This document shows, piece by piece, positions 1-51,689 of a stretch of DNA of 51,689 nt. The notes under the pieces were generated by a model. It searched no databases. It saw only the letters and a program-made list of their open reading frames with translations, and was not told where the DNA came from. The position numbers were made by a program, and so were the translations under genes. The DNA is taken from the NCBI GenBank assembly GCA_036397555.1, contig DASWIS010000021.1, positions 1-51,689 of the forward strand, in the 5' to 3' direction. The DNA comes from Candidatus Zixiibacteriota bacterium. GTDB lineage: Bacteria; Zixibacteria; MSB-5A5; WJJR01. Each line of letters begins with the position of its first letter. Within the stretch, counting starts at the first letter, position 1.

Positions 1-1
1 C

Positions 2-1177
2 TGGGACTCCTACCCCGGAGGATCGGTGTTATTGTCCGGGACGACCAACGGCAGCGGTGCATTCGCGCTGGGAGACCCGGGTGTCGGCTCATTTGATGTG
101 CGCGTCTACAGGTCGGGGTACTATCCGACGGTCGTGCGCGAATTGCCCATCTCGACGGACAATGCGCTCGTGCGGTTGCTTCCTGCGCCGGACGAGACAG
201 CCACTGATCCCACGATGTTCCCGACCGATGTCACCGGCGTGGCGTCATATGACGGTGCGTTCATCAAGTCCGGCGATATCGTTGAAGCGATCGATCCCGA
301 CGACGTGAGCGCCGGCGTCGGTCCCGCCGCGGTCAACCCGGCGACAGGCGATTACCTGGTGCACATTCACGGCGACATCTCCGGCACGCCGGGCGTCGAT
401 GAGGGTGCGGAGACAAATGACCCGATTGTATTCTCGATCAACGGGCTCTCGGCCGTCCTCGATCCCGCACCGTACCTCTGGACTATGGGAAGCGGCACCA
501 ATGGCCTCGATATTACGGTAGGTTCCGCGAACATTCCCGGCGCCACGACGACCGGTCCCTCAGACATCGTCGGGCAGGCCGGCAAGACGGCCGGAATGGT
601 TGTCGCGTTGACCAACTCCGGGCAGACAAATGAGACATTTACCATCTGGGCGGAGAACGACGAGGGCTGGACGACGACAGTGAATTCGGTCAAAGGACTC
701 GGTGTCGCGCTCAACACCGGTCAGTCGGCTCAGCTTGTCGTCGAAGTCCAGATTCCACCGGCGACGCCGAACATGACGACCGAGATCCGCCTGTTTGCCG
801 AAGTCGACGGCTATGCCCCCGGCAACTCCGGTATCTTCACCGAATTGGAAGTCACAACGATTCTGGGCATCGGCGATGACCGGGGCGGATTGCTTCCGGA
901 TCAATTCTCGCTGGCGCAGAACTATCCGAATCCGTTCAACCCGTCGACGACGATCGCGTACAATCTGAATAACACCGGCCGCGCGCGTCTGGAGATCATC
1001 AATATCATCGGCCAGCCGATCCGCACGCTCTTCGATGAAGTTCGATTCGCCGGAATCGGGCACGCCGTGTGGGATGGACGCAACGAACGCGGGGATGTTG
1101 TACCGACCGGAATCTATTTCTATCGCCTCACACAGGAGACCGACACGCAGATTCGTAAAATGGTCCTGTTGAAGTAA
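2..1177 (+). CDS. Secreted protein, C-terminal part, with T9SS-type sorting domain (cut by window edge)
   Basis: The reading frame is open to the first base of the window, so this is the 3' end of a longer gene; the GTG at 26 is only the first in-frame start codon and need not be real. The first visible segment looks like a carboxypeptidase-regulatory-like beta sandwich (GAFALGDPG, FDVRVYRSGYYP). The middle resembles extracellular Ig-like or cohesin-like modules. The last 85 or so residues form a FlgD-like C-terminal module with the signature LAQNYPNPFNPSTTIAYNL, GQPIRTL, WDGRNERGDVVPTGIYFYRL and a basic end (RKMVLLK). In the FCB group that module directs export through the type IX secretion system and anchoring at the surface. 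The substrate or function of the upstream part is unknown. A strong terminator follows, so the gene ends its transcription unit. Confidence 0.8.
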   Translation, partial: WDSYPGGSVLLSGTTNGSGAFALGDPGVGSFDVRVYRSGYYPTVVRELPISTDNALVRLLPAPDETATDPTMFPTDVTGVASYDGAFIKSGDIVEAIDPDDVSAGVGPAAVNPATGDYLVHIHGDISGTPGVDEGAETNDPIVFSINGLSAVLDPAPYLWTMGSGTNGLDITVGSANIPGATTTGPSDIVGQAGKTAGMVVALTNSGQTNETFTIWAENDEGWTTTVNSVKGLGVALNTGQSAQLVVEVQIPPATPNMTTEIRLFAEVDGYAPGNSGIFTELEVTTILGIGDDRGGLLPDQFSLAQNYPNPFNPSTTIAYNLNNTGRARLEIINIIGQPIRTLFDEVRFAGIGHAVWDGRNERGDVVPTGIYFYRLTQETDTQIRKMVLLK

Positions 1178-1203
1178 TGTCTGTACTCATTGAGACGTAT
1201 CTC

Positions 1204-1234
1204 AATCCCCCCGCGCGGTCGCGGGGGGATTTTT
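1204..1234 (+). terminator. Rho-independent terminator after the T9SS-type protein
   Basis: A perfect 12-bp stem (1204-1215 with 1220-1231, arms AATCCCCCCGCG and CGCGGGGGGATT) closes a four-base loop and runs into TTTT. It lies 27 bases after the stop codon at 1177 and insulates the downstream glycosylase gene. Confidence 0.9.
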
Positions 1235-1312
1235 GTTGGCCGCAGAAACAGCGACGCATGAATTATATTCTTTCCAGAAGCTCGAATTGTCCGTTGCGAT
1301 GGAATTTGTATC

Positions 1313-2203
1313 ATGCCGGAATTGCCCGACATTACGGTCTACATCGAGTGCCTGAAAGAGCGGATTCTGGGTCGAACAATCGAGCGGATCGACATCCGCA
1401 ACCCGTTTGTGCTCCGTACGACTGACCCGGCGATCTCTGATGCTCAGGGAAAGCGGGTCATTGAGATCAGACGCATCGGTAAGCGCATTGTATTGGGATT
1501 TGAAGGTGGTTTGTATCTGGTCATCCACCTGATGATCGCCGGGCGGCTGCATTGGCGCGGACCCGGAGAGAAGCTGCCCGGTGGCAGGATCGCGTTGGCG
1601 AGTGTCACGTTTCCGGATGGAACGCTGATACTGACGGAAGCCGGGTCCAAACGGCGCGCTTCCATCCACATGGTGCCGGCAGCGGAGTCGCTCCACACCT
1701 TTGACCGCGGCGGAATCGAAGTCCTCGAGGCAACACCGGAGGAGTTTGCAGCGCGGCTGCGGCTGGAAAATCATACGCTCAAACGCGCATTGACCGATCC
1801 GCGACTGTTCAGCGGCATCGGCAATGCCTACTCCGATGAAATCCTGCACCGCGCGCGCCTCTCGCCGATGCTCCTGACGGTCAAGCTGAGCGCGGACGAA
1901 ACTGCGCGGCTGTATCACGCGGTGCGCGACACGCTGACGGATTGGACCAATCGGCTCCTCGCAGATGCCGGCGGTGCATTTCCCAAGCACGTAACGGCCT
2001 TTCATGCGTCGATGGCGGTGCACGGCCGTTTTGGGCAGCCGTGTCCCGTGTGCCACAGCCCGATACAGCGTATTCGATACGCGGACAATGAGACGAACTA
2101 CTGTGCACGGTGCCAGACCGGAGGACGTCTGCTGGCCGATCGCGCCCTGTCGCGATTGCTGAAGAAGGACTGGCCGCGAACAATCGATGAATGGGAAACC
2201 TGA
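1313..2203 (+). CDS. Fpg/Nei family DNA glycosylase (formamidopyrimidine-DNA glycosylase type)
   Basis: 296 residues, close to the family's usual 270-290. The mature N-terminus MPELPD supplies the catalytic proline (P2) and glutamate (E3) that in this family form the Schiff base and act as general acid in excising oxidised purines or pyrimidines and nicking the abasic site. A helix-two-turn-helix region is consistent with residues 130-230 (LTDPRLFSGIGNAYSDEIL). The C-terminus carries the zinc finger CPVC...CARC with 16 residues between the pairs; the end differs from textbook MutM in having a further 20 residues after the last cysteine. MPELPDI instead of MPELPEVE suggests a sub-branch rather than classical MutM, so no symbol is given. 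The start ATG is fixed because the catalytic proline must follow it. It stands alone between a terminator and a convergent gene. Confidence 0.9.
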   Translation: MPELPDITVYIECLKERILGRTIERIDIRNPFVLRTTDPAISDAQGKRVIEIRRIGKRIVLGFEGGLYLVIHLMIAGRLHWRGPGEKLPGGRIALASVTFPDGTLILTEAGSKRRASIHMVPAAESLHTFDRGGIEVLEATPEEFAARLRLENHTLKRALTDPRLFSGIGNAYSDEILHRARLSPMLLTVKLSADETARLYHAVRDTLTDWTNRLLADAGGAFPKHVTAFHASMAVHGRFGQPCPVCHSPIQRIRYADNETNYCARCQTGGRLLADRALSRLLKKDWPRTIDEWET

Positions 2204-2231
2204 TGGGTGCGTGTTGGTGGGAATCGCGGAG

Positions 2232-3647
2232 TCAGATGCGCGTCTCCTTCCACTTCCCGCGACGGAACAGCCAAATCCCGACCAGGGCCGCCGCCGATTC
2301 GGCGACGACAATCGACCAATATACACCGTTTTGCTGCGCACCCAGCTTCATCGACAGCACGTATGCCAGGGGAATCTCCAGCAGCCAGAAGCAGAAGAAG
2401 TTGATTTTGGTCGGCGTTATGGTGTCGCCGGCGCCGTTGAACGCTTGCGGCATCACCAGCCCCCACGCGTAAAACAGATACCCATACGATACGATGCGCA
2501 GGCAGTCGGCGCCGATTGCGACGACTCTCGCTTCGGAGGTAAAAAACCGGATCAGTGATTCATTGAACAGCAGATACACGCTCGACACCGCGAGCATGAA
2601 GACCATCGTGGCCAAACCGGTGAACCAGACAGAGCGCTCCGCGCGCTCCGGCTGATTGGCGCCGAGATTTTGCCCCACCAACGTGGCGGCGGCATTCGAC
2701 AGTCCCCACGCCGGCAGGAACGTAAACACGAAGATGCGCAAGGCGATGGTATATCCCGCGACCGCTTCGCTGCCGAACACCGAGACGATTCGCACGAGTC
2801 CGATCCAGGAGGATGTCGCGATGACGAACTGCCCGATTCCTCCCAGGGACGTGCGCACCAGCCGCCTCATGACGTCCGCTTGCGGCCGTATCTGCGAGAG
2901 CAGCACGCGGATATGTTTGGCCCCTCGCAACAAGACCCAGAGCTGGACGCAGACTCCGACACCACGTCCGATGTTGGTGGCGATGGCCGCACCTTCGATA
3001 CCCAACGTGGGAAACGGTCCCCATCCTAAAATGAGCGCCGGATCGAGCACGATGTTGATGCCGTTGGCAATCCACAGGACACGCATCGCCATCGCGGCAT
3101 CTCCGGCGCCTCGAAATACGGCATTGATGACGAAGATCAGCATGATCACGGCGTTGCCGCCGAGCATCCACGCCGTGTACCGGTAACCGTGCTCGATGCT
3201 CCAGGCATCGGCCCCCATCAGCGCAAGAATCTCTTTGGCGAAGATGATGCCGGCGACCGCAAACGGCACCGCGGCGATCGCCGCCACGATGATCGCCTGC
3301 ACCGCGGCGTCAGCGGCTTCTCGGTGACGTTTCTCGCCGATGCGTCGCGCCACCAGAGCGGTCGTCCCCATCGAGAGTCCGATGGAGACCGCGTATACGA
3401 GCGTGAGCACTGACTCAGTCAGCCCGACGGTGGCGATGGCCGATGACCCCAGCGATGAGACGAAGTAGACATCGACGACGGCAAAGACCGACTCCATGAC
3501 CATCTCCAGCATCATGGGGATGGCCAGAAGCACGATTGCGCGTCCGAGGCCGCCCTGCGTGTAGTCCTGCTCGGTCCCGCGAATGGCGTCGGCCAGATCA
3601 CGAATGAGTTGTCGCGCGCGGGACATCGGCGTCTGTTCCGGGTGCAT
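2232..3647 (-). CDS. MATE family efflux transporter
   Basis: 471 residues with about twelve hydrophobic helices, the size and arrangement of MATE (NorM/DinF-type) cation-coupled multidrug exporters of the inner membrane. The first repeat opens with AIPMMLEMVMESVFAVVDVYFVS and the second half has the mirrored FVITSSWIGLVRIV-like segment and the conserved GLSNAAATLVGQNLGA block, both typical of the family. The substrate cannot be read from sequence. The N-terminal 30 residues are polar; a second ATG seven codons in (3626) is an equally good start because neither has a clear ribosome binding site. It converges on the glycosylase gene with 28 bases between the stops. Confidence 0.92.
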   Translation of the reverse strand: MHPEQTPMSRARQLIRDLADAIRGTEQDYTQGGLGRAIVLLAIPMMLEMVMESVFAVVDVYFVSSLGSSAIATVGLTESVLTLVYAVSIGLSMGTTALVARRIGEKRHREAADAAVQAIIVAAIAAVPFAVAGIIFAKEILALMGADAWSIEHGYRYTAWMLGGNAVIMLIFVINAVFRGAGDAAMAMRVLWIANGINIVLDPALILGWGPFPTLGIEGAAIATNIGRGVGVCVQLWVLLRGAKHIRVLLSQIRPQADVMRRLVRTSLGGIGQFVIATSSWIGLVRIVSVFGSEAVAGYTIALRIFVFTFLPAWGLSNAAATLVGQNLGANQPERAERSVWFTGLATMVFMLAVSSVYLLFNESLIRFFTSEARVVAIGADCLRIVSYGYLFYAWGLVMPQAFNGAGDTITPTKINFFCFWLLEIPLAYVLSMKLGAQQNGVYWSIVVAESAAALVGIWLFRRGKWKETRI

Positions 3648-3722
3648 GTGGCTGTCCGGGGATGACTTCCAGAGGCAAGATCAGTCTTTCCGTATCACGG
3701 TCGCAAGCGAGAGAAAAGTGGC

Positions 3723-3750
3723 TTGATTGCTTCCCGGACCGGGGTATCTT
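3723..3750 (+). promoter_or_regulatory. Possible sigma-70-like promoter of the secreted protein gene at 3804
   Basis: TTGATT at 3723-3728 and TATCTT at 3745-3750 are separated by 16 bases and lie about 55 bases before the start codon. Both boxes are imperfect, so this is tentative. Confidence 0.35.
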
Positions 3751-3803
3751 CCGGGCGTACCAACTGCCATTCGCAATGGATTCAATCAATCAGGAGGGTT
3801 CGC

Positions 3804-4859
3804 ATGAGACTTCCGAACAGTTGGCGTCGCTTTGCGGTCCTGCTGGTCGTTGCTGCCTGCGGCATGTGGGCTGCCGGCAGCGCGATGGCCGATGTCACCA
3901 TCAAGCAGACGATCCGCAGCGAAGGCATGGGCGGCCTCTTCAATACGGAGATCACCACCGAGACTTACATTCAGGCCGACAAGCAGTGCACCGTGACCGA
4001 AACCGACATGAAGAGCAAGATTTTGGGCGGCCTCGTCGGCGGCGGCAAGCCGGTTAAAACGACGCGCATTGAACGTCTGGATGAGGGCAACGTCTACGAT
4101 ATCGACCATGAACGAAAGACCGTGCGCGTGACCCCCATCTCCGAAATCAAAGAAAACAAGTCGAGTCTCTTCGGCGGCCAGGGAATGGGCGAAGACGGAA
4201 AGTCTGACGATCAGGGTTTTGATACCAGCAAGTTCAAGATGGAGAAGCCCAAGCTCACGGTCGCCAAGACGGGGAAGACCGGAACGTACGCCGGGTACGA
4301 CTGCACCGAAAGCCGCGTGGAGATGGAAGTCAATGGCGTGAACACCGAGACAGGCGGCAAGGTGAGGTTTCGCGTGGTCATGGACCTGATGCTCTCCGAA
4401 GACGTTCCGGGGATGGATGAGCAAGCCGCCTTTGCACGCGCCTACGCTGAGGCCACGGGTTTGGAGGAGTATTCCGGCGCCAACTCGGCCGAGGTGATGG
4501 CCGAAGCGCTCACACAGTATGGATTCGAATCCGACGAATTCGCGAAGTTCGCCGCGGACCTGAAGGGATCGCCCTTGCACACGCGCATGAATCTTTTCGC
4601 GGAGGGCGAAGGCATGGGCATGTCCGGCGAAGACGGCGACGCTGAGCAGGATGCCAAAATGGCCGAAGCCATGAAAATGATGGAGAAGTTCATGGGCGGA
4701 GACGACAAGTCCGACAAAAAGTCAGACGACGAGACGGAGCCGCAATCCGGCGATGAGGGCGCGATGATGACGTTCATCGCGGAAGTGACCGAGATCTCCA
4801 CCGGCGGCATCACGCCCGACCACTTCACGCCCGATTCCAAACTCAAGAAAGTCAAGTGA
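3804..4859 (+). CDS. Secreted protein of unknown function (possibly DUF4412-like)
   Basis: The start at 3804 is chosen because a strong ribosome binding site (AGGAGGG, 3792-3798) precedes it and the product then begins with a signal peptide (MRLPNSWRRFAVLLVVAACG, cleavage near SAMA-DV). The open frame begins further upstream at 3723 but that part has no support. The mature part (about 325 residues) begins with beta-strand segments including YDIDHERKTVRVTPI, which recalls the DUF4412 family of exported proteins; that match is by eye only. The C-terminal third is acidic and methionine/lysine-rich, with low-complexity runs (GDDKSDKKSDDETE) typical of a flexible linker. Function is unknown. A clean terminator follows. 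Confidence 0.75.
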   Translation: MRLPNSWRRFAVLLVVAACGMWAAGSAMADVTIKQTIRSEGMGGLFNTEITTETYIQADKQCTVTETDMKSKILGGLVGGGKPVKTTRIERLDEGNVYDIDHERKTVRVTPISEIKENKSSLFGGQGMGEDGKSDDQGFDTSKFKMEKPKLTVAKTGKTGTYAGYDCTESRVEMEVNGVNTETGGKVRFRVVMDLMLSEDVPGMDEQAAFARAYAEATGLEEYSGANSAEVMAEALTQYGFESDEFAKFAADLKGSPLHTRMNLFAEGEGMGMSGEDGDAEQDAKMAEAMKMMEKFMGGDDKSDKKSDDETEPQSGDEGAMMTFIAEVTEISTGGITPDHFTPDSKLKKVK

Positions 4860-4911
4860 CGGGCGCCCCCGGCGCCGCAGGGCGCCGTCCACGGTTGACT
4901 CCCGCAAGTCT

Positions 4912-4948
4912 GACGGCGGCTTCGGAATCGAGCCGCCGTCTTTGTTTT
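4912..4948 (+). terminator. Rho-independent terminator after the secreted protein gene
   Basis: A perfect 10-bp stem (4912-4921, GACGGCGGCT, with 4931-4940, AGCCGCCGTC) and a nine-base loop are followed by TTTGTTTT. It lies 53 bases after the stop and separates this gene from the signalling cluster. Confidence 0.9.
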
Positions 4949-5031
4949 CCTCATTCTCTGTGCCGCCCGAACAAATGAGGTGTTGAAGACGTAGACCCCA
5001 GTGCGGACGGAGCACTATTTTACGTGTGACT

Positions 5032-7551
5032 ATGAGGCGGGTTCTCGATCAACGCTTCGAGATTCTGGTTGAGCTTCACTCCGGCTCGGGCGGACGTCTG
5101 TTTTACGCGTGGGACAGACTGCATCAGCGCGCGGCCGCCGTGCGTGAGATGCGCACCTCCGATTCCGCCTCTCCGGGGCAGGATTGGCTTCGTGTCGCAC
5201 GTCAGGCCGCCCTTCTCGCGCATCCGTCGGTCGTGCCGACGTACGCGCTAAGTCGGGACGCCCATGGTGCCCATTACATCGTCACGTCATTCGTTGACGG
5301 GTTAGACATCCGTTCCGTCCTCGACCGGCTGGCGGCGCTCTCGAAGAGACTCCCGGAGATGCTGGTCTGGTATCTCGTCGACCATGTGCTCGATGCACTT
5401 GTTGTTGCGCACGGCTCATCCATGTCCACATCGAAGCGTCCGGTCCTCATCCACGGCATGCTGGATGCCGAGCGCGTGCTGGTCGACGCCACCGGGCGCG
5501 TTCTCGTCACCGATTTCGTGACACCGCAGGTGCGTCGGGCGCTTGGGCGGACGATACACGCGGCATCACAGCGGTGGGGAGAAGCTGCCGAGGCGAGTGA
5601 TCGCGATCCGACACGACGGCTACCGGATCCAACCGATGATCTGACCGGCATATCGTGGCTCATCTATGAGGCGATGACCGGCGACCAATCGCCGGCGTCC
5701 GGCCGTGAGTTCCGCCGGATCGGCAGCACTGGCTTGTCCGAAGAGGCCGAGCGGGCATTCGGCGTCGCGCGTTTCTCGCCGGAGATGCAGGGTTTTCTGG
5801 CCAGGGCGTTTGCACCGAGTCGCGCGCGGCGCTTTGCCTCGGCCACCGTCATGCGCGACGAGCTGCGTCGAAGCGCGGGTCCGATCGACACTGAACGCTG
5901 CCGTGCCGAATGGTCCCTGGTCGTGCAGGGACTGCTCAGCCCATCAGAAGCGGAGCAGCGCCGTCGTCTCGTGATGTTGCGCGGAGGATCAGGCGGCGCC
6001 GTCGAAGACATTGCCACGACTGATTTGTTGATATCCGAGATTCCCGTCGACCCCGAAACTCCGACTGAGGCCGTCGCGCCGGACGATATGCCGACCCGCA
6101 GGTTTTCCGTCACGGTCCCGATGGCGCATCGGACCGAGTCCTCGCCCGCGTATCCGCGCGAGCGGCCGTCAGAAGCTCTGCCCTCACAACCGAGGGGGGG
6201 TCGCCCTCGGCGTTTACGGAGGCGGGTCGCAATCGGGGGGCTGATTGCCATCCTGGCGCTTGCCGCGTGGTATCTCCTCGATCGCAGCATTAACAGAATG
6301 GCCGGGGCGCCCAGCAGCGTTTTTAACGATTCCTTGTATTTGCAGACTGTGCCTCCGGGAGCGAGCGTCCGGATCAACGGCGATTCGGTCGGGATCACTC
6401 CGTGGCCATACGGACGGTTGGAGCCGGGACCATTGCGGCTGGAATTCGTCTATGCGGGATTCGCGCCGATTGAGACGGTGCTCGTCATTCGGGAGACCGA
6501 TGCGCTGTCGCAGATGCCGGACTTCGTGTTTACTACATCAATGACATTCAGCACGCTTCCCGCCGGAGGGCGTCCCATCGTCGATGGCCGGCCCTTGCGC
6601 GATCGCGAGGCGGTCGGGTATATACTCGCCGCCGATGACACAATCACCGTTGAGTTCGAGTTTCGCGGGCAGGGTTCCTTGGGGGGTCGTCCCTCGGCGC
6701 GACTCAACCCCGTTGTGGGGTTGTTGCCACCGACCGATACCGTGATGTGGCGCTGGGAACCCTCGCGTGAGGGCGCGATCGCGGTACTCACCGGATTGTT
6801 CGTACGGACAGTTCGCCTTGTCTCTGAACCGCCCGGGGCGCTCATCTTCCTGGATGGCGACCTGCAGCCGGTCGGTACGACGAATTCGTTCATCGAATTC
6901 CCCTACGGTGAGCACACGGTCCACCTGCAGCGGCCGCCGTTTCTCGACTACCAATTCTCGCTGGACGTCGGTGAGCAGACGCCGTCGGTGTACGCGGCGG
7001 TGCTGCGGCGGACCGTGCGCATTAACGCCGTCAACGCGCGGCGTCGGAGTGAAGAGGTGACCGCCGCGATCGCATGGATTCGTGTCGGCGACCAGTATGT
7101 GCGCTCGCCCGACGACGGTCTCTCCACGCCGTACTCGCTGACCCTCGACGGACGTCCGCATGATATCTACCTGACGGCGGATGGCTTTGCCGATACGACG
7201 GTACTTCTCGATGCCGAGTCGATGCAATTGACCGTGGCGATGCGCGAGGCCGAAAGATCAACGTTGCGTCAGACAGCGGACGAGTCTGAATCGGAATCGT
7301 GGGTACGGTTTATCGTGCGGGATGGCCGCACCCCGGTTGCCGGGGCCGAAGTGATTGGGATTGAAAAAGCCTCCGGGGAGATCGTACGTTACGGACTGAC
7401 CGACCCCGACGGGGAACTGACGACACAGGTTCCGATCGGCGACTACGATTGGCAGGCGTCCAAGTACGGATTTGAGGGCAAGATCAACGGCGAACGTATT
7501 TCGCCCAGCGACAGAACCAAGAAGATTACATTGAGTCTGAGACCGTTGTAA
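5032..7551 (+). CDS. Membrane pseudokinase with PEGA-like domains
   Basis: About 839 residues. Residues 9-270 have the outline of a Ser/Thr protein kinase of the PknB type (FEILVELHSGSGG for the glycine loop, helical C-lobe), but catalytic positions are altered: arginine (R38, AAVREM) replaces the VAIK lysine, the HRD loop reads HGMLDAERVLV (M143 for the catalytic aspartate, D145 for lysine, R148 for asparagine), and DFG is DFV (161-163). A single membrane helix lies near 398-415 (GGLIAILALAAWYLL) after a basic stretch. The outer part has PEGA-like repeats (TVPPGASVRINGDSVGITP near 435; SEPPGALIFLDG near 600) and a C-terminal carboxypeptidase-regulatory-like domain. ATG 5032 is preferred over an in-frame GTG at 5026; neither has a good ribosome binding site. 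FHA and PP2C genes follow, so the role is probably phospho-signalling by binding, not catalysis. Confidence 0.8.
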   Translation: MRRVLDQRFEILVELHSGSGGRLFYAWDRLHQRAAAVREMRTSDSASPGQDWLRVARQAALLAHPSVVPTYALSRDAHGAHYIVTSFVDGLDIRSVLDRLAALSKRLPEMLVWYLVDHVLDALVVAHGSSMSTSKRPVLIHGMLDAERVLVDATGRVLVTDFVTPQVRRALGRTIHAASQRWGEAAEASDRDPTRRLPDPTDDLTGISWLIYEAMTGDQSPASGREFRRIGSTGLSEEAERAFGVARFSPEMQGFLARAFAPSRARRFASATVMRDELRRSAGPIDTERCRAEWSLVVQGLLSPSEAEQRRRLVMLRGGSGGAVEDIATTDLLISEIPVDPETPTEAVAPDDMPTRRFSVTVPMAHRTESSPAYPRERPSEALPSQPRGGRPRRLRRRVAIGGLIAILALAAWYLLDRSINRMAGAPSSVFNDSLYLQTVPPGASVRINGDSVGITPWPYGRLEPGPLRLEFVYAGFAPIETVLVIRETDALSQMPDFVFTTSMTFSTLPAGGRPIVDGRPLRDREAVGYILAADDTITVEFEFRGQGSLGGRPSARLNPVVGLLPPTDTVMWRWEPSREGAIAVLTGLFVRTVRLVSEPPGALIFLDGDLQPVGTTNSFIEFPYGEHTVHLQRPPFLDYQFSLDVGEQTPSVYAAVLRRTVRINAVNARRRSEEVTAAIAWIRVGDQYVRSPDDGLSTPYSLTLDGRPHDIYLTADGFADTTVLLDAESMQLTVAMREAERSTLRQTADESESESWVRFIVRDGRTPVAGAEVIGIEKASGEIVRYGLTDPDGELTTQVPIGDYDWQASKYGFEGKINGERISPSDRTKKITLSLRPL

Positions 7552-7580
7552 CCGAAACCCAATCGTCGGTTCAATCCTCC

Positions 7581-8783
7581 ATGCCTCGGTTTGAGATCGC
7601 TCATCAGGGACGCACCGTACAAGAGGTCTCCCTGGATCAGGAACGCATTGAACTGGGTTCGGCCAAGACCAGCGCTTTGTATATCAACGACCTGCTGATT
7701 GCACTCCAACAAGCGGCCTTCGTCAAAGACCAGCCGCAGGGGCGCTATTCACTGCACCCACGCACTCCCGTTCCGCCGATGACCGTCAACGGTGAGACGG
7801 TGTCGGTGCCAACGCCCGTGGACGAGGGCGCGATCGTCTCAGTCGAGGGATACGAAATCAAAGTCAGCTACGGCGGTGCCGCCGTCGGATCGCTCAGAGC
7901 GCAAGAGCCGGAGAAGCCCTCAGCGCGGGTGCACGATGAAGTCCCGTTGCCGCCGCCGCTGGAGCCGGATTTGCCTCCGCCGCTGGATGACACACCGCCG
8001 CCTCCCAGACGAGTGACTCCTGCTCCTGCCGCGCCCAAGTCGAGCCAGATAGCGCCCGCACCGACGCGCGATGCGGAACGGACAGTCTTCATACAGAAGA
8101 TCGGACGGCTGGTGGCGATCGGCGGACCACTGCAGGGGCAATCATGGGAGCTCGTTCCGGGCGAGACCGCTATCGGACGCGACCCTTCACAGAACCGCGT
8201 CGTGGTCCGTCTTGACGAAAAGGGGGAAGTAGACACAAGCGTGTCACGGCGGCATGCCACTGTCCATGTCGAAGGGAAATCGATATCTGTCGAGGATTGC
8301 GGCAGCGCGGCCGGGACGTTCGTCAACGACACTCAGGTCGTGCCAGGAAGACCCATCCAATTGAACCACAACGATATAATCGAGATTCGCTCGGCGCGTA
8401 AGAGTACGTTGCTGAGAGTTGAGCTCTTCGGAGCGCAGCAAGCTTCCGGGCCGGCGGCGTCTCCGCCGAAACCCGCCGCGCCCCGGCCGATTCGAGAGGC
8501 CGTGTCCCTGTCGCTCGACGAGCCGCCTGCCCAGCCCAGACCGCCCGGCCCTTTCGATCCTTTTGCTGACCCCTCCGCATTGGACCCCCTGGGAGCGTCT
8601 GTTAAGCTGCCTGCCGCGAAGCCGCAAAAACAAGATGCCGCGCCGCCTGGGGGCTTAGATGAGAACCCGTTTCTGCCGATTGATGACAAAAGAGGCGGTG
8701 GTCGACGGCCCCCCTGGATGTGGGCGGCGATCATCGTGGCGATCGTCTTTGTCGTCGGGTTTTTGTTCTTGTGGCTGATGTAG
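7581..8783 (+). CDS. FHA-domain protein with C-terminal membrane anchor
   Basis: 400 residues. The second half carries a complete forkhead-associated domain (roughly residues 170-275): the phosphothreonine-reading residues are present as AIGRDPSQN, SVSRRHA, and GSAAGTFVND. An N-terminal region of about 100 residues (FEIAHQGRTVQEVSL, MTVNGETVSV) looks like a second, degenerate FHA fold. Proline-rich linkers (VPLPPPLEPDLPPPLDDTPP; a second near 285-360) separate the parts. A hydrophobic helix closes the chain (WMWAAIIVAIVFVVGFLFLWL, residues 375-399), so the domains should face the cytoplasm on a tail anchor. It sits 29 bases after the pseudokinase and 232 bases before the PP2C phosphatase, the usual company of FHA proteins. 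Its phosphorylated partner is not known. Confidence 0.88.
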   Translation: MPRFEIAHQGRTVQEVSLDQERIELGSAKTSALYINDLLIALQQAAFVKDQPQGRYSLHPRTPVPPMTVNGETVSVPTPVDEGAIVSVEGYEIKVSYGGAAVGSLRAQEPEKPSARVHDEVPLPPPLEPDLPPPLDDTPPPPRRVTPAPAAPKSSQIAPAPTRDAERTVFIQKIGRLVAIGGPLQGQSWELVPGETAIGRDPSQNRVVVRLDEKGEVDTSVSRRHATVHVEGKSISVEDCGSAAGTFVNDTQVVPGRPIQLNHNDIIEIRSARKSTLLRVELFGAQQASGPAASPPKPAAPRPIREAVSLSLDEPPAQPRPPGPFDPFADPSALDPLGASVKLPAAKPQKQDAAPPGGLDENPFLPIDDKRGGGRRPPWMWAAIIVAIVFVVGFLFLWLM

Positions 8784-8933
8784 TTAGCCCCGGCGCAATT
8801 CCGAATCCGCTGCCTCTAATCGTTGCCTGAGGGGGTCAGCGACCGTTATGTTTGAGAGTCTGGGATCGACGCCGGGCCGTCATGAGGTGATGCCCCAGCG
8901 GCTCGTGGTGAGCAACCTGTCCCACCTGTCCCG

Positions 8934-8963
8934 AGCGGAGTCGGGGGAAGCGGAGTCGAGGGA
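8934..8963. repeat. Two tandem copies of a 15-bp unit
   Basis: AGCGGAGTCGGGGGA (8934-8948) is followed directly by AGCGGAGTCGAGGGA (8949-8963), one mismatch. The preceding CCCG lets the first copy fold on itself. It looks like an intergenic repeat element and argues that the stretch before 9016 is not protein-coding. Confidence 0.7.
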
Positions 8964-9015
8964 AGCGAACCCAGACGATGTCGAAAACCGTCGGGACTCC
9001 GCGCATTCATTTCCC

Positions 9016-9969
9016 ATGAAAGTTGAGTTGCTCGCAGAGACCGATATCGGCCAGGTCCGACGTATCAACGAGGACAGCTATCGGCTGATCCCGGCGCAGC
9101 AGGTGGCCATCGTGTGCGACGGCATGGGCGGCCACGCGGCGGGGGAAGTCGCATCGCGCTGTGCGGTCGAGACGGTCGAGGCGTATCTCACCCGCGATGC
9201 GAGCATGCCTGTTGTGGCGCAGCCCGATTGGGACGAGCCGCAGTTGGCCCACGAAGCTCGTGAGTTGGTCTGGGCGATCCGGCTGGCCAACCGGCGTGTC
9301 TTCCTCGCTGCGCAGTCGCAACAGCAGATGGCCGGCATGGGAACCACGCTGGTCGCATTGCGTGTCGCGTCGGGCACGGTCACAGTCTGCCATGTCGGCG
9401 ATTCCCGCGCGTACCGTTGGCACGCCGGTGAATTGGAGCCGGTCACGGTCGATCACTCGCTGGTGGCGGAATTGGTCGCACGCAATGAAATCACCGCCGA
9501 ACAGGCCGAGTCCTTCGCCGACCGCAATATCATTACGCGCGCACTGGGGACACGGCCCGCCGTGGCGGTCGATGTCAATGTGATCCCCGCGAAGACCGGC
9601 GACTGGTATCTGCTCTGCTCCGATGGACTCTCCGGCGTGCTCACCGACGGCGACATCGCCGACACGATCCGCCGCAACAGCAACGATCCTGCGCAGGTGA
9701 TTCGCGAGTTGATCGAGCGCGCCAACGACCGCGGCGGACCCGACAACATCACCGCGGCGATCGCGGTCGTGCGCGACGCCGACCATCCGCAATCGCTGCA
9801 GAGCGAGAGCGGCACCGTTCCCGAGTCCCCCGCCGAAATCGGCGACAAGGAAGACGCCTATCTCGACATGATGTTCGGCTCCGGCGACGCCGACAGCATC
9901 GATCTCACCGAAGAACGCACAGACCGCATTCCCCTGAATCTCTCACGCCAGCAGAGACCGCCGGAGTAG
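9016..9969 (+). CDS. PP2C-family Ser/Thr protein phosphatase
   Basis: 317 residues from the ATG at 9016. The PP2C metal-binding and catalytic motifs are all there in order: RRINEDSY, CDGMGGHAAGEVAS, GMGTTLVAL, CHVGDSRAYRW, VTVDHSLV, CSDGLSGVLTDGDI and RGGPDNITAAI, so it should be an active Mn/Mg-dependent phosphatase (Stp/PrpC type). The C-terminal 60 residues are acidic and probably disordered. The frame stays open back to an ATG at 8848, but those 56 extra residues precede the normal start of the domain, contain a tandem DNA repeat and look unlike protein; the shorter start is preferred although its ribosome binding site is weak. As the third gene of the cluster it is the natural partner of the FHA protein and pseudokinase upstream. 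Confidence 0.92.
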   Translation: MKVELLAETDIGQVRRINEDSYRLIPAQQVAIVCDGMGGHAAGEVASRCAVETVEAYLTRDASMPVVAQPDWDEPQLAHEARELVWAIRLANRRVFLAAQSQQQMAGMGTTLVALRVASGTVTVCHVGDSRAYRWHAGELEPVTVDHSLVAELVARNEITAEQAESFADRNIITRALGTRPAVAVDVNVIPAKTGDWYLLCSDGLSGVLTDGDIADTIRRNSNDPAQVIRELIERANDRGGPDNITAAIAVVRDADHPQSLQSESGTVPESPAEIGDKEDAYLDMMFGSGDADSIDLTEERTDRIPLNLSRQQRPPE

Positions 9970-9996
9970 GCGGGCGGGAGCTCCGAGTGAATGGGC

Positions 9997-10019
9997 GGCC
10001 GCGATCTCTGATCGCGGTC
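9997..10019. other. Hairpin in the 258-bp gap after the PP2C gene
   Basis: CCGCGATC (9999-10006) and GATCGCGG (10010-10017) pair perfectly around a three-base loop, extendable by two pairs. No T-run follows, so it is not a standard terminator. Apart from this and the hairpin at 10070-10098 no gene or element was seen between 9970 and 10228. Confidence 0.45.
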
Positions 10020-10069
10020 ACCTAATCGTCACGCAGGGCATCGGGCCACAGCAGGACGCCTTGGCCTAC

Positions 10070-10098
10070 GAAGACTCTGCCTGACGGCATGAGTCTTC
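10070..10098. other. Second hairpin in the gap after the PP2C gene
   Basis: GAAGACTC (10070-10077) is complementary to GAGTCTTC (10091-10098) across a 13-base loop. There is no T-run. It may be a transcript-stabilising structure or a chance inverted repeat. Confidence 0.35.
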
Positions 10099-10228
10099 TT
10101 CGGCTACTCCAGCCCTCTATGCCAATGGAGGAGGGCAGGAACGGCAAACCAGCGTCTTGTGGCGAGCACGGTCGAGCCACAGCCAATCCGCTTAATCATT
10201 CTTTCGCTGGAGAAAGGACACACGTCGT

Positions 10229-10444
10229 ATGGCTTACATAGACGGTGTTTACAAGCGCCTCGACGAGATCATCGCCGACCCGCAGGTCCCGTACGAAGAA
10301 GTACGGGAGCGGATGCGGCAGTTCGTCGCCGAGGAGATTCGGAAGTCGTTCTGGAACGGGGTCAAATCCGGTTCCGGACGGCGACCGCGCACCGCGAAGG
10401 GCGAGACTGTCTCGTCCGACGAGGTGACGGTGCCCAAGGTTTAG
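10229..10444 (+). CDS. Small protein of unknown function (71 aa)
   Basis: A good ribosome binding site (GGAGAAAGGA, 10209-10218) stands ten bases before the ATG. The first 45 residues (AYIDGVYKRLDEIIADPQVP, EEVRERMRQFVAEEIRKSFW) should fold as two or three charged amphipathic helices; the remainder is basic and flexible (SGSGRRPRTAKG). No family was recognised and there is no signal peptide or membrane segment. A hairpin at 10458-10481 and a 39-residue membrane protein gene follow on the same strand, ending at a terminator, so the two are probably one short transcription unit. Confidence 0.7.
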   Translation: MAYIDGVYKRLDEIIADPQVPYEEVRERMRQFVAEEIRKSFWNGVKSGSGRRPRTAKGETVSSDEVTVPKV

Positions 10445-10457
10445 GGCACCAGCCGGC

Positions 10458-10481
10458 GCAGGCGGCGGCTCATCCGCCTGC
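10458..10481. other. Hairpin between the two small genes
   Basis: GCAGGCGG (10458-10465) pairs with CCGCCTGC (10474-10481) around an eight-base loop. It starts 14 bases after the stop of the 71-residue gene and lacks a T-run; it may set the relative expression of the second gene. Confidence 0.4.
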
Positions 10482-10511
10482 ACTCAACTTATCAGCTAAT
10501 CGGTATCACGT

Positions 10512-10631
10512 ATGCGCAAAACCTACCACTCACCAAGCCTCTGGGCGTATCTCATCAAGGATTTCGTCGAGTTCGGAGTCGGAGCCACAATCATTCTTGG
10601 ATTGCTACTCCTTCTCAAGGGCTGGGTCTAA
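10512..10631 (+). CDS. Predicted 39-residue membrane miniprotein
   Basis: The ATG at 10512 opens a 39-codon frame ending at TAA 10629-10631. The product has an N-terminal polar part (RKTYHSPSLWAYLIKDFVEF) and one membrane helix (GVGATIILGLLLLLKGW). No strong ribosome binding site is visible. Support comes from the protein-like composition, from the position between the 71-residue gene and a terminator whose stem begins inside the last codons, and from the absence of any other explanation for the stretch. Function unknown. Confidence 0.5.
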   Translation: MRKTYHSPSLWAYLIKDFVEFGVGATIILGLLLLLKGWV

Positions 10632-10657
10632 AACCCAGCCCTCTTGCCCTTTTTTTG
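10619..10657 (+). terminator. Rho-independent terminator after the small-gene pair
   Basis: GGGCTGGGT (10619-10627) pairs with ACCCAGCCC (10633-10641) around a five-base loop; an eight-base spacer leads into seven T residues. The stem overlaps the stop codon of the 39-residue frame. Confidence 0.75.
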
Positions 10658-10693
10658 CTCGCGGAACATCTGCCCGCCCTATATGAGATCCTC

Positions 10694-13270
10694 TTAGTTT
10701 GAAGGCTTAGCCATCTCTATGCTCCGCTCCTCTGGGAGGCCAAACACTTTGGGATTGAGATACCGGCCCCGCAGATCACTCTCCTTCTCTTCTTCAACTA
10801 TAACTGGGTTTTGCAATGCCCATGCATCTTTCCGCACGCCGTACACGACCCAATGGAACCTCTGATCTGGATTCCCGTCTGCGAGACGCACAACAAATGA
10901 GTTCCCCGCTACTTCTTCAGCATACAATGCTGAGTAGCCTCCAACACATGTTAGTGAGACAGTTGGATCGGAGTTCAATGCGGAAAAGTAACTCGGCAGC
11001 TCCACCGTTGCCACGCCTCCATGAAGCTCTCCCGCCCCGCGATAAATATTCAACATCTCCGGAGATTCTGCAAAACTGTGACTGAGATACTTGTTTGCAG
11101 GGTCAAGTGGGTGATCAATCTTGAACGTCCCCGAACTCTTCGACAGTGCTCCATTTACGTGCACTTTTCCGTTGAAATACCCCGCATAACCCGTTGTCGA
11201 CCTACCCCACAACCCATACGCAAGTGTCCCATTGTCACACCTCCCTGTTACACCAGTCCCATCTGTTCTGCCAGTGTATCCATATGCACCATCTACGGCG
11301 GTGCTAAAACCTTCAACGGCCGATGCGGGTACTGCATAATTGATATTCCCGGCTGTAATTGCCGCCAATGTCACGTCTGCTGAGGTTGAAATGTGAGAAC
11401 TGCCGATTGCACCACTCTGAATCATTGACGACGTGATTGAATTGGATTGCCCCTCGTTTACATATCTGTTTGTGAGCGTCGAGGTGCCCTCGTACAGATC
11501 TGAGACCACGTTAAAGCGTCCGTAATCCGTTGCGACATTCACAAAATTCGACCCGTCGATTCCGTCCAGTTTGTCCGCATTCAAGTTGACGCAGACCTGC
11601 CCATTGCTGATCGGAATCGTACTTCCCGCATTTCCGGGGAGGTATCCCCCGAGCTGCTCCGAGTTCTGGATGCTTCCGATAATGGTATTCTGAACCGTGA
11701 GACTGCCGCCATTGACTTGGACGTTTCCTTCAAACAATCCAGCGTAACCGGATGGACTCTGACAGTGCAGTGCGGTGCCTCCGTTTGGCGCATTAATCCC
11801 GACTGCATCACCAAGGCCCTCCAGCACTACGTCGAGCACCTTTCCTCCAACGTAACCCACGAAGAAGGCAGCCAATGGGCCGATGGCTGCAGCTGAGTCC
11901 GCGTCTTTCGTGAGCGGCCCATCACGTCGTAGCTCAAGTCCGCCAGTGGCGTTCAATGGATACAGAGCGTTCGGAACCTGATTCCGAGAAGCAGGTATAC
12001 CACTTATCGAGTCTGCATTCGGAACAACAATTGTAGGAGATAAGTCCTCTGTCTGAATTGTATAATTCTGGATCTTGTCGCTTGTCACGGCTTGTGGTCC
12101 CAACTTTGCGTTCGTGACAGATGCGTCCAAGAGCTTTCCTGTAGTCACGCTTCCCTCGGCAAGTTTCACATTTGTAACACTGTTATCGGACAGCTTTCCG
12201 GTGTTCACGGCTGCATCAGCCATCTTCTCTGTGGTCACTGCCCCGTCAGAAATCTTTCCATTCGTGACCTGCAAGTCTGCGATCTTAGCCTGCGTAACAG
12301 CACCCGTCGCCAGATCAATGGAACTTACAGCCCCGTCCGCGATTTCAAGCGAGCCGACCCCCGGAGTAATAGGTCGTACCAATGGCGCAGAACCAGCATA
12401 GTCGGCTGAATCTGAGTACGGCGCCTTGAAGCTTGTTTCGACGTCTGTGCGTTGAATTGACCCATCAATAATCTCACTTGATCCGACTGAATTTGTACCT
12501 AACACCGGATTCGGGTAAGACCCACTGAGGTCTCCTCCAGCCGTTCCAATGGGCGGCGCGGCATCAGCATGGTCAGCTGAGTCGGAATGCGGGGCTTTAA
12601 AGTCCACCGCCACATCAATGCGCTCAATGGATCCATCCAGCAATTCGGCGGATGAAATCCCAGGACTTATTGGTCTCGAAAGCGCAGCTGCCGAGGCGTA
12701 ATCCGCTGTATCAGCACGTGGAGCCTTAAAGCTCGCGGAGACATCCGACGACTGGATTGATTGGTCTGCGATTTCCAATGACCCTACCGCGTTGGGCGCA
12801 AGGTCTGGATTCGGGTAAGAGCCATTCAGATCACCTCCCGCCGGACCTATTGGTGAAGCGCCAAGAGCAATATTGGCTGAGTCCGCGCCAAGCGCGTACG
12901 GCCCCGAGGTCAATGGGATTCGCCCGGGGAATACCACCGGGGCGACAATTCCTGGCCCACTTCCTATCTCGATTTGAAGATAGTACTGCTGATTGAAGGG
13001 GACGTCCAAGGGAGTCGAGTTGCCCAGGGCTATGCTGAATAATCCGTCAACCACACCGACGGCGGCTTGGTGCTCGCTCCAAATCGGGGTCCCTCCACTC
13101 GGCACGGTGAACAGATCAAGGTCCATTTCGTATGAGCCGTTCTGAAGTGCCTGGCCCGTCGTGTCAGTCAACCTTCCCTGCACACTCAGCGTACGAGGCA
13201 TTTCAGCCTTGGCGAAACCACACACGAACACCACTGTGGCCGCAACAGCAAGCGTCACAACGCGTCTCAT
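10694..13270 (-). CDS. Secreted repeat-rich fibre-like protein
   Basis: 858 residues with a clear signal peptide (MRRVVTLAVAATVVFVCGFA, cleavage after AKA) and a good ribosome binding site (GGAGGGA) eight bases before the ATG. An N-terminal beta domain (LSVQGRLTDTTGQALQNGSY) is followed by about four 40-residue repeats with the pattern GSxEIxDGSIQxxDVxxSFKAP and SDSADYA, then about six ten-residue repeats (VTTEKMADAA, VNTGKLSDNS, VTNVKLAEGS and so on), as in phage-tail-fibre or trimeric-adhesin stalks. The C-terminal 150 residues (DPANKYLSHSFAESPEMLNIY, VELPSYFSALN, VYGVRKDAW) form a conserved module seen at the end of many environmental secreted proteins. A surface fibre or adhesin is the best guess. 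Its DNA is visibly more AT-rich than the flanking genes, which suggests transfer. A promoter candidate lies at 13344-13371. Confidence 0.75.
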   Translation of the reverse strand: MRRVVTLAVAATVVFVCGFAKAEMPRTLSVQGRLTDTTGQALQNGSYEMDLDLFTVPSGGTPIWSEHQAAVGVVDGLFSIALGNSTPLDVPFNQQYYLQIEIGSGPGIVAPVVFPGRIPLTSGPYALGADSANIALGASPIGPAGGDLNGSYPNPDLAPNAVGSLEIADQSIQSSDVSASFKAPRADTADYASAAALSRPISPGISSAELLDGSIERIDVAVDFKAPHSDSADHADAAPPIGTAGGDLSGSYPNPVLGTNSVGSSEIIDGSIQRTDVETSFKAPYSDSADYAGSAPLVRPITPGVGSLEIADGAVSSIDLATGAVTQAKIADLQVTNGKISDGAVTTEKMADAAVNTGKLSDNSVTNVKLAEGSVTTGKLLDASVTNAKLGPQAVTSDKIQNYTIQTEDLSPTIVVPNADSISGIPASRNQVPNALYPLNATGGLELRRDGPLTKDADSAAAIGPLAAFFVGYVGGKVLDVVLEGLGDAVGINAPNGGTALHCQSPSGYAGLFEGNVQVNGGSLTVQNTIIGSIQNSEQLGGYLPGNAGSTIPISNGQVCVNLNADKLDGIDGSNFVNVATDYGRFNVVSDLYEGTSTLTNRYVNEGQSNSITSSMIQSGAIGSSHISTSADVTLAAITAGNINYAVPASAVEGFSTAVDGAYGYTGRTDGTGVTGRCDNGTLAYGLWGRSTTGYAGYFNGKVHVNGALSKSSGTFKIDHPLDPANKYLSHSFAESPEMLNIYRGAGELHGGVATVELPSYFSALNSDPTVSLTCVGGYSALYAEEVAGNSFVVRLADGNPDQRFHWVVYGVRKDAWALQNPVIVEEEKESDLRGRYLNPKVFGLPEERSIEMAKPSN

Positions 13271-13343
13271 GTCACTTCCCTCCGAGTGAACAGCGGTTCA
13301 CGTAAGCCGAAGTGCTCTCCGGCGCAGGAGCTCTTGTGCCTAA

Positions 13344-13371
13344 GGTATAGTTCATGACCCGACCAATTCAA
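13344..13371 (-). promoter_or_regulatory. Probable promoter of the fibre-like protein gene
   Basis: Read on the minus strand, TTGAAT (13371-13366) and TATACC (13349-13344) are 16 bases apart, each matching four of six consensus bases. The start codon lies about 75 bases downstream. Confidence 0.5.
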
Positions 13372-13450
13372 GGGCCGTGCGGAAACTCAAAGGGGAGATT
13401 CTGCGAGTAGGCTACGGCTTGAGATTTTGCCCACGAGCATTTCATGTGCG

Positions 13451-14033
13451 CTATGCCGTTTCAACTGGCACCCCCAAATTAATCAATCGGAACACCATCG
13501 CCTCAAGGCTTACACGATAGCGGGACGCCAGCGGTTTTATTTCTGTGAGACTCCGAATCGGCATCAGGATGTTCTGTCTCTCCATGTCCTGAAAGAGTAG
13601 ACTCTGTGGCATCAAGGAGGGTAGCAGCGAACCGATTCGCCTCAATCTCCTGAGGATCGTTTGCAAGCGACGACACCTTGTCTCGGAAAAACTTCTTGCC
13701 TGTTTCCGTTTCTGCGGGCTTTGAAAGCCCCGCCGTGTATTGCCGATCGATGTACACTGCCCCGTCGTGCAACACGAGATGTCCCAACTCGTGCGCAATT
13801 GTAAATCGCTGCCGAAGCGGGTTCTCGTTCTTGTTGATCCCGATCACGCACAATCCCTCACGGCGATACAATGCTCCGGAGAGATCACCCTGGTACGGCT
13901 CCTTCCGAACGGTCGCACCGAGAGCACGAGCAACACGATCAACAGGGATCGGCGGCGTGTCCAGCCCCAGATCCTTGAGAATCTTCTCGACCCGATTCTC
14001 TATCCGTTCCTGCCCCATCGTCGACTTCGCCAT
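13451..14033 (-). pseudogene. ImmA/IrrE-like metallopeptidase gene with a one-base frameshift
   Basis: From ATG 14033 the frame encodes an ImmA/IrrE-family zinc peptidase: an N-terminal helical part (IENRVEKILKDLGLDTPPIP), the active site AHELGHLVLH (H81, E82, H85) and the third ligand in EIEANRFAATLL (E131). After residue 140 this frame turns into unrelated sequence ending at 13503. The expected family continuation appears in the neighbouring frame immediately after: MPQSLLF ... LASRYRVSLEAMVFRLINLG, ending at TAG 13451. Removing the single base at 13613 joins them into one protein of 193 residues, the usual family size. The lesion leaves the catalytic domain intact and loses only the C-terminal helices, so a truncated enzyme could still be made. 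A real mutation, a sequencing or assembly error and programmed slippage cannot be told apart here. Family members often act as regulators or antitoxin-like partners. Confidence 0.8.
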
Positions 14034-14034
14034 C

Positions 14035-14142
14035 TTACAGCCCCGCCGTTATTGGTTTACGTACGACCTTGGAGAGCCACTTCGCCAACTTTGGATCCTT
14101 GGCCAACTCATGCTCAAGACTCTCATCGTGTGACGGGAACAT
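14035..14142 (-). CDS. Possible 35-residue protein coupled to the ImmA-like gene
   Basis: An ATG at 14142 opens 35 codons ending in TAA at 14035-14037, one base before the ATG of the metallopeptidase gene. The composition is protein-like and charged (HDESLEHELAKDPKLAKWLS, then KVVRKPITAGL). An upstream in-frame GTG at 14151 is an alternative. ImmA-like genes usually follow a helix-turn-helix regulator gene; this could be a tiny partner or the leftover 3' end of one. No ribosome binding site is convincing. Confidence 0.35.
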   Translation of the reverse strand: MFPSHDESLEHELAKDPKLAKWLSKVVRKPITAGL

Positions 14143-14279
14143 GACCTGCACAGGGGGGAGGCCGGGTGGCCCGGGCCGGTTTCTTCTTCGGTCGGGGCTC
14201 GCTTAACTCACCTCAAAAGATCCTCAACTCCCGCGACGGCCGCGTCCCTGCGTTCGACACCTCCAGCGCGCACGCACGC

Positions 14280-16433
14280 CTACAGCGCGCACGGATCGCA
14301 GAACACCGTTTCCGGGTCGCCGCTGCGGAAGGCGACGTCGACTAAGCCCACGACATCGAAAACGTTGGTCACATCGTCGCAGTTGATGTCGGTGGTCTGC
14401 CGTGAGCAGAGCGGGTTGGGGTCGGGTTCGGGGGGGACCGAGCGAAAGCCGACATCGACCGCTTTGACGACATCGAAGACATTCGTCACCAGATCACAGA
14501 GCGGGTCCGCGTGGCAGTCGCAGCCGCACGGCGGGCCGGTCAGCGTGACGACCGCCGGATAGGAGACCGGCTCGAATGAGGTCGTGATCGTCTGATGCTC
14601 CAGCGCGATACCCTCCAACGGGGCGAATGTCAGCGCGATCGTGTCGCCGGGCAGTGCCGCCGGTTTGGTCGTCATCCAGATGCGCGCGATCGGGCCGCTG
14701 CCGGGGGGCAACGGCACGGAGCCGCCGCCGTTGTCGGCGCGCAGCAGCACGGCGAGCTGCCCGAAGAGTGCGTTGTTGAAGACGTTTTGCTTCAACTCGA
14801 AGTATTCGGTCCGCGTGCCCACCCGGCTGACCGAGTCGAGCTTGATCACGGCCGGGACATTCGTCAGCGAGACCGGGATCACGAATTCTTCGATGGGCAC
14901 GCCGTTGGTGGCGTGAATCTCCCAGTAAAAGCTGCCGGTGTCGTAGGGGACCGTCATGTCGGCCGGGTCGACCGTATCGGCCCACGCCGTGACATAGTTG
15001 CGCTTGATGACAAAGCGCGTTCCCAGCTCGGTGTCGATTTCCAATTCCACGTCGTATAGGCCGGGGCCGAATGTGTGCTGCGGGTTGGGAATAGTGTCGA
15101 CATCGCCGTCCCCGAAGTCCCAGTCCCACGAATATGTCTCGTACAGCGAGTCGAATGTGAAGTCGACCGTCAACGGTGCCGGTCCCATAAGCGGTGTCCC
15201 GCTGAAGCTGCCGGCGATCAGTGAATTGTCGAGCGTGCCGCGCTCCAGCGTGCTGTAGTTCCAGTCGAGCTGCTGTTGGTCCATGATGTCCAAGGCACGG
15301 TCGATCTGCGCCTGGCTGGGGGGCTGGTTGTTCGGATGAATCATCGTCCAGGCGCAGCGAAAATCCTTCTGCGCGTCCGTCGAGTTGGGAATGCGTTGTC
15401 CATTGGTGGCGACGATGTGGGCGGAGTTCATGTTGAAAATGGGCCCGACGTACGGTGAACTGCAACTGTTGTCCATGAAGCGCAGCTCGGAATTGCCGGC
15501 GTCCATCTCGGCGGGGCTGACATAGCCCATCAAATACAGATCCGTGTAGCTGAACACGCCGCCGGGGATGTCGGTGTTAAACGTCAGCGTGCTGGGCACA
15601 CGGGTGGCGGGATTGGTCCCGGTCCATTCACGAATCTCCATGCCGGAGCCCTGGCCGTCGACACGGAAACTCCAGTGGGCGCTGCGTCCGCAGCCGGCGT
15701 CGTCGCCCTGCATCGCCCGGCCGCCGTTGATCGGGTTGAGGAACATCGCCCAGCGATGCTCAAACTCCTGGGCCAGGACCAGACGTGTGAAACCGGCCGG
15801 GCCGCCGCTGCCCGGCTGCCAGTCGTTGACCTCCCACATCATGACATAGCCGTAGGCGACATTCGAGTTCAGCCCGTAAGCGTTACGGAAATTGAAGAAT
15901 CCATCCCCGATCCCGGCGACATCGTTGAAGATCGGCAGATAGAAGGCGGCGCCGATCTGATGGTTCGGGTTGGCGCTGACGAAGAAGGCGAAATAGTCGA
16001 ACTGATCGCCGTGCTCGGCGATCACCGCGTTGGCGGCCTGCGTCATCAGGTTGAATAGGGCGCCATCGCTGAAGTTCGACTGCAACAGGTTGCTTCCGTC
16101 CTCGAATATGAACAAGTCGGCGTCAGACAATGCACTGATGCCCTTTTGACCGGTTCTGATGGCCGGCGGCTTGGGCATCGCGCCCTTCAGCTCCGGATCG
16201 GGATACTCGCCGCGCTCGATCCCCTCGATGAACTTCTCAAACGCCTCACCGGACTTTTGATATCCGCAGTCGAAGGCGCTGCCGGCGCTCGCCACATCGA
16301 CCGGCGGGTCCGGCTGGGCCTGGGAGGTTTCGCTTTGCGGCGTTCGGTCGGCGTTGCCGACGGTCGCAGTCAGCAGGAGAAAGAGTGAGGGCGCGATGAT
16401 GAGGGCGGCGATGAGCAGACGACGATGGCGCAT
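14280..16433 (-). CDS. Secreted PKD- and dockerin-domain protein, degenerate metallopeptidase-like
   Basis: The ATG at 16433 is preferred over that at 16475 because it begins a standard signal peptide (MRHRRLLIAALIIAPSLFLL). About 717 residues. The first 400 residues contain LAQEFEHRWAMFLNP, which sits where secreted metallopeptidase-like relatives have an HExxH zinc motif; here the first histidine is glutamine, so zinc catalysis is doubtful. A PKD domain follows (SWDWDFGDGDVD, NPQHTFGPGLYDVELE), then a beta-sandwich resembling a cohesin-like module (VIPVSLTNVPAVIKL, ARIWMTTKPA). The C-terminal 80 residues are two dockerin-like repeats (DLVTNVFDVVKAVDVGFRS; DINCDDVTNVFDVVGLVDVAF) ending in a cysteine pair (FCDPC). 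The calcium pattern D-x-N-x-D with D at position 12 is present. Likely extracellular; role unknown. Confidence 0.82.
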   Translation of the reverse strand: MRHRRLLIAALIIAPSLFLLLTATVGNADRTPQSETSQAQPDPPVDVASAGSAFDCGYQKSGEAFEKFIEGIERGEYPDPELKGAMPKPPAIRTGQKGISALSDADLFIFEDGSNLLQSNFSDGALFNLMTQAANAVIAEHGDQFDYFAFFVSANPNHQIGAAFYLPIFNDVAGIGDGFFNFRNAYGLNSNVAYGYVMMWEVNDWQPGSGGPAGFTRLVLAQEFEHRWAMFLNPINGGRAMQGDDAGCGRSAHWSFRVDGQGSGMEIREWTGTNPATRVPSTLTFNTDIPGGVFSYTDLYLMGYVSPAEMDAGNSELRFMDNSCSSPYVGPIFNMNSAHIVATNGQRIPNSTDAQKDFRCAWTMIHPNNQPPSQAQIDRALDIMDQQQLDWNYSTLERGTLDNSLIAGSFSGTPLMGPAPLTVDFTFDSLYETYSWDWDFGDGDVDTIPNPQHTFGPGLYDVELEIDTELGTRFVIKRNYVTAWADTVDPADMTVPYDTGSFYWEIHATNGVPIEEFVIPVSLTNVPAVIKLDSVSRVGTRTEYFELKQNVFNNALFGQLAVLLRADNGGGSVPLPPGSGPIARIWMTTKPAALPGDTIALTFAPLEGIALEHQTITTSFEPVSYPAVVTLTGPPCGCDCHADPLCDLVTNVFDVVKAVDVGFRSVPPEPDPNPLCSRQTTDINCDDVTNVFDVVGLVDVAFRSGDPETVFCDPCAL

Positions 16434-16489
16434 GTGATGTCTCCGTGGCGGGAACAGGGTTCGGTGTAATCTCATAGCCAGTGTGATTT

Positions 16490-17461
16490 CTATTCGATGA
16501 AACGGTTGCTCCGGCAGATGACGTCGGCCGGTTGACCACCGACGCTGACCAAAAAGAGCAACTGGACGATCGAGTTGATGGATGCTTCGACTTCGGGATC
16601 GTCGAAGATCGACGGTTCATAGGGCCCGAACAGAATGCCCCGCGTCGATGGATAGCATGCGACCGACTTGCCCCACGCATAGATCTGCTGTGCGGTGATC
16701 GGTCCACCGCCGTTGGCGGTCTGGGCATCGAAGTAATAGATCGTGCTGAGACTGTTTTTTTCGGCCAGCGCGCGCACTTGTTCGCGCCAGGCGCCGAACG
16801 ATCCCGAATCGGTCGTGTATTTGGACAATACGAATCTCAAATCCGACCAGGGTCCGCCCTGATCGAGGTATGCGGCCGATGCGCCGACACCGACGTCGAC
16901 TGACGGAAAGAGACTCTTGCTGTATGTCGCGGCGGCGGCGATATCGGTCAGCGGGATTGGCTCACCGCCCCACTGTGCCGGATCGTCGGCGTCCTCGAAC
17001 ATGATGTGACCGCGGAGTGTCCCGGAGGCGACGTAGGGGGCAAATCCGACCGAGGCATACTCATCGAGGCGGCCCATAAAACACGACAGACAGAAGGTCC
17101 CGTCGGAGTTGCGATAGTTGTCCGGCAGACCGGCGAGGTTGACGAACAAGTCGAATCCGGTCAGCCACGCGGTGTCGAGAATCGCTGCAGCGCTGTCGGG
17201 AATCAGAAAACGATACGTTCCGGTGTAGGGCGACGCGAACAACGATTCCGGCAGCACGGTGGGCCCCACCGGCTGCCCCAGCGGGTGCTTGCGCACGGTG
17301 TTGACGAAGATCGGCGTGTTGTTCACCGTCGGCACCTCCGTCGCCCCGCCGGTCGGCCCCTGGGCATCACAGGTGGTCAGCAACAATGACACGATGACTA
17401 AAGCGACGACGTACCGGCAACACAAGCCGTTTAGTCCTTTGACGGCGCTTGGCGAAGACAT
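16490..17461 (-). CDS. Exported protein of unknown function, probable lipoprotein
   Basis: The start is uncertain. The frame opens at 17530, but the ATG at 17461 places a hydrophobic segment (YVVALVIVSLLLTTC) in the right position for a lipoprotein signal; LTTC is an imperfect lipobox. The body (about 290 residues) has alternating strands and helices with GFDLFVNLAGLPDNY, GHIMFEDADDPAQW, VDVGVGASAAYLDQGG and STIYYFDAQTANGGGP, which suggest a TIM-barrel glycosidase-like fold, but no family was recognised and no catalytic pair can be named. It lies 56 bases before the PKD/dockerin protein on the same strand, so the two may be co-transcribed and act together outside the cell. Confidence 0.65.
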   Translation of the reverse strand: MSSPSAVKGLNGLCCRYVVALVIVSLLLTTCDAQGPTGGATEVPTVNNTPIFVNTVRKHPLGQPVGPTVLPESLFASPYTGTYRFLIPDSAAAILDTAWLTGFDLFVNLAGLPDNYRNSDGTFCLSCFMGRLDEYASVGFAPYVASGTLRGHIMFEDADDPAQWGGEPIPLTDIAAAATYSKSLFPSVDVGVGASAAYLDQGGPWSDLRFVLSKYTTDSGSFGAWREQVRALAEKNSLSTIYYFDAQTANGGGPITAQQIYAWGKSVACYPSTRGILFGPYEPSIFDDPEVEASINSIVQLLFLVSVGGQPADVICRSNRFIE

Positions 17462-17608
17462 CAGTTTTGATCGATCAGTCGACCTGCGCCACCAGATGGC
17501 GAACGCAGTACAGTCGCGCACCATGCACAAGATAACACTGACCGCGACTTTTCATTGAAGTTTCCTGGCGGAGAATCCCGTGCGGCCTGTTGGGTGTACC
17601 TCAGTAAG

Positions 17609-18070
17609 TCATTGCCGTACAACGTCATTTGCCACGTTTCGCGTGTGAGGGCTGCCCTGCTCCGCCGTCACGTCGATGGCGATGCCGCCGCGGACATTGA
17701 AGTGTCCGGTGATGCGCATCCAGCGCGGGGCGATGGCGGCGGTCAGCGCATCGAGGAGTTCGTTGACCAATCGCTCATGGAAGATGCCGACTTCGCGGTA
17801 GGTCCACAGATACAATTTGAGCGATTTGCTCTCAAGGACACGACGGTCGGGGATGTAGGAAATCTCAAGTGTCGCGAAGTCGGGCTGGCCGGTGATCGGG
17901 CAGAGGCAGGTGAACTCGGTGCAGCGAAAAGTGACGACCGTGTCGCGCTCGGGATGCGAATTGGGAAAAGTCTCCAACTGGCGCGTCGGTTTGGTTGCGC
18001 CGCGTCCCAACAGCGTCAGTCCCGTTGCTGCCCGCCGCCTGCGTGTCGGTTTCTTTCTTCGTGCCGGCAT
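17609..18070 (-). CDS. queF: QueF, NADPH-dependent 7-cyano-7-deazaguanine (preQ0) reductase
   Basis: 153 residues of the short, unimodular type. The start at 18070 is set by AGGAG five bases upstream; a longer frame to 18100 would overlap queD. The N-terminal 30 residues are unusually basic (PARRKKPTRRRR). The catalytic core reads EFTCLCPITGQPDFATLEISY, with C57 forming the thioimide adduct with preQ0 and D64 as proton donor; the substrate-binding segment ESKSLKLYLWTYREVGIFHE and NVRGGI are also intact. It reduces preQ0 to preQ1, the last free-base step before insertion into tRNA, in the cytoplasm. It is the last gene of the queE-queC-queD-queF operon. No queA or tgt is in the window. Confidence 0.95.
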   Translation of the reverse strand: MPARRKKPTRRRRAATGLTLLGRGATKPTRQLETFPNSHPERDTVVTFRCTEFTCLCPITGQPDFATLEISYIPDRRVLESKSLKLYLWTYREVGIFHERLVNELLDALTAAIAPRWMRITGHFNVRGGIAIDVTAEQGSPHTRNVANDVVRQ

Positions 18071-18078
18071 TTGCGCTC

Positions 18079-18783
18079 CTAATCTCCGGTGTAATGGCAC
18101 GCCGTCGTACAGGTTTCGCGCACGATGACTTCATGCGGCCGGCAGCGCGCGGCGGCCAGTTTGCTCCACAACCAACGGGCGAAGATTTCCGATGTGGGAT
18201 TCTCCAGCTCCGGGACATCATTGAGACACCGGTGATCGAGATGTGGGTACAAGTGCTCCAATGCCGACAATGTGCGGTAGTCATCCGGTGTCGCGACTGT
18301 CACCTCAAAGCTGTGTCCGTGCAGACGATGACACCTGTGTGATTGCGGCAGGCGCGGCAGATAGTGGGCGGCCGCGAAGCCGAACGTGATGCGGCTGATC
18401 GAATCGTCGCCATCGCTGCGCGTCACTATCGGCGCGTAGGCGGTAGCCCCAACGATCCTGACGTCGCAGCCAATCCCAGCGCTAAGCAGTCTCTCCGCGA
18501 CTTGCCTCCTGATCCAATCGGCGAGCCCGGTGAGGGTTGTGACTTTGAGTCCCTCAATCTCGTTGAGACAGTAGTGATCCAGTTGGTTGATCACCGCGTT
18601 GCCCGTCGCCTTCAAATCACCGAAGTCCAAAAGCCAACCCATCTTCTCGTCCAGCGGGCCGGTGGCAGAGATCAGCGCTTCATACGTGTGCCCGTGCATG
18701 CGTGCGCGGATATCCGCCTCGGCGACATGCGTGTTGCGATGCGCGGCGTCGAACTGAAAGCGGCGGGAGAGTGTGAGGGTCAT
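18079..18783 (-). CDS. queD: QueD-like 6-carboxy-tetrahydropterin synthase, tandem two-domain form
   Basis: 234 residues, about twice the usual QueD, made of two 6-pyruvoyl-tetrahydropterin-synthase-like domains. Domain 1 (5-120) has the zinc histidines H15, H30 and H32, the GWLLDFGDLK segment (49-58) and the Asp-His pair D69-H70, but arginine (R26) replaces the catalytic cysteine and glycine (G112) stands at the substrate-binding glutamate position. Domain 2 (132-234) has H140, H155, H157, C151 (RCHRLHGHSF), D183-H184 and E223 (VRETCTTACHY), but the stretch between HGH and LDH is about ten residues shorter and the DF..LK segment is absent. The start at 18783 overlaps the queC stop (ATGA). 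In the pathway QueD turns dihydroneopterin triphosphate into 6-carboxy-tetrahydropterin. The operon position makes the role safe even though the architecture is unusual. Confidence 0.9.
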   Translation of the reverse strand: MTLTLSRRFQFDAAHRNTHVAEADIRARMHGHTYEALISATGPLDEKMGWLLDFGDLKATGNAVINQLDHYCLNEIEGLKVTTLTGLADWIRRQVAERLLSAGIGCDVRIVGATAYAPIVTRSDGDDSISRITFGFAAAHYLPRLPQSHRCHRLHGHSFEVTVATPDDYRTLSALEHLYPHLDHRCLNDVPELENPTSEIFARWLWSKLAAARCRPHEVIVRETCTTACHYTGD

Positions 18784-19493
18784 CGTACCGCGACGGTATT
18801 GGTTTCGTACGTAACAGGATCGGTCAGTCCGGCGGCATCGAATGCCCGCAGGCGAATCCTGCAGGCATCGCAGCGTCCGCAGGCGGCGCCGGACTTCGAC
18901 GGCTGATAACAGCTGCGGGTCAGCGCGAAGGGGACGCACAGTTCGGCGCCACGCTGCACGATCTCAGTCTTCGTCATCCTCAACAAGGGGGCGTGGATGC
19001 GCCATCGCGAGGATTCCTCCACGCCCGCCTTCGTTGCGAGCGTGGCCAATTGTTCAAACGCGCTGAAATACTCCGGGCGGCAGTCGGGGTATCCCGAATA
19101 GTCCAAAGAGTGCGCGCCGATGTAGATGTCGCCGGTACCGAGTGTCTCGGCCCATCCCATCGCCAGCGCGAGGAATATCGTGTTACGCGCCGGGACATAG
19201 GTAATCGGGATATCCGAACCGATCTGCTGTGCCGTGCGATCGGTCGGCACAGGTTCTGATCCGGTGAGCGCCGAACCGCCCCAGCGCGTCAGATCGACCG
19301 GCAGCACGAGGTGGCGCTCGACGTGCACGGCGCCGGCGATGTTGCTGGCGGCGTCCAATTCGGCGCGATGGCGCTGTCCGTAGTCCACCGTCAGGGCGTA
19401 GAGTGCAAGCCCCTCATGGCGCGCAATACTCGCGCATACAGCGGAGTCCAATCCGCCGCTCAGGAGCACGACGGCTCGACGCTGGCCGCTCAC
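18780..19493 (-). CDS. queC: QueC, 7-cyano-7-deazaguanine synthase
   Basis: 237 residues from the GTG at 19493, whose bases overlap the queE stop (GTGA); an open frame to 19631 lies inside queE and is ignored. The ATP pyrophosphatase loop LLSGGLDSAVCAS is at the N-terminus, followed by YGQRHRAELDAA, the conserved TYVPARNTIFLALA and a zinc site CYQPSKSGAACGRCDAC near the end. The enzyme converts 7-carboxy-7-deazaguanine and ammonia to preQ0 with ATP. The tight overlaps with queE and queD show translational coupling. Confidence 0.96.
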   Translation of the reverse strand: MSGQRRAVVLLSGGLDSAVCASIARHEGLALYALTVDYGQRHRAELDAASNIAGAVHVERHLVLPVDLTRWGGSALTGSEPVPTDRTAQQIGSDIPITYVPARNTIFLALAMGWAETLGTGDIYIGAHSLDYSGYPDCRPEYFSAFEQLATLATKAGVEESSRWRIHAPLLRMTKTEIVQRGAELCVPFALTRSCYQPSKSGAACGRCDACRIRLRAFDAAGLTDPVTYETNTVAVR

Positions 19494-20146
19494 ACCGACC
19501 TCGCTGCCGGATCCCAGATGTATTTGTGCATTTGCAATTGCAGCCGGACGTCGAGTTTGTCTGCCAGAATCCATTCGGTCAGCGTGCCCGGATCGAGCTT
19601 TCCGAAGACAGTCGAGAAGAGTACCGTGCACCGGCCGGACAGTCGGTGACGGGATACGGTATCGGCGGCCCAGTCGTAGTCGGCGCGATCACCGATCACA
19701 AATTTGACCTCATCACGCGCTGTCAGGTGCGCAATGTTCCCCCAACGGTTCTGTTCGCACTCTCCGGATGAGGGGCATTTCAAATCCATGATGCGAATGA
19801 CGCCTTGGGGGAGCACATCGATGGGACGCTCGCCGGAGGTCTCGACCAGAACGGTCTTCCCCTTCTGGAGCAGTCGCTTGGACAAAATGGGACATCCCGG
19901 CTGCAGCAACGGTTCGCCGCCGGTGATTTCGACCAGCTCGATTTGATGCCGCAGCACTGCGTCCACCACGTCATCGATACTCATTCTTGTGCCTTCGTAG
20001 AAGGCATACTCGGTGTCGCAATAAGTGCAGCGGAGGTTGCAGCCGGTCAGCCGCACGAAGACGCATGGCCTGCCCGCCCACGTCGACTCGCCCTGAATGC
20101 TGGCGTAGATTTCGTTGATGAGCAGCCCCGGCGGCGCTGTTTCCAT
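19490..20146 (-). CDS. queE: QueE, 7-carboxy-7-deazaguanine synthase (radical SAM)
   Basis: 218 residues from the ATG at 20146; the frame continues open to 20239 but the family begins at INEIYASIQGEST. The radical SAM cluster motif is GCNLRCTYCDTEYAF with C36, C40 and C43, followed by the SAM-binding ITGGEPLLQ. QueE rearranges 6-carboxy-tetrahydropterin to 7-carboxy-7-deazaguanine, using magnesium and SAM. It is the first gene of the operon and is divergent from the molybdopterin oxidoreductase, so the promoter must lie in the 100 bases to 20245 or overlap the opposite gene. No preQ1 riboswitch could be made out there. Confidence 0.96.
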   Translation of the reverse strand: METAPPGLLINEIYASIQGESTWAGRPCVFVRLTGCNLRCTYCDTEYAFYEGTRMSIDDVVDAVLRHQIELVEITGGEPLLQPGCPILSKRLLQKGKTVLVETSGERPIDVLPQGVIRIMDLKCPSSGECEQNRWGNIAHLTARDEVKFVIGDRADYDWAADTVSRHRLSGRCTVLFSTVFGKLDPGTLTEWILADKLDVRLQLQMHKYIWDPAARSV

Positions 20147-20245
20147 TCCGTAAACATACCGATTCGCGCGGCGCCGGTGCAACCGGCTCGGACGGGCCAC
20201 AACGTCGGATGCGCCTTGTATCGCATCGCAGGCACGCATTAGTTG

Positions 20246-22441
20246 ATGCGCATGGCCAAGCCGCAGGTCCGGTCGGGGGGAGGATTCCGGGCGATCGCCT
20301 ATGTGCTGCGCAAGGGGCGCGAGGCGGGTGGCCTACTGTCGCTGTACCGGCGGCTGCGTTCCCGTAACACCTGCAAGACCTGCGCCTTGGGAATGGGCGG
20401 CCAGCGCGGGGGGATGGTCAACGAGGCAGGGATTTTCCCGGAGGTCTGCAAAAAGTCGGTACAATCGCAGGCCGGGGACATGGCGGGGGCGATCAGTGAG
20501 GAGTTTTTCGCCGGCAATTCGTTCGACCACTTGTCCCAACTGACGTCGGCTCAACTGGAACGGCTGGGGCGCCTCGCCTTTCCCATCGTCGCCGCGCCGG
20601 GCGATAATCATTACCGTCGCATCGCCTGGGAAGAGGCGATGCAGCGTTCGGCGGAGGCGCTGAAAGCGGCACCTCCGACGGAGACGTTTTTCTATTCCTC
20701 GGGACGCTCCAGCAATGAGGCGGCATTTCTGCTCCAGCTGGTCGCGCGTGCCTACGGCACGGCAAACATTCACAACTGCTCATACTACTGCCATGCGGCT
20801 TCCGGCGTGGCGCTCAGCGCGGCCATCGGCACCGGCACCGCAACGGTCGTGCTCAATGATCTGGCCAGGGCCGATCTGGCGCTGGTCGCCGGCGCCAACC
20901 CAGCATCAAACCATCCGCGGCTGATCACGCAACTGGTCAATCTCCGTCGGCGCGGCGGCACGGTCATCGTCGTCAATCCAATCCGTGAGGTGGGATTAGT
21001 GCGTTTCCGTATCCCCTCGGACTGGCGGAGTCTGCTCTTTGGTTCCGACGTCTCAGATATCTACTTGCAGCCCCACGCCGGAGGGGACGCGGCACTCTTT
21101 GCGGCAGTGCTCAAGGGAGTCATCGAGCAGGGGGGAATCGACCAGTCGTTTGTCTCGGAGCATGCGGAAGGATGGGATGAACTGCGCGCGCACATCGAGG
21201 GTCTTTCGTGGGATGAGTTGATTGACGCCTCGGGCGTATCGCGCGATCTGATTGGCCGCACGGTGGCCGCGATCATGCGGGCCAGGCGGGGCATTTTCCT
21301 CTGGGCGATGGGACTGACCCACCACGAGCATGGTGTCGACAACATCCTGTCGTTGATCAACCTCGGCATGGCGCGTGGATGGGTCGGACGGCCCGGATGC
21401 GGATTTCTGCCGATTCGCGGCCATTCCAATGTGCAGGGGGTGGGCTCGGTCGGCGTCACGCCCACGCTGAAAGCCGCGTTCGCCGAGAAGATGGGGGAAC
21501 TCTATGGAATCGCACTTCCGCGCGAGCCGGGACAGGACACGTATGCGTCGGTGGCCGCCGCGTCGGAGGGACACATACGCGCTTGCGTTCTGCTGGGCGG
21601 CAATCTATTTGCCAGCAACCCGGATCGTGCCTGGGCGGCAACTTCGTTGCAACGAATCGGCACGAGCATCGCGCTGACGACCAAGCTGAATGAGGGACAC
21701 ATCCACGGACGCGGCCAAACCTCGATCGTTCTGCCGGTATTGGCACGCGATGAGGAATCCCAGTCGACGACCCAGGAGTCGATGTTCAACTATGTGCGTT
21801 TCTCCGACGGCGGACAACCGGCGGTCGAAGGACACATGCGCTCCGAAGTCGCAATCATCGCCGAACTGGCTCAGCGCATCCTGCCCGAAGGCCGCTTCGA
21901 CTGGACGGCGCTGCGTTCGCATCAGCACTTGCGACATCAAATCGCGCGCGTTGTCCCCGGATACAGCGCCATCGAGACGGTCGACAATGGCGGCGGTGAG
22001 TTTCAGATCGCCGGGCGGACCATTCACGATGGCCAATTCCCGACGTCGACCGGCAGAGCGAAGTTCCATGTCATTGCCGTGCGGGCGGCGGATCGATCTG
22101 TGTATCCGTTTCAACTACTGACATTACGTTCGGAAGGGCAGTTCAATACGGTCGTCTACGAAGAAGAGGACCTGTACCGGGGGAATCGTCGCCGTGACGT
22201 GGTCATGATGTCATCCGACGATGCGCGTAAACTGCATCTCAATGAAGCCGACCGCGTGACGGTCGAGACAGAAGTCGGTCGGATGGCTGCCTCGGTGGCG
22301 CTGATCGACATCCGACCCGGCAATCTGGCCATGTACTATCCCGAAGCCAACGCCATCGTACCGCGCCGCCTCGACAATCGCTCCAAGACGCCCGCCTTCA
22401 AATCGATTCCGGCGCGGATCGTCGTGCCAGACGGGCCATAA
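20246..22441 (+). CDS. YdeP/FdhF-like molybdopterin oxidoreductase
   Basis: About 731 residues. The overall plan is that of a bis-MGD oxidoreductase: an N-terminal region (CKTCALGMGGQRGGMVNE, FPEVCKKS), then RRIAWEEAM, the active-site region NCSYYCHAASGVALSAAIGT with cysteine (not selenocysteine) as the probable molybdenum ligand, GANPASNHPRL, GLTHHEHGVDNI, GRPGCGFLPIRGHSNVQG and the C-terminal dinucleotide-binding domain ending SIPARIVVP. These features fit the YdeP branch, whose members resemble formate dehydrogenase H; the physiological substrate of that branch is not established. The canonical four-cysteine iron-sulfur site is incomplete. Start choice among TTG 20243, ATG 20246 and ATG 20252 is arbitrary. 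The radical SAM gene amrS follows after 52 bases. Confidence 0.85.
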   Translation: MRMAKPQVRSGGGFRAIAYVLRKGREAGGLLSLYRRLRSRNTCKTCALGMGGQRGGMVNEAGIFPEVCKKSVQSQAGDMAGAISEEFFAGNSFDHLSQLTSAQLERLGRLAFPIVAAPGDNHYRRIAWEEAMQRSAEALKAAPPTETFFYSSGRSSNEAAFLLQLVARAYGTANIHNCSYYCHAASGVALSAAIGTGTATVVLNDLARADLALVAGANPASNHPRLITQLVNLRRRGGTVIVVNPIREVGLVRFRIPSDWRSLLFGSDVSDIYLQPHAGGDAALFAAVLKGVIEQGGIDQSFVSEHAEGWDELRAHIEGLSWDELIDASGVSRDLIGRTVAAIMRARRGIFLWAMGLTHHEHGVDNILSLINLGMARGWVGRPGCGFLPIRGHSNVQGVGSVGVTPTLKAAFAEKMGELYGIALPREPGQDTYASVAAASEGHIRACVLLGGNLFASNPDRAWAATSLQRIGTSIALTTKLNEGHIHGRGQTSIVLPVLARDEESQSTTQESMFNYVRFSDGGQPAVEGHMRSEVAIIAELAQRILPEGRFDWTALRSHQHLRHQIARVVPGYSAIETVDNGGGEFQIAGRTIHDGQFPTSTGRAKFHVIAVRAADRSVYPFQLLTLRSEGQFNTVVYEEEDLYRGNRRRDVVMMSSDDARKLHLNEADRVTVETEVGRMAASVALIDIRPGNLAMYYPEANAIVPRRLDNRSKTPAFKSIPARIVVPDGP

Positions 22442-22493
22442 GTCCTCTCAAGAATCGCTCGCGATCATCCGTATCAATCTATCGGGTGATGGT

Positions 22494-23588
22494 GTGGACG
22501 CATCTGTGACGAATACTGTGGTCGAAACGAAGTATTGGCATGCCCTTGACGACGGGCGTGTCCAGTGCGACGTCTGCCCGCGGTACTGCAAGCTCCACGA
22601 GGGACAGCGGGGGCTGTGCTTCGTCCGCGCGCGACAGAACGACCGTATCGTCCTGACGACCTATGGTCGTTCCAGCGGATTTTGCGTCGATCCCATCGAA
22701 AAAAAGCCGCTCAATCATTTCCTCCCCGGCACGGCGGCGCTCTCCTTCGGGACCGCGGGATGCAATTTGACCTGCCAGTTCTGTCAGAATTGGGACATCA
22801 GCAAGTCGCGGGAAATCGACACGCTGGCCGATAGTGCCTCACCGGGGCTGTTGGCGCACGCGGCGCGCGCGCTGGGATGCCGTAGCGTCGCCTTCACCTA
22901 CAACGACCCGGTCATCTTCATGGAGTATGCCATCGACGTGGCGGCGGCGTGCCGTGCGGAGGGAATCCAGACCGTTGCCGTGACCGCGGGATACATCGCC
23001 CCGGAGCCGCGTGCAGAGTTTTACCGATATATGGATGCGGCCAATGTCGACCTGAAGGGATTCACCGAGGAGTTTTACAAGAACATCTGCGGCGGACATC
23101 TGGAATCGGTGCTTGAGACGCTGGTCTATCTGAAAACGCAGACTGATGTCTGGTTCGAGATCACTAATCTGCTGATTCCCGACTGCAACGATTCGATCAA
23201 AGAGATCGACGCAATGACCCGCTGGATCGCCGATCATCTCGGTGTCGAGATCCCGCTGCATTTCACCGCGTTTCATCCCGATTTCAAAATGCTCGACCGG
23301 CCGCCGACCTCGCCTTCGACGCTGACACGTGCCCGTCACATCGCTGTTCGCAATGGACTGCGCTATGTCTACACGGGCAATGTCCACGACGAATCGGGGG
23401 GCTCGACGTACTGCCACGCCTGCGGGCAGCGGCTCATCGGCCGCGATTGGTACAAGCTCACGGCGTGGAACCTGACCGACGAGGGTCGTTGCTGCGGCTG
23501 CGGCACACCATGTAACGGAGTCTTCGATGGTCCGCCGGGAGATTGGGGACCCAAGCGCCTGCCGGTGCGACTTTCTGACTTTGCGTGA
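22494..23588 (+). CDS. amrS: AmrS, AmmeMemoRadiSam system radical SAM protein
   Basis: 364 residues from a GTG at 22494 (GTG 22506 is possible). An N-terminal four-cysteine zinc-ribbon-like motif (CDVCPRYCKL, GLCFVRAR) precedes the radical SAM motif GCNLTCQFCQNW with C90, C94 and C97; YNDPVIFMEYAI, ANVDLKGFTEEFY and LHFTAFHPDFKM are hallmarks of the AmrS/PflA-like family. The C-terminal part has a second cysteine-rich region (CHACG, RCCGCG). The family is usually found with AmmeMemoRadiSam partners AmrA and AmrB, whose genes are not in this window; its reaction is not settled. Here it follows a molybdopterin oxidoreductase, which may be an operon-level link. Confidence 0.93.
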   Translation: MDASVTNTVVETKYWHALDDGRVQCDVCPRYCKLHEGQRGLCFVRARQNDRIVLTTYGRSSGFCVDPIEKKPLNHFLPGTAALSFGTAGCNLTCQFCQNWDISKSREIDTLADSASPGLLAHAARALGCRSVAFTYNDPVIFMEYAIDVAAACRAEGIQTVAVTAGYIAPEPRAEFYRYMDAANVDLKGFTEEFYKNICGGHLESVLETLVYLKTQTDVWFEITNLLIPDCNDSIKEIDAMTRWIADHLGVEIPLHFTAFHPDFKMLDRPPTSPSTLTRARHIAVRNGLRYVYTGNVHDESGGSTYCHACGQRLIGRDWYKLTAWNLTDEGRCCGCGTPCNGVFDGPPGDWGPKRLPVRLSDFA

Positions 23589-23605
23589 TCGATCCGGATG
23601 GACTT

Positions 23606-23639
23606 CGCCCCGCCGGAATCTCCGCATTCAGGCGGGGCG
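23606..23639. terminator. Hairpin between the convergent amrS and protease genes
   Basis: CGCCCCGCC (23606-23614) pairs with GGCGGGGCG (23631-23639), and the loop can pair further through GAAT and ATTC. T-runs are weak on both sides, so it is a plausible but non-classical bidirectional terminator. Confidence 0.5.
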
Positions 23640-23648
23640 GGCTGGTTT

Positions 23649-26576
23649 CTATCGAGCTGCGCGCAAAGGCATCGGTGGACAGCCTGACGGGTAGGGGCTG
23701 CACTCACACGGATTGCAAAACATCTCGGGCGGACCGCTGCGGAAGGCGACATCGACAAAGCGCACGACGTCGAAGACATTCGTCGTGCCGTTACAGTCAA
23801 CGTCGGTTGCACCGCCGGGAGCGTGCGGGCAGTCGCCATGAATGATCGCCGGTTCGGCGCGGAACGCAATGTCGACAGCGGCGACGATGTCAAAAACATC
23901 GGTCACATCGTCGGCGACCGGGTCGGCGTGATGGGCGCACGCGTCCTGGCCCGGATCGGGGAACTCAGGGCAATCGTCGCACACATCACCGACGTCGTCG
24001 GCATCACCGTCTTCCTGCAGGGGGTTGGCCACGGACGGGCAGTTGTCGCAGTCGTCGCCGACATCGTCGGCATCACCGTCACTCTGTGACAGATTGGCGA
24101 CCGTCGGGCAGTTGTCGCAGGCATCGCCGAACGTGTCGGCATCGGTGTCGGTCTGGTTGGCATTGGCCACCGATGGACAATTGTCGCACGCGTCGCCGAT
24201 GTCGTCTGAGTCAGCGTCTTCCTGTCCGGGGTTGTCGACATTCGGGCAGTTGTCGTCGGCATCGCAGATGCCGTCGCTGTCCGCATCGGGGCAGGTGCAG
24301 GACTGCGCGTTGGAGAAGTTGCTTTCGACAAAGTCGGCCGGCAGGCCGGCGCCATTCGAGAGTCCGACAATGCCGTCGGACGCGTCCATCGACAGTTGTG
24401 TGATGGTGATCGTGCCGTCGAAGAACAACTCAATCTGCATGTTGTTGACGTTGCCTTCGTTGTACTCAGTGACATTCTGCCAGGTGACGGCCACGCGGTC
24501 GGCCAGTTGCCGATGGGAGACCGTACCGCCCGCGGCGGGATTCAGGTCATCGTACAACGCCGCGACCCGTCGCAGCAAGAAGTGCTCTTCAAGCGTTTCA
24601 CTAAAGTCACTGCTGCCCTGTCCGAAGGTCACGTAGCCGTTGGAACCAACGAAGTACGATGAGTATGCCGTCCCATAGATCGACACTTGATTGCCGCCCG
24701 TCACGTTGACCTGGAGATTGGAGTCATCGCTCATCGACAGTGTCGTGCCGCCGGTCGGATCGGTCGGGAACGCGGTCGCATCCTCGCGGCAGACCGCATA
24801 GAAGTCCGGCGAGCCGTTGGGGGCAAATTTCAGCGTCGAGTTTTCCAGATCAAGCTCGGCCTCGTTAAAATGCTCGGTGAAGTAGTCGGCTTGATCTTCG
24901 GTCGTGAACGTATAGCAGCCACCGCCGTTATCATCGGTGGCGGAATTGCCGGCTGCATCCTCAGCATCGACGGCGAAATAGTAATCCGACAACGGCAACA
25001 GGCCAGTCAGTACGACCGTGTGCGCGGTTTGTCCCGAAGCGCCGGTCTGCGCGCCTGTCAGCGAACCGCACGACGGGCCGAAGCGGACTGTGCCGCCGGC
25101 CGGCTCGTCGGTGTTGAAGGTGATCGTCACTTGCGTGCCGTCGATATCCTGCACGACTACATTCGAAATCACCGGCGGGTTGCAGTCCACATCGGCGATG
25201 TCTTCGACGGTCGCCGGGCTGCCCGTTCCGTCATCGGCATCCTCGTATGTGGCCGTGAGCTGGTCGCCGTCGGAGACTTCCAGTGTCCCGCTGGATGCCA
25301 CCGGTGCGCCGGGGGCGGTCGGGATTGTCCCCAGAAAGATCCCCGACCCCGGGGTCGTCTCGGTGAGCGTGACCGATTCATCATCACCGGCATCCGATGT
25401 CACATCGACCGCGTAGCTTCCCAATCCGGCCAGATCAAGGTCGCGCATCTCCACGGTGACCATGTCGGCGCACAAATAAGGATCTCCGATGAATTTAATT
25501 TCGCCAGCGGATGTCACCAGCGGCGGAACCGAGGCGGCGAACGACGTGGTCTTGCTGACCTCTTCGAACTGCAGACCGCCGCCGGTGTTGCCGGTGTTCG
25601 GAACCACGTTCGAACGCGTGCAGGAACCGCCGGCGTCGAAGACGAAATCGGGGGCGCCGCGGACGAGAATGCCCTCGACCTCATAGCTGTTCAGGTTAAA
25701 GACCGGCGAGCCGGAATTGCCGCCATACGTGTCCAGATTGGCCTGAAAGTAATCGAGCGCGGGCTGGTTGTTCTTCACTTCGGCGCCGTCGGCTTCTTTC
25801 ATGGGCAGCACAATCCCGTGTCCAATGACCGTTAGCGGGTCGCTGTTTGGAACGATCCCCGTGCGGCGAATCGGCACCGGACTGCGACCGGTCACTGCGC
25901 GGTCAACTTGCAACACGCAGTGGTCCTGGTCGCCTGCCAACACGCGGTCGATGATGCCAGTACAGAAGTAGACGTTGGCGGCTGGAATAACGGTCGGCGC
26001 CGCCGTCATCGAATCGGGTTTCTTCCAGTCGAACACAAATGCGGTAATCCCGCAGTCGCCGGCGCTGACGCAGTGACCTGCCGTGGCGATGATGTCGTCG
26101 CCCACGAGAAACCCAGTGCAGAATCCGGCCTGTTGCTGCCCAAAGAAGCGCTCATCGGGGCATAACGGGCTGCCGCTCTGAAAGGTCCATGACGACGTCG
26201 CCAGCGTGTAGGTGCCGTTGCCGTTGTCCGTCAGTTCACTTTCGACGACGACCACGCAAACCGCCTCTGCGACGACTTGCAGATTTGGATTGATAATATC
26301 GTACACTTCGCGACGATTGTCCGCGCCATAGATGACTTCGATTTCGGCGGGCCCGGGAACAAGTCCTTCGGGGGCCGAACGAACGTCACCGTAAACCGAA
26401 TCGGCATGTGCGCGCCGAGGCGCGACACCGGTCTCGATTGGAGTGACGATCTCCGGCTTTGGCGACACGCTGCGGTTTCCGGGACCGGCCGCGTCCGGGC
26501 TGTTTGTTTGCCAAAACGGAACGGACACGAGTGTCGCGGCCACGAAAACGACGGACAGAGCGCTGCGAATTGTCAT
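23649..26576 (-). CDS. Secreted trypsin-like serine protease with TSP3 and dockerin-like repeats
   Basis: About 975 residues. The ATG at 26576 has GAGGAG four bases upstream, and a signal peptide follows ([16 protein letters not shown]). Residues 100-350 form a trypsin-like domain with all three catalytic residues: H168 (ATAGHC), D218 ([11 protein letters not shown]) and S288 ([11 protein letters not shown]). Then come an Ig-like segment, a fibronectin type III-like domain ([20 protein letters not shown]), a NIDO-like beta domain ([30 protein letters not shown]), about five thrombospondin type 3 calcium repeats ([20 protein letters not shown]) and two dockerin-like repeats ([38 protein letters not shown]) with a cysteine-rich end. 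It should be an active extracellular endopeptidase, held or sorted by its C-terminus. It shares that tail with the protein at 14280-16433. Confidence 0.88.
23950..24290 (-). repeat. Thrombospondin type 3 repeat-coding array
   Basis: About five in-frame units of the form DADxDxxGDxCDNCPxVANxxQ, 66-72 bases each, lie near residues 762-876 of the protease. DNA similarity between units is high, so the number of copies may vary between strains. Confidence 0.8.
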
Positions 26577-26579
26577 CAC

Positions 26580-26873
26580 ACTCCTCGGACGAAATTAACG
26601 GGATAGGGGGTTCGGCCACATCGATGAATCGGCCAATCTAAGATACCCCCGGGGTCCGACGCTTGCAACGGCATTTGCGGCGTCCGCATAAGGTTTTCGG
26701 CCGATCACGCTCGCCCGTATATCCGCCGTTTATTCCGCCCCCTATCTATGTAATCGGCCCATTGAGGGGCTGCCTTGGGCCGCCATCTGTCTCCATCGGG
26801 ATGGGCCGGTGGCCTGCCATCGCGGACACAAGACCGCCCGCGAGGGACGGACATCGCGGAGATCGGCTTAGGT
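26580..26873. other. Intergenic stretch without a recognisable gene
   Basis: Just under 300 bases between the protease start and the porin stop, both on the minus strand. No protein-like frame, RNA gene or strong terminator was seen. A short direct repeat (ATCGCGGA near 26818 and 26853) is the only pattern noticed. Confidence 0.5.
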
Positions 26874-27998
26874 CTACAAGTCGGTAGAGAACTGGAGGGC
26901 AACGATCTCATCATCGAGGTCGAGACCGTCCGGGAGATCGGAGAACCGCACAATCTGAGTCACGAGCTTGATCCGCGACTTTTCATTGAGTCGGCGTCCC
27001 AGGCCCGCTTCGAACCGCTGCATTGGGTAGTCCCAGCGGGCGCCATCGCCTTTTGCATCGGCCAGTTCTGAGAAGGTGAGGAAGTCGGCCCTGCCGGCGA
27101 GATACCACCAGGTGGCCAGCGAGTATTTCACGTCGACATACCCGCCGACGCTCTCCAGGTCGCCCAGCGTCGGATGTTCGAATCGATTCACGAGGGCCTC
27201 GGCATAGGCGTCCCAGTGGCCCGAGGACGCATGAACGAGCCCGCCGCCCGTCAACTGCTGGTAGTCTTCCAGTCGATTCCCGTCCGGCAGCGATCCGTTG
27301 AGCTTGGGGCTCAGATACGGACCCATCGCTCCCCAGATTCCGACCGTCAATTCCGGTGCGGGAGTAACGCTCAGATGCGCGGCGATGTTCGGATACTCGT
27401 AGATGATCGCGCGAGCCGGCTGTCCGAGGGCGCCATTGGTCAGAGCCACGCCGCAATCGACCTGGCCCAGGGTCGCATACGCATGGACGCCCGTGTTCCA
27501 GCAAAAGTCGTATACGATGGGCGTGTATTCCGATGTTCCGCGATATGCGAGCAAATCTTCGACGCTCTGGAGCGCTCCGGGATTCAGTGAGGTCTTGTAG
27601 TGAAAGATCGCGGGCACCGACACCAGCGGGTTTTTGTCGTCGTATGTTCTCTGTCCCCAGAGCCCGACTGGAGTCGGGATCAATCCCGCTTCAAGATGCA
27701 CCCGCGGTGTGTGATCGTACCGGATGTAGGCGCCATACTGCGAGAAATTATAGGAGGTTGAATTCATGAAGATCTGAACAAACCCGGAGAGCCGTTCTGT
27801 GATCGTTGCATCGAGGAACACACGTGCGCGAAAGGCATCGAACGGCGAATACCCGGCATTGGAGACGTTGAACCAATCGTCGGTCTTATTGCGCGCCACG
27901 GAGGCAAACTGGCCCGATACAAAGAACTCGGACCGCGCCGGTTGGGCCGATGCCAGGATGGCCAGCGCGAGCGTCAGTTCAGGCAGCCACTTGTTCAT
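26874..27998 (-). CDS. Outer-membrane porin-like beta-barrel protein
   Basis: 374 residues from the ATG at 27998, which begins a signal peptide (MNKWLPELTLALAILASAQP, cleavage after ARS). The mature chain alternates short amphipathic strands (FFVSGQFASVARN, GFVQIFMNSTSYNF, YGAYIRYDHTPRVHLEAGLI, GLGRRLNEKSRIKLV), the pattern of phosphate- or general-porin-like barrels, and stops shortly after a typical last strand. The start overlaps the end of the histidine kinase gene by 20 bases, so the two are translationally coupled. With the cupredoxin gene ahead this makes a three-gene operon. The solute carried is unknown. Confidence 0.75.
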   Translation of the reverse strand: MNKWLPELTLALAILASAQPARSEFFVSGQFASVARNKTDDWFNVSNAGYSPFDAFRARVFLDATITERLSGFVQIFMNSTSYNFSQYGAYIRYDHTPRVHLEAGLIPTPVGLWGQRTYDDKNPLVSVPAIFHYKTSLNPGALQSVEDLLAYRGTSEYTPIVYDFCWNTGVHAYATLGQVDCGVALTNGALGQPARAIIYEYPNIAAHLSVTPAPELTVGIWGAMGPYLSPKLNGSLPDGNRLEDYQQLTGGGLVHASSGHWDAYAEALVNRFEHPTLGDLESVGGYVDVKYSLATWWYLAGRADFLTFSELADAKGDGARWDYPMQRFEAGLGRRLNEKSRIKLVTQIVRFSDLPDGLDLDDEIVALQFSTDL

Positions 27999-29769
27999 TC
28001 TCAGACACCCCTGATTCGGCATGCTGTGTTTCTCTCTCCGCGGTCTTGCCGTTCGTCGCGAGCGGCAGCGCGATGATGAAGGTCGTCCCCTCGCCCGCCT
28101 CCGACTCGACGCGGATCGTGCCGCCGTGATCGTCGACCGCCTTCTTGGCTACGGCCAGACCCAATCCCGTACCCTTGGTCTTGCCGAACGTGGCGAACGG
28201 CTCGAAGATGCGCTGATGCAACTCGGCGGGAATCCCGGGCCCACAATCGGCAATGCTGATTTGGGCGACGCCCCCGTTCGCGCGCGATCGGATGGATATG
28301 ACACCGCCCTCTGTCAGAACGTCCAGGGCATTGCTCACAATGTTGTCGAGCGCGCGCCGAATCTTGTCTTTGTCGATGCCGGCGATCGTATCGGCCTGGC
28401 CGGAGAACTCGATTTTGATGCCGCGCGATTCGGCAATGTGATTCCAGGCGTCGACCGCCTCGGCGAGGAAGGCGTCGACGTTGGTCGGACGGCGCGCCAT
28501 GCGCGTCTCGCCGCGCGCGAAGTCCAGCAGATCCTGCGTCATGCCCATCATTCGCTCCAGCTCGAAATGGACCATCGCCGCATAGCGTGCGCGCTTGTCC
28601 GCGGGCATCTCACGGTCGGTTGTCAGGTCGAGCACGCCCCGGATCACCTGCATCGGCGTCTTGAAGTCGTGGATGATGCTGGATGCCATCTTGCCGATGA
28701 CCGCGAGCCGCTCGGCGTCGAGCTTCTCCGCGTTGGCTTTACGGATCGCTTCCATCTGGGCCGCCAGTTCATGGCGCATGCTGTCGACTGCGTCGGCAAC
28801 CATCCTGAACTCGTCGTGCCCTTTGTGTGTGACTTCATGCCCGTAGTCTCCACGGGCCACCGCCTCCACGGCCGCGACCAGTTGTGGAACCCGCGCCGTT
28901 ACTCGCCGTGCGACGGTCAGCGACACCGCGACAGCCAACGCCAGTGCCAGCGTGCCCAGCCACAGCATCGTGGCGCGCAGGTCGGCCACCGGCGCTTTCA
29001 GCCGTTGATCCAATGACATCAGAATGGCATACCGTGCCGGTGCATTGGCGTGCAGCAGTCCGGAGCGAAACAGAAAGCGCTCACCCTCGACCGTGACCGT
29101 TTGCGCCGATCCCGATTCCGCGTATTCCGACGATTGTGCCCGGATTTCTGCGATCAGCTTATTGGAGCGCGGGTCGGCCAGCGTCGAACCGAAGACGAGC
29201 GCGTCGTCGTGGAAGATGACATCGGCTCCCGCGACCCGTCCCATGCTCGCCGCCAGTCCGGCATCGACACGACGACCCAGCGCGACATACCCCATCGTCT
29301 CGGAGCCGACCATGACCGCCTGCGATGAGAGCAGGTACAAACCGTCGTCCAACCTCAGATAGGTGCCTTTCGGAGGGATCGAATCCGGCCAGTCGAGCGA
29401 AAGCACTCCCTCCTGCGAGTCGAGGTGCGCCAACTTGTCTCCCCGTGCATCGCAGACTAGGAAGAGCTGGCTGCCGGAGAGGCGCTGGAATTGACGTGCG
29501 ACCGGGATGGCCGTATTGGGATCGGATTCGGCGACTGCGGCAAAGAAACGTGGATCGTTGGCGACGATGCGTGCCTCGGCACTGAGGTATTCCTGGCTCT
29601 CGCGCCGCCACTCGGTGAAGGTCGATTCAGCGCTGATCAGTTGCTCGGCGATCTGACGGACAAGGTCGCGTTCCAACTGGTAGCTGAGCGCCACCAACGC
29701 GGAACCCAGCGCGATGATCGACACGCTCCCGGCGACGAGAATGAATTTGACTCGCAGCGTCAGATGCAT
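27979..29769 (-). CDS. Membrane sensor histidine kinase
   Basis: 596 residues. A first membrane helix (FILVAGSVSIIALGSALVAL), an outer sensing domain of about 240 residues of cache type (ARIVANDPRFFAAVAESD, YLRLDDGLYLLSSQAVMVG), a second helix (ATMLWLGTLALALAVAVSL), a HAMP segment, the HisKA box SSIIHDFKTPMQ with phospho-acceptor H367, and the ATPase motifs DNIVSNALDVL, ADCGPGIP and KGTGLGLAVAKKAV. All catalytic parts are present. There is no response regulator next to it; the neighbours are a periplasmic cupredoxin (upstream, nine bases away) and a porin (downstream, overlapping), so the signal may be copper, redox state or a solute entering through the porin. Confidence 0.93.
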   Translation of the reverse strand: MHLTLRVKFILVAGSVSIIALGSALVALSYQLERDLVRQIAEQLISAESTFTEWRRESQEYLSAEARIVANDPRFFAAVAESDPNTAIPVARQFQRLSGSQLFLVCDARGDKLAHLDSQEGVLSLDWPDSIPPKGTYLRLDDGLYLLSSQAVMVGSETMGYVALGRRVDAGLAASMGRVAGADVIFHDDALVFGSTLADPRSNKLIAEIRAQSSEYAESGSAQTVTVEGERFLFRSGLLHANAPARYAILMSLDQRLKAPVADLRATMLWLGTLALALAVAVSLTVARRVTARVPQLVAAVEAVARGDYGHEVTHKGHDEFRMVADAVDSMRHELAAQMEAIRKANAEKLDAERLAVIGKMASSIIHDFKTPMQVIRGVLDLTTDREMPADKRARYAAMVHFELERMMGMTQDLLDFARGETRMARRPTNVDAFLAEAVDAWNHIAESRGIKIEFSGQADTIAGIDKDKIRRALDNIVSNALDVLTEGGVISIRSRANGGVAQISIADCGPGIPAELHQRIFEPFATFGKTKGTGLGLAVAKKAVDDHGGTIRVESEAGEGTTFIIALPLATNGKTAERETQHAESGVSENEQVAA

Positions 29770-29778
29770 TGAGGCCCG

Positions 29779-30444
29779 CTACTCCAATGTCATGGCAATC
29801 GCCCGCGCCGACTGTTCGCCAACCGTAATCTCTTGTGCGCCGCGGCGTCCCCGTGCGTCGATCGCCAGGAGCCGATACCGTCCGGGCTCAACATCGGTGA
29901 ACACGAACTCCGACCCGGCCGGGACGATCTGTGAACGATTCGTATTGACGACGGCAATACTGGCGAACATCGACGCGTGGATTTCGCAGAACAGACGGAC
30001 AATTCCCGACATCTCAAAAGTGACGGTCCGAGTTTCGCCCTTCGGGTAACGCCCCAGGTCGAAGTTGCGCGGTGGCGAGTAGGAGAAGACGTTGTGAAAG
30101 AACGCGTCACGGTTTGGAAACGTCACCGTCGCGCCGACCGGTACGACCATCAGGTCGGGCACGAACGCCGTGTTCTCCTGCGCCATGACAAAAGGCGTGT
30201 CGGGGACGATGAGCGGAGTCGGATGGTCGAGTGACTCCAACGCCACGGCCACCATCGCCGAGCCGCCATCCGTCGACGGCGCTTCGGTTGCCGCACCTCG
30301 GGTCACATAGCGTGATGGCTTTTTTGACAACGACCCCGATGCAGAGACCGTTCCGCGAACCTCGGCCGCCAGACCCGTGCTGGCCATCACCAGCAGGGCC
30401 GGGAGCAGACACACGACAATTCTGGTAAGGCGTTCTCGCATCAT
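29779..30444 (-). CDS. Periplasmic cupredoxin-domain protein
   Basis: 221 residues with a signal peptide (IVVCLLPALLVMASTGLAA). Residues 88-167 form a plastocyanin-like domain: VGATVTFPNRDAFFHNVFS, KGETRTVTFEMSGIVRLFCEIHASM. The type 1 copper ligands are all present as H117, C153, H156 and M159. The C-terminal 50 residues (FVFTDVEPGRYRLLAIDARG) look like a carboxypeptidase-regulatory-like strand set. The same pair of domains occurs in proteins annotated as methylamine-utilisation or plastocyanin-like in other bacteria. It may carry electrons or bind copper in the periplasm. It leads the operon with the histidine kinase and porin. Confidence 0.88.
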   Translation of the reverse strand: MMRERLTRIVVCLLPALLVMASTGLAAEVRGTVSASGSLSKKPSRYVTRGAATEAPSTDGGSAMVAVALESLDHPTPLIVPDTPFVMAQENTAFVPDLMVVPVGATVTFPNRDAFFHNVFSYSPPRNFDLGRYPKGETRTVTFEMSGIVRLFCEIHASMFASIAVVNTNRSQIVPAGSEFVFTDVEPGRYRLLAIDARGRRGAQEITVGEQSARAIAMTLE

Positions 30445-30539
30445 TATTTGTATCGGATGTGTCCAGGGGGGCCAACATGGGTGGACCCGCCGATTTAGTC
30501 CGGCTTTGAAAAAGAGGAGTGCCGCGGTCGTCGAGGCAA

Positions 30540-30548
30540 CTTATAGCA
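30540..30548 (-). promoter_or_regulatory. Possible extended -10 promoter element of the cupredoxin operon
   Basis: On the minus strand TGC (30548-30546) directly precedes TATAAG (30545-30540), an extended -10 arrangement about 95 bases before the start codon. No good -35 box accompanies it. The rest of the 172-base gap shows nothing firm. Confidence 0.35.
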
Positions 30549-30616
30549 TTGTCCGGCATAATGTTACACCGGACCCGGGTTGCGGGAAACCGTGGAATTG
30601 ATTGGCTGTGCGGATA

Positions 30617-31768
30617 CTACTCTGAGTCAATCCTGTAGATCTTGCCGTCAAAGGCGCAGAGGTACAACTCGTTGTGCGCATCGATTCCAAACGACGAAAT
30701 GTTTTTGGGCTGCAGGAGAAGCGTCTTGTTCTCAACGATCTCGCCGACCTCGTACCGCAGCGCCCAAATCGTGCCGGTGACGAAATCGGCGTAAATGTAC
30801 GCACCGTAGAGGTCTTTCAATCGTGATCCGCGATACACATACCCGCCCGTGATCGAGGCGCCTTGCGAGTGATCGTATTCATAGATCGGGTCGATGAGCG
30901 GTGCTGTGGTTTCGGCGGGTTTATACGGGTGGGCGCCCTCACGGATGTTCCAGCCGTAGTTGCCGCCCTTGACGATAAGGTCGATCTCTTCCCACAGATT
31001 CTGCCCGACGTCGGCGGCCCACAGCTCGCCGCTCATCGAGTCGAAGCTCATGCGCCAGACATTGCGCAGCCCGTAGGCCCAGATTTCACCGCGCGCGCCG
31101 ACGCTGTCGACGAAGGGGTTGTCGGACGGGATTGCGTACGCCAGTCCCTTTCCGCCCTGATCGACATCAATGCGGAGGATCGACCCCAACAGCGTCCCGA
31201 GATTTTGTCCGTGCCCATGCGGGTCACCCGCCGAGCCGCCATCACCCAGACTCATGTACAGAAAGTCATCCGGGCCGAATACGAGAGTCGAACCATTGTG
31301 GTTCCCGTACGGTTGCTCGATTTCCAGCATGACCGTTTCACTGGCAGGGTCCGCGTGGTTGTGATCGTCTGTCGACACGCGAAACCGGGAGAGCACGCCC
31401 CGACGCGGATCGGAGGCGCTGTAGTACACGAAGAACAATCCGTTGTCGGCGTATTTCGGATGAAATGCCAGCGCCAACATTCCTTCTTCGGTGTGCGATG
31501 TGCGGACTTTGGTGTGCAGGTCCAGAAACGTCGTCATCGACTCGACCGAGGGATCGTTTTCGAACACCCGGATCAGGCCCGCCTGCTCGACTACGAACAG
31601 CCGATCGGAGCCGTCACCGGCGTGACCGATCCACAAGGGACGGTCGAACGTCAAACCGGGAAACGCCGACATCAGGTCCGTTTCCGCATTGGTGCCGGTC
31701 CCGCTGCAGGAGGCGATCGCCAGCAAGGCAATCGCCGCCAAGTGCGTTGCTCCACGCAATCGTGTCAC
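30617..31768 (-). CDS. PQQ-dependent sugar dehydrogenase-like lipoprotein
   Basis: 383 residues from a GTG at 31768 with AGGAG seven bases upstream, overlapping the end of the PAP2 gene's region. A lipoprotein signal ends in LAIASC. The body is the six-bladed propeller of soluble aldose (glucose/sorbosone) dehydrogenases: LTFDRPLWIGHAGDGSDRLF, EEGMLALAFHP, the conserved GNHNGSTLVFGPDDFLYMSLGDGG, RNVWRMSFD, DVGQNLWEEIDLI and GGNYGWN. Members use PQQ and calcium to oxidise sugars or related alcohols in the periplasm; the particular substrate is not readable. It forms a two-gene unit with the PAP2 phosphatase, nine bases apart. Confidence 0.9.
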   Translation of the reverse strand: MTRLRGATHLAAIALLAIASCSGTGTNAETDLMSAFPGLTFDRPLWIGHAGDGSDRLFVVEQAGLIRVFENDPSVESMTTFLDLHTKVRTSHTEEGMLALAFHPKYADNGLFFVYYSASDPRRGVLSRFRVSTDDHNHADPASETVMLEIEQPYGNHNGSTLVFGPDDFLYMSLGDGGSAGDPHGHGQNLGTLLGSILRIDVDQGGKGLAYAIPSDNPFVDSVGARGEIWAYGLRNVWRMSFDSMSGELWAADVGQNLWEEIDLIVKGGNYGWNIREGAHPYKPAETTAPLIDPIYEYDHSQGASITGGYVYRGSRLKDLYGAYIYADFVTGTIWALRYEVGEIVENKTLLLQPKNISSFGIDAHNELYLCAFDGKIYRIDSE

Positions 31769-31777
31769 CGCTGCTCC

Positions 31778-32641
31778 TTACAAGGCAAAGCTCAATTTGA
31801 AGACGTAGCGGCGCGCGCCGGCGTTATCCGTGGCGTCGCCGCCAGTCTCATAGGAGAAATGATAATACAATTCGGCCAATGCCGCACCGACTGCCGCGCC
31901 GACGGCGACGTCGGTAAAGTAATGACGGTCGGCATGCAAACGCGACAGCGCGACGATGCCCGCCCAGCCGAATGAGATGGCCGGTGAGAGCCAACGGCCG
32001 GTCTCATACTCGTCGCGTCTCCACTCACTGCGCATGTGGCGGCGGAACCGCTTGTTAAAAAAAGCCGCCGCGAAGAACGCCGTGGACGAATGGCCGGAGA
32101 AAAACGAGCGCCGGTGGTCAGGATCCCCTGGTTCCAAACCCGGCGGGAATTCAGCGCCGGCCGCGCGGTAGGGGCGTTCCCGTTGCACGAACGACTTGCC
32201 GATGCGAGTCAGTCCCGCCGTCGCCGCCCAACCCGATAAAAACATCGGGATGTCGCGGGAGAATTCGCGTCGGTCCGCATCGATTGCCGCCACTCCGATC
32301 GCAGCCATGGTGGGGGTCAGGACGCTGCCGAAACGGTTATCCAGAAAGTTGGAGCGCCATTCGTCGCCGGGGTGAATCGCGTTTCGCATGATTCGGTCGA
32401 GCGGGTTGAGTCGGAACTCCGACGCCGATTCGATCGCCGTTTCCGACCGTGGCAGGAAGTACCCCAGGAGGCAAACCGAGGCCGACGCGCCGATGATCAG
32501 CGCTTCCTCGCCATCACTCAGATCGCGCAGGTTGCTCTCTGCGTGAGCGAGCGGAGCGCTCGCCATCACGATGGCAAGCAGCCATACGGCGGGGCCACGC
32601 CCGGACAGGCAGCGAGCGGGCATCGTGGGCGGTAAGCACAT
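31778..32641 (-). CDS. PAP2-family membrane phosphatase
   Basis: 287 residues from the ATG at 32641 (an ATG at 32623 is possible; the frame reaches 32749 but that would run into the divergent promoter). A signal-like first helix (AVWLLAIVMASAPLAHA) is followed by the three PAP2 motifs: KSFVQRERPYR, FFSGHSSTAFF and SRLHADRHYFTDV. These form the vanadate-haloperoxidase-like active site of lipid phosphatases such as PgpB or undecaprenyl pyrophosphate phosphatases. The polar spacing and signal point to action on the outer side of the inner membrane. Substrate unknown. Confidence 0.88.
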   Translation of the reverse strand: MCLPPTMPARCLSGRGPAVWLLAIVMASAPLAHAESNLRDLSDGEEALIIGASASVCLLGYFLPRSETAIESASEFRLNPLDRIMRNAIHPGDEWRSNFLDNRFGSVLTPTMAAIGVAAIDADRREFSRDIPMFLSGWAATAGLTRIGKSFVQRERPYRAAGAEFPPGLEPGDPDHRRSFFSGHSSTAFFAAAFFNKRFRRHMRSEWRRDEYETGRWLSPAISFGWAGIVALSRLHADRHYFTDVAVGAAVGAALAELYYHFSYETGGDATDNAGARRYVFKLSFAL

Positions 32642-32704
32642 GCGGCATCCGGAAAGCGATCCGGAAGGCGACAATCGCGACAAGGACCCCTGGATGCAAA
32701 GGAA

Positions 32705-32734
32705 TTGTACAGCAGAACCCGCCCGCGGTATATT
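32705..32734 (+). promoter_or_regulatory. Possible promoter of the transporter/two-component run
   Basis: TTGTAC (32705-32710) and TATATT (32729-32734) are 18 bases apart, with the start codon at 32789. The -10 box matches five of six bases, the -35 only three. Confidence 0.45.
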
Positions 32735-32788
32735 AGATCGTTTCCTCACGATGCCGGATCAACTCCCCGCCGCGCCACCTTCCAGACT

Positions 32789-35560
32789 ATGTCATCCTGG
32801 TTGAAAGGGTTCCTCGACGTCCGGGAGGGAGAGCGTGCCGGCACGGCGGCGATGTTCGTGTACATCCTCCTGGTGATTGCGGTCCTGGTGATCGTCAAGT
32901 CGGTCCGCCAGGCGCTGTTCCTGCAGAGCTTCGGCGCCGCCAGTCTGCCGTATGTCTACCTGTTGATCGCCTTCGTGGCCGGGGGTGTGGCGGCGTTGTA
33001 CCAGCGCTTTTCGCGCAATGTCGCCGTCGGACGGCTGATCGTCGGCACGATGCTCGTGTTGGTCGCCAACCTGGTTGTGTTTCGCTGGCTGGTCTCCTAT
33101 GAGTGGGGTGCGCTGGCTTATGTGCTCTATGTATGGGTCGGCGTCTACGGGATTCTCGCGACCGCGCAATTCTGGATGCTCGCCAACTACGTATATGACC
33201 CGCGTCAGGCGAAGCGTCTGTTCGCCTATCTCGGAGTTGGCGCAACGCTCGGCGGCATTGTTGGCGGCTACGTCACCCAATACGGCGCGGGACTGGTCGG
33301 CACCGAGAATCTGCTGTTGATCGGGGCCGCGCTGCTGGGCGGATGTGCCGCGTTGGGCGTCTATCTCGCCGCCAGCCAAAAGAAGGCCATTGTCGAAGCG
33401 GCGCGCGCCAAACGATTCAAATCATCTTCGGTGGAGCAGACCGCCGGAGGGTTCCGGCTGATTTGGCAGTCGCGATATCTGAAACTGGTGATGGTGATCA
33501 TCACGCTGAGCATCATCATCGCCACCGTCGTCGACAACCAATTCTCGTTCGTTGTCGAGGAGCATATTCCCACCAAGGACGGCAAGACCGCATTCTTCGG
33601 GCAGTTTTTCACGTGGCTGGGATGGATTGCGTTTCTCACCCAGTTTTTCCTGACCGGACGGCTGTTGCGTCGCTTCGGCGTCGGCCTGACAATGGCCATA
33701 CTGCCATGGGCGATGTTCCTCTCCTCGGGCGCATTCGTTCTGTTCCCGATGATGGCAACCGGTGTGGCGATCAAACTGGCCGATGGCACCTTTCGTTACA
33801 CGACGCACAAGGGATCGTTGGAACTCTTGTATCTTCCCATCCCCATCGTGGTTAAGAACAAGACCAAAGCGTTCATCGACATGTTCACCGACCGCTTTTC
33901 CAAGGGAATTGCGGCGCTCCTGGTGCTGCTGATGACATCGGCGCTGGGTTTTCACTATGGCGCTCTCTCGTGGGTACTGATGGGATTGTCACTTGTCTGG
34001 GTGGGCGTGACCATTCTGGCGCGGCGCGAATACGTTGCGGCGTTTCGCGACTCGCTGCTGCGTCGACGCATCGACGAGGACGCGCTCATCATCTCGCGGA
34101 CCGACGCGGCAACGGTTGGCGCGCTGGCCGAATCGCTCGACCGCGCACAGGGTGCCTCACTGTCCCGTGCCCTCGACCTGGTGACCGGCGTGCGCTCGTC
34201 GCTGCTCATCGCGCCCTTGATCCGCATCGCTCACGCATCCGACTCCGCCGTCGCCTGTCGAGCGCTGGATCTGCTGGCCGAGCAGGAAGGTGACATTCCC
34301 GTCGATCAATTGCGCGATCTGCTTGATTCCGACGAAGTGGAAGTCGTCGGGCGGGTCCTGCGCTTGTCCTGCCGCGACGCGGGCAATGTCTCACCGTTGA
34401 AACTGGGGCTCTATTTCGCCGACGAGCGGCCGCAGGTTCGTCTGGGCGCGATCATGTGTTCGCTGGTGTGGGGCGGCGCCGCCGGCGACATGATCGATCC
34501 CGAAGCATTGGAGCAGTTTCTGCTGGATTCGGCGACACCGCAGCAAGCCGGGCAGATGGAGCGGATGCTCGCCAAGTTGCTTCGGGTCCTGCCGGTTGCC
34601 GATGGGACCGCCGAACGGTACATCCTGCGGTTCCTGAAGAGCGACGATCCGGCGCTGCGAGGCGAAGCGATCGCGGCGGCGGGGCGCCTGAAACCCCGCT
34701 GCCTGGTCGAACCGCTGATTGCCGTCTGTGCGGATCGTCGTGTGCGGCATCGCGTCCGCGATGCGCTGGCTGCCTATGAAGAGGCCGCGTTGGGCACGCT
34801 GGAAGACTATCTGCGCGATGAGGCGACGGACCGGCGCGTACGGCAATACATTCCACGGATTCTCGAACGCATCCCCGTGCAGCGCTCGGTCGATTCGCTG
34901 GCGGCCATGCTCGAGGATCCCGATGAACGCGTCCGCTTCTCGGCGCTGCGAGCGCTGGGGCGACTGCGCGCGTCTCACTCCGAACTGGATTACGCCAATG
35001 AGCGCGTCGAGCGACGACTCGGCGAGGAAATCCGCAAGGCGTATCGTTACCAGGGGTGGTTGTTGGCCAGCGCGGACGGCGAGCGGAGTTTGCTCTTGCG
35101 CAAGACACTCCGTGAGAAGTCGCACAAAACGCAGGATCGTGTCTTTCGCCTCCTGGCCATGAAGCATCCGCCGGCCGAAGTGTACGCGGCGTCGCGGGGG
35201 CTGCTCTCGCCCAATGCCCGCATCCGTGCCAATGCCGTGGAGTATCTCGACAACTTGCTGGTTGCGCCGCAAAAGCGTTGGGTCTTAGGGCTGGTCGAAG
35301 ACCGCCCGTCACGCGACGCGGTGTCGCGCGCACTGCGGGAATTCGGCGAGACTCTGGACGACCGTCGGGAGGCGTTGACACGGCAGGCATCGGGCGACGA
35401 TGACTGGCTGGCGGCATGCGCGCTGTATTCGATCTGGGAGGAACACGAGCGCTCGTTGTATCATCTCATTACCCGCGATGTTGCCTTGCTGCCCGCCGGG
35501 CGCTTTGCCCTCACGCGGGAGACGATGCAGGCGCTGCGCGGACGTGTCGCAGCCGAATGA
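32789..35560 (+). CDS. ADP/ATP-translocase-like (Npt/NTT) transporter fused to HEAT repeats
   Basis: 923 residues from the ATG at 32789; the frame opens at 32705 inside the promoter region. Residues 1-420 form about twelve membrane helices of the nucleotide-transporter/MFS type (AGTAAMFVYILLVIAVLVIVK, YVLYVWVGVYGILATAQFWM, GVGATLGGIVGGYV, DGTFRYTTHKGSLELLYLP). Residues 450-920 are soluble, leucine- and arginine-rich helical pairs of HEAT-repeat type (DSDEVEVVGRVLRLSCRD, DPDERVRFSALRALGRLRAS). In many environmental bacteria this fusion continues into a cyclic-nucleotide-binding domain; here that domain is the next gene, 63 bases on. The transported molecule in such proteins is not established. 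It opens the signalling run to 40068. Confidence 0.85.
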   Translation: MSSWLKGFLDVREGERAGTAAMFVYILLVIAVLVIVKSVRQALFLQSFGAASLPYVYLLIAFVAGGVAALYQRFSRNVAVGRLIVGTMLVLVANLVVFRWLVSYEWGALAYVLYVWVGVYGILATAQFWMLANYVYDPRQAKRLFAYLGVGATLGGIVGGYVTQYGAGLVGTENLLLIGAALLGGCAALGVYLAASQKKAIVEAARAKRFKSSSVEQTAGGFRLIWQSRYLKLVMVIITLSIIIATVVDNQFSFVVEEHIPTKDGKTAFFGQFFTWLGWIAFLTQFFLTGRLLRRFGVGLTMAILPWAMFLSSGAFVLFPMMATGVAIKLADGTFRYTTHKGSLELLYLPIPIVVKNKTKAFIDMFTDRFSKGIAALLVLLMTSALGFHYGALSWVLMGLSLVWVGVTILARREYVAAFRDSLLRRRIDEDALIISRTDAATVGALAESLDRAQGASLSRALDLVTGVRSSLLIAPLIRIAHASDSAVACRALDLLAEQEGDIPVDQLRDLLDSDEVEVVGRVLRLSCRDAGNVSPLKLGLYFADERPQVRLGAIMCSLVWGGAAGDMIDPEALEQFLLDSATPQQAGQMERMLAKLLRVLPVADGTAERYILRFLKSDDPALRGEAIAAAGRLKPRCLVEPLIAVCADRRVRHRVRDALAAYEEAALGTLEDYLRDEATDRRVRQYIPRILERIPVQRSVDSLAAMLEDPDERVRFSALRALGRLRASHSELDYANERVERRLGEEIRKAYRYQGWLLASADGERSLLLRKTLREKSHKTQDRVFRLLAMKHPPAEVYAASRGLLSPNARIRANAVEYLDNLLVAPQKRWVLGLVEDRPSRDAVSRALREFGETLDDRREALTRQASGDDDWLAACALYSIWEEHERSLYHLITRDVALLPAGRFALTRETMQALRGRVAAE

Positions 35561-35623
35561 TTGCCGTCTCTGATTGACGGGCACCGATCCCGACAGGTGA
35601 ACCTTGGCCCCAGGACCATCCCA

Positions 35624-36064
35624 ATGCTGACGACCATCGAACGAGTTCTCGCCCTGCAAAAGAATGAGATCTTTGCCGAGGTTTCGACCGAAGGACTGGC
35701 GCATTTGGCGGCGATCGCGCACGAGGTCGAGTTTCAGCCCGCAGAATGGTTGTTTCACGATGGGGAAATCCCCGACGCCTGCTACCTGATTCTGGCCGGC
35801 ACCGTAAGCATGACACGTGCCGGACAGACGGAGCTGTCCGTCGGCCCCGGCGAGGATATCGGTGTGTGGGCGCTGTTTGACGGCGAACCGCGCGTGTTTG
35901 CAGCGCGCGCCGCATCGAATACACACGCGTTGAAAATCGAACGTGAAGACTTTTATGATCTGCTGGCTGATCACACGGATATCATCCAGACGCTCTTTCG
36001 CACCATTGTGCGCCGCATCCGTCGTCTGCTCGAGGAACGCGGCGTCGTTGCCGGGCCCGGGTGA
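35624..36064 (+). CDS. Cyclic-nucleotide-binding domain protein
   Basis: 146 residues from the ATG at 35624; the open frame back to 35561 starts at a TTG and looks non-coding. The CAP/CRP-type beta roll is visible: LQKNEIFAEVSTEGLAHLA, EWLFHDGEIPDACYLILAGT, VGPGEDIGVWALFDGEPRVF and the C-helix LFRTIVRRIRRLLEERG. The phosphate-binding cassette (GEDIGVWALFDGEPR) lacks the usual E-x2-L-x2-RSA pattern, so cAMP binding is uncertain. There is no DNA-binding domain. It lies between the HEAT-repeat transporter and the histidine kinase and probably senses a ligand for one of them. Confidence 0.85.
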   Translation: MLTTIERVLALQKNEIFAEVSTEGLAHLAAIAHEVEFQPAEWLFHDGEIPDACYLILAGTVSMTRAGQTELSVGPGEDIGVWALFDGEPRVFAARAASNTHALKIEREDFYDLLADHTDIIQTLFRTIVRRIRRLLEERGVVAGPG

Positions 36065-36088
36065 TAGGACGATGGCATCAATGTCCTG

Positions 36089-38278
36089 ATGCATACCATG
36101 TTTCAACGTCTGCTGTCGCGACTCAATCTGTACGCCCCGCATCGCGCCGAACGCGATCCGGGGTTCGCGCAGTACCTCGCGGAAACCACGCGCCGAGGCA
36201 TGCGTCTGGGTGGTGTCCTGGGGATGATCGGCCCGCCCATCTACGCCTTTGGGACGGCACTTGCCCTGCATTGGGACATGACCATGTCGGTCGATGCCAG
36301 GAGCGGCACGCTGGCTGTGTGGGTCCCGTTGAGTGCCAGCGCGGTCGGCATCGCGATTCAGGGGCTGTCGTTCTGGCCGCGCGCGGTCCGATGGGGGCGA
36401 CCGATCGTGGGCGTCGCGCTGATGGCGATCGCGTACCTGTCGAGTCTGGAATTTGCCGCAGCGGGTGTGCACCATCCTTCGAAGTTTGGCATCCTGAGTC
36501 TGCTGATGCTCGTCGGCATCAGCACGATGCCCTTTCGCGCCTGGCAGACGACGATCCTGGGGTTTCTCCTGATGATGACGTACGGCCTGACCGCGCTGGT
36601 GATTCCCGGGCAGCACGGACATAACCCGCTGGACGTTTTTCCCGAACTCCCCGTCTTCATGTTGACGCTGACGGTTATGTGCGCCGGGATCAGCGCCCTG
36701 CTGTACAGCATCCGACACCGCGACTATACGGTGCGCCGTGAGGAGGAGTCTCTGCGCCACAAGCTGCAGGATTCCGAGCGGCGGTATCGTTCCATTTTCG
36801 AGGATTCGTCCGACGGGTTGTTCGTTTACAGCGAGGCGACATCGGGGTTCCCGCTGGTCAACGCCGTGACCGAACACATCCTGGGACGGTCCGCGGAGGA
36901 GCTGGCGGCCACGCACTTTTCCAAGGTGATTCATCCCGACGATTTGGCACGTGTTGCGGGGATTCACGCGGCGCGCGTGCGGGGTGAGCCGGCGCCCTCG
37001 CGCTACCGGCTCAAACTCAAACGCCCCGATGACGACGCGCCGGTCATCTGCGAGATGACCATCCACACGACCGGCGATCCCTCGATCACCGCCGGGGCGC
37101 TGCGCGACATCACCGCCCAGGTCAAACTGGAAGAGGAAAACGCGCAGTTGGCGCAGCTTTCGGAGACCAACCCGTTTCCGGTGCTGCGCTTCGACGACAT
37201 CGGGGGCCTGCTGTACATGAATCCCGCCGCCCGCCGGTTCCCTTCGGAGATCGGGCATCCGGAAGCATCGATCACCGATCTATTGCCGCCCGACTTTGAG
37301 CGGCGCATCGCGCGGTTGATCGAGTCGGACACGACAGTGATCGATGCGCGCCACGACTTCGACGACCGGGTCTTTTCGATCACATATCGGCCGCTGCCGG
37401 CGACGCGGGAGATATTCGTCTGGATCGTCGACGCGACCGAGCGCACTCGCGCCGAGGAGCAAATCCGCGCGTATGCCTTCCAACTGGAGCAGGCCAATCA
37501 GGAGTTGCGTGAAGCACAGGCGCAACTGGTCCAGTCGGAGAAGATGGCGGCGCTGGGCAATCTCGTGGCGGGCGTCGCCCATGAGATCAACACGCCGCTG
37601 GGTTCGATCCATGCCAATGCCGACGTGTCGCGTCGTGCGCTGGAACTGCTGGCCGCGGTCGACTCAGGCGGCGGCGACAACCAGCGAATGGCGCAGGCCG
37701 TGCGTATCCTGACGGAGTCGAACGAGACGACACGCACAGCCAGCGAAAGGATCATCCGAATCGTCCGGTCGCTGCGCAATTTCGCGCGTCTGGATGAAGC
37801 CGAATTCAAGGACGTCGATCTGCACGAGGGCATCGAATCCACCCTCACGTTGGCGCATCACGAATACAAGAATCGCATCGAAATCGTCAAGGAATACGGG
37901 TCGCTGCCGCCGGTCCGCTGCAATCCCAACCAGATCAATCAGGTCATTATGAATATCCTGGTGAATGCGATTCACGCCATCCATGACAAGGGGACGATTA
38001 CGATCCGGACGTCCGCCGATTCCGACGGTGTCCATGTTGCCATCAGCGACACCGGGGTCGGGATTCGTCCCGAATATCTGCCGCGCATCTTCGACCCGGG
38101 ATTCACCACCAAGGGCGTCGGCGTCGGCACCGGTCTGGGACTGTCGATTGTTTACAAGATCGTTCAGTCGCATGGCGGCAAAATCGATGTGAAAAGCCAG
38201 CCAGGAGCCGGGAGCACCTTCACGCTCACCCTCCCGGTGGGTTCGGCGAAGCGATCCATCGACGGAGAGGGAACTTGA
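36089..38278 (+). CDS. Membrane PAS histidine kinase
   Basis: 729 residues. About six N-terminal membrane helices (residues 38-210, for instance LGGVLGMIGPPIYAFGTALAL and LPVFMLTLTVMCAGISALLY) replace a periplasmic sensor. Two PAS domains follow (SERRYRSIFEDSSDGLFVY near 225; SETNPFPVLRFDDIGG near 360), a coiled coil, the HisKA box GVAHEINTPLGSIHAN with phospho-acceptor H498 and the ATPase lobe (NQVIMNILVNAIHAI, SDTGVGIRPEYLPRIFDPGF, GTGLGLSIVYKIV). The ATG at 36098 is an alternative start. Its stop overlaps the TTG start of the receiver-phosphatase gene by four bases, so that protein is the likely partner. The C-terminal domain resembles the family of kinases that pair with multi-receiver circuits. 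Confidence 0.93.
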   Translation: MHTMFQRLLSRLNLYAPHRAERDPGFAQYLAETTRRGMRLGGVLGMIGPPIYAFGTALALHWDMTMSVDARSGTLAVWVPLSASAVGIAIQGLSFWPRAVRWGRPIVGVALMAIAYLSSLEFAAAGVHHPSKFGILSLLMLVGISTMPFRAWQTTILGFLLMMTYGLTALVIPGQHGHNPLDVFPELPVFMLTLTVMCAGISALLYSIRHRDYTVRREEESLRHKLQDSERRYRSIFEDSSDGLFVYSEATSGFPLVNAVTEHILGRSAEELAATHFSKVIHPDDLARVAGIHAARVRGEPAPSRYRLKLKRPDDDAPVICEMTIHTTGDPSITAGALRDITAQVKLEEENAQLAQLSETNPFPVLRFDDIGGLLYMNPAARRFPSEIGHPEASITDLLPPDFERRIARLIESDTTVIDARHDFDDRVFSITYRPLPATREIFVWIVDATERTRAEEQIRAYAFQLEQANQELREAQAQLVQSEKMAALGNLVAGVAHEINTPLGSIHANADVSRRALELLAAVDSGGGDNQRMAQAVRILTESNETTRTASERIIRIVRSLRNFARLDEAEFKDVDLHEGIESTLTLAHHEYKNRIEIVKEYGSLPPVRCNPNQINQVIMNILVNAIHAIHDKGTITIRTSADSDGVHVAISDTGVGIRPEYLPRIFDPGFTTKGVGVGTGLGLSIVYKIVQSHGGKIDVKSQPGAGSTFTLTLPVGSAKRSIDGEGT

Positions 38279-39492
38279 GCGGCAAAGACCGGCGGCCCTC
38301 AGCGGTCATGATTGTCGACGACGAGGAGATCGTCACGCGTTCGATCGCCAATCTGCTGGCACTGGAGACCGACTACAAGACGCTGCCGTTCCAGCAACCC
38401 CGCGAAGCGTTGGACGCTGTGCGACGCGAACGGATCGACTGCGTCATCACGGACTTCCTGATGCCGGAGATGGATGGGCTGGAGTTTTTGCGTCGGCTGC
38501 GCCGGATGGCGCCGGACGTGCCGGCGATCATGCTGACCGGATATGCCGACAAGGAAAGCGCCATTGCGGCGGTCAATGAGGTCAATCTCTACCAGTACCT
38601 GGAAAAGCCCTGGGACAACGATCATCTGCAACTGGTGATCCGCAACGCGGTCAGCCACCGGACGCTCCAGCAGGAACTGGTCGAGCGCCTGCGTGAATTG
38701 GATTCGGTCCTCAAGGATCGGGACACGTTGCGGCTGACGACGGAACACATCGAACAAGAGCTGGCGCTCGCGCAACAGGTGCAGCAGTCGATTCTGCCGC
38801 GTGACCTCGACGGCGCCGGAGCGGTCCGGTTCTACCACCGTTACTACCCCACCGGACGGCTTGGCGGCGATTACTTCGATGTCATCTTCACGGGTGAGAA
38901 TCGCTTCAATGCCATTGTCAGCGACGTGGCGGGCCATGGGGTCGCTGCGGCCTTGGGGACAATGCTGGTCAAAGTGATTTTCGCCGACGCCTCGCAGCGT
39001 GGCCTCGGCTGCTCCGAAATGCTCATCGAGATGAACGACCGTCTCGTGCGATTCCTCCCGCAACAGCAGTTCGTCACCGCCTTCGTTCTGCAGGTTGATC
39101 TGGACGCCGGTATCGTCTCCGCCGCATCGGCGGGCGGGCCGCATCCGATCATCCTGGGCTCCGGGAACGGCGTCCCGGTCGAACAGTGGCATCTCAACGG
39201 TCTGCCGCTGGGTGCTTTCAACCGAGACATTTTCCGCGAGCCGGAGGCGCAATCACGACCGTTGCGGAGCGGCGATCGCATACTTCTCTATACCGACGGT
39301 TTGCTGGATGTCGAGATCGAATCGGGGCAGTCGCGCGAGCCGCACGAAATCGCCGCCTTTGTGGACGGCTTGCGGAATCATCGCGGTGAGGAGTTTTTGG
39401 AGCGGCTGGTGGACCGTTGCGGCGCTCGACGGTCCATGCTTCCCGATGACATCAATCTGCTGCTGATCGAGGCACAGGATCGTCCGCGATGA
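38275..39492 (+). CDS. Response regulator with PP2C (SpoIIE/RsbU-type) phosphatase output
   Basis: 405 residues starting at TTG 38275, with GGAGAGGGA just upstream and a TTGA overlap with the kinase stop. The receiver domain (1-125) has D60 (CVITDFLMPEMDG), LTGYAD and EKPW. A coiled coil near 140-170 leads into a SpoIIE-type phosphatase domain (170-405) with QQSILPRDL, GGDYFDVIF, SDVAGHGVAAALGTM, SAGGPHPII and DRILLYTDGLLDVE. Such proteins dephosphorylate anti-sigma-factor antagonists in partner-switching; no such STAS or RsbW gene is visible here. Its receiver is strikingly similar to that of the next gene. Confidence 0.94.
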   Translation: MSGKDRRPSAVMIVDDEEIVTRSIANLLALETDYKTLPFQQPREALDAVRRERIDCVITDFLMPEMDGLEFLRRLRRMAPDVPAIMLTGYADKESAIAAVNEVNLYQYLEKPWDNDHLQLVIRNAVSHRTLQQELVERLRELDSVLKDRDTLRLTTEHIEQELALAQQVQQSILPRDLDGAGAVRFYHRYYPTGRLGGDYFDVIFTGENRFNAIVSDVAGHGVAAALGTMLVKVIFADASQRGLGCSEMLIEMNDRLVRFLPQQQFVTAFVLQVDLDAGIVSAASAGGPHPIILGSGNGVPVEQWHLNGLPLGAFNRDIFREPEAQSRPLRSGDRILLYTDGLLDVEIESGQSREPHEIAAFVDGLRNHRGEEFLERLVDRCGARRSMLPDDINLLLIEAQDRPR

Positions 39493-39582
39493 GTCCGGCG
39501 GCCGTTGACTCCCGGTCATCGTTCGACTATCTTCGTTCGCGATTTCGATATTGACATCCGGTGCGCCAAGAGAGAATTCACA

Positions 39583-40068
39583 ATGGACATCAGCACAAAT
39601 GACCACCGTGTCGTCGCCGTCGTCGACGATGAGCCGATGGTCCTGCAGAGCATCAAGAACTTCCTGAATCTGGAAACCGACTACGAAGTGCTCACGTACA
39701 CATCGCCGAAGTCGGCGATCGACGGGCTTCGCGAGCAGCCCGTGGATGTCATCATCTCCGACTATCTCATGCCGGAGATCAACGGGATTGAGTTTTTGTT
39801 GCAGATGAAGGAAATGCAGCCGCAAGCGACGCGCGTCCTGCTCACCGGCTATGCCGACAAGGAAAACGCGATTAAGGCCATCAACGACGTCGGACTGTAT
39901 CAGTACATCGAAAAGCCCTGGGAAAACGAGGACTTGCGCCTGGTCATCCGCAACGCGATCGAAAAGCGCATGCTGCTGAAACGCCTCTCCGAAAAAGTCG
40001 CCGAACTGGACCGCGCCTCGGCCGCCTTAAAGGGCGTCTATTCCGACCTGATGAAGGCCTTCAAGTAG
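39583..40068 (+). CDS. Stand-alone receiver protein
   Basis: 161 residues from the ATG at 39583; AAGAGAG precedes it, and the longer frame from 39505 lacks support. The receiver domain carries VVDDEP, phospho-acceptor D60 (VIISDYLMPEINGIEFL), the threonine of LLTGYADKENAIKAI and lysine in YIEKPWENEDLRLVIRNA. A C-terminal helix (residues 125-160) probably forms a coiled coil. Without an output domain it may act as a phosphate relay or competitor. The alignment with the previous protein's receiver is nearly gap-free with the same 60-residue spacing to the aspartate, pointing to local duplication. Confidence 0.92.
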   Translation: MDISTNDHRVVAVVDDEPMVLQSIKNFLNLETDYEVLTYTSPKSAIDGLREQPVDVIISDYLMPEINGIEFLLQMKEMQPQATRVLLTGYADKENAIKAINDVGLYQYIEKPWENEDLRLVIRNAIEKRMLLKRLSEKVAELDRASAALKGVYSDLMKAFK

Positions 40069-40077
40069 CTTCGCTCT

Positions 40078-41403
40078 ATGGGTCTGTTCCGGCGCGCACG
40101 TCGTTCGCACGGTCACCCGGTTCTGTGGCCGTTGTGGGCTGTTTTGCTCGTCTCATTCACTCCGGAACTTGCGACTTCAGCCGGCGAGACGGATTCGTCA
40201 CGTACGTCAGGAGCATCGCGCTCCCGGCACGACGCGCTCGACTATGTCTTTGCCGTCCCCAGTTTTGCCCTGCAGCTTCCCTTCCGGGTGTTCGGAGTCG
40301 TGGTTTCCGGGCCGGTCAAGCTCGTCGAGGACCAGGACTTTCTCGAATCGCTGAAGTCGGTTTTCTCCTTCGACGTGCCCTTCGGCCTCCGACCCGTAGT
40401 CGGATCGTCATCGCGCACCGGACTGCGCGGCGGGCTTCAGTACCGGGCACGAAGCGCACTGGCCACCGGTGTTCCGCTGCGTCTGAAGGGGACCATCTCG
40501 ACGAATCGATACGAGTTTTTGTCGCTGCGAATCGGCGGCCCGAGTCTGTTCGAGTCGCCGTTCGGAATGCAAGGGGAGATCGGAGCACGACGCGACACGC
40601 GCGAGCGCTACTACGGTTACGGACCGTCGTCCTCGGCCGACGATGAATCCAACTACGAACGGCGGGGCGGCTTCGGCAATGTGCGCGGTTTCTGGCAGAT
40701 TACCGATGCGCTGGCGGCTGAAGGATTCGGTGAATACCGTCATGTGACCCCCGGCGACGGGCGCGGAAGGACAACGATCGGAGAACGCGATTCGATCGTT
40801 GCCCGCTTTCCCGACGACGACCTTTTCGGACTGTATGCCACGCTCGACCTCCACGAATTCGGCGGCGCGGTCGTGCTCGACTGGCGCGACATCAAGGGCT
40901 CGCCGCGTCGCGGCGGGCGCGATGAACTGCGAGTTTCCTACGTCGGCGGTGATGGCCCCGGCGACACGACCGTCGGGTTTTGGCGCATTCGCGGTGAGGT
41001 CTCCCAGTACATCGAGTTGTGGCGCGGGCGCGTATTCGGTCTGCGCGCGGCCGCACAGCATCTGGAACCGGGCAACGGCACCCGAATTCCGTTTTACGAA
41101 CTCTCACGGTTGGGCGGCTCCAACTCTCTGCGCGCCTACCGCAGCGGACGTTTTACGGGGCGGGACATGGTGCTCTTCTCCGCCGAGTACCGATGGCCAG
41201 TGTGGCGGGCGATCGACGCCTTTCTGTTTACCGATCAGGGACGTGTCTTCGACGATATCTCCGAGGATTTTGAGTTTTCCGGTTTCCGCTCCGCCTACGG
41301 CGGCGGGCTGCGCGTATGGAATACAGGCGGCCATCTGGAGTTGACGCTCGCCAAGGGACGTGAGCAGTTTCGTTTTTACCTCGCAGCGGGTGAGGAGTTT
41401 TGA
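40078..41403 (+). CDS. Omp85/BamA-like outer-membrane beta barrel
   Basis: 441 residues with a signal peptide (WPLWAVLLVSFTPELATSA). There is no POTRA domain; the N-terminal 60 residues (YVFAVPSFALQLPFRVFGVV) precede 16 or so predicted strands. The end is characteristic of the Omp85 superfamily: ELSRLGGSNSLRAYRSGRF, FSAEYRWPVWRAIDAFLFTD, GGGLRVWN and a final strand. The last codons overlap the next gene (TGATG), so this barrel and the kinase-like lipoprotein are co-translated. A secretion or anchoring role for that partner is plausible but unproven. Confidence 0.82.
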   Translation: MGLFRRARRSHGHPVLWPLWAVLLVSFTPELATSAGETDSSRTSGASRSRHDALDYVFAVPSFALQLPFRVFGVVVSGPVKLVEDQDFLESLKSVFSFDVPFGLRPVVGSSSRTGLRGGLQYRARSALATGVPLRLKGTISTNRYEFLSLRIGGPSLFESPFGMQGEIGARRDTRERYYGYGPSSSADDESNYERRGGFGNVRGFWQITDALAAEGFGEYRHVTPGDGRGRTTIGERDSIVARFPDDDLFGLYATLDLHEFGGAVVLDWRDIKGSPRRGGRDELRVSYVGGDGPGDTTVGFWRIRGEVSQYIELWRGRVFGLRAAAQHLEPGNGTRIPFYELSRLGGSNSLRAYRSGRFTGRDMVLFSAEYRWPVWRAIDAFLFTDQGRVFDDISEDFEFSGFRSAYGGGLRVWNTGGHLELTLAKGREQFRFYLAAGEEF

Positions 41404-43130
41404 TGAGGCGGGCCACGCATCGCTTCGGAGTCGTAGCCGGAGGGATTGTGTCCGCCGGCATTCTCCTGGGCGGCTGCGCGTCGAGTCGGCCTTGGAGTCT
41501 GGAGCCGCCCCCTGCTGAGCAGAGTGAGATGCGGCCATTGCCGTCGGAGCCGTCGGAACGCGATCCGAGTCTCTATTGGGACGCGGTCAACCAAAGCTCG
41601 TTTTACCTGGTCGAAAACTCGCTGAACCTGGGCCGCCAGACCCGCAAACTCACCGGAAGTACGAAGGACGCGCACAATGCCGATGCGTGGGGCAATGTCC
41701 CCAACTCCGCCTGGTTTACCAATCGTCATGGCTCCAATCGCATGACACCCGATGAAATCCTGCGCGGCCCCAACACCATCGATGGTCCCGATACGACCCA
41801 CCCGTGGACGATCACCCGCGCCAAGACCGAAGGCGTAACCCCGGGGTTCTTCGCGCAGGACTCAAACGGCGTAACGTTCATCATCAAGTTCGACCCTGAT
41901 GGACATCCCGAACTGGCGACCGGGGCGGAAATGATCTCGACAAAGTTTTTCCATGCCTGCGGCTACAATGTCCCGGAGAATTACATTTCAGTTCTCGATC
42001 CGAACACGATACGCTTCAAAGAGGGTCTCGAGTATGCCGACCAAGGGGGCAATCGCAAGCCATTCACGCGCGATGTCTTAAACGAGGTTCTGCAGACAGT
42101 CGCCCGGCGCCCCGATGGCAAGGTGCGGGTCGTGGCCAGCCGGTTTCTGCCGGGAACACCGATTGGCCCATTCTCGTACAAAGGCACGCGCAAAGACGAC
42201 CCCAATGATTTCATCAATCATCAGCACCGGCGCGAATTGCGTGGTTTGAAGGTTTTGGCACAACTGGTCAACCACTACGACACCAAGGACCACAACACGC
42301 TGGATATCATCGCCGACGACGGCAACGGGCCGTACGTGCGTCACTACCTGATCGATTTCGGCTCGACGCTCGGCTCGGATGCGGACGAGCCCAAGCCGTC
42401 CTACAAGGGATACGCCTACACCCTCGACCTGGAGCAGGCGGTCGTCTCGCTCTTCACGCTTGGGCTGCGCCAGTGGTCTTGGGAGGAGGCATCATCGAAG
42501 GGGATGCCGCCGGCGGTAGGGTATTTCGAAAGCGAACGCTTCACCCCGCCGGGATGGAAGCCGCTGCACGCCAATCCCGCATTCGACAATGTCGACGACG
42601 AGGATGCCTATTGGGGCGCGCGCATCGTCGGTGCGTTTACCGAGGACGATCTGCGCGCCTGCGTTAAAGCGGCTGAGTACAGTGATCCGGCGGCGGAAGA
42701 GTATCTCGTGAAGACATTGATGGAGCGCCGCCGCAAGATTCTCGACTACTACTACGGCAATGTCAGTCCGCTCGATGCGTTTGCCATATCGCAAGAGGGT
42801 GGCGCGCTGGCTTTGTCGTTTGTCGATCGGTTCATCACCGACGGCCTGACGTCGGAGAACGCAGAATTCCGATACCGCGTCGGACACAAGGCCGGGTCGT
42901 GGGGATCGTACATATCGTTGTTGTCGGGTACATCGCTCACCCTCGACCAGAGCGCCGAACAGAAGATCGCCAATGCGCTGCAGTCCGCGCAGACACCAGA
43001 TGACCGCGTGTTCAACATTACGCTCCAAGCCCGTCATAACGGCCGTTGGCACAAGCCGGTTCGCGTCTACTTCTACTACGACGGGACGCCTGCGTCGGCA
43101 CGTCTTGTCGGCATCGACTGGGACGCATAG
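41403..43130 (+). CDS. Lipoprotein with atypical kinase-like catalytic motifs
   Basis: 575 residues from the ATG at 41403, overlapping the barrel gene's TGA. A lipoprotein signal ends in ILLGGC. The chain has elements of a protein-kinase-like (HipA, FAM20C or CotH type) fold in the right order: K162 in FIIKFDPDG (nucleotide lysine), an acidic helix TGAEMISTKFFHACGY, a catalytic-loop-like NHYDTKDHNTLDI with D293, D296 and N298, and LIDFGSTLGS with D318 of the DFG-like metal site. The asparagine-to-DFG distance of 20 residues fits that fold. The remainder (330-575) is helical, with a C-terminal beta part. The family was not recognised by name; kinase activity is inference. An extracytoplasmic kinase coupled to an outer-membrane barrel would be unusual. 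Confidence 0.6.
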   Translation: MRRATHRFGVVAGGIVSAGILLGGCASSRPWSLEPPPAEQSEMRPLPSEPSERDPSLYWDAVNQSSFYLVENSLNLGRQTRKLTGSTKDAHNADAWGNVPNSAWFTNRHGSNRMTPDEILRGPNTIDGPDTTHPWTITRAKTEGVTPGFFAQDSNGVTFIIKFDPDGHPELATGAEMISTKFFHACGYNVPENYISVLDPNTIRFKEGLEYADQGGNRKPFTRDVLNEVLQTVARRPDGKVRVVASRFLPGTPIGPFSYKGTRKDDPNDFINHQHRRELRGLKVLAQLVNHYDTKDHNTLDIIADDGNGPYVRHYLIDFGSTLGSDADEPKPSYKGYAYTLDLEQAVVSLFTLGLRQWSWEEASSKGMPPAVGYFESERFTPPGWKPLHANPAFDNVDDEDAYWGARIVGAFTEDDLRACVKAAEYSDPAAEEYLVKTLMERRRKILDYYYGNVSPLDAFAISQEGGALALSFVDRFITDGLTSENAEFRYRVGHKAGSWGSYISLLSGTSLTLDQSAEQKIANALQSAQTPDDRVFNITLQARHNGRWHKPVRVYFYYDGTPASARLVGIDWDA

Positions 43131-43160
43131 AGTAACGGCGCAGGAGCAAGTCCGCCGCGC

Positions 43161-43188
43161 TTGACATCCCTGTTTTTCACCCTACAAT
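43161..43188 (+). promoter_or_regulatory. Near-consensus sigma-70-type promoter of the DtxR operon
   Basis: TTGACA (43161-43166), a 16-base spacer and TACAAT (43183-43188). The start codon of the regulator lies 37 bases after the -10 box. The DtxR-type protein may repress this promoter itself; no clear palindrome was found. Confidence 0.75.
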
Positions 43189-43224
43189 GTGAGTTGGTGT
43201 CGTATCTTCGAATTGAGGTCTGCG

Positions 43225-43734
43225 ATGGACAAGCATCTGTCTCCCAACATGGAAATGTACTTAAAGACGATTCTCCGCCTGGGAGTGGATGGTGAGCCGG
43301 TCCGGGTCAAAGCGATTGCCGAATCGTTGCGTGTGACCATGCCGAGCGTCTCCGGTGCGTTGGGATCGCTGAAGTCCAAAGGGCTGGTCCTGCACGACAC
43401 CTATGGCGCTGTGCGGCTCTCGAGCAGGGGTTACCGTGCCGCGTCCGAGGTGAACCATCGATTTGAAGCGCTCAAGCGTTTTCTCCACGATGTCCTTGGA
43501 GTCGATGAAGAGACCGCCGCACGCGATGCCTGCGAGATTGAACACGTGGTCGGCAAGGAAACACTCACCCGGCTGGATTCGTTTTTGTCGTTCATGACGC
43601 GCTGCGGCAAGGATGTCCATTCTGTGATTTCTCATTTCCACGAGTACCTCTCGCTGCGGGACGCCGGCGATTTTTGCCACGAGTGCGAATTGGGCAAAAC
43701 ACCGCAGAGCGCCGACACAGACCGGGCGGTGTGA
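43225..43734 (+). CDS. DtxR/MntR-family metal-dependent transcriptional regulator
   Basis: 169 residues from the ATG at 43225 (TGAGG upstream; the frame opens at 43189 before it). The N-terminal winged helix reads NMEMYLKTILRL, VRVKAIAESLRVTMPSVSGAL, LKSKGLVLHDTYGAVRLSSRG, and the dimerisation and metal site is CEIEHVVGKETLTRLDSFLSF, where the Cys-Glu-x-Glu-His cluster supplies ligands in this family. There is no SH3-like third domain. The C-terminus has a further HECELGK cysteine. It would repress metal uptake or metalloenzyme genes when loaded with iron or manganese; the operon with aconitase fits iron control. Confidence 0.9.
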   Translation: MDKHLSPNMEMYLKTILRLGVDGEPVRVKAIAESLRVTMPSVSGALGSLKSKGLVLHDTYGAVRLSSRGYRAASEVNHRFEALKRFLHDVLGVDEETAARDACEIEHVVGKETLTRLDSFLSFMTRCGKDVHSVISHFHEYLSLRDAGDFCHECELGKTPQSADTDRAV

Positions 43735-43738
43735 GGCG

Positions 43739-44563
43739 ATGACGGTGGCAGCGGCCCCGGTGACGTCGACGGCCGCACGGCACGGTTATCCCGCGCGCAT
43801 CTGCTGTCTCACCGAAGAAACCACAGAGATTCTCTATTCCATCGGCGCGGGCGATCTGGTCGTCGGTGTCTCGGGATACACCGTGCGCCCCCCGGAGGCG
43901 CGCCGGAAACCGAAGGTTTCGGCTTTCACCTCGGCGCGCATCGACAGGATTCTCGCGATACGGCCCGATGTCGTATTCGCATTCAGCGACTTGCAGGCCG
44001 ATATCACCCGTGAGCTGATCCGGCAGGGGTTGTCGGTCTTTACCTTCAACCAGCGGTCCATCTCAGAAATCCTCAGTACGATTCGCGTCGTCGGGTCGAT
44101 CGTCGGCTATCATGGCGCGGCCGATGCCCTCGCGGCGCGTCTGGCCGGACGGGTCGATCAGGCGCGCGAGCGGGCATTACGATTGCCGCGACATCCAAGA
44201 GTCTATTTCGAGGAATGGGATGATCCGATGATCTCGGGCATCCGCTGGGTTGCCGAGCTGGTCGAAACCGCCGGGGGAGAGGACATCTTCCCGGAGCTGA
44301 AATCGGAGCCGATCGCCTCCGGACGGATCGTTTCGCCTGATGAGATAGTCCGCCGCAATCCCGAAGTCATCATCGGATCGTGGTGCGGCCGGAAGTTCCG
44401 CCCCGAAACAGTTGCGGCGCGTCCCGGATTCAACCGCGTCGCCGCCGTCCAGAACGGCTGTCTTTGTGAGGTCAAAAGCACGATAATCCTGCAGCCGGGC
44501 CCGGCGGCATTGACCGACGGGCTGGAGGCATTGGAACGAATCATTACAGCAGCGTGCCATTGA
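43739..44563 (+). CDS. BtuF-like (cobalamin/metallophore) binding protein without signal peptide
   Basis: 274 residues with the type III periplasmic-binding-protein plan: ARICCLTEETTEILYSIGAGDLVVGVS, PKVSAFTSARIDRILAIRPD, LSVFTFNQRSISEILSTIRVVG, a linking helix and WCGRKFRPETVAARPGFNRVAAV. This fits the BtuF/FecB (COG0614) family of vitamin B12 or siderophore binders. However no signal peptide or lipobox is present at the only available start region, and no ABC permease or ATPase lies near, so it may work in the cytoplasm. The gene is four bases after the metal regulator and 26 before aconitase. Confidence 0.82.
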   Translation: MTVAAAPVTSTAARHGYPARICCLTEETTEILYSIGAGDLVVGVSGYTVRPPEARRKPKVSAFTSARIDRILAIRPDVVFAFSDLQADITRELIRQGLSVFTFNQRSISEILSTIRVVGSIVGYHGAADALAARLAGRVDQARERALRLPRHPRVYFEEWDDPMISGIRWVAELVETAGGEDIFPELKSEPIASGRIVSPDEIVRRNPEVIIGSWCGRKFRPETVAARPGFNRVAAVQNGCLCEVKSTIILQPGPAALTDGLEALERIITAACH

Positions 44564-44589
44564 TCGATCAGTGATTGAAGGACGAGCAG

Positions 44590-46551
44590 ATGGGACAAAC
44601 AGTCGCGCACAAGCTGATCCGTTCGCACCTGATCGCAGGCGAGATGACGGTCGGCAGCGAGATCGGCATCCGAATCGACCAGACGCTGACACAGGATGCC
44701 ACCGGCACATTGGTCATGCTCGAATTGGAAGCGATGGGGCTGGAGCGCGCCCAGACCGAGCTGTCGTGCCAGTATGTCGATCACAACCTGATTCAGGAAG
44801 ACCACAAGAACGCCGACGATCACTTGTTTCTGCGCAGTGCGTGCCAACGGTTCGGTTTGTGGTACAGCCGCGCGGGCAATGGTGTCAGCCACCCGGTGCA
44901 TCAGGACCGTTTCGGCAAACCCGGACGCACTATGCTCGGCTCCGACAGCCACACCTGTTCGGCGGGGGCGATCGGCATGCTGGCGATCGGGGCCGGCGGT
45001 CTCGAAGTCGCCATGGCAATTGCGGGCGAGCCGTTTCACTTCCCGATGCCGAAGATCTGGGGCGTCAAGCTCATCGGGCGGCTGCCTGACTGGGTCAGCG
45101 CCAAGGATGTCATACTCGAATTGTTGCGACGGCACGATGTCAAAGGCGGTGTCGGACGCATCATCGAATACTGCGGACCCGGATTGTCGGAATTGACGGT
45201 GATGGATCGCCATGTGATCTGCAACATGGGCGCCGAGCTCGGCGCGACGACCAGCGTGTTCCCGGCGGACAACGAAGTCCGCCGCTATCTCACACAGCAG
45301 GGACGGCCCGAAGATTTTACCGAACTGCGGGCCGAATCCGATGCGCGCTATGACATCGACGAAGAGATCGACCTCTCAAAGTTGGAGCCGTTGATCGCGA
45401 TGCCGTCGAGTCCGGGGAATGTCAAACCGGTGCGCGAAGTCGCCGGTGAGGAGATTTATCAGGCGTATGTCGGCTCGTCAGCGAATCCGGGATACCGTGA
45501 TATCGCAATCGTGGCGGAGATGGTCAAAGACCAACCACTGCCGACCCATGTCTCGCTGGACATCAATCCCGCTTCGCGGCAAATCCTCGAAAACCTCATT
45601 CGCGATGGGCACATCGGCACGTTGATCCGCTCCGGGGCGCGTTTACATCAGGCCGGGTGCAACGGCTGCATCGGAATGGGTCAGGCCCCGGCGACGCACA
45701 AGATCAGTCTGCGGACCGTCCCGCGTAATTTTCCCGGACGCTCCGGGACCATCGAAGACAGGGTGTGCCTGGTCAGCCCGGAGACAGCGGCCGCCTCCGC
45801 CCTGAAAGGCGTGATCACCGATCCGCGCACGCTCGGAATGTCCTATCCGCATGTGACGGAGCCGGCAGACATGATCATCAACACCGCGATGTTGCAGCCG
45901 CCGCTGCCATTAGAAGCGGCGCGACAGGTCGCACTCGAGAAGGGACCGAACATAGCCTCACTGCCGGAACTGGATCCGATCCCCGACTCGCTGACGCTCC
46001 CGGTCATTCTGAAAATGGGAGACAAGATCTCCACTGACGATATCCTGCCGGCGGGCGCGCGCGTGTTGCCGTTTCGCAGCAATATCCCGAAGATCGCCGA
46101 ATTCTGCTTCGACATCATCGATCCGACCTACCACGACCGCGCCATGGCGGTCAGAGACCATGGCGGGCACTGCGTGGTCGGCGGCGCGACGTATGGCCAG
46201 GGTTCCAGCCGCGAGCATGCGGCGCTGGCGCCGCGTTACCTCGGATTGCGCGCGGTGATCGTGAAGGACTTCGCGCGCATACACTGGCAGAATCTCGTCA
46301 ACTTCGGTGTATTGCCGCTGACCTTTGCCGATTCGAACGATTACGCCCGTGTCCACCAAGGCGACGTGCTGCGGTTCGACGACATCCATGCCGCGATCCG
46401 TGGCGGCCCCGGTGTGCGCGCTACCTTGGTCGGAAGCGGCACCGTATTCGCGCTGAAGCATTCCCTTTCATCCCGGCAAGTCGACATCCTGTTAGCGGGC
46501 GGCCTGATCAACCACATGCGCCGAAAGCTGACCGGTGCTGCGGCGGGATGA
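44590..46551 (+). CDS. Aconitate hydratase
   Basis: 653 residues from the ATG at 44590 (GAAGGACGAG upstream; an in-frame TTG at 44575 is the outer limit). The aconitase fold is complete: YVDHNLIQEDHKNADDH, LGSDSHTCSAGAIGMLAIG, AGCNGCIGMG with C357 and C360, the SLPELDP linker and the swivelling domain with STDDILPAG and GGATYGQGSSREHAAL. The third cluster ligand is expected in a GSCTN motif; here the segment reads YVGSSANPGYRD, with S297 in place of the cysteine. The protein is of the short type similar to 3-isopropylmalate dehydratase large plus small subunit. It interconverts citrate and isocitrate. Location behind a DtxR-type gene suggests iron-responsive expression. Confidence 0.9.
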   Translation: MGQTVAHKLIRSHLIAGEMTVGSEIGIRIDQTLTQDATGTLVMLELEAMGLERAQTELSCQYVDHNLIQEDHKNADDHLFLRSACQRFGLWYSRAGNGVSHPVHQDRFGKPGRTMLGSDSHTCSAGAIGMLAIGAGGLEVAMAIAGEPFHFPMPKIWGVKLIGRLPDWVSAKDVILELLRRHDVKGGVGRIIEYCGPGLSELTVMDRHVICNMGAELGATTSVFPADNEVRRYLTQQGRPEDFTELRAESDARYDIDEEIDLSKLEPLIAMPSSPGNVKPVREVAGEEIYQAYVGSSANPGYRDIAIVAEMVKDQPLPTHVSLDINPASRQILENLIRDGHIGTLIRSGARLHQAGCNGCIGMGQAPATHKISLRTVPRNFPGRSGTIEDRVCLVSPETAAASALKGVITDPRTLGMSYPHVTEPADMIINTAMLQPPLPLEAARQVALEKGPNIASLPELDPIPDSLTLPVILKMGDKISTDDILPAGARVLPFRSNIPKIAEFCFDIIDPTYHDRAMAVRDHGGHCVVGGATYGQGSSREHAALAPRYLGLRAVIVKDFARIHWQNLVNFGVLPLTFADSNDYARVHQGDVLRFDDIHAAIRGGPGVRATLVGSGTVFALKHSLSSRQVDILLAGGLINHMRRKLTGAAAG

Positions 46552-47075
46552 TGGACGGTTCGGACATTGAATCAAACCTGCCGCCACGCTACACGACTCG
46601 ACTTTTTCCCGCATACCGTTTTGTTCCGGGGCAGAAACCGCACCCGCGACGCGATCCTGCCGGGCATTCCTACGGTCTACCCGAGCCCCAGCCCGATTGG
46701 GCGACGCTGGCACCGGAAAAATGGCGCGATTGCGAGTTGTATCTCTACGGAATCGACCTGTACAACCACGGTTATTGGTGGGAATGTCACGAGGAACTGG
46801 AGGCGATCTGGCATCGTGTCCAGTCAAACCATGTGCAGTCGGAGTTTCTCAAGGGGATCATCCAAATCGCCGCGGCCAATCTCAGACGATTCATGAATTC
46901 GCAGGTCCAGAGTGAGACGCCGGGTGCATCATTAGCTACGAAGGCGCTGGAGCATCTGGAGATCGTGCCGGCGACGTATATGGGGGTCGACGTGGATCAG
47001 TTTCGCGATGATGTGCTCTGGTACTTCGGCGGAAAGTCCGACACACCCGCGATTATCAGACTGCAATTCGATTAG
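46548..47075 (+). CDS. DUF309-domain protein
   Basis: 175 residues. The ATG at 46548 overlaps the aconitase stop (ATGA). The hallmark of DUF309 is plain: YNHGYWWECHEELEAIWHR (near residues 71-89), followed by EFLKGIIQIAAANLRRFM and the helical ending. The family is a small metal-like helical bundle of unknown function. The N-terminal 60 residues are proline-rich and unlike the family core. It ends the DtxR operon and overlaps the convergent TonB receptor gene's stop by three bases. Confidence 0.85.
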   Translation: MMDGSDIESNLPPRYTTRLFPAYRFVPGQKPHPRRDPAGHSYGLPEPQPDWATLAPEKWRDCELYLYGIDLYNHGYWWECHEELEAIWHRVQSNHVQSEFLKGIIQIAAANLRRFMNSQVQSETPGASLATKALEHLEIVPATYMGVDVDQFRDDVLWYFGGKSDTPAIIRLQFD

Positions 47076-49816
47076 AAGAGAATTCGGGCACCGAAGCGAA
47101 TCTCGCGACCGATGTCGTAGTTGGGTTCCAGACCCTCACGCAGCCGGTACTTTTGCTCACCGTTGAGCAACGACGCATCGTCGATGGGTGAGTGTGCGTC
47201 TGAGAACTCCTGCCCCGATGGCGTGTCAAGCCAGCCGGTCTCATCAGCGCTGCCTGAGCCCTCAAAAACATAGAGTGCATTGTCGCGGTCGAGCAGATTG
47301 AGAACCCAGAGATAAATCTCCAGGCCGACATTGTCCATGCGAATCTCTTTGTACGCTTTCAGGTCGACGCGGTAGTAGGCAGGCGTGCGCTCGGTGTTGA
47401 TATCGCCCGTCGCATTCGGGGACAGGGCTCCGAGAGAGATCGCATTGTAAACTGTGACCGGCGTATACGGGAATCCGCTCCCCGCTGTAACGAGCGCGCT
47501 GATACCCGAGTGCGCGAAGGGATGCCAATCGCCCACGGCGGGACCATCCTCAATCGAACGAAGGTCAGCGATGGCGACCAGACGGTGTGTCTGATCGTGA
47601 GCAATGGGCGCATCAGACGAAGTCGGCGGCTGATAGGCCGTCCAGGCAATGTTTCGACGGATTGGCAGCGGCGATGCGGTTCCGGTCGCTTCCTGAACCG
47701 TGTAGTTGAGTATCGCTGCAAATGACGATGTCGGCTGCCATCGGACTTGGGTCTCAAGCCCGTGAGCGATTGCTTCACCGTAGATTTGGTATTGCGCAAA
47801 TGTGTTTGGTTCAACCGGCTGAGCGTCCAGCATGGGTATGTTGCTGATGTCCTTCGAGAATGCCGTCACGCTGGCTGTGGCGTTGCCCGTGAGACGCTGG
47901 CGAATTCCGGCCTCGAGCGACCACGTCTCCTGCGGCTCTGACGCGGGATTGCCGAACGCGACCGAGTACCCTCCGGTGCGGATCTTGTACTCAAGAAACT
48001 CGTAATCCACGAGCAGGTTTTCGAAGGCGGGACGCTGGACGTACCGCCCAAACGAAGAGTGAAGGTATGTGTTCTCACCCGCCGCGAGCCCAGCGCTCAC
48101 GCGCGGGGAGAGCCTTGTGTGCGGTTCCGCCTCATTCAAATCCGATTCAGTGAGTGTCTGTCCGTCAATCAATTCGTCCATTGTCGGTTCAGGAGTAATC
48201 TCGGGATCAAGGTAGCCGTTCGGATCGAATGGATGGTCGGGGTCGCGGAAAACGTAGGAGTCATAGTCGAAGCGATCGAGTCGAACACCACCGCGGATCG
48301 TCAAATCATCCCATCGGAATTCATCTTGCAGGTACAGCGCCAGATCGACCGGGTGCTTCAGTCCGTTCAAGACGTTTTCGTCGTCAATGGGATTGCCAAG
48401 AAGGTCGTAACCATACCGGTTGGCGTCGTCGAATCCGCCATTTGTACCGAGATAGATTTGCGTCGGGAAGTAGTGCTGGTACATACGGACCGTGTGCCGC
48501 TTAAGTTCCGCCCCTGCCAGGACTTCATTGCCACGCATGGGGTGAATCGACAAATCGAACCGTCCACCGATGTATGAATTCTCACGTGTAAAGTAATCAT
48601 CGTGTACGTGCGATTCATCGCCGGAGGCGACAAAGTCGCGCTCAATTGTCGTTCCGTCCGGCAATTCGACTTGCCGGCTCTCGAACATCGTTTCGGTGTG
48701 CAATGGGATCAGCACGCCAACTGCCTGGCTATCGGCATCGAGATTCAGATCGTCCCAACTTCGGAACAAATCTTCTTCATCGTTGCGCGGGTTCCCATTT
48801 GGCCGGCCGTAGGCGAGGAGATCATCGAAGTAGACGCCGTCGCCGGATTCCGATTCAGCCGAAAACCACCGTAATTCAGTCTGGGTCCAGACGCGCTCAT
48901 GTGGCTTGAATTGCACCCGCCCCCAGACCGAATGGTGTTTGTCGATCGAACGCGGCGCGTGGGTCGCGTCGTAGTAGTACGCCGGCGGTATCCAGTGCCG
49001 ATCCCGTTCATTGCCGATGGTGCCGGCCGCCAGCGCGAATCGGGAATCAGGCGTCCAGCGAAGATTGGCCCGCCAGTTCCAGCGCCAATTCCACGGATTA
49101 GGACCTCCGGGATTGCGCTCGCCCGACGTGTTTCGCTCGAAATCTCCGGAATACGTTAGTCTGCTTCCCGGGTCGATTGAACCGTGCGCGGCCATGCTGA
49201 AAAGATGAAAACCGAGATCGCCGCCGTCGAGATTGTCGGTCAGTGTCTCGATCGCGCCATTGAGGTATCCGCCGCCGCTTCGCATGTCTGTAAGGGTGAG
49301 CCCCGACATCACACTGCCGCGGTCGACTTCAAAGGAGCCGGAACGCAGTGTCGCCGACTGAAGTGAGTTGTTGTTCGCAAACGCGATCGATCGGTTCGTA
49401 AACGGATCTTGAAGCGATACCCCGTCGACAAAGTATTCCAATTGATCTTCGGTACTGCCGCGGAGACATATGGGATTGCTGTAGCCGCGCTGCGCGACGC
49501 CGGGCTGGAGAGCAGTCAGATCGACCGTGCCTCGAGTCGGAAGCTCGACGATGGACGGAAGCCCAAAGCCGAGCTGTCCATTCTGTCCGACAGAGTACTG
49601 AGTACCGACGGTGGCGCTGGCGTAGTCACTACCAATTCCAAGTAGTTGCATCGTCAGGACGGATAGCGAATCAGGCAGGGTCTTGGTATTGTGATCACTC
49701 GCGAGCCGTGTCCAATCTTGATCGTCGCCGTGGCTTAAATTCACAGATAATGGATTCAGTAGTACCGTCATCACAATCGTGACACCGATAGGCGATCGCT
49801 TCGCAGGACGGATCAT
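47072..49816 (-). CDS. TonB-dependent outer-membrane receptor
   Basis: 914 residues from the ATG at 49816, fixed by GGAGGG four bases upstream; the frame runs open to 50023 but would cross the promoter. A signal-like segment (VTIVMTVLLNPLSVNLSHG) is followed by a plug domain (PSIVELPTRGTVDLTALQPG, ICLRGSTEDQLEYFVDGVSL) and a 22-strand-type barrel that ends in a terminal phenylalanine (FGARILF). No carboxypeptidase-regulatory N-terminal domain was seen, unlike SusC proteins. Substrate could be a metallophore, cobalamin or oligosaccharide; the BtuF-like gene 2.5 kb away is a weak hint. The stop overlaps the DUF309 stop on the other strand. Confidence 0.9.
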   Translation of the reverse strand: MIRPAKRSPIGVTIVMTVLLNPLSVNLSHGDDQDWTRLASDHNTKTLPDSLSVLTMQLLGIGSDYASATVGTQYSVGQNGQLGFGLPSIVELPTRGTVDLTALQPGVAQRGYSNPICLRGSTEDQLEYFVDGVSLQDPFTNRSIAFANNNSLQSATLRSGSFEVDRGSVMSGLTLTDMRSGGGYLNGAIETLTDNLDGGDLGFHLFSMAAHGSIDPGSRLTYSGDFERNTSGERNPGGPNPWNWRWNWRANLRWTPDSRFALAAGTIGNERDRHWIPPAYYYDATHAPRSIDKHHSVWGRVQFKPHERVWTQTELRWFSAESESGDGVYFDDLLAYGRPNGNPRNDEEDLFRSWDDLNLDADSQAVGVLIPLHTETMFESRQVELPDGTTIERDFVASGDESHVHDDYFTRENSYIGGRFDLSIHPMRGNEVLAGAELKRHTVRMYQHYFPTQIYLGTNGGFDDANRYGYDLLGNPIDDENVLNGLKHPVDLALYLQDEFRWDDLTIRGGVRLDRFDYDSYVFRDPDHPFDPNGYLDPEITPEPTMDELIDGQTLTESDLNEAEPHTRLSPRVSAGLAAGENTYLHSSFGRYVQRPAFENLLVDYEFLEYKIRTGGYSVAFGNPASEPQETWSLEAGIRQRLTGNATASVTAFSKDISNIPMLDAQPVEPNTFAQYQIYGEAIAHGLETQVRWQPTSSFAAILNYTVQEATGTASPLPIRRNIAWTAYQPPTSSDAPIAHDQTHRLVAIADLRSIEDGPAVGDWHPFAHSGISALVTAGSGFPYTPVTVYNAISLGALSPNATGDINTERTPAYYRVDLKAYKEIRMDNVGLEIYLWVLNLLDRDNALYVFEGSGSADETGWLDTPSGQEFSDAHSPIDDASLLNGEQKYRLREGLEPNYDIGREIRFGARILF

Positions 49817-49849
49817 TGAGCCCTCCGCTATGTCGAATCTGACAATGGC

Positions 49850-49878
49850 AGTATAGAGGCGGCCACGCGCGATCTCAA
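49850..49878 (-). promoter_or_regulatory. Promoter of the TonB-dependent receptor gene
   Basis: On the minus strand TTGAGA (49878-49873) and TATACT (49855-49850) are separated by 17 bases, each matching five of six consensus bases, and lie 34 bases before the start codon. Confidence 0.7.
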
Positions 49879-49991
49879 TAACAATACCATCATGACATGG
49901 GGAAGGTGACACATCCCCGAAGGGCGGGGGGTGGCTATTTGGCCTTGCACAAGACTCCTCGCCGCCGCTTAACTTGTCCCGGAGTTGCCGT

Positions 49992-51686
49992 ATGAGTCTG
50001 CCTCTCCTCGCATTCGGATTCATCGTCCTGCTGGGTCTCGCCTATCGCTTCTATGGCCGCTGGGTGGCGCGGCATGTCGCGCTCGATGATGGGCGCCCGA
50101 CACCGGCGACCGAGATCAACGACGGCATCGACTTTGTCCCCGTAAAACCATTCTATTTGTTCGCGCAACACTTCTCCGCCATCGCCGCAGCCGGACCGAT
50201 TGCGGGACCGATCCTGGCGGCACAGACTTTTGGCTGGCTGCCCTGCCTGCTCTGGATCGGACTGGGAGTCGTGTTCATCGGCGCCGTGCACGACTTCGCA
50301 GCACTGGCGGCATCGGTTCGTCATCGTGCCTGCTCCATTGCCGAGATCACGCGCGAGCATCTCGGACCCAAAGCGGGTGTCGCCATTCTCGTGTTTATCT
50401 GGATCGCCCTGATCTACGTTATAGTCGCCTTTACCGACATCACATCGGGGACATTTGTCCATCGCGGCGGATCATTCGAGGGGCTGATGGTCAATTTCAA
50501 TCCAGGTGGAGCGGTCGCGGCTGCCAGCGTGATGTATCTTGTCCTTTCGGTCGTGATGGGCATGGTGCAACGGTTTCTGCGGCCGCCGCTCTGGCTCATT
50601 ACATTGATCTTCGTTCCCGCGTCGCTGGGAGTGGCATGGCTGGGAACGCATATCTCGAATCTGCTGATTCTCGATGCGCGCACATGGGGAGTGTTGATCT
50701 TGCTGTACTGCGGCATTGCATCGGTAGTGCCGGTATGGTCGCTGCTTCAGCCACGCGGATACCTCGGTGGGTTCATTTTGTTTTTGGCACTGGGGCTCGG
50801 TGTGATCGGCATGTTCTTCGGAGGGTATGAGATCCAGCAGCCCGCGTTTATCACATGGGACACCGGCGCCATGACCGGTACACTCTTCCCATTCCTCTTT
50901 GTCACGATTGCCTGCGGCGCATGTTCCGGATTCCATGGGCTGGTCTGCTCGGGAACGACATCGAAGCAAATTGAGCGCGAGTCGCACATTCGTCCGGTCG
51001 GCTTCGGCGCGATGCTGGCCGAGGGGTTTGTCGCGTTGATTGCATTGGTGACGATTATGATCTTTGCACGTGAGCAGGTCGCCGGTCTGAAGCCGGGCAC
51101 GATCTACGGCAACGGCATCGGCAGTTTTCTGACGCTGTTGATCGGGCGCGACAACCTGCCGTTTGCGATCACATTCGGCGCGATGGCGTTTTCGACTTTC
51201 GTCTTCGACACGCTCGATGTCTGCACGCGGTTGGCGCGATACATCATTCAGGAGTTGATCGGCGTGCGCAACCTACTCAGCGGGTTGATTGCCACCGGCG
51301 TGACCTTGGCCATACCGGTGTTTCTGCTATGGGGCGCCGGTGAAGGGTCTTGGATCAAGTTCTGGACCTTGTTCGGGGCGTCGAATCAGTTGCTGGCCGC
51401 GCTGACGCTTCTGACAATAACCGTCTGGTTGTACCGCTCACGTCGCCGCATCATGTTTACTTTGCTGCCGATGCTGTTTGTGTTGTCGATCACGCTGTGG
51501 TCGCTCCTCGCGCTCGTCATCGGAAACTGTCGTGCGGCCCAGGGGTTTGATTTGGCGCTGGTCAACGCTACCGCCGCGCTCGCCTTGATCATTCTGGCGC
51601 TATATCTTGTGGGGGCAGGATTAATCAAGTGGCTGCGTTCGGAACGACTGCCGGAAAGCCCAGTTGTCACCACAAGCGGCCAATGA
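49992..51686 (+). CDS. cstA: CstA-family carbon starvation / pyruvate-type transporter
   Basis: 564 residues from the ATG at 49992 (an upstream in-frame ATG at 49974 is also possible). About fifteen membrane helices; the family signatures are VPVKPFYLFAQHFSAIAAAGPIAGPILAA, GAVHDFAALAASVRH and CGACSGFHGLVCSGTTSKQI, and the later FVFDTLDVCTRLARYIIQEL. It is shorter than Escherichia coli CstA but in the range of the compact members. CstA and its relatives import pyruvate or peptides across the inner membrane in carbon-starved cells. The stop lies three bases before the window end. It is divergent from the TonB receptor gene. Confidence 0.93.
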   Translation: MSLPLLAFGFIVLLGLAYRFYGRWVARHVALDDGRPTPATEINDGIDFVPVKPFYLFAQHFSAIAAAGPIAGPILAAQTFGWLPCLLWIGLGVVFIGAVHDFAALAASVRHRACSIAEITREHLGPKAGVAILVFIWIALIYVIVAFTDITSGTFVHRGGSFEGLMVNFNPGGAVAAASVMYLVLSVVMGMVQRFLRPPLWLITLIFVPASLGVAWLGTHISNLLILDARTWGVLILLYCGIASVVPVWSLLQPRGYLGGFILFLALGLGVIGMFFGGYEIQQPAFITWDTGAMTGTLFPFLFVTIACGACSGFHGLVCSGTTSKQIERESHIRPVGFGAMLAEGFVALIALVTIMIFAREQVAGLKPGTIYGNGIGSFLTLLIGRDNLPFAITFGAMAFSTFVFDTLDVCTRLARYIIQELIGVRNLLSGLIATGVTLAIPVFLLWGAGEGSWIKFWTLFGASNQLLAALTLLTITVWLYRSRRRIMFTLLPMLFVLSITLWSLLALVIGNCRAAQGFDLALVNATAALALIILALYLVGAGLIKWLRSERLPESPVVTTSGQ

Positions 51687-51689
51687 GAC

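Follow-up and report, generated by a model that had tools for sequence, protein, structure and literature searches.

Nucleotide transporters (NTTs) extended by HEAT repeats have been described by Major et al. 2017 (PMC5381601), both as NTT-HEAT and as NTT-HEAT-cNBD proteins, the latter bearing out the original prediction that in other genomes the cNMP-binding domain (cNBD) is fused to the transporter. According to that survey, many free-living bacteria carry NTT-HEAT proteins, with their function stated to be unknown and none assigned as of 2017, and the NTTs characterised from parasites are nucleotide importers (PMC5381601). Some NTT-HEAT genes are directly followed by a stand-alone cNBD gene, and the two are taken to form one operon (PMC5381601); this pairing is therefore already in print. 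The main text of the survey contains none of the terms "kinase", "periplasm", and "response regulator" and thus draws no link to a receiver or a kinase-fold lipoprotein (PMC5381601).

Our search of the open-access literature on NTT structures gave no match, and no link between NTT-HEAT and a kinase or receiver was found in the open-access literature. Another publication (PMC6995639) reportedly names NTT-HEAT as well. Here, we describe a locus from a little-known bacterial group in which an NTT-HEAT transporter is accompanied by signalling genes and a putative envelope kinase, and the co-inheritance of transporter and predicted kinase suggests how nucleotides might be provided outside the cytoplasm.

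Parts of the locus

The window, a stretch of 51,689 nucleotides (contig DASWIS010000021.1), comes from a Zixiibacteriota genome, and its contig was searched by profile along with the other contigs of that genome. A Pfam search of the open reading frames places five genes one after another on the + strand at 32789-40068, and all five parts of the predicted operon-like run are present in the expected order. The prediction was right about these genes and too narrow in stopping at 40068, thereby missing the Omp85 and kinase-fold lipoprotein genes, which belong to the system and are its more informative neighbours.

31778..32749, - strand: PAP2-superfamily phosphatase, divergent and accessory (Pfam PF01569, 69.1 bits)
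32789..35560, + strand: nucleotide transporter of the NTT/TLC type, 923 aa, ending in HEAT repeats (Pfam PF03219 and HEAT_2)
35624..36064, + strand: cNMP-binding-like (cNBD) protein, 146 aa (Pfam PF00027, cNMP_binding, 58.2 bits, cut-off 27.5)
36089..38278, + strand: membrane PAS histidine kinase, 729 aa (Pfam PAS, PAS_4, HisKA, HATPase_c)
38275..39492, + strand: REC-PP2C (SpoIIE-type phosphatase), an optional member (Pfam REC 91.2 bits, SpoIIE 112.8 bits)
39583..40068, + strand: stand-alone receiver (REC) with a C-terminal helix-like tail (Pfam REC 90.5 bits)
40078..41403, + strand: Omp85-superfamily outer-membrane barrel (Pfam PF01103, 68.1 bits)
41403..43130, + strand: lipoprotein with a predicted kinase-fold domain and a C-terminal FnIII-like domain (AF2 model, lipobox Cys, catalytic residues)

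The likely starts of the cNMP and lone receiver genes are ATG 35624 (not 35561) and ATG 39583, respectively. With its listed TTG start, the REC-PP2C gene overlaps the histidine kinase gene by 4 bases, and the Omp85 stop codon overlaps the lipoprotein ATG (41403). Sigma-70 promoter-like sites (5, against 3.2 in shuffles) and terminator-like sites (9, against 8.5) occur at about the shuffle frequency, and we therefore claim no transcript boundaries.

The transporter belongs to the NTT/TLC family of Pfam (PF03219, 39.2 bits, cut-off 21), and its profile matches the solved ATP/ADP carriers 9j3n and 9j3j (E 2e-25 and 5e-20), the alignment being strong from residue 100 on, weak before it, and leaving the HEAT part uncovered. 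HEAT repeats follow the NTT domain and the cNBD gene lies directly downstream, the domain order reported by Major et al. (PMC5381601). The window transporter scores 50.1 bits against the NCBIfam NTP/NDP exchanger model TIGR00769, well short of the cut-off of 387.2, which counts against a role in nucleotide supply. Four charged residues, K155, E245, E385, and K527, are presumably needed in plant NTT1. By a hand-derived numbering offset to the solved chain, E385 is replaced by Asp in 21/21 sequences and K527 corresponds to Lys or Arg in 14/21, while E245 is mostly Ser and K155, in a weakly aligned region, is hydrophobic. As two of the four charges are not kept, the substrate may differ. The direction of this predicted transporter could be import.

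Next to it, the cNMP-binding-like domain is encoded, as anticipated, by a gene of its own with a PF00027 match. We take a Glu and an Arg to make up the canonical phosphate-binding cassette; in our alignment, the Arg is kept in 28/28 sequences and the Glu in 0/28, with Val in the window protein. With the Arg kept and the Glu lost, this is not a canonical cNMP-binding domain.

Gene order and co-inheritance

Gene order was compared across the phylum in 32 further genomes that carry NTT-HEAT; G065 and G074, transporter-positive in the co-occurrence counts below, carry only HEAT-less NTTs and are therefore not among the 32. In some of these genomes (G004, G073, G127), the end of a contig truncates the transporter gene, and for G127 the downstream contig (L033) alone was used. 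The cNMP ortholog directly follows NTT-HEAT in 32/32 relatives, and the REC ortholog lies at most 8 kb downstream in 28/32, with two of the exceptions attributable to the end of a contig. A related histidine kinase occurs downstream or just upstream of NTT-HEAT in 21/32, PP2C in 11/32 (two of the 21 relatives without it are represented by contigs ending early), a PAP2 homolog within the fetched locus in 15/32, and the exact five-gene order in only 4/32. In the named loci, an Omp85 gene directly precedes the lipoprotein gene in 30/31 testable cases. Frequent breakage of the order had been put forward as the result that would overturn the original prediction, and the outcome is mixed: the NTT-cNMP pair is unbroken and the NTT-REC association largely kept, whereas PP2C, the histidine kinase, and the exact order are not.

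Co-occurrence was counted across 132 genomes. Transporter and lipoprotein are both present in 31, one without the other in 4 + 4, and both absent in 93 (Fisher p 1.6e-21, the genomes not being independent), so that they occur jointly in 31 of the 39 genomes carrying either. For transporter and receiver, the counts are 31 with both, 4 and 2 with one only, and 95 with neither (p 1.8e-23, again with non-independent genomes). The lipoprotein gene is far from NTT-HEAT or on another contig in G026, G033, G034, G051, G064, and G115, and the receiver gene is away from it in G026 and G030; joint presence in such unlinked genomes means that co-inheritance holds without linkage.

Behind the named NTT-HEAT loci not labelled Zixiibacteriota are 50 genomes, some labelled only "bacterium" and of unverified phylum, and 41 of these carry the lipoprotein. 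This set leaves out L129, L138, L144, L147, and L148 from the 55 named loci chosen; the other 25 of the 80 named loci were outside the choice, 24 as Zixiibacteriota (by label or shared contig) plus L100. In a comparison draw of 296 genomes from the phylum holding Salinibacter, with at most 4 and 3 candidates per genome scored, the lipoprotein was found in 7, two of them already known carriers, and the full gene lies within 2 kb of NTT-HEAT in 6 of the 7 genomes with a strong NTT-HEAT (at least 760 bits). Several observations count against a role in nucleotide supply: the lipoprotein is missing from 9 of the 50 genomes above; NTT relatives occur without it in 24 of the 30 match-bearing genomes of the draw, including a single strong NTT-HEAT and another seven that score 590-673 bits; and, conversely, G095, G096, and G098 carry it but have no TLC-family gene, and G328 has a single 388-bit copy but no NTT match.

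The rarity of the exact five-gene order and the coming and going of the histidine kinase and PP2C would fit genes that are neighbours by chance, or share only their expression, without a common function. We consider this very improbable, given the constancy of the cNMP and REC orthologs, the high-scoring orthologs in several phyla, and the persistence of co-occurrence where the genes are unlinked. For NTT, cNBD, REC, and the lipoprotein, conserved order and co-occurrence leave a chance neighbourhood strongly disfavoured, and we reject it for these four, but not for PP2C or the exact order.

Signalling genes and partner switching

Five hydrophobic segments before residue 200, together with the PAS, HisKA, and HATPase_c matches, agree with the multi-helix PAS kinase that had been proposed. 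The lone receiver, highly conserved in the alignment and with no output domain found by Pfam, represents a dedicated ortholog family, with matches at E<=1e-40 in 33/132 genomes, 31 of which have the transporter. The REC domain of REC-PP2C is the sole other REC in the genome to match the profile of the lone receiver at this level.

The PP2C output had been read as a sign of partner switching. On that reading, the target of dephosphorylation by REC-PP2C would be a STAS anti-anti-sigma factor whose gene is elsewhere, and the run would be an operon of convenience. The protein shares its REC-PP2C architecture with RsbU and Pseudomonas RssB, carries what we take to be the expected PP2C motifs, and weakly matches the full-length RssB model (101.6 bits, cut-off 700). 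Moreover, STAS and RsbW-like genes, for which a search of the full genome had been proposed, do exist in it, and a different PP2C has one such pair within 2 kb (C8:214731-217803), but none is at the locus. Indeed, all six STAS matches are on contigs other than that of the window, and the window contig yields two matches to the RsbW model (HATPase_c_2), both of which fall short of the cut-off and correspond to the ATPase domains of histidine kinases. The statement that no STAS or anti-sigma gene is visible thus holds within the window, in contrast to the partner-switching systems of RsbU and RssB. Among the 12 genomes with this PP2C (the window's included), several with contigs of only 8 to 11 kb in this check, 61 STAS positions were listed and none is near the cluster, the nearest on the same contig being 54 kb away. 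REC-PP2C is also the weakest of the six PP2C matches in its own genome, and its counterpart was not found in most relatives, as detailed above. Partner switching as the output of this run is therefore not supported and, on the contigs available, appears improbable.

The predicted kinase-fold lipoprotein and a proposed nucleotide supply

The window lipoprotein has no Pfam or NCBIfam match, and its profile retrieved no relative among solved structures by sequence, apart from one match at chance level (E 0.9). Its AF2 model (pLDDT 90.8) predicts a HipA/CtkA/Fam20C-like kinase fold. The best Foldseek matches are CtkA (5.1e-5) and Golgi casein kinase (6.6e-5), and VIA aligns the model with CtkA (Z 14.7, rmsd 4.3, 234 aligned), Fam20C (Z 13.6, rmsd 3.8, 252 aligned), PI4KII-alpha (Z 12.7, rmsd 4.7, 244 aligned), and CotH (Z 12.1, rmsd 4.4, 236 aligned). 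Ranks 1-33 are all kinases (Z 14.7 to 9.1), and the next rows (Z at most 8.6) match the C-terminal domain. Among the catalytic residues of this predicted fold, Lys148, Asp279, and Asp304 are present in 30/30 lipoproteins, Asn284 in 29/30, and Glu156 in 27/30, and the lipobox Cys is found in 29/30. Matches to Pfam HipA_2 and HipA_C are not significant (best E among the 30 members 0.028 and 0.034), with faint signals in 5 and 3 members. Unlike CtkA, the best structural match, and HipA and HipT, the protein is a predicted exported lipoprotein without a Pfam match. Fam20C (Golgi casein kinase) and the spore-coat kinase CotH act outside the cytoplasm; their identity to the lipoprotein is about 10%, and here the fold comes with an FnIII-like tail and a partner gene for an Omp85 barrel, in which Pfam found no POTRA domain.

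We give a probability of somewhat under 40% to a reading in which, under two-component control, the transporter carries nucleotide over the inner membrane to serve a kinase outside the cytoplasm, with the receiver gating the HEAT/cNBD platform. The five-gene run would then make up half of a larger envelope system, the part concerned with the inner membrane and signalling. NTT-HEAT would move nucleotide over the inner membrane, most probably ATP in exchange for ADP, AMP, or phosphate, and the lipoprotein, made with its partner barrel, would phosphorylate an envelope or surface target, the accessory phosphatases (PAP2 and metallophosphoesterase) likewise acting on that side. The histidine kinase may phosphorylate both the lone receiver and the closely paralogous REC of REC-PP2C, and the receiver would act on the cytoplasmic HEAT/cNBD platform of the transporter rather than on DNA, thereby gating transport. 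A narrower version, in which ATP exported by NTT-HEAT into the periplasm supplies the Fam20C/HipA-fold kinase, and perhaps further secreted proteins with nucleotide-binding folds, the RelA-like X6 among them, with the receiver gating through HEAT/cNBD, we regard as doubtful.

X6, an accessory secreted protein found in 12/34 clustered sequences, is absent from the window and encoded on contig C16 of the same genome. The N-terminal half of its model (pLDDT 78.2) is similar to synthetases of the RelA type (CapRel as the best Foldseek match, 1.2e-7; VIA against 6fgk_C, Z 13.5, rmsd 2.9, 138 aligned), with a weak match by sequence (E 0.0037). The usual catalytic Glu of these enzymes lies, we assume, five positions before a conserved Thr; it is present in 0/10 X6 sequences, and we therefore claim no activity for X6.

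The same surroundings could instead serve nucleotide or phosphate scavenging, with the barrel, metallophosphoesterase, PAP2, and transporter working in uptake or salvage from outside, the lipoprotein binding or modifying nucleotides, and the two-component genes sensing supply. The recurrence of two phosphatase families (PAP2 and metallophosphoesterase) in the cluster fits this, as does the X6 copy in the window genome, which adjoins porin O/P, pst-like ABC genes, and phoU after a PhoB/PhoR-like pair, and the characterised parasite NTTs do import nucleotides (PMC5381601). Scavenging nevertheless leaves unexplained why almost all of the 30 lipoproteins retain a full set of kinase catalytic residues, and in another genome (L047) the cluster adjoins zinc-type ABC genes instead, so that the phosphate link rests on one genome; we judge this alternative rather unlikely. 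Anti-phage defence was also considered and dropped, PADLOC having returned weak matches to HEAT and REC only (19.3 and 18.7 bits) and none to the lipoprotein or barrel.

Returning to nucleotide supply for an envelope kinase, the co-inherited, predicted extracytoplasmic kinase offers a concrete, testable role for NTT-HEAT and bears on the source of ATP for a bacterial kinase outside the cytoplasm. If ATP is indeed exported, the widespread NTT-HEAT proteins would do the opposite of the energy import of parasites. The system is open to testing in named strains, as the barrel, lipoprotein, and transporter genes are adjacent in Fodinibius roseus (L134), Fodinibius salsisoli (L132), and Salinibacter altiplanensis (L142).

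Gene order around the transporter

The five genes of the original prediction are all present, in the named order and on the forward strand. They start with a transporter of the NTT/TLC type carrying C-terminal HEAT repeats (NTT-HEAT), and the kinase and receiver-PP2C genes overlap by 4 bases if the listed TTG start is used.

32789-35560, +: NTT-HEAT transporter
from 35624 (probable ATG start), +: cNMP-binding-like domain (cNBD)
36089-38278, +: PAS histidine kinase
38275-39492, +: receiver-PP2C
39583 (probable ATG start) to 40068, +: lone receiver
40078-41403: Omp85 barrel, after a 9-base gap
41403-43130: lipoprotein, its start overlapping the barrel stop codon
upstream of the run, divergent: PAP2 phosphatase

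Among named loci, the closest full-length match to the transporter (63%) carries the label Candidatus Zixiibacteriota. Searching 132 genomes of the phylum (E ≤ 1e-10), we found transporter matches in 35, the window's own included; of the other 34, two with only HEAT-less NTTs were excluded from the order count, and the remaining 32 loci were mapped with the window proteins over flanks as long as each contig permits. The cNMP gene lies directly 3' of NTT-HEAT in all 32 relatives, and a receiver ortholog follows within 8 kb in 28; the contig ends first in G061 and G122, and the ortholog is elsewhere in the genome in G026 and G030. By contrast, PP2C is found at 11 of the 32 loci, a similar histidine kinase at 21 (downstream in 11, within 1.5 kb upstream in 15), and the exact five-gene order in 4. 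Thus, NTT-HEAT, cNBD and receiver form a stable core, whereas kinase and PP2C are variable. Among 80 named loci with labels of many phyla, 52 of the 75 with room have the cNMP gene no more than 700 bases from the NTT end, and 45 of the 69 with 1.5 kb or more of downstream sequence have the receiver within 6 kb.

A published account (PMC5381601) already describes a cNBD encoded downstream of NTT-HEAT or fused to it, the fusion being the form originally named for other genomes. In the open-access literature, we found no account of the dedicated receiver, of the Omp85 barrel with a kinase-fold lipoprotein, or of their co-inheritance.

A barrel and a lipoprotein with a predicted kinase fold

Clustering of open frames and profile searches revealed genes that recur nearby. 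Besides the Omp85 barrel and the lipoprotein, these are PAP2, an upstream histidine kinase, a second NTT that lacks HEAT repeats, and a metallophosphoesterase or the secreted protein X6. Of the 32 relatives, 14 have the lipoprotein gene within the fetched locus, and among named loci the barrel gene is directly 5' of it in 30 of 31 testable cases. Six loci with labels such as Rhodothermales, Fodinibius and Salinibacter (L127, L132, L134, L140, L141 and L142) combine barrel, lipoprotein and NTT-HEAT without a receiver or cNBD ortholog, and a seventh, L139, has the cNBD and lacks the receiver; the signalling genes therefore seem to be an addition to that core. In three loci of one genus (L047, L048 and L049), an OmpR-type regulator follows the cluster, as do, by Pfam, a porin and a zinc-type ABC transporter in L047.

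The window lipoprotein matches nothing in Pfam or NCBIfam, and 30 members of its family gave only faint HipA matches in Pfam. In the alignment, the lipobox Cys is kept in 29 of 30, together with a set of kinase motif residues (Lys148, Asp279 and Asp304 in 30/30, Asn284 in 29/30, Glu156 in 27/30). The structure was predicted with confidence (pLDDT 90.8, pTM 0.92), and its residues 112-441 resemble CtkA (Foldseek 5.1e-5; VIA Z 14.7, rmsd 4.3, 234 aligned). Fam20C (Z 13.6, rmsd 3.8, 252 aligned), PI4KII-alpha (Z 12.7), CotH (12.1), and HipT and HipA (about 11 to 9) are further VIA matches, while residues 441-561 bear a resemblance to FnIII-like domains (Z about 7 to 8.6). Such a shared fold, seen in a model, does not prove kinase activity.

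Co-inheritance of transporter, lipoprotein and receiver

Transporter and lipoprotein occur together in 31 of the 132 genomes, the transporter alone in 4, the lipoprotein alone in 4 and neither in 93; for transporter and receiver ortholog, the figures are 31, 4, 2 and 95. The Fisher values (p = 1.6e-21 and 1.8e-23, respectively) overstate independence, because the genomes are kin. Within genus g2, G127 carries both transporter and lipoprotein, and G126 and G128 carry neither; several carrier genomes have the two genes at unlinked sites. Completeness is below 90% in all four transporter-only genomes. As for the lipoprotein-only genomes, the cluster of G092 begins at a contig start (receiver at C111:101), which may have cut off its transporter, and a search of G095, G096 and G098 found no TLC-family gene. 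The lipoprotein copies of these three form a lower-scoring branch; second copies of comparable score are present in several other genomes.

Among 50 genomes of named NTT-HEAT loci not labelled Zixiibacteriota, the lipoprotein is present in 41 and absent from 9. From the phylum of the Salinibacter locus, 296 genomes were drawn: 7 carried the lipoprotein (two of them previously known carriers) and 30 matched the transporter profile. Where NTT-HEAT was strong (≥760 bits), a full lipoprotein gene lay within 2 kb in 6 of 7 cases, whereas the remaining 23 matching genomes, including 7 whose NTT-HEAT is more distant (590-673 bits), had none, indicating that the lipoprotein is coupled to one NTT-HEAT branch and not to all. 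A Phycisphaerales MAG chromosome (L070) encodes an NTT that shares 65% identity with the window's transporter across residues 1-665, with an adjoining PAP2 gene; a search of this genome gave no lipoprotein match, and the NTT reflects either transfer or a chimeric assembly.

Regulators and a possible mechanism

The cNMP cassette keeps its Arg in 28 of 28 aligned sequences and its Glu in none, which makes canonical cAMP or cGMP binding unlikely. The lone receiver retains the acceptor Asp and adjoining signature residues, and Pfam detects no output domain in it. At E ≤ 1e-40, its profile matches just one other domain in the window's genome, the receiver of REC-PP2C (191 bits), and the two may therefore share one kinase. 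Partner switching, originally suggested by the PP2C, finds no support at the locus: all 12 PP2C-bearing genomes searched have STAS genes, none of them near the cluster within the contigs covered. A second phospho-signalling pair of the window occupies 7581-9969: an FHA-domain gene and, after it, a gene for a PP2C_2 phosphatase. The adjacent 10001-14000 has a GC of about 0.545, against about 0.61 in its surroundings, and contains an 858-aa open frame (10694-13270, reverse strand) with no significant Pfam family.

We favour a reading in which NTT-HEAT, as a putative nucleotide carrier, would supply the predicted extracytoplasmic kinase, and the receiver would act on the cytoplasmic HEAT/cNBD part of the carrier. 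Chief among its caveats, two of the four charges important in plant NTT1 are, at their presumed positions, not kept in NTT-HEAT proteins, and each partner also occurs without the other in some genomes. The main rival is a scavenging role for the cluster, which is supported by the neighbourhood of the X6 copy in the window's genome, where phoU, porin O/P and pst-like genes are found. On that contig (C16, locus L149, 492-9638), the X6-like secreted protein, a relative of which has a predicted RelA-type fold with the catalytic Glu not kept, adjoins phoU and is preceded by a PhoB/PhoR-like pair, porin O/P and the pst-like ABC genes.

Follow-up and report, generated by a model that had tools for sequence, protein, structure and literature searches.

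The locus considered here raises the question of whether, and with what fuel, a kinase could work outside the cytoplasm of a bacterium. Within the window, the stretch of 51,689 nucleotides of a Candidatus Zixiibacteriota contig that was analysed as a whole, a lipoprotein gene with kinase-like motifs directly follows a gene for an Omp85-type barrel, and the preliminary description proposed that the pair might be an extracytoplasmic kinase with its own outer-membrane export or anchoring barrel. ATP is normally scarce outside the cytoplasm. Since a lipid-anchored kinase would need ATP there, an ATP/ADP exchanger could supply it, and a candidate exchanger is encoded in the same gene run. The reading favoured here, to which we give slightly better than even confidence, is that of an extracytoplasmic kinase that sits beside its own barrel and is fed with ATP by a dedicated carrier. 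The genes concerned are as follows:

31778..32749, minus strand: PAP2-superfamily phosphatase, in divergent orientation (PF01569, 3.9e-19)
32789..35560, plus strand: predicted NTT/TLC-type ATP/ADP carrier fused to HEAT repeats, 923 aa (PF03219, 2.8e-10; HEAT_2, 2e-12)
35624..36064, plus strand: stand-alone cyclic-nucleotide-binding-domain (cNMP) protein, 146 aa (Pfam; homologue starts)
36089..38278, plus strand: PAS-domain histidine kinase (Pfam domains)
38275..39492, plus strand: response regulator with a SpoIIE-type phosphatase domain (Pfam domains)
39583..40068, plus strand: stand-alone response regulator, receiver domain (PF00072, 7.3e-26)
40078..41403, plus strand: predicted POTRA-less Omp85-superfamily barrel, P0002, 441 aa (PF01103 over residues 133-441, 1.3e-18)
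41403..43130, plus strand: predicted HipA/CtkA/Fam20-like kinase-fold lipoprotein, P0001, 575 aa (motifs, homologue alignment, AlphaFold2 model, profile comparison)

The kinase-barrel pair forms the end of a co-directed run of seven genes in the window, no gap between them exceeding 90 bases, in the order NTT-HEAT carrier, cNMP protein, histidine kinase, SpoIIE-type response regulator, stand-alone response regulator, barrel and kinase. This run, with the carrier first and the kinase last, is likely one operon whose genes would be transcribed jointly. Three starts involved a choice: that of the carrier was taken as ATG 32789, in an open reading frame listed from 32705; ATG 35624 of the cNMP protein was preferred over TTG 35561, in agreement with homologue starts; and ATG 39583 of the stand-alone response regulator was picked to agree with homologue lengths. 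The strongest promoter-like match (43161-43188) lies 3′ of the kinase and ahead of a DtxR-like gene, a weaker one (32706-32734) lies ahead of the carrier, and two other weak ones fall within the run; matches of this kind give at most a weak hint of the transcription units. The preliminary description did not include the five genes of the run that precede the pair (carrier, cNMP protein, histidine sensor kinase and both response regulators), and their presence there changed the reading of the kinase-barrel system.

The window order is repeated in relatives, namely in G004 and, minus a histidine kinase match, in G001. Homologues of the stand-alone response regulator recur close to the kinase in other genomes, and PAP2 or metallophosphoesterase genes are repeatedly found beside it; a phosphatase gene of the PAP2 or calcineurin-like kind adjoins the kinase in 24 of the 42 loci with ample flanks. 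These recurrent phosphatases are consistent with reversal of a modification or with substrate processing.

The features of the lipoprotein reported earlier are largely as described. The TGATG overlap is present, with the barrel stop TGA (41401-41403) sharing its A, a single base, with the kinase ATG at 41403. Numbered from this ATG, the lipoprotein signal ILLGGC ends at Cys25, and the named residues are placed as claimed, with K162 in FIIKF, D293, D296 and N298 in HYDTKDHN, and D318 in LIDFGS. A whole-protein search of 58 related genomes, including the window's own, found the gene in 22. Among these homologues the lipobox Cys is present in 21/22, the remaining one being truncated, and K162 is conserved in 21/22, D293 in 20/22, N298 in 22/22 and D318 in 20/22, with all non-conserved cases confined to one divergent clade. 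A wider search of a genome collection gave 247 confirmed stretches with a kinase homologue. The best 80 of the 247 come from Zixiibacteriota, Calditrichota, KSB1, Poribacteria, Latescibacterota, Acidobacteria, Marinimicrobia, Krumholzibacteriia, Gemmatimonadetes, Bacteroidota, Aminicenantes and others, and plasmid-borne kinase homologues were looked for and none was found. By a simple rule, 58 of 80 homologues carry a lipoprotein signal; in 56 of these 58 the residue after the Cys is A, G, S or T, and in none is it Asp.

In a set of 83 sequences, K162 (83/83), D293 (83/83), N298 (82/83) and D318 (83/83) are close to universal. The figure for D318 is partly ascertained, as one fetch pattern held LxDF[GD], while K162, D293 and N298 were absent from the fetch patterns and are hence free of that bias. 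The four residues are thus conserved beyond chance among homologues, where a lack of conservation would have told against the preliminary proposal, and they are invariant in a 74-member alignment. D296, which had been named alongside them, is Asp in only 34/83 sequences and was dropped as a catalytic residue. The family signature reads [H]-x-D-x-[K/R]-x-x-N ... h-D-F-G-[ST], which in the window copy is H291-x-D293-x-K295-x-x-N298 and D318-F-G. The divergent clade that holds the exceptions among the 22 (L020-L022) has decayed motifs, e.g., HVLFTPDN and GFD. The protein further has a conserved DDPND/RRELRGL segment and a beta-rich C-terminal domain at about residues 456-575.

Neither the single sequence of P0001 nor a profile finds a significant hit in Pfam, in NCBIfam or among PDB sequences, and fold and profile-profile routes were needed to place it. 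An AlphaFold2 model built from 22 sequences reached a pLDDT of 85.4 and a pTM of 0.87. With this model, a PDB fold search ranks kinases first, as the suggested kinase fold implied: CtkA (7.4e-5, prob 1.00) and Fam20C (1.6e-4, prob 1.00) are followed by Fam20A and DrFam20C1, with HipT at rank 22 and SidJ at rank 28. Against kinases the model reaches modest TM-scores (0.53-0.55 on CtkA length), with an rmsd of about 10 Å over alignments that include unrelated parts. In the model K162, the beta3 Lys, ends the strand 158-163, which is followed by the helix 171-186; D293 and N298 lie in the loop after the helix 282-289, and D318 follows the strand 310-316. The four residues thereby come in the usual kinase order, and their secondary-structure positions suggest that they would cluster in space.

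The preliminary description had likened the motifs to those of HipA, FAM20C and CotH kinases, and profile comparison supports a link to HipA_2. HHalign relates the family to HipA_2 sequences with 91% probability and an E of 1e-6, and FIIKF, HYDTKDHN and LIDFG align with their HipA_2 counterparts, motifs in register. HipA_2 (PF20613) itself is matched below threshold by 17/74 homologues (best 7.9e-4) and not at all by P0001, so that with its curated cut-off unreached the family is related to HipA_2 without being a member. HipA_C (PF07804) is matched by only 6/74 homologues, with a best E of 0.02 and 0.5% in HHalign, and was rejected; for Fam20 and CotH there is no match to Pfam models or to PDB sequence, and membership was likewise rejected. 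The lipoprotein would therefore represent a new family, one with no Pfam or NCBIfam model, in a HipA/CtkA/Fam20-like branch of the protein-kinase fold. The term kinase is used here for a catalytic activity predicted from the conserved motifs.

The barrel P0002 matches PF01103 with 68.1 bits (cut-off 24). Its barrel domain starts at residue 133 of 441, and Pfam finds in the protein neither a POTRA nor another periplasmic receptor domain. As judged by Pfam, it is a POTRA-less Omp85 protein, and in having no POTRA it is not of the BamA, TamA or TpsB type. The loop-6 motif RG[YF] of Omp85 proteins is kept in the barrel family (Arg in 64/68, Gly in 63/68), the window copy reading LRAY, as is a late-strand DxG (D in 59/68, G in 63/68), and the median barrel length across kinase loci is 444 aa.

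The pair recurs in other genomes. In 70 of the 74 loci with enough sequence, drawn from many phyla, a barrel gene adjoins the kinase upstream on the same strand within a distance limit of 250 bases. Among the four exceptions, the barrel lies downstream of the kinase in one (L101); in L036 the upstream reading frame is recognised by profile as a barrel, at what is apparently the same locus as L015; in L087 the called kinase reading frame is over-extended upstream across the barrel; and in L095 a second copy has its barrel 254 bases upstream, slightly beyond the limit. A second survey by barrel profile placed a barrel beside the kinase in all loci but L018 and L114, both of which are cut by contig ends. 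Even in the decayed-motif clade the barrel is still adjacent. The barrel is a near-obligate partner of the kinase lipoprotein, and their genetic coupling is what suggests that it may export or anchor the kinase.

The carrier at the head of the run matches PF03219 with 40.1 bits (cut-off 21). The carriers align with solved ADP,ATP carriers, that of the window with 9j3n (2.2e-7) and 9j3j (1.5e-6), while its match to TIGR00769 (2e-13) falls far below the NCBI cut-off for NTP/NDP exchangers. It is probably an NTT/TLC-type ATP/ADP carrier, for which exchange activity and its direction are predicted. A canonical copy of the carrier, 437 aa long, lies at L036:10949-12262, and NTT-HEAT proteins also occur in Cyanobacteria and Chlamydiae. 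Clustering of neighbours finds a TLC-type carrier (PF03219) no more than six genes from the kinase in 35/80 loci, and in 23 of the 42 loci that are flanked by 4 kb or more on each side. A single contig carries both genes, 2-19 kb from each other, in 19 genomes.

Kinase and carrier also occur in the same genomes. Of 132 genomes of the phylum, 30 have both, 5 the kinase only, 3 the carrier only and 94 neither (Fisher 3.5e-21, odds ratio about 188), and the corresponding figures in Acidobacteria are 24, 3, 20 and 102 (p 9.5e-13). The carrier is thus found in 30/35 kinase genomes of the phylum and 24/27 in Acidobacteria, and in 24/26 of the kinase-bearing genomes reached via fetched loci. When labels were permuted within families over the 58 genomes whose families are known, 0/20000 trials matched the observed agreement, whereas GSDH, a gene family taken from the window as a control, loses its weaker association (raw odds ratio 5.4, p 8.7e-5) under the same treatment (2641/20000). 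This speaks against chance or general phylogenetic signal as the source of the co-occurrence.

The carrier-only genome G001 has a contig that stops inside the barrel, after the carrier, the cNMP protein and both regulators, and the contig of the kinase-only genome G051 begins at the SpoIIE-type response regulator; in both, a syntenic operon seems to have been cut by the end of a contig. The decayed kinases belong to three of the phylum's five kinase-only genomes (G027, G033 and G047), all of them without the carrier. As these come from one bacterial family they count as one event, and as a single event they fit the model in which the carrier fuels the kinase. Further genomes have the kinase without the carrier (G119, G178, G181, G225, G142 and G150) or the carrier without the kinase (G096, G115 and the 20 Acidobacteria). 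Acidobacteria also have remote kinase-like cousins that are secreted, for the most part in genomes that have no carrier.

Kinase folds are known to serve other chemistry. The fold might be real and the reaction another one, such as AMPylation or glutamylation as in SelO or SidJ, or the protein might be a pseudoenzyme that binds ATP and regulates the barrel. The place of SidJ among the weaker fold matches agrees with this, and so does a sister clade that keeps the protein and its barrel without the catalytic residues, which probably means a non-catalytic role there. All intact members, in contrast, keep the standard order, the D293-x4-N298 spacing and the DFG, and we consider the alternative distinctly unlikely. 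A neighbouring ATP carrier fits ATP turnover, yet would suit any ATP-using enzyme.

What the carrier does for the kinase is the point of a further alternative, in which kinase and barrel form a functional unit and the carrier is co-regulated with them for another purpose, for example the scavenging of extracellular nucleotides or general ATP release. Characterised NTTs of intracellular bacteria import ATP, and the NTT-HEAT class is without a characterised member (Major et al., 2017; PMC5381601); the 20 Acidobacteria with a carrier and no kinase also speak for a separate role. However, the carrier is seldom missing from kinase genomes in two phyla, it is physically linked to the kinase, and the genomes with decayed kinases are without it, all of which makes a separate role unlikely. 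That barrel and lipoprotein are so strictly paired and tightly coupled could instead mean that the barrel exports the kinase to the cell surface in the manner of Slam or PlpD, and that the kinase would work there on extracellular ATP or outside material. Two-partner secretion and PlpD are known cases of Omp85 proteins that translocate a partner (Heinz and Lithgow, 2014; PMC4104836), and the residues that follow the lipobox Cys would be compatible with such export. We regard it as highly unlikely, since an inner-membrane carrier would bring ATP to the periplasm and not to the surface, and the barrel has no periplasmic receptor domain that Pfam recognises.

The favoured reading, a kinase fuelled by its own carrier, takes as its starting points the computed fold, motif conservation, linkage to barrel and carrier, and co-occurrence. 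The lipid-anchored kinase would act in the envelope, beside the POTRA-less Omp85 barrel whose gene directly precedes its own, and probably forms a complex with that barrel. The NTT/TLC-type carrier of the same operon would be an inner-membrane exchanger, presumably working in the direction ATP out and ADP in, so that exported ATP feeds the kinase outside the cytoplasm and the carrier returns the ADP. The cNMP-binding protein, the PAS histidine kinase and the two response regulators would control the unit, and a nearby PAP2 or calcineurin-like phosphatase may reverse the modification. The substrate could be a protein, a glycan or a lipid, and the kinase may face the periplasm or the surface.

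To our knowledge, ATP-dependent phosphorylation outside the bacterial cytoplasm has rarely been considered, as the periplasm is regarded as free of ATP. A kinase-fold lipoprotein, a barrel and an ATP/ADP carrier nevertheless travel together across phyla, and their co-occurrence suggests that these bacteria ship ATP outward to phosphorylate an envelope component. More tentatively, and with a little less than even confidence, many environmental bacteria may run a regulated envelope phosphorylation that combines NTT-type ATP export, a lipid-anchored HipA/Fam20-like kinase and its own POTRA-less Omp85 barrel. A literature search, mainly of open-access journals, found nothing that joins Omp85 proteins or NTT-HEAT carriers to a kinase, or periplasmic ATP export to a kinase, in keeping with the preliminary remark that no such system was known. 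As far as was searched, the parts are of known kinds and the system as a whole is new, while the fold is not. If the reading is true, it bears on the role of NTT and NTT-HEAT carriers in free-living bacteria, a question that Major et al. (2017; PMC5381601) leave without an answer, and on that of at least some POTRA-less Omp85 barrels, a question that Heinz and Lithgow (2014; PMC4104836) likewise leave. It would also give bacteria an equivalent, assembled from different components, of the secretory-pathway kinases of eukaryotes and the means by which these receive ATP.

Among known systems, CtkA of Helicobacter pylori is the best fold match of the kinase model, and HipA_2 is the relative whose profile brings the Lys, the catalytic Asp and the DxG into register, but the curated cut-offs of HipA and HipA_2 (PF07804 and PF20613) are unreached by the family. 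Unlike HipA and CtkA, the window kinase has a lipoprotein signal, a length of 575 aa, the DDPND/RRELRGL segment and the beta-rich C-terminal domain, and it is paired with a barrel, with no HipB-like antitoxin seen beside the kinase. The Fam20A, Fam20B and Fam20C kinases of the animal secretory pathway are the second-best fold matches. They act outside the cytoplasm on ATP brought by a membrane exchanger, the same principle as is proposed here. They differ in that there is no sequence match, the window kinase is a bacterial lipoprotein, and the carrier is of the NTT and not the SLC35 type. The CotH spore-coat kinases (PF08757) likewise have an atypical bacterial protein-kinase fold, but there is no Pfam match to them and no CotH structure among the fold matches listed.

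For the barrel, the closest comparison is with the 'noNterm' Omp85 proteins, which have no N-terminal domains and for which a role in membrane-protein biogenesis has been suggested (Heinz and Lithgow, 2014; PMC4104836). The window barrel is likewise an Omp85 domain without POTRA; in contrast to that survey, whose text does not contain the word kinase, it has one dedicated partner gene. For the carrier, NTT-HEAT and NTT-HEAT-cNBD transporters have been described, among them NTT-HEAT fusions with a cNBD gene after them, which are present in free-living bacteria (Major et al., 2017; PMC5381601). The window shows this domain order too, with a stand-alone cNBD gene next in line, and whereas the text of that study is without the word kinase, the present reading names a candidate user of the ATP.

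The barrel-kinase pair, in which a POTRA-less Omp85 gene normally lies directly upstream of the gene for the predicted kinase lipoprotein, takes unusual forms in some loci fetched from other genomes (coordinates are within each locus). Two copies of the pair stand in a row at L051:3590-9740 and L095:188-6708, and the barrel is encoded downstream of the kinase, not upstream, at L101:7869-10900 (Oligoflexia genome). The homologues in L020, L021, and L022 form one clade that has lost the kinase motifs and retained the protein, its lipobox, and the adjacent barrel; this is likely a pseudokinase-barrel pair.

Directly 3′ of the kinase, many loci carry a calcineurin-like phosphoesterase gene, mostly where no PAP2-superfamily phosphatase gene is found there, and a single site next to the kinase seems to be taken by one or the other of these unrelated types of phosphatase. 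The same position in 11 loci encodes an unnamed protein of ~410-450 aa with no significant match in Pfam or NCBIfam.

L067:4087-5328, L036:9589-10947, among others: calcineurin-like phosphoesterase
L062:4306-5529, L023:9672-10904, L083:9717-10988, and 8 further loci: unnamed protein

In the window itself, a 382-aa ORF without a Pfam match (26874-28022, minus strand) overlaps a HAMP histidine kinase gene at that gene's end.

Acidobacteria hold a distant secreted sister family of the kinase (329-414 aa).

L124:824-1840, L125:632-1618, L125:3085-4329, L126:831-1877: sister-family ORFs
L127:590-1636, L128:435-1475, L129:637-1677: sister-family ORFs

Pfam returned nothing significant for this family, no barrel homologue was found near its genes in the short loci read (L124-L129), and the NTT/TLC-type ATP/ADP carrier is absent from most genomes that hold it. 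Its members feature a WDxKxxN-like loop and a D-x-G motif lacking the Phe.
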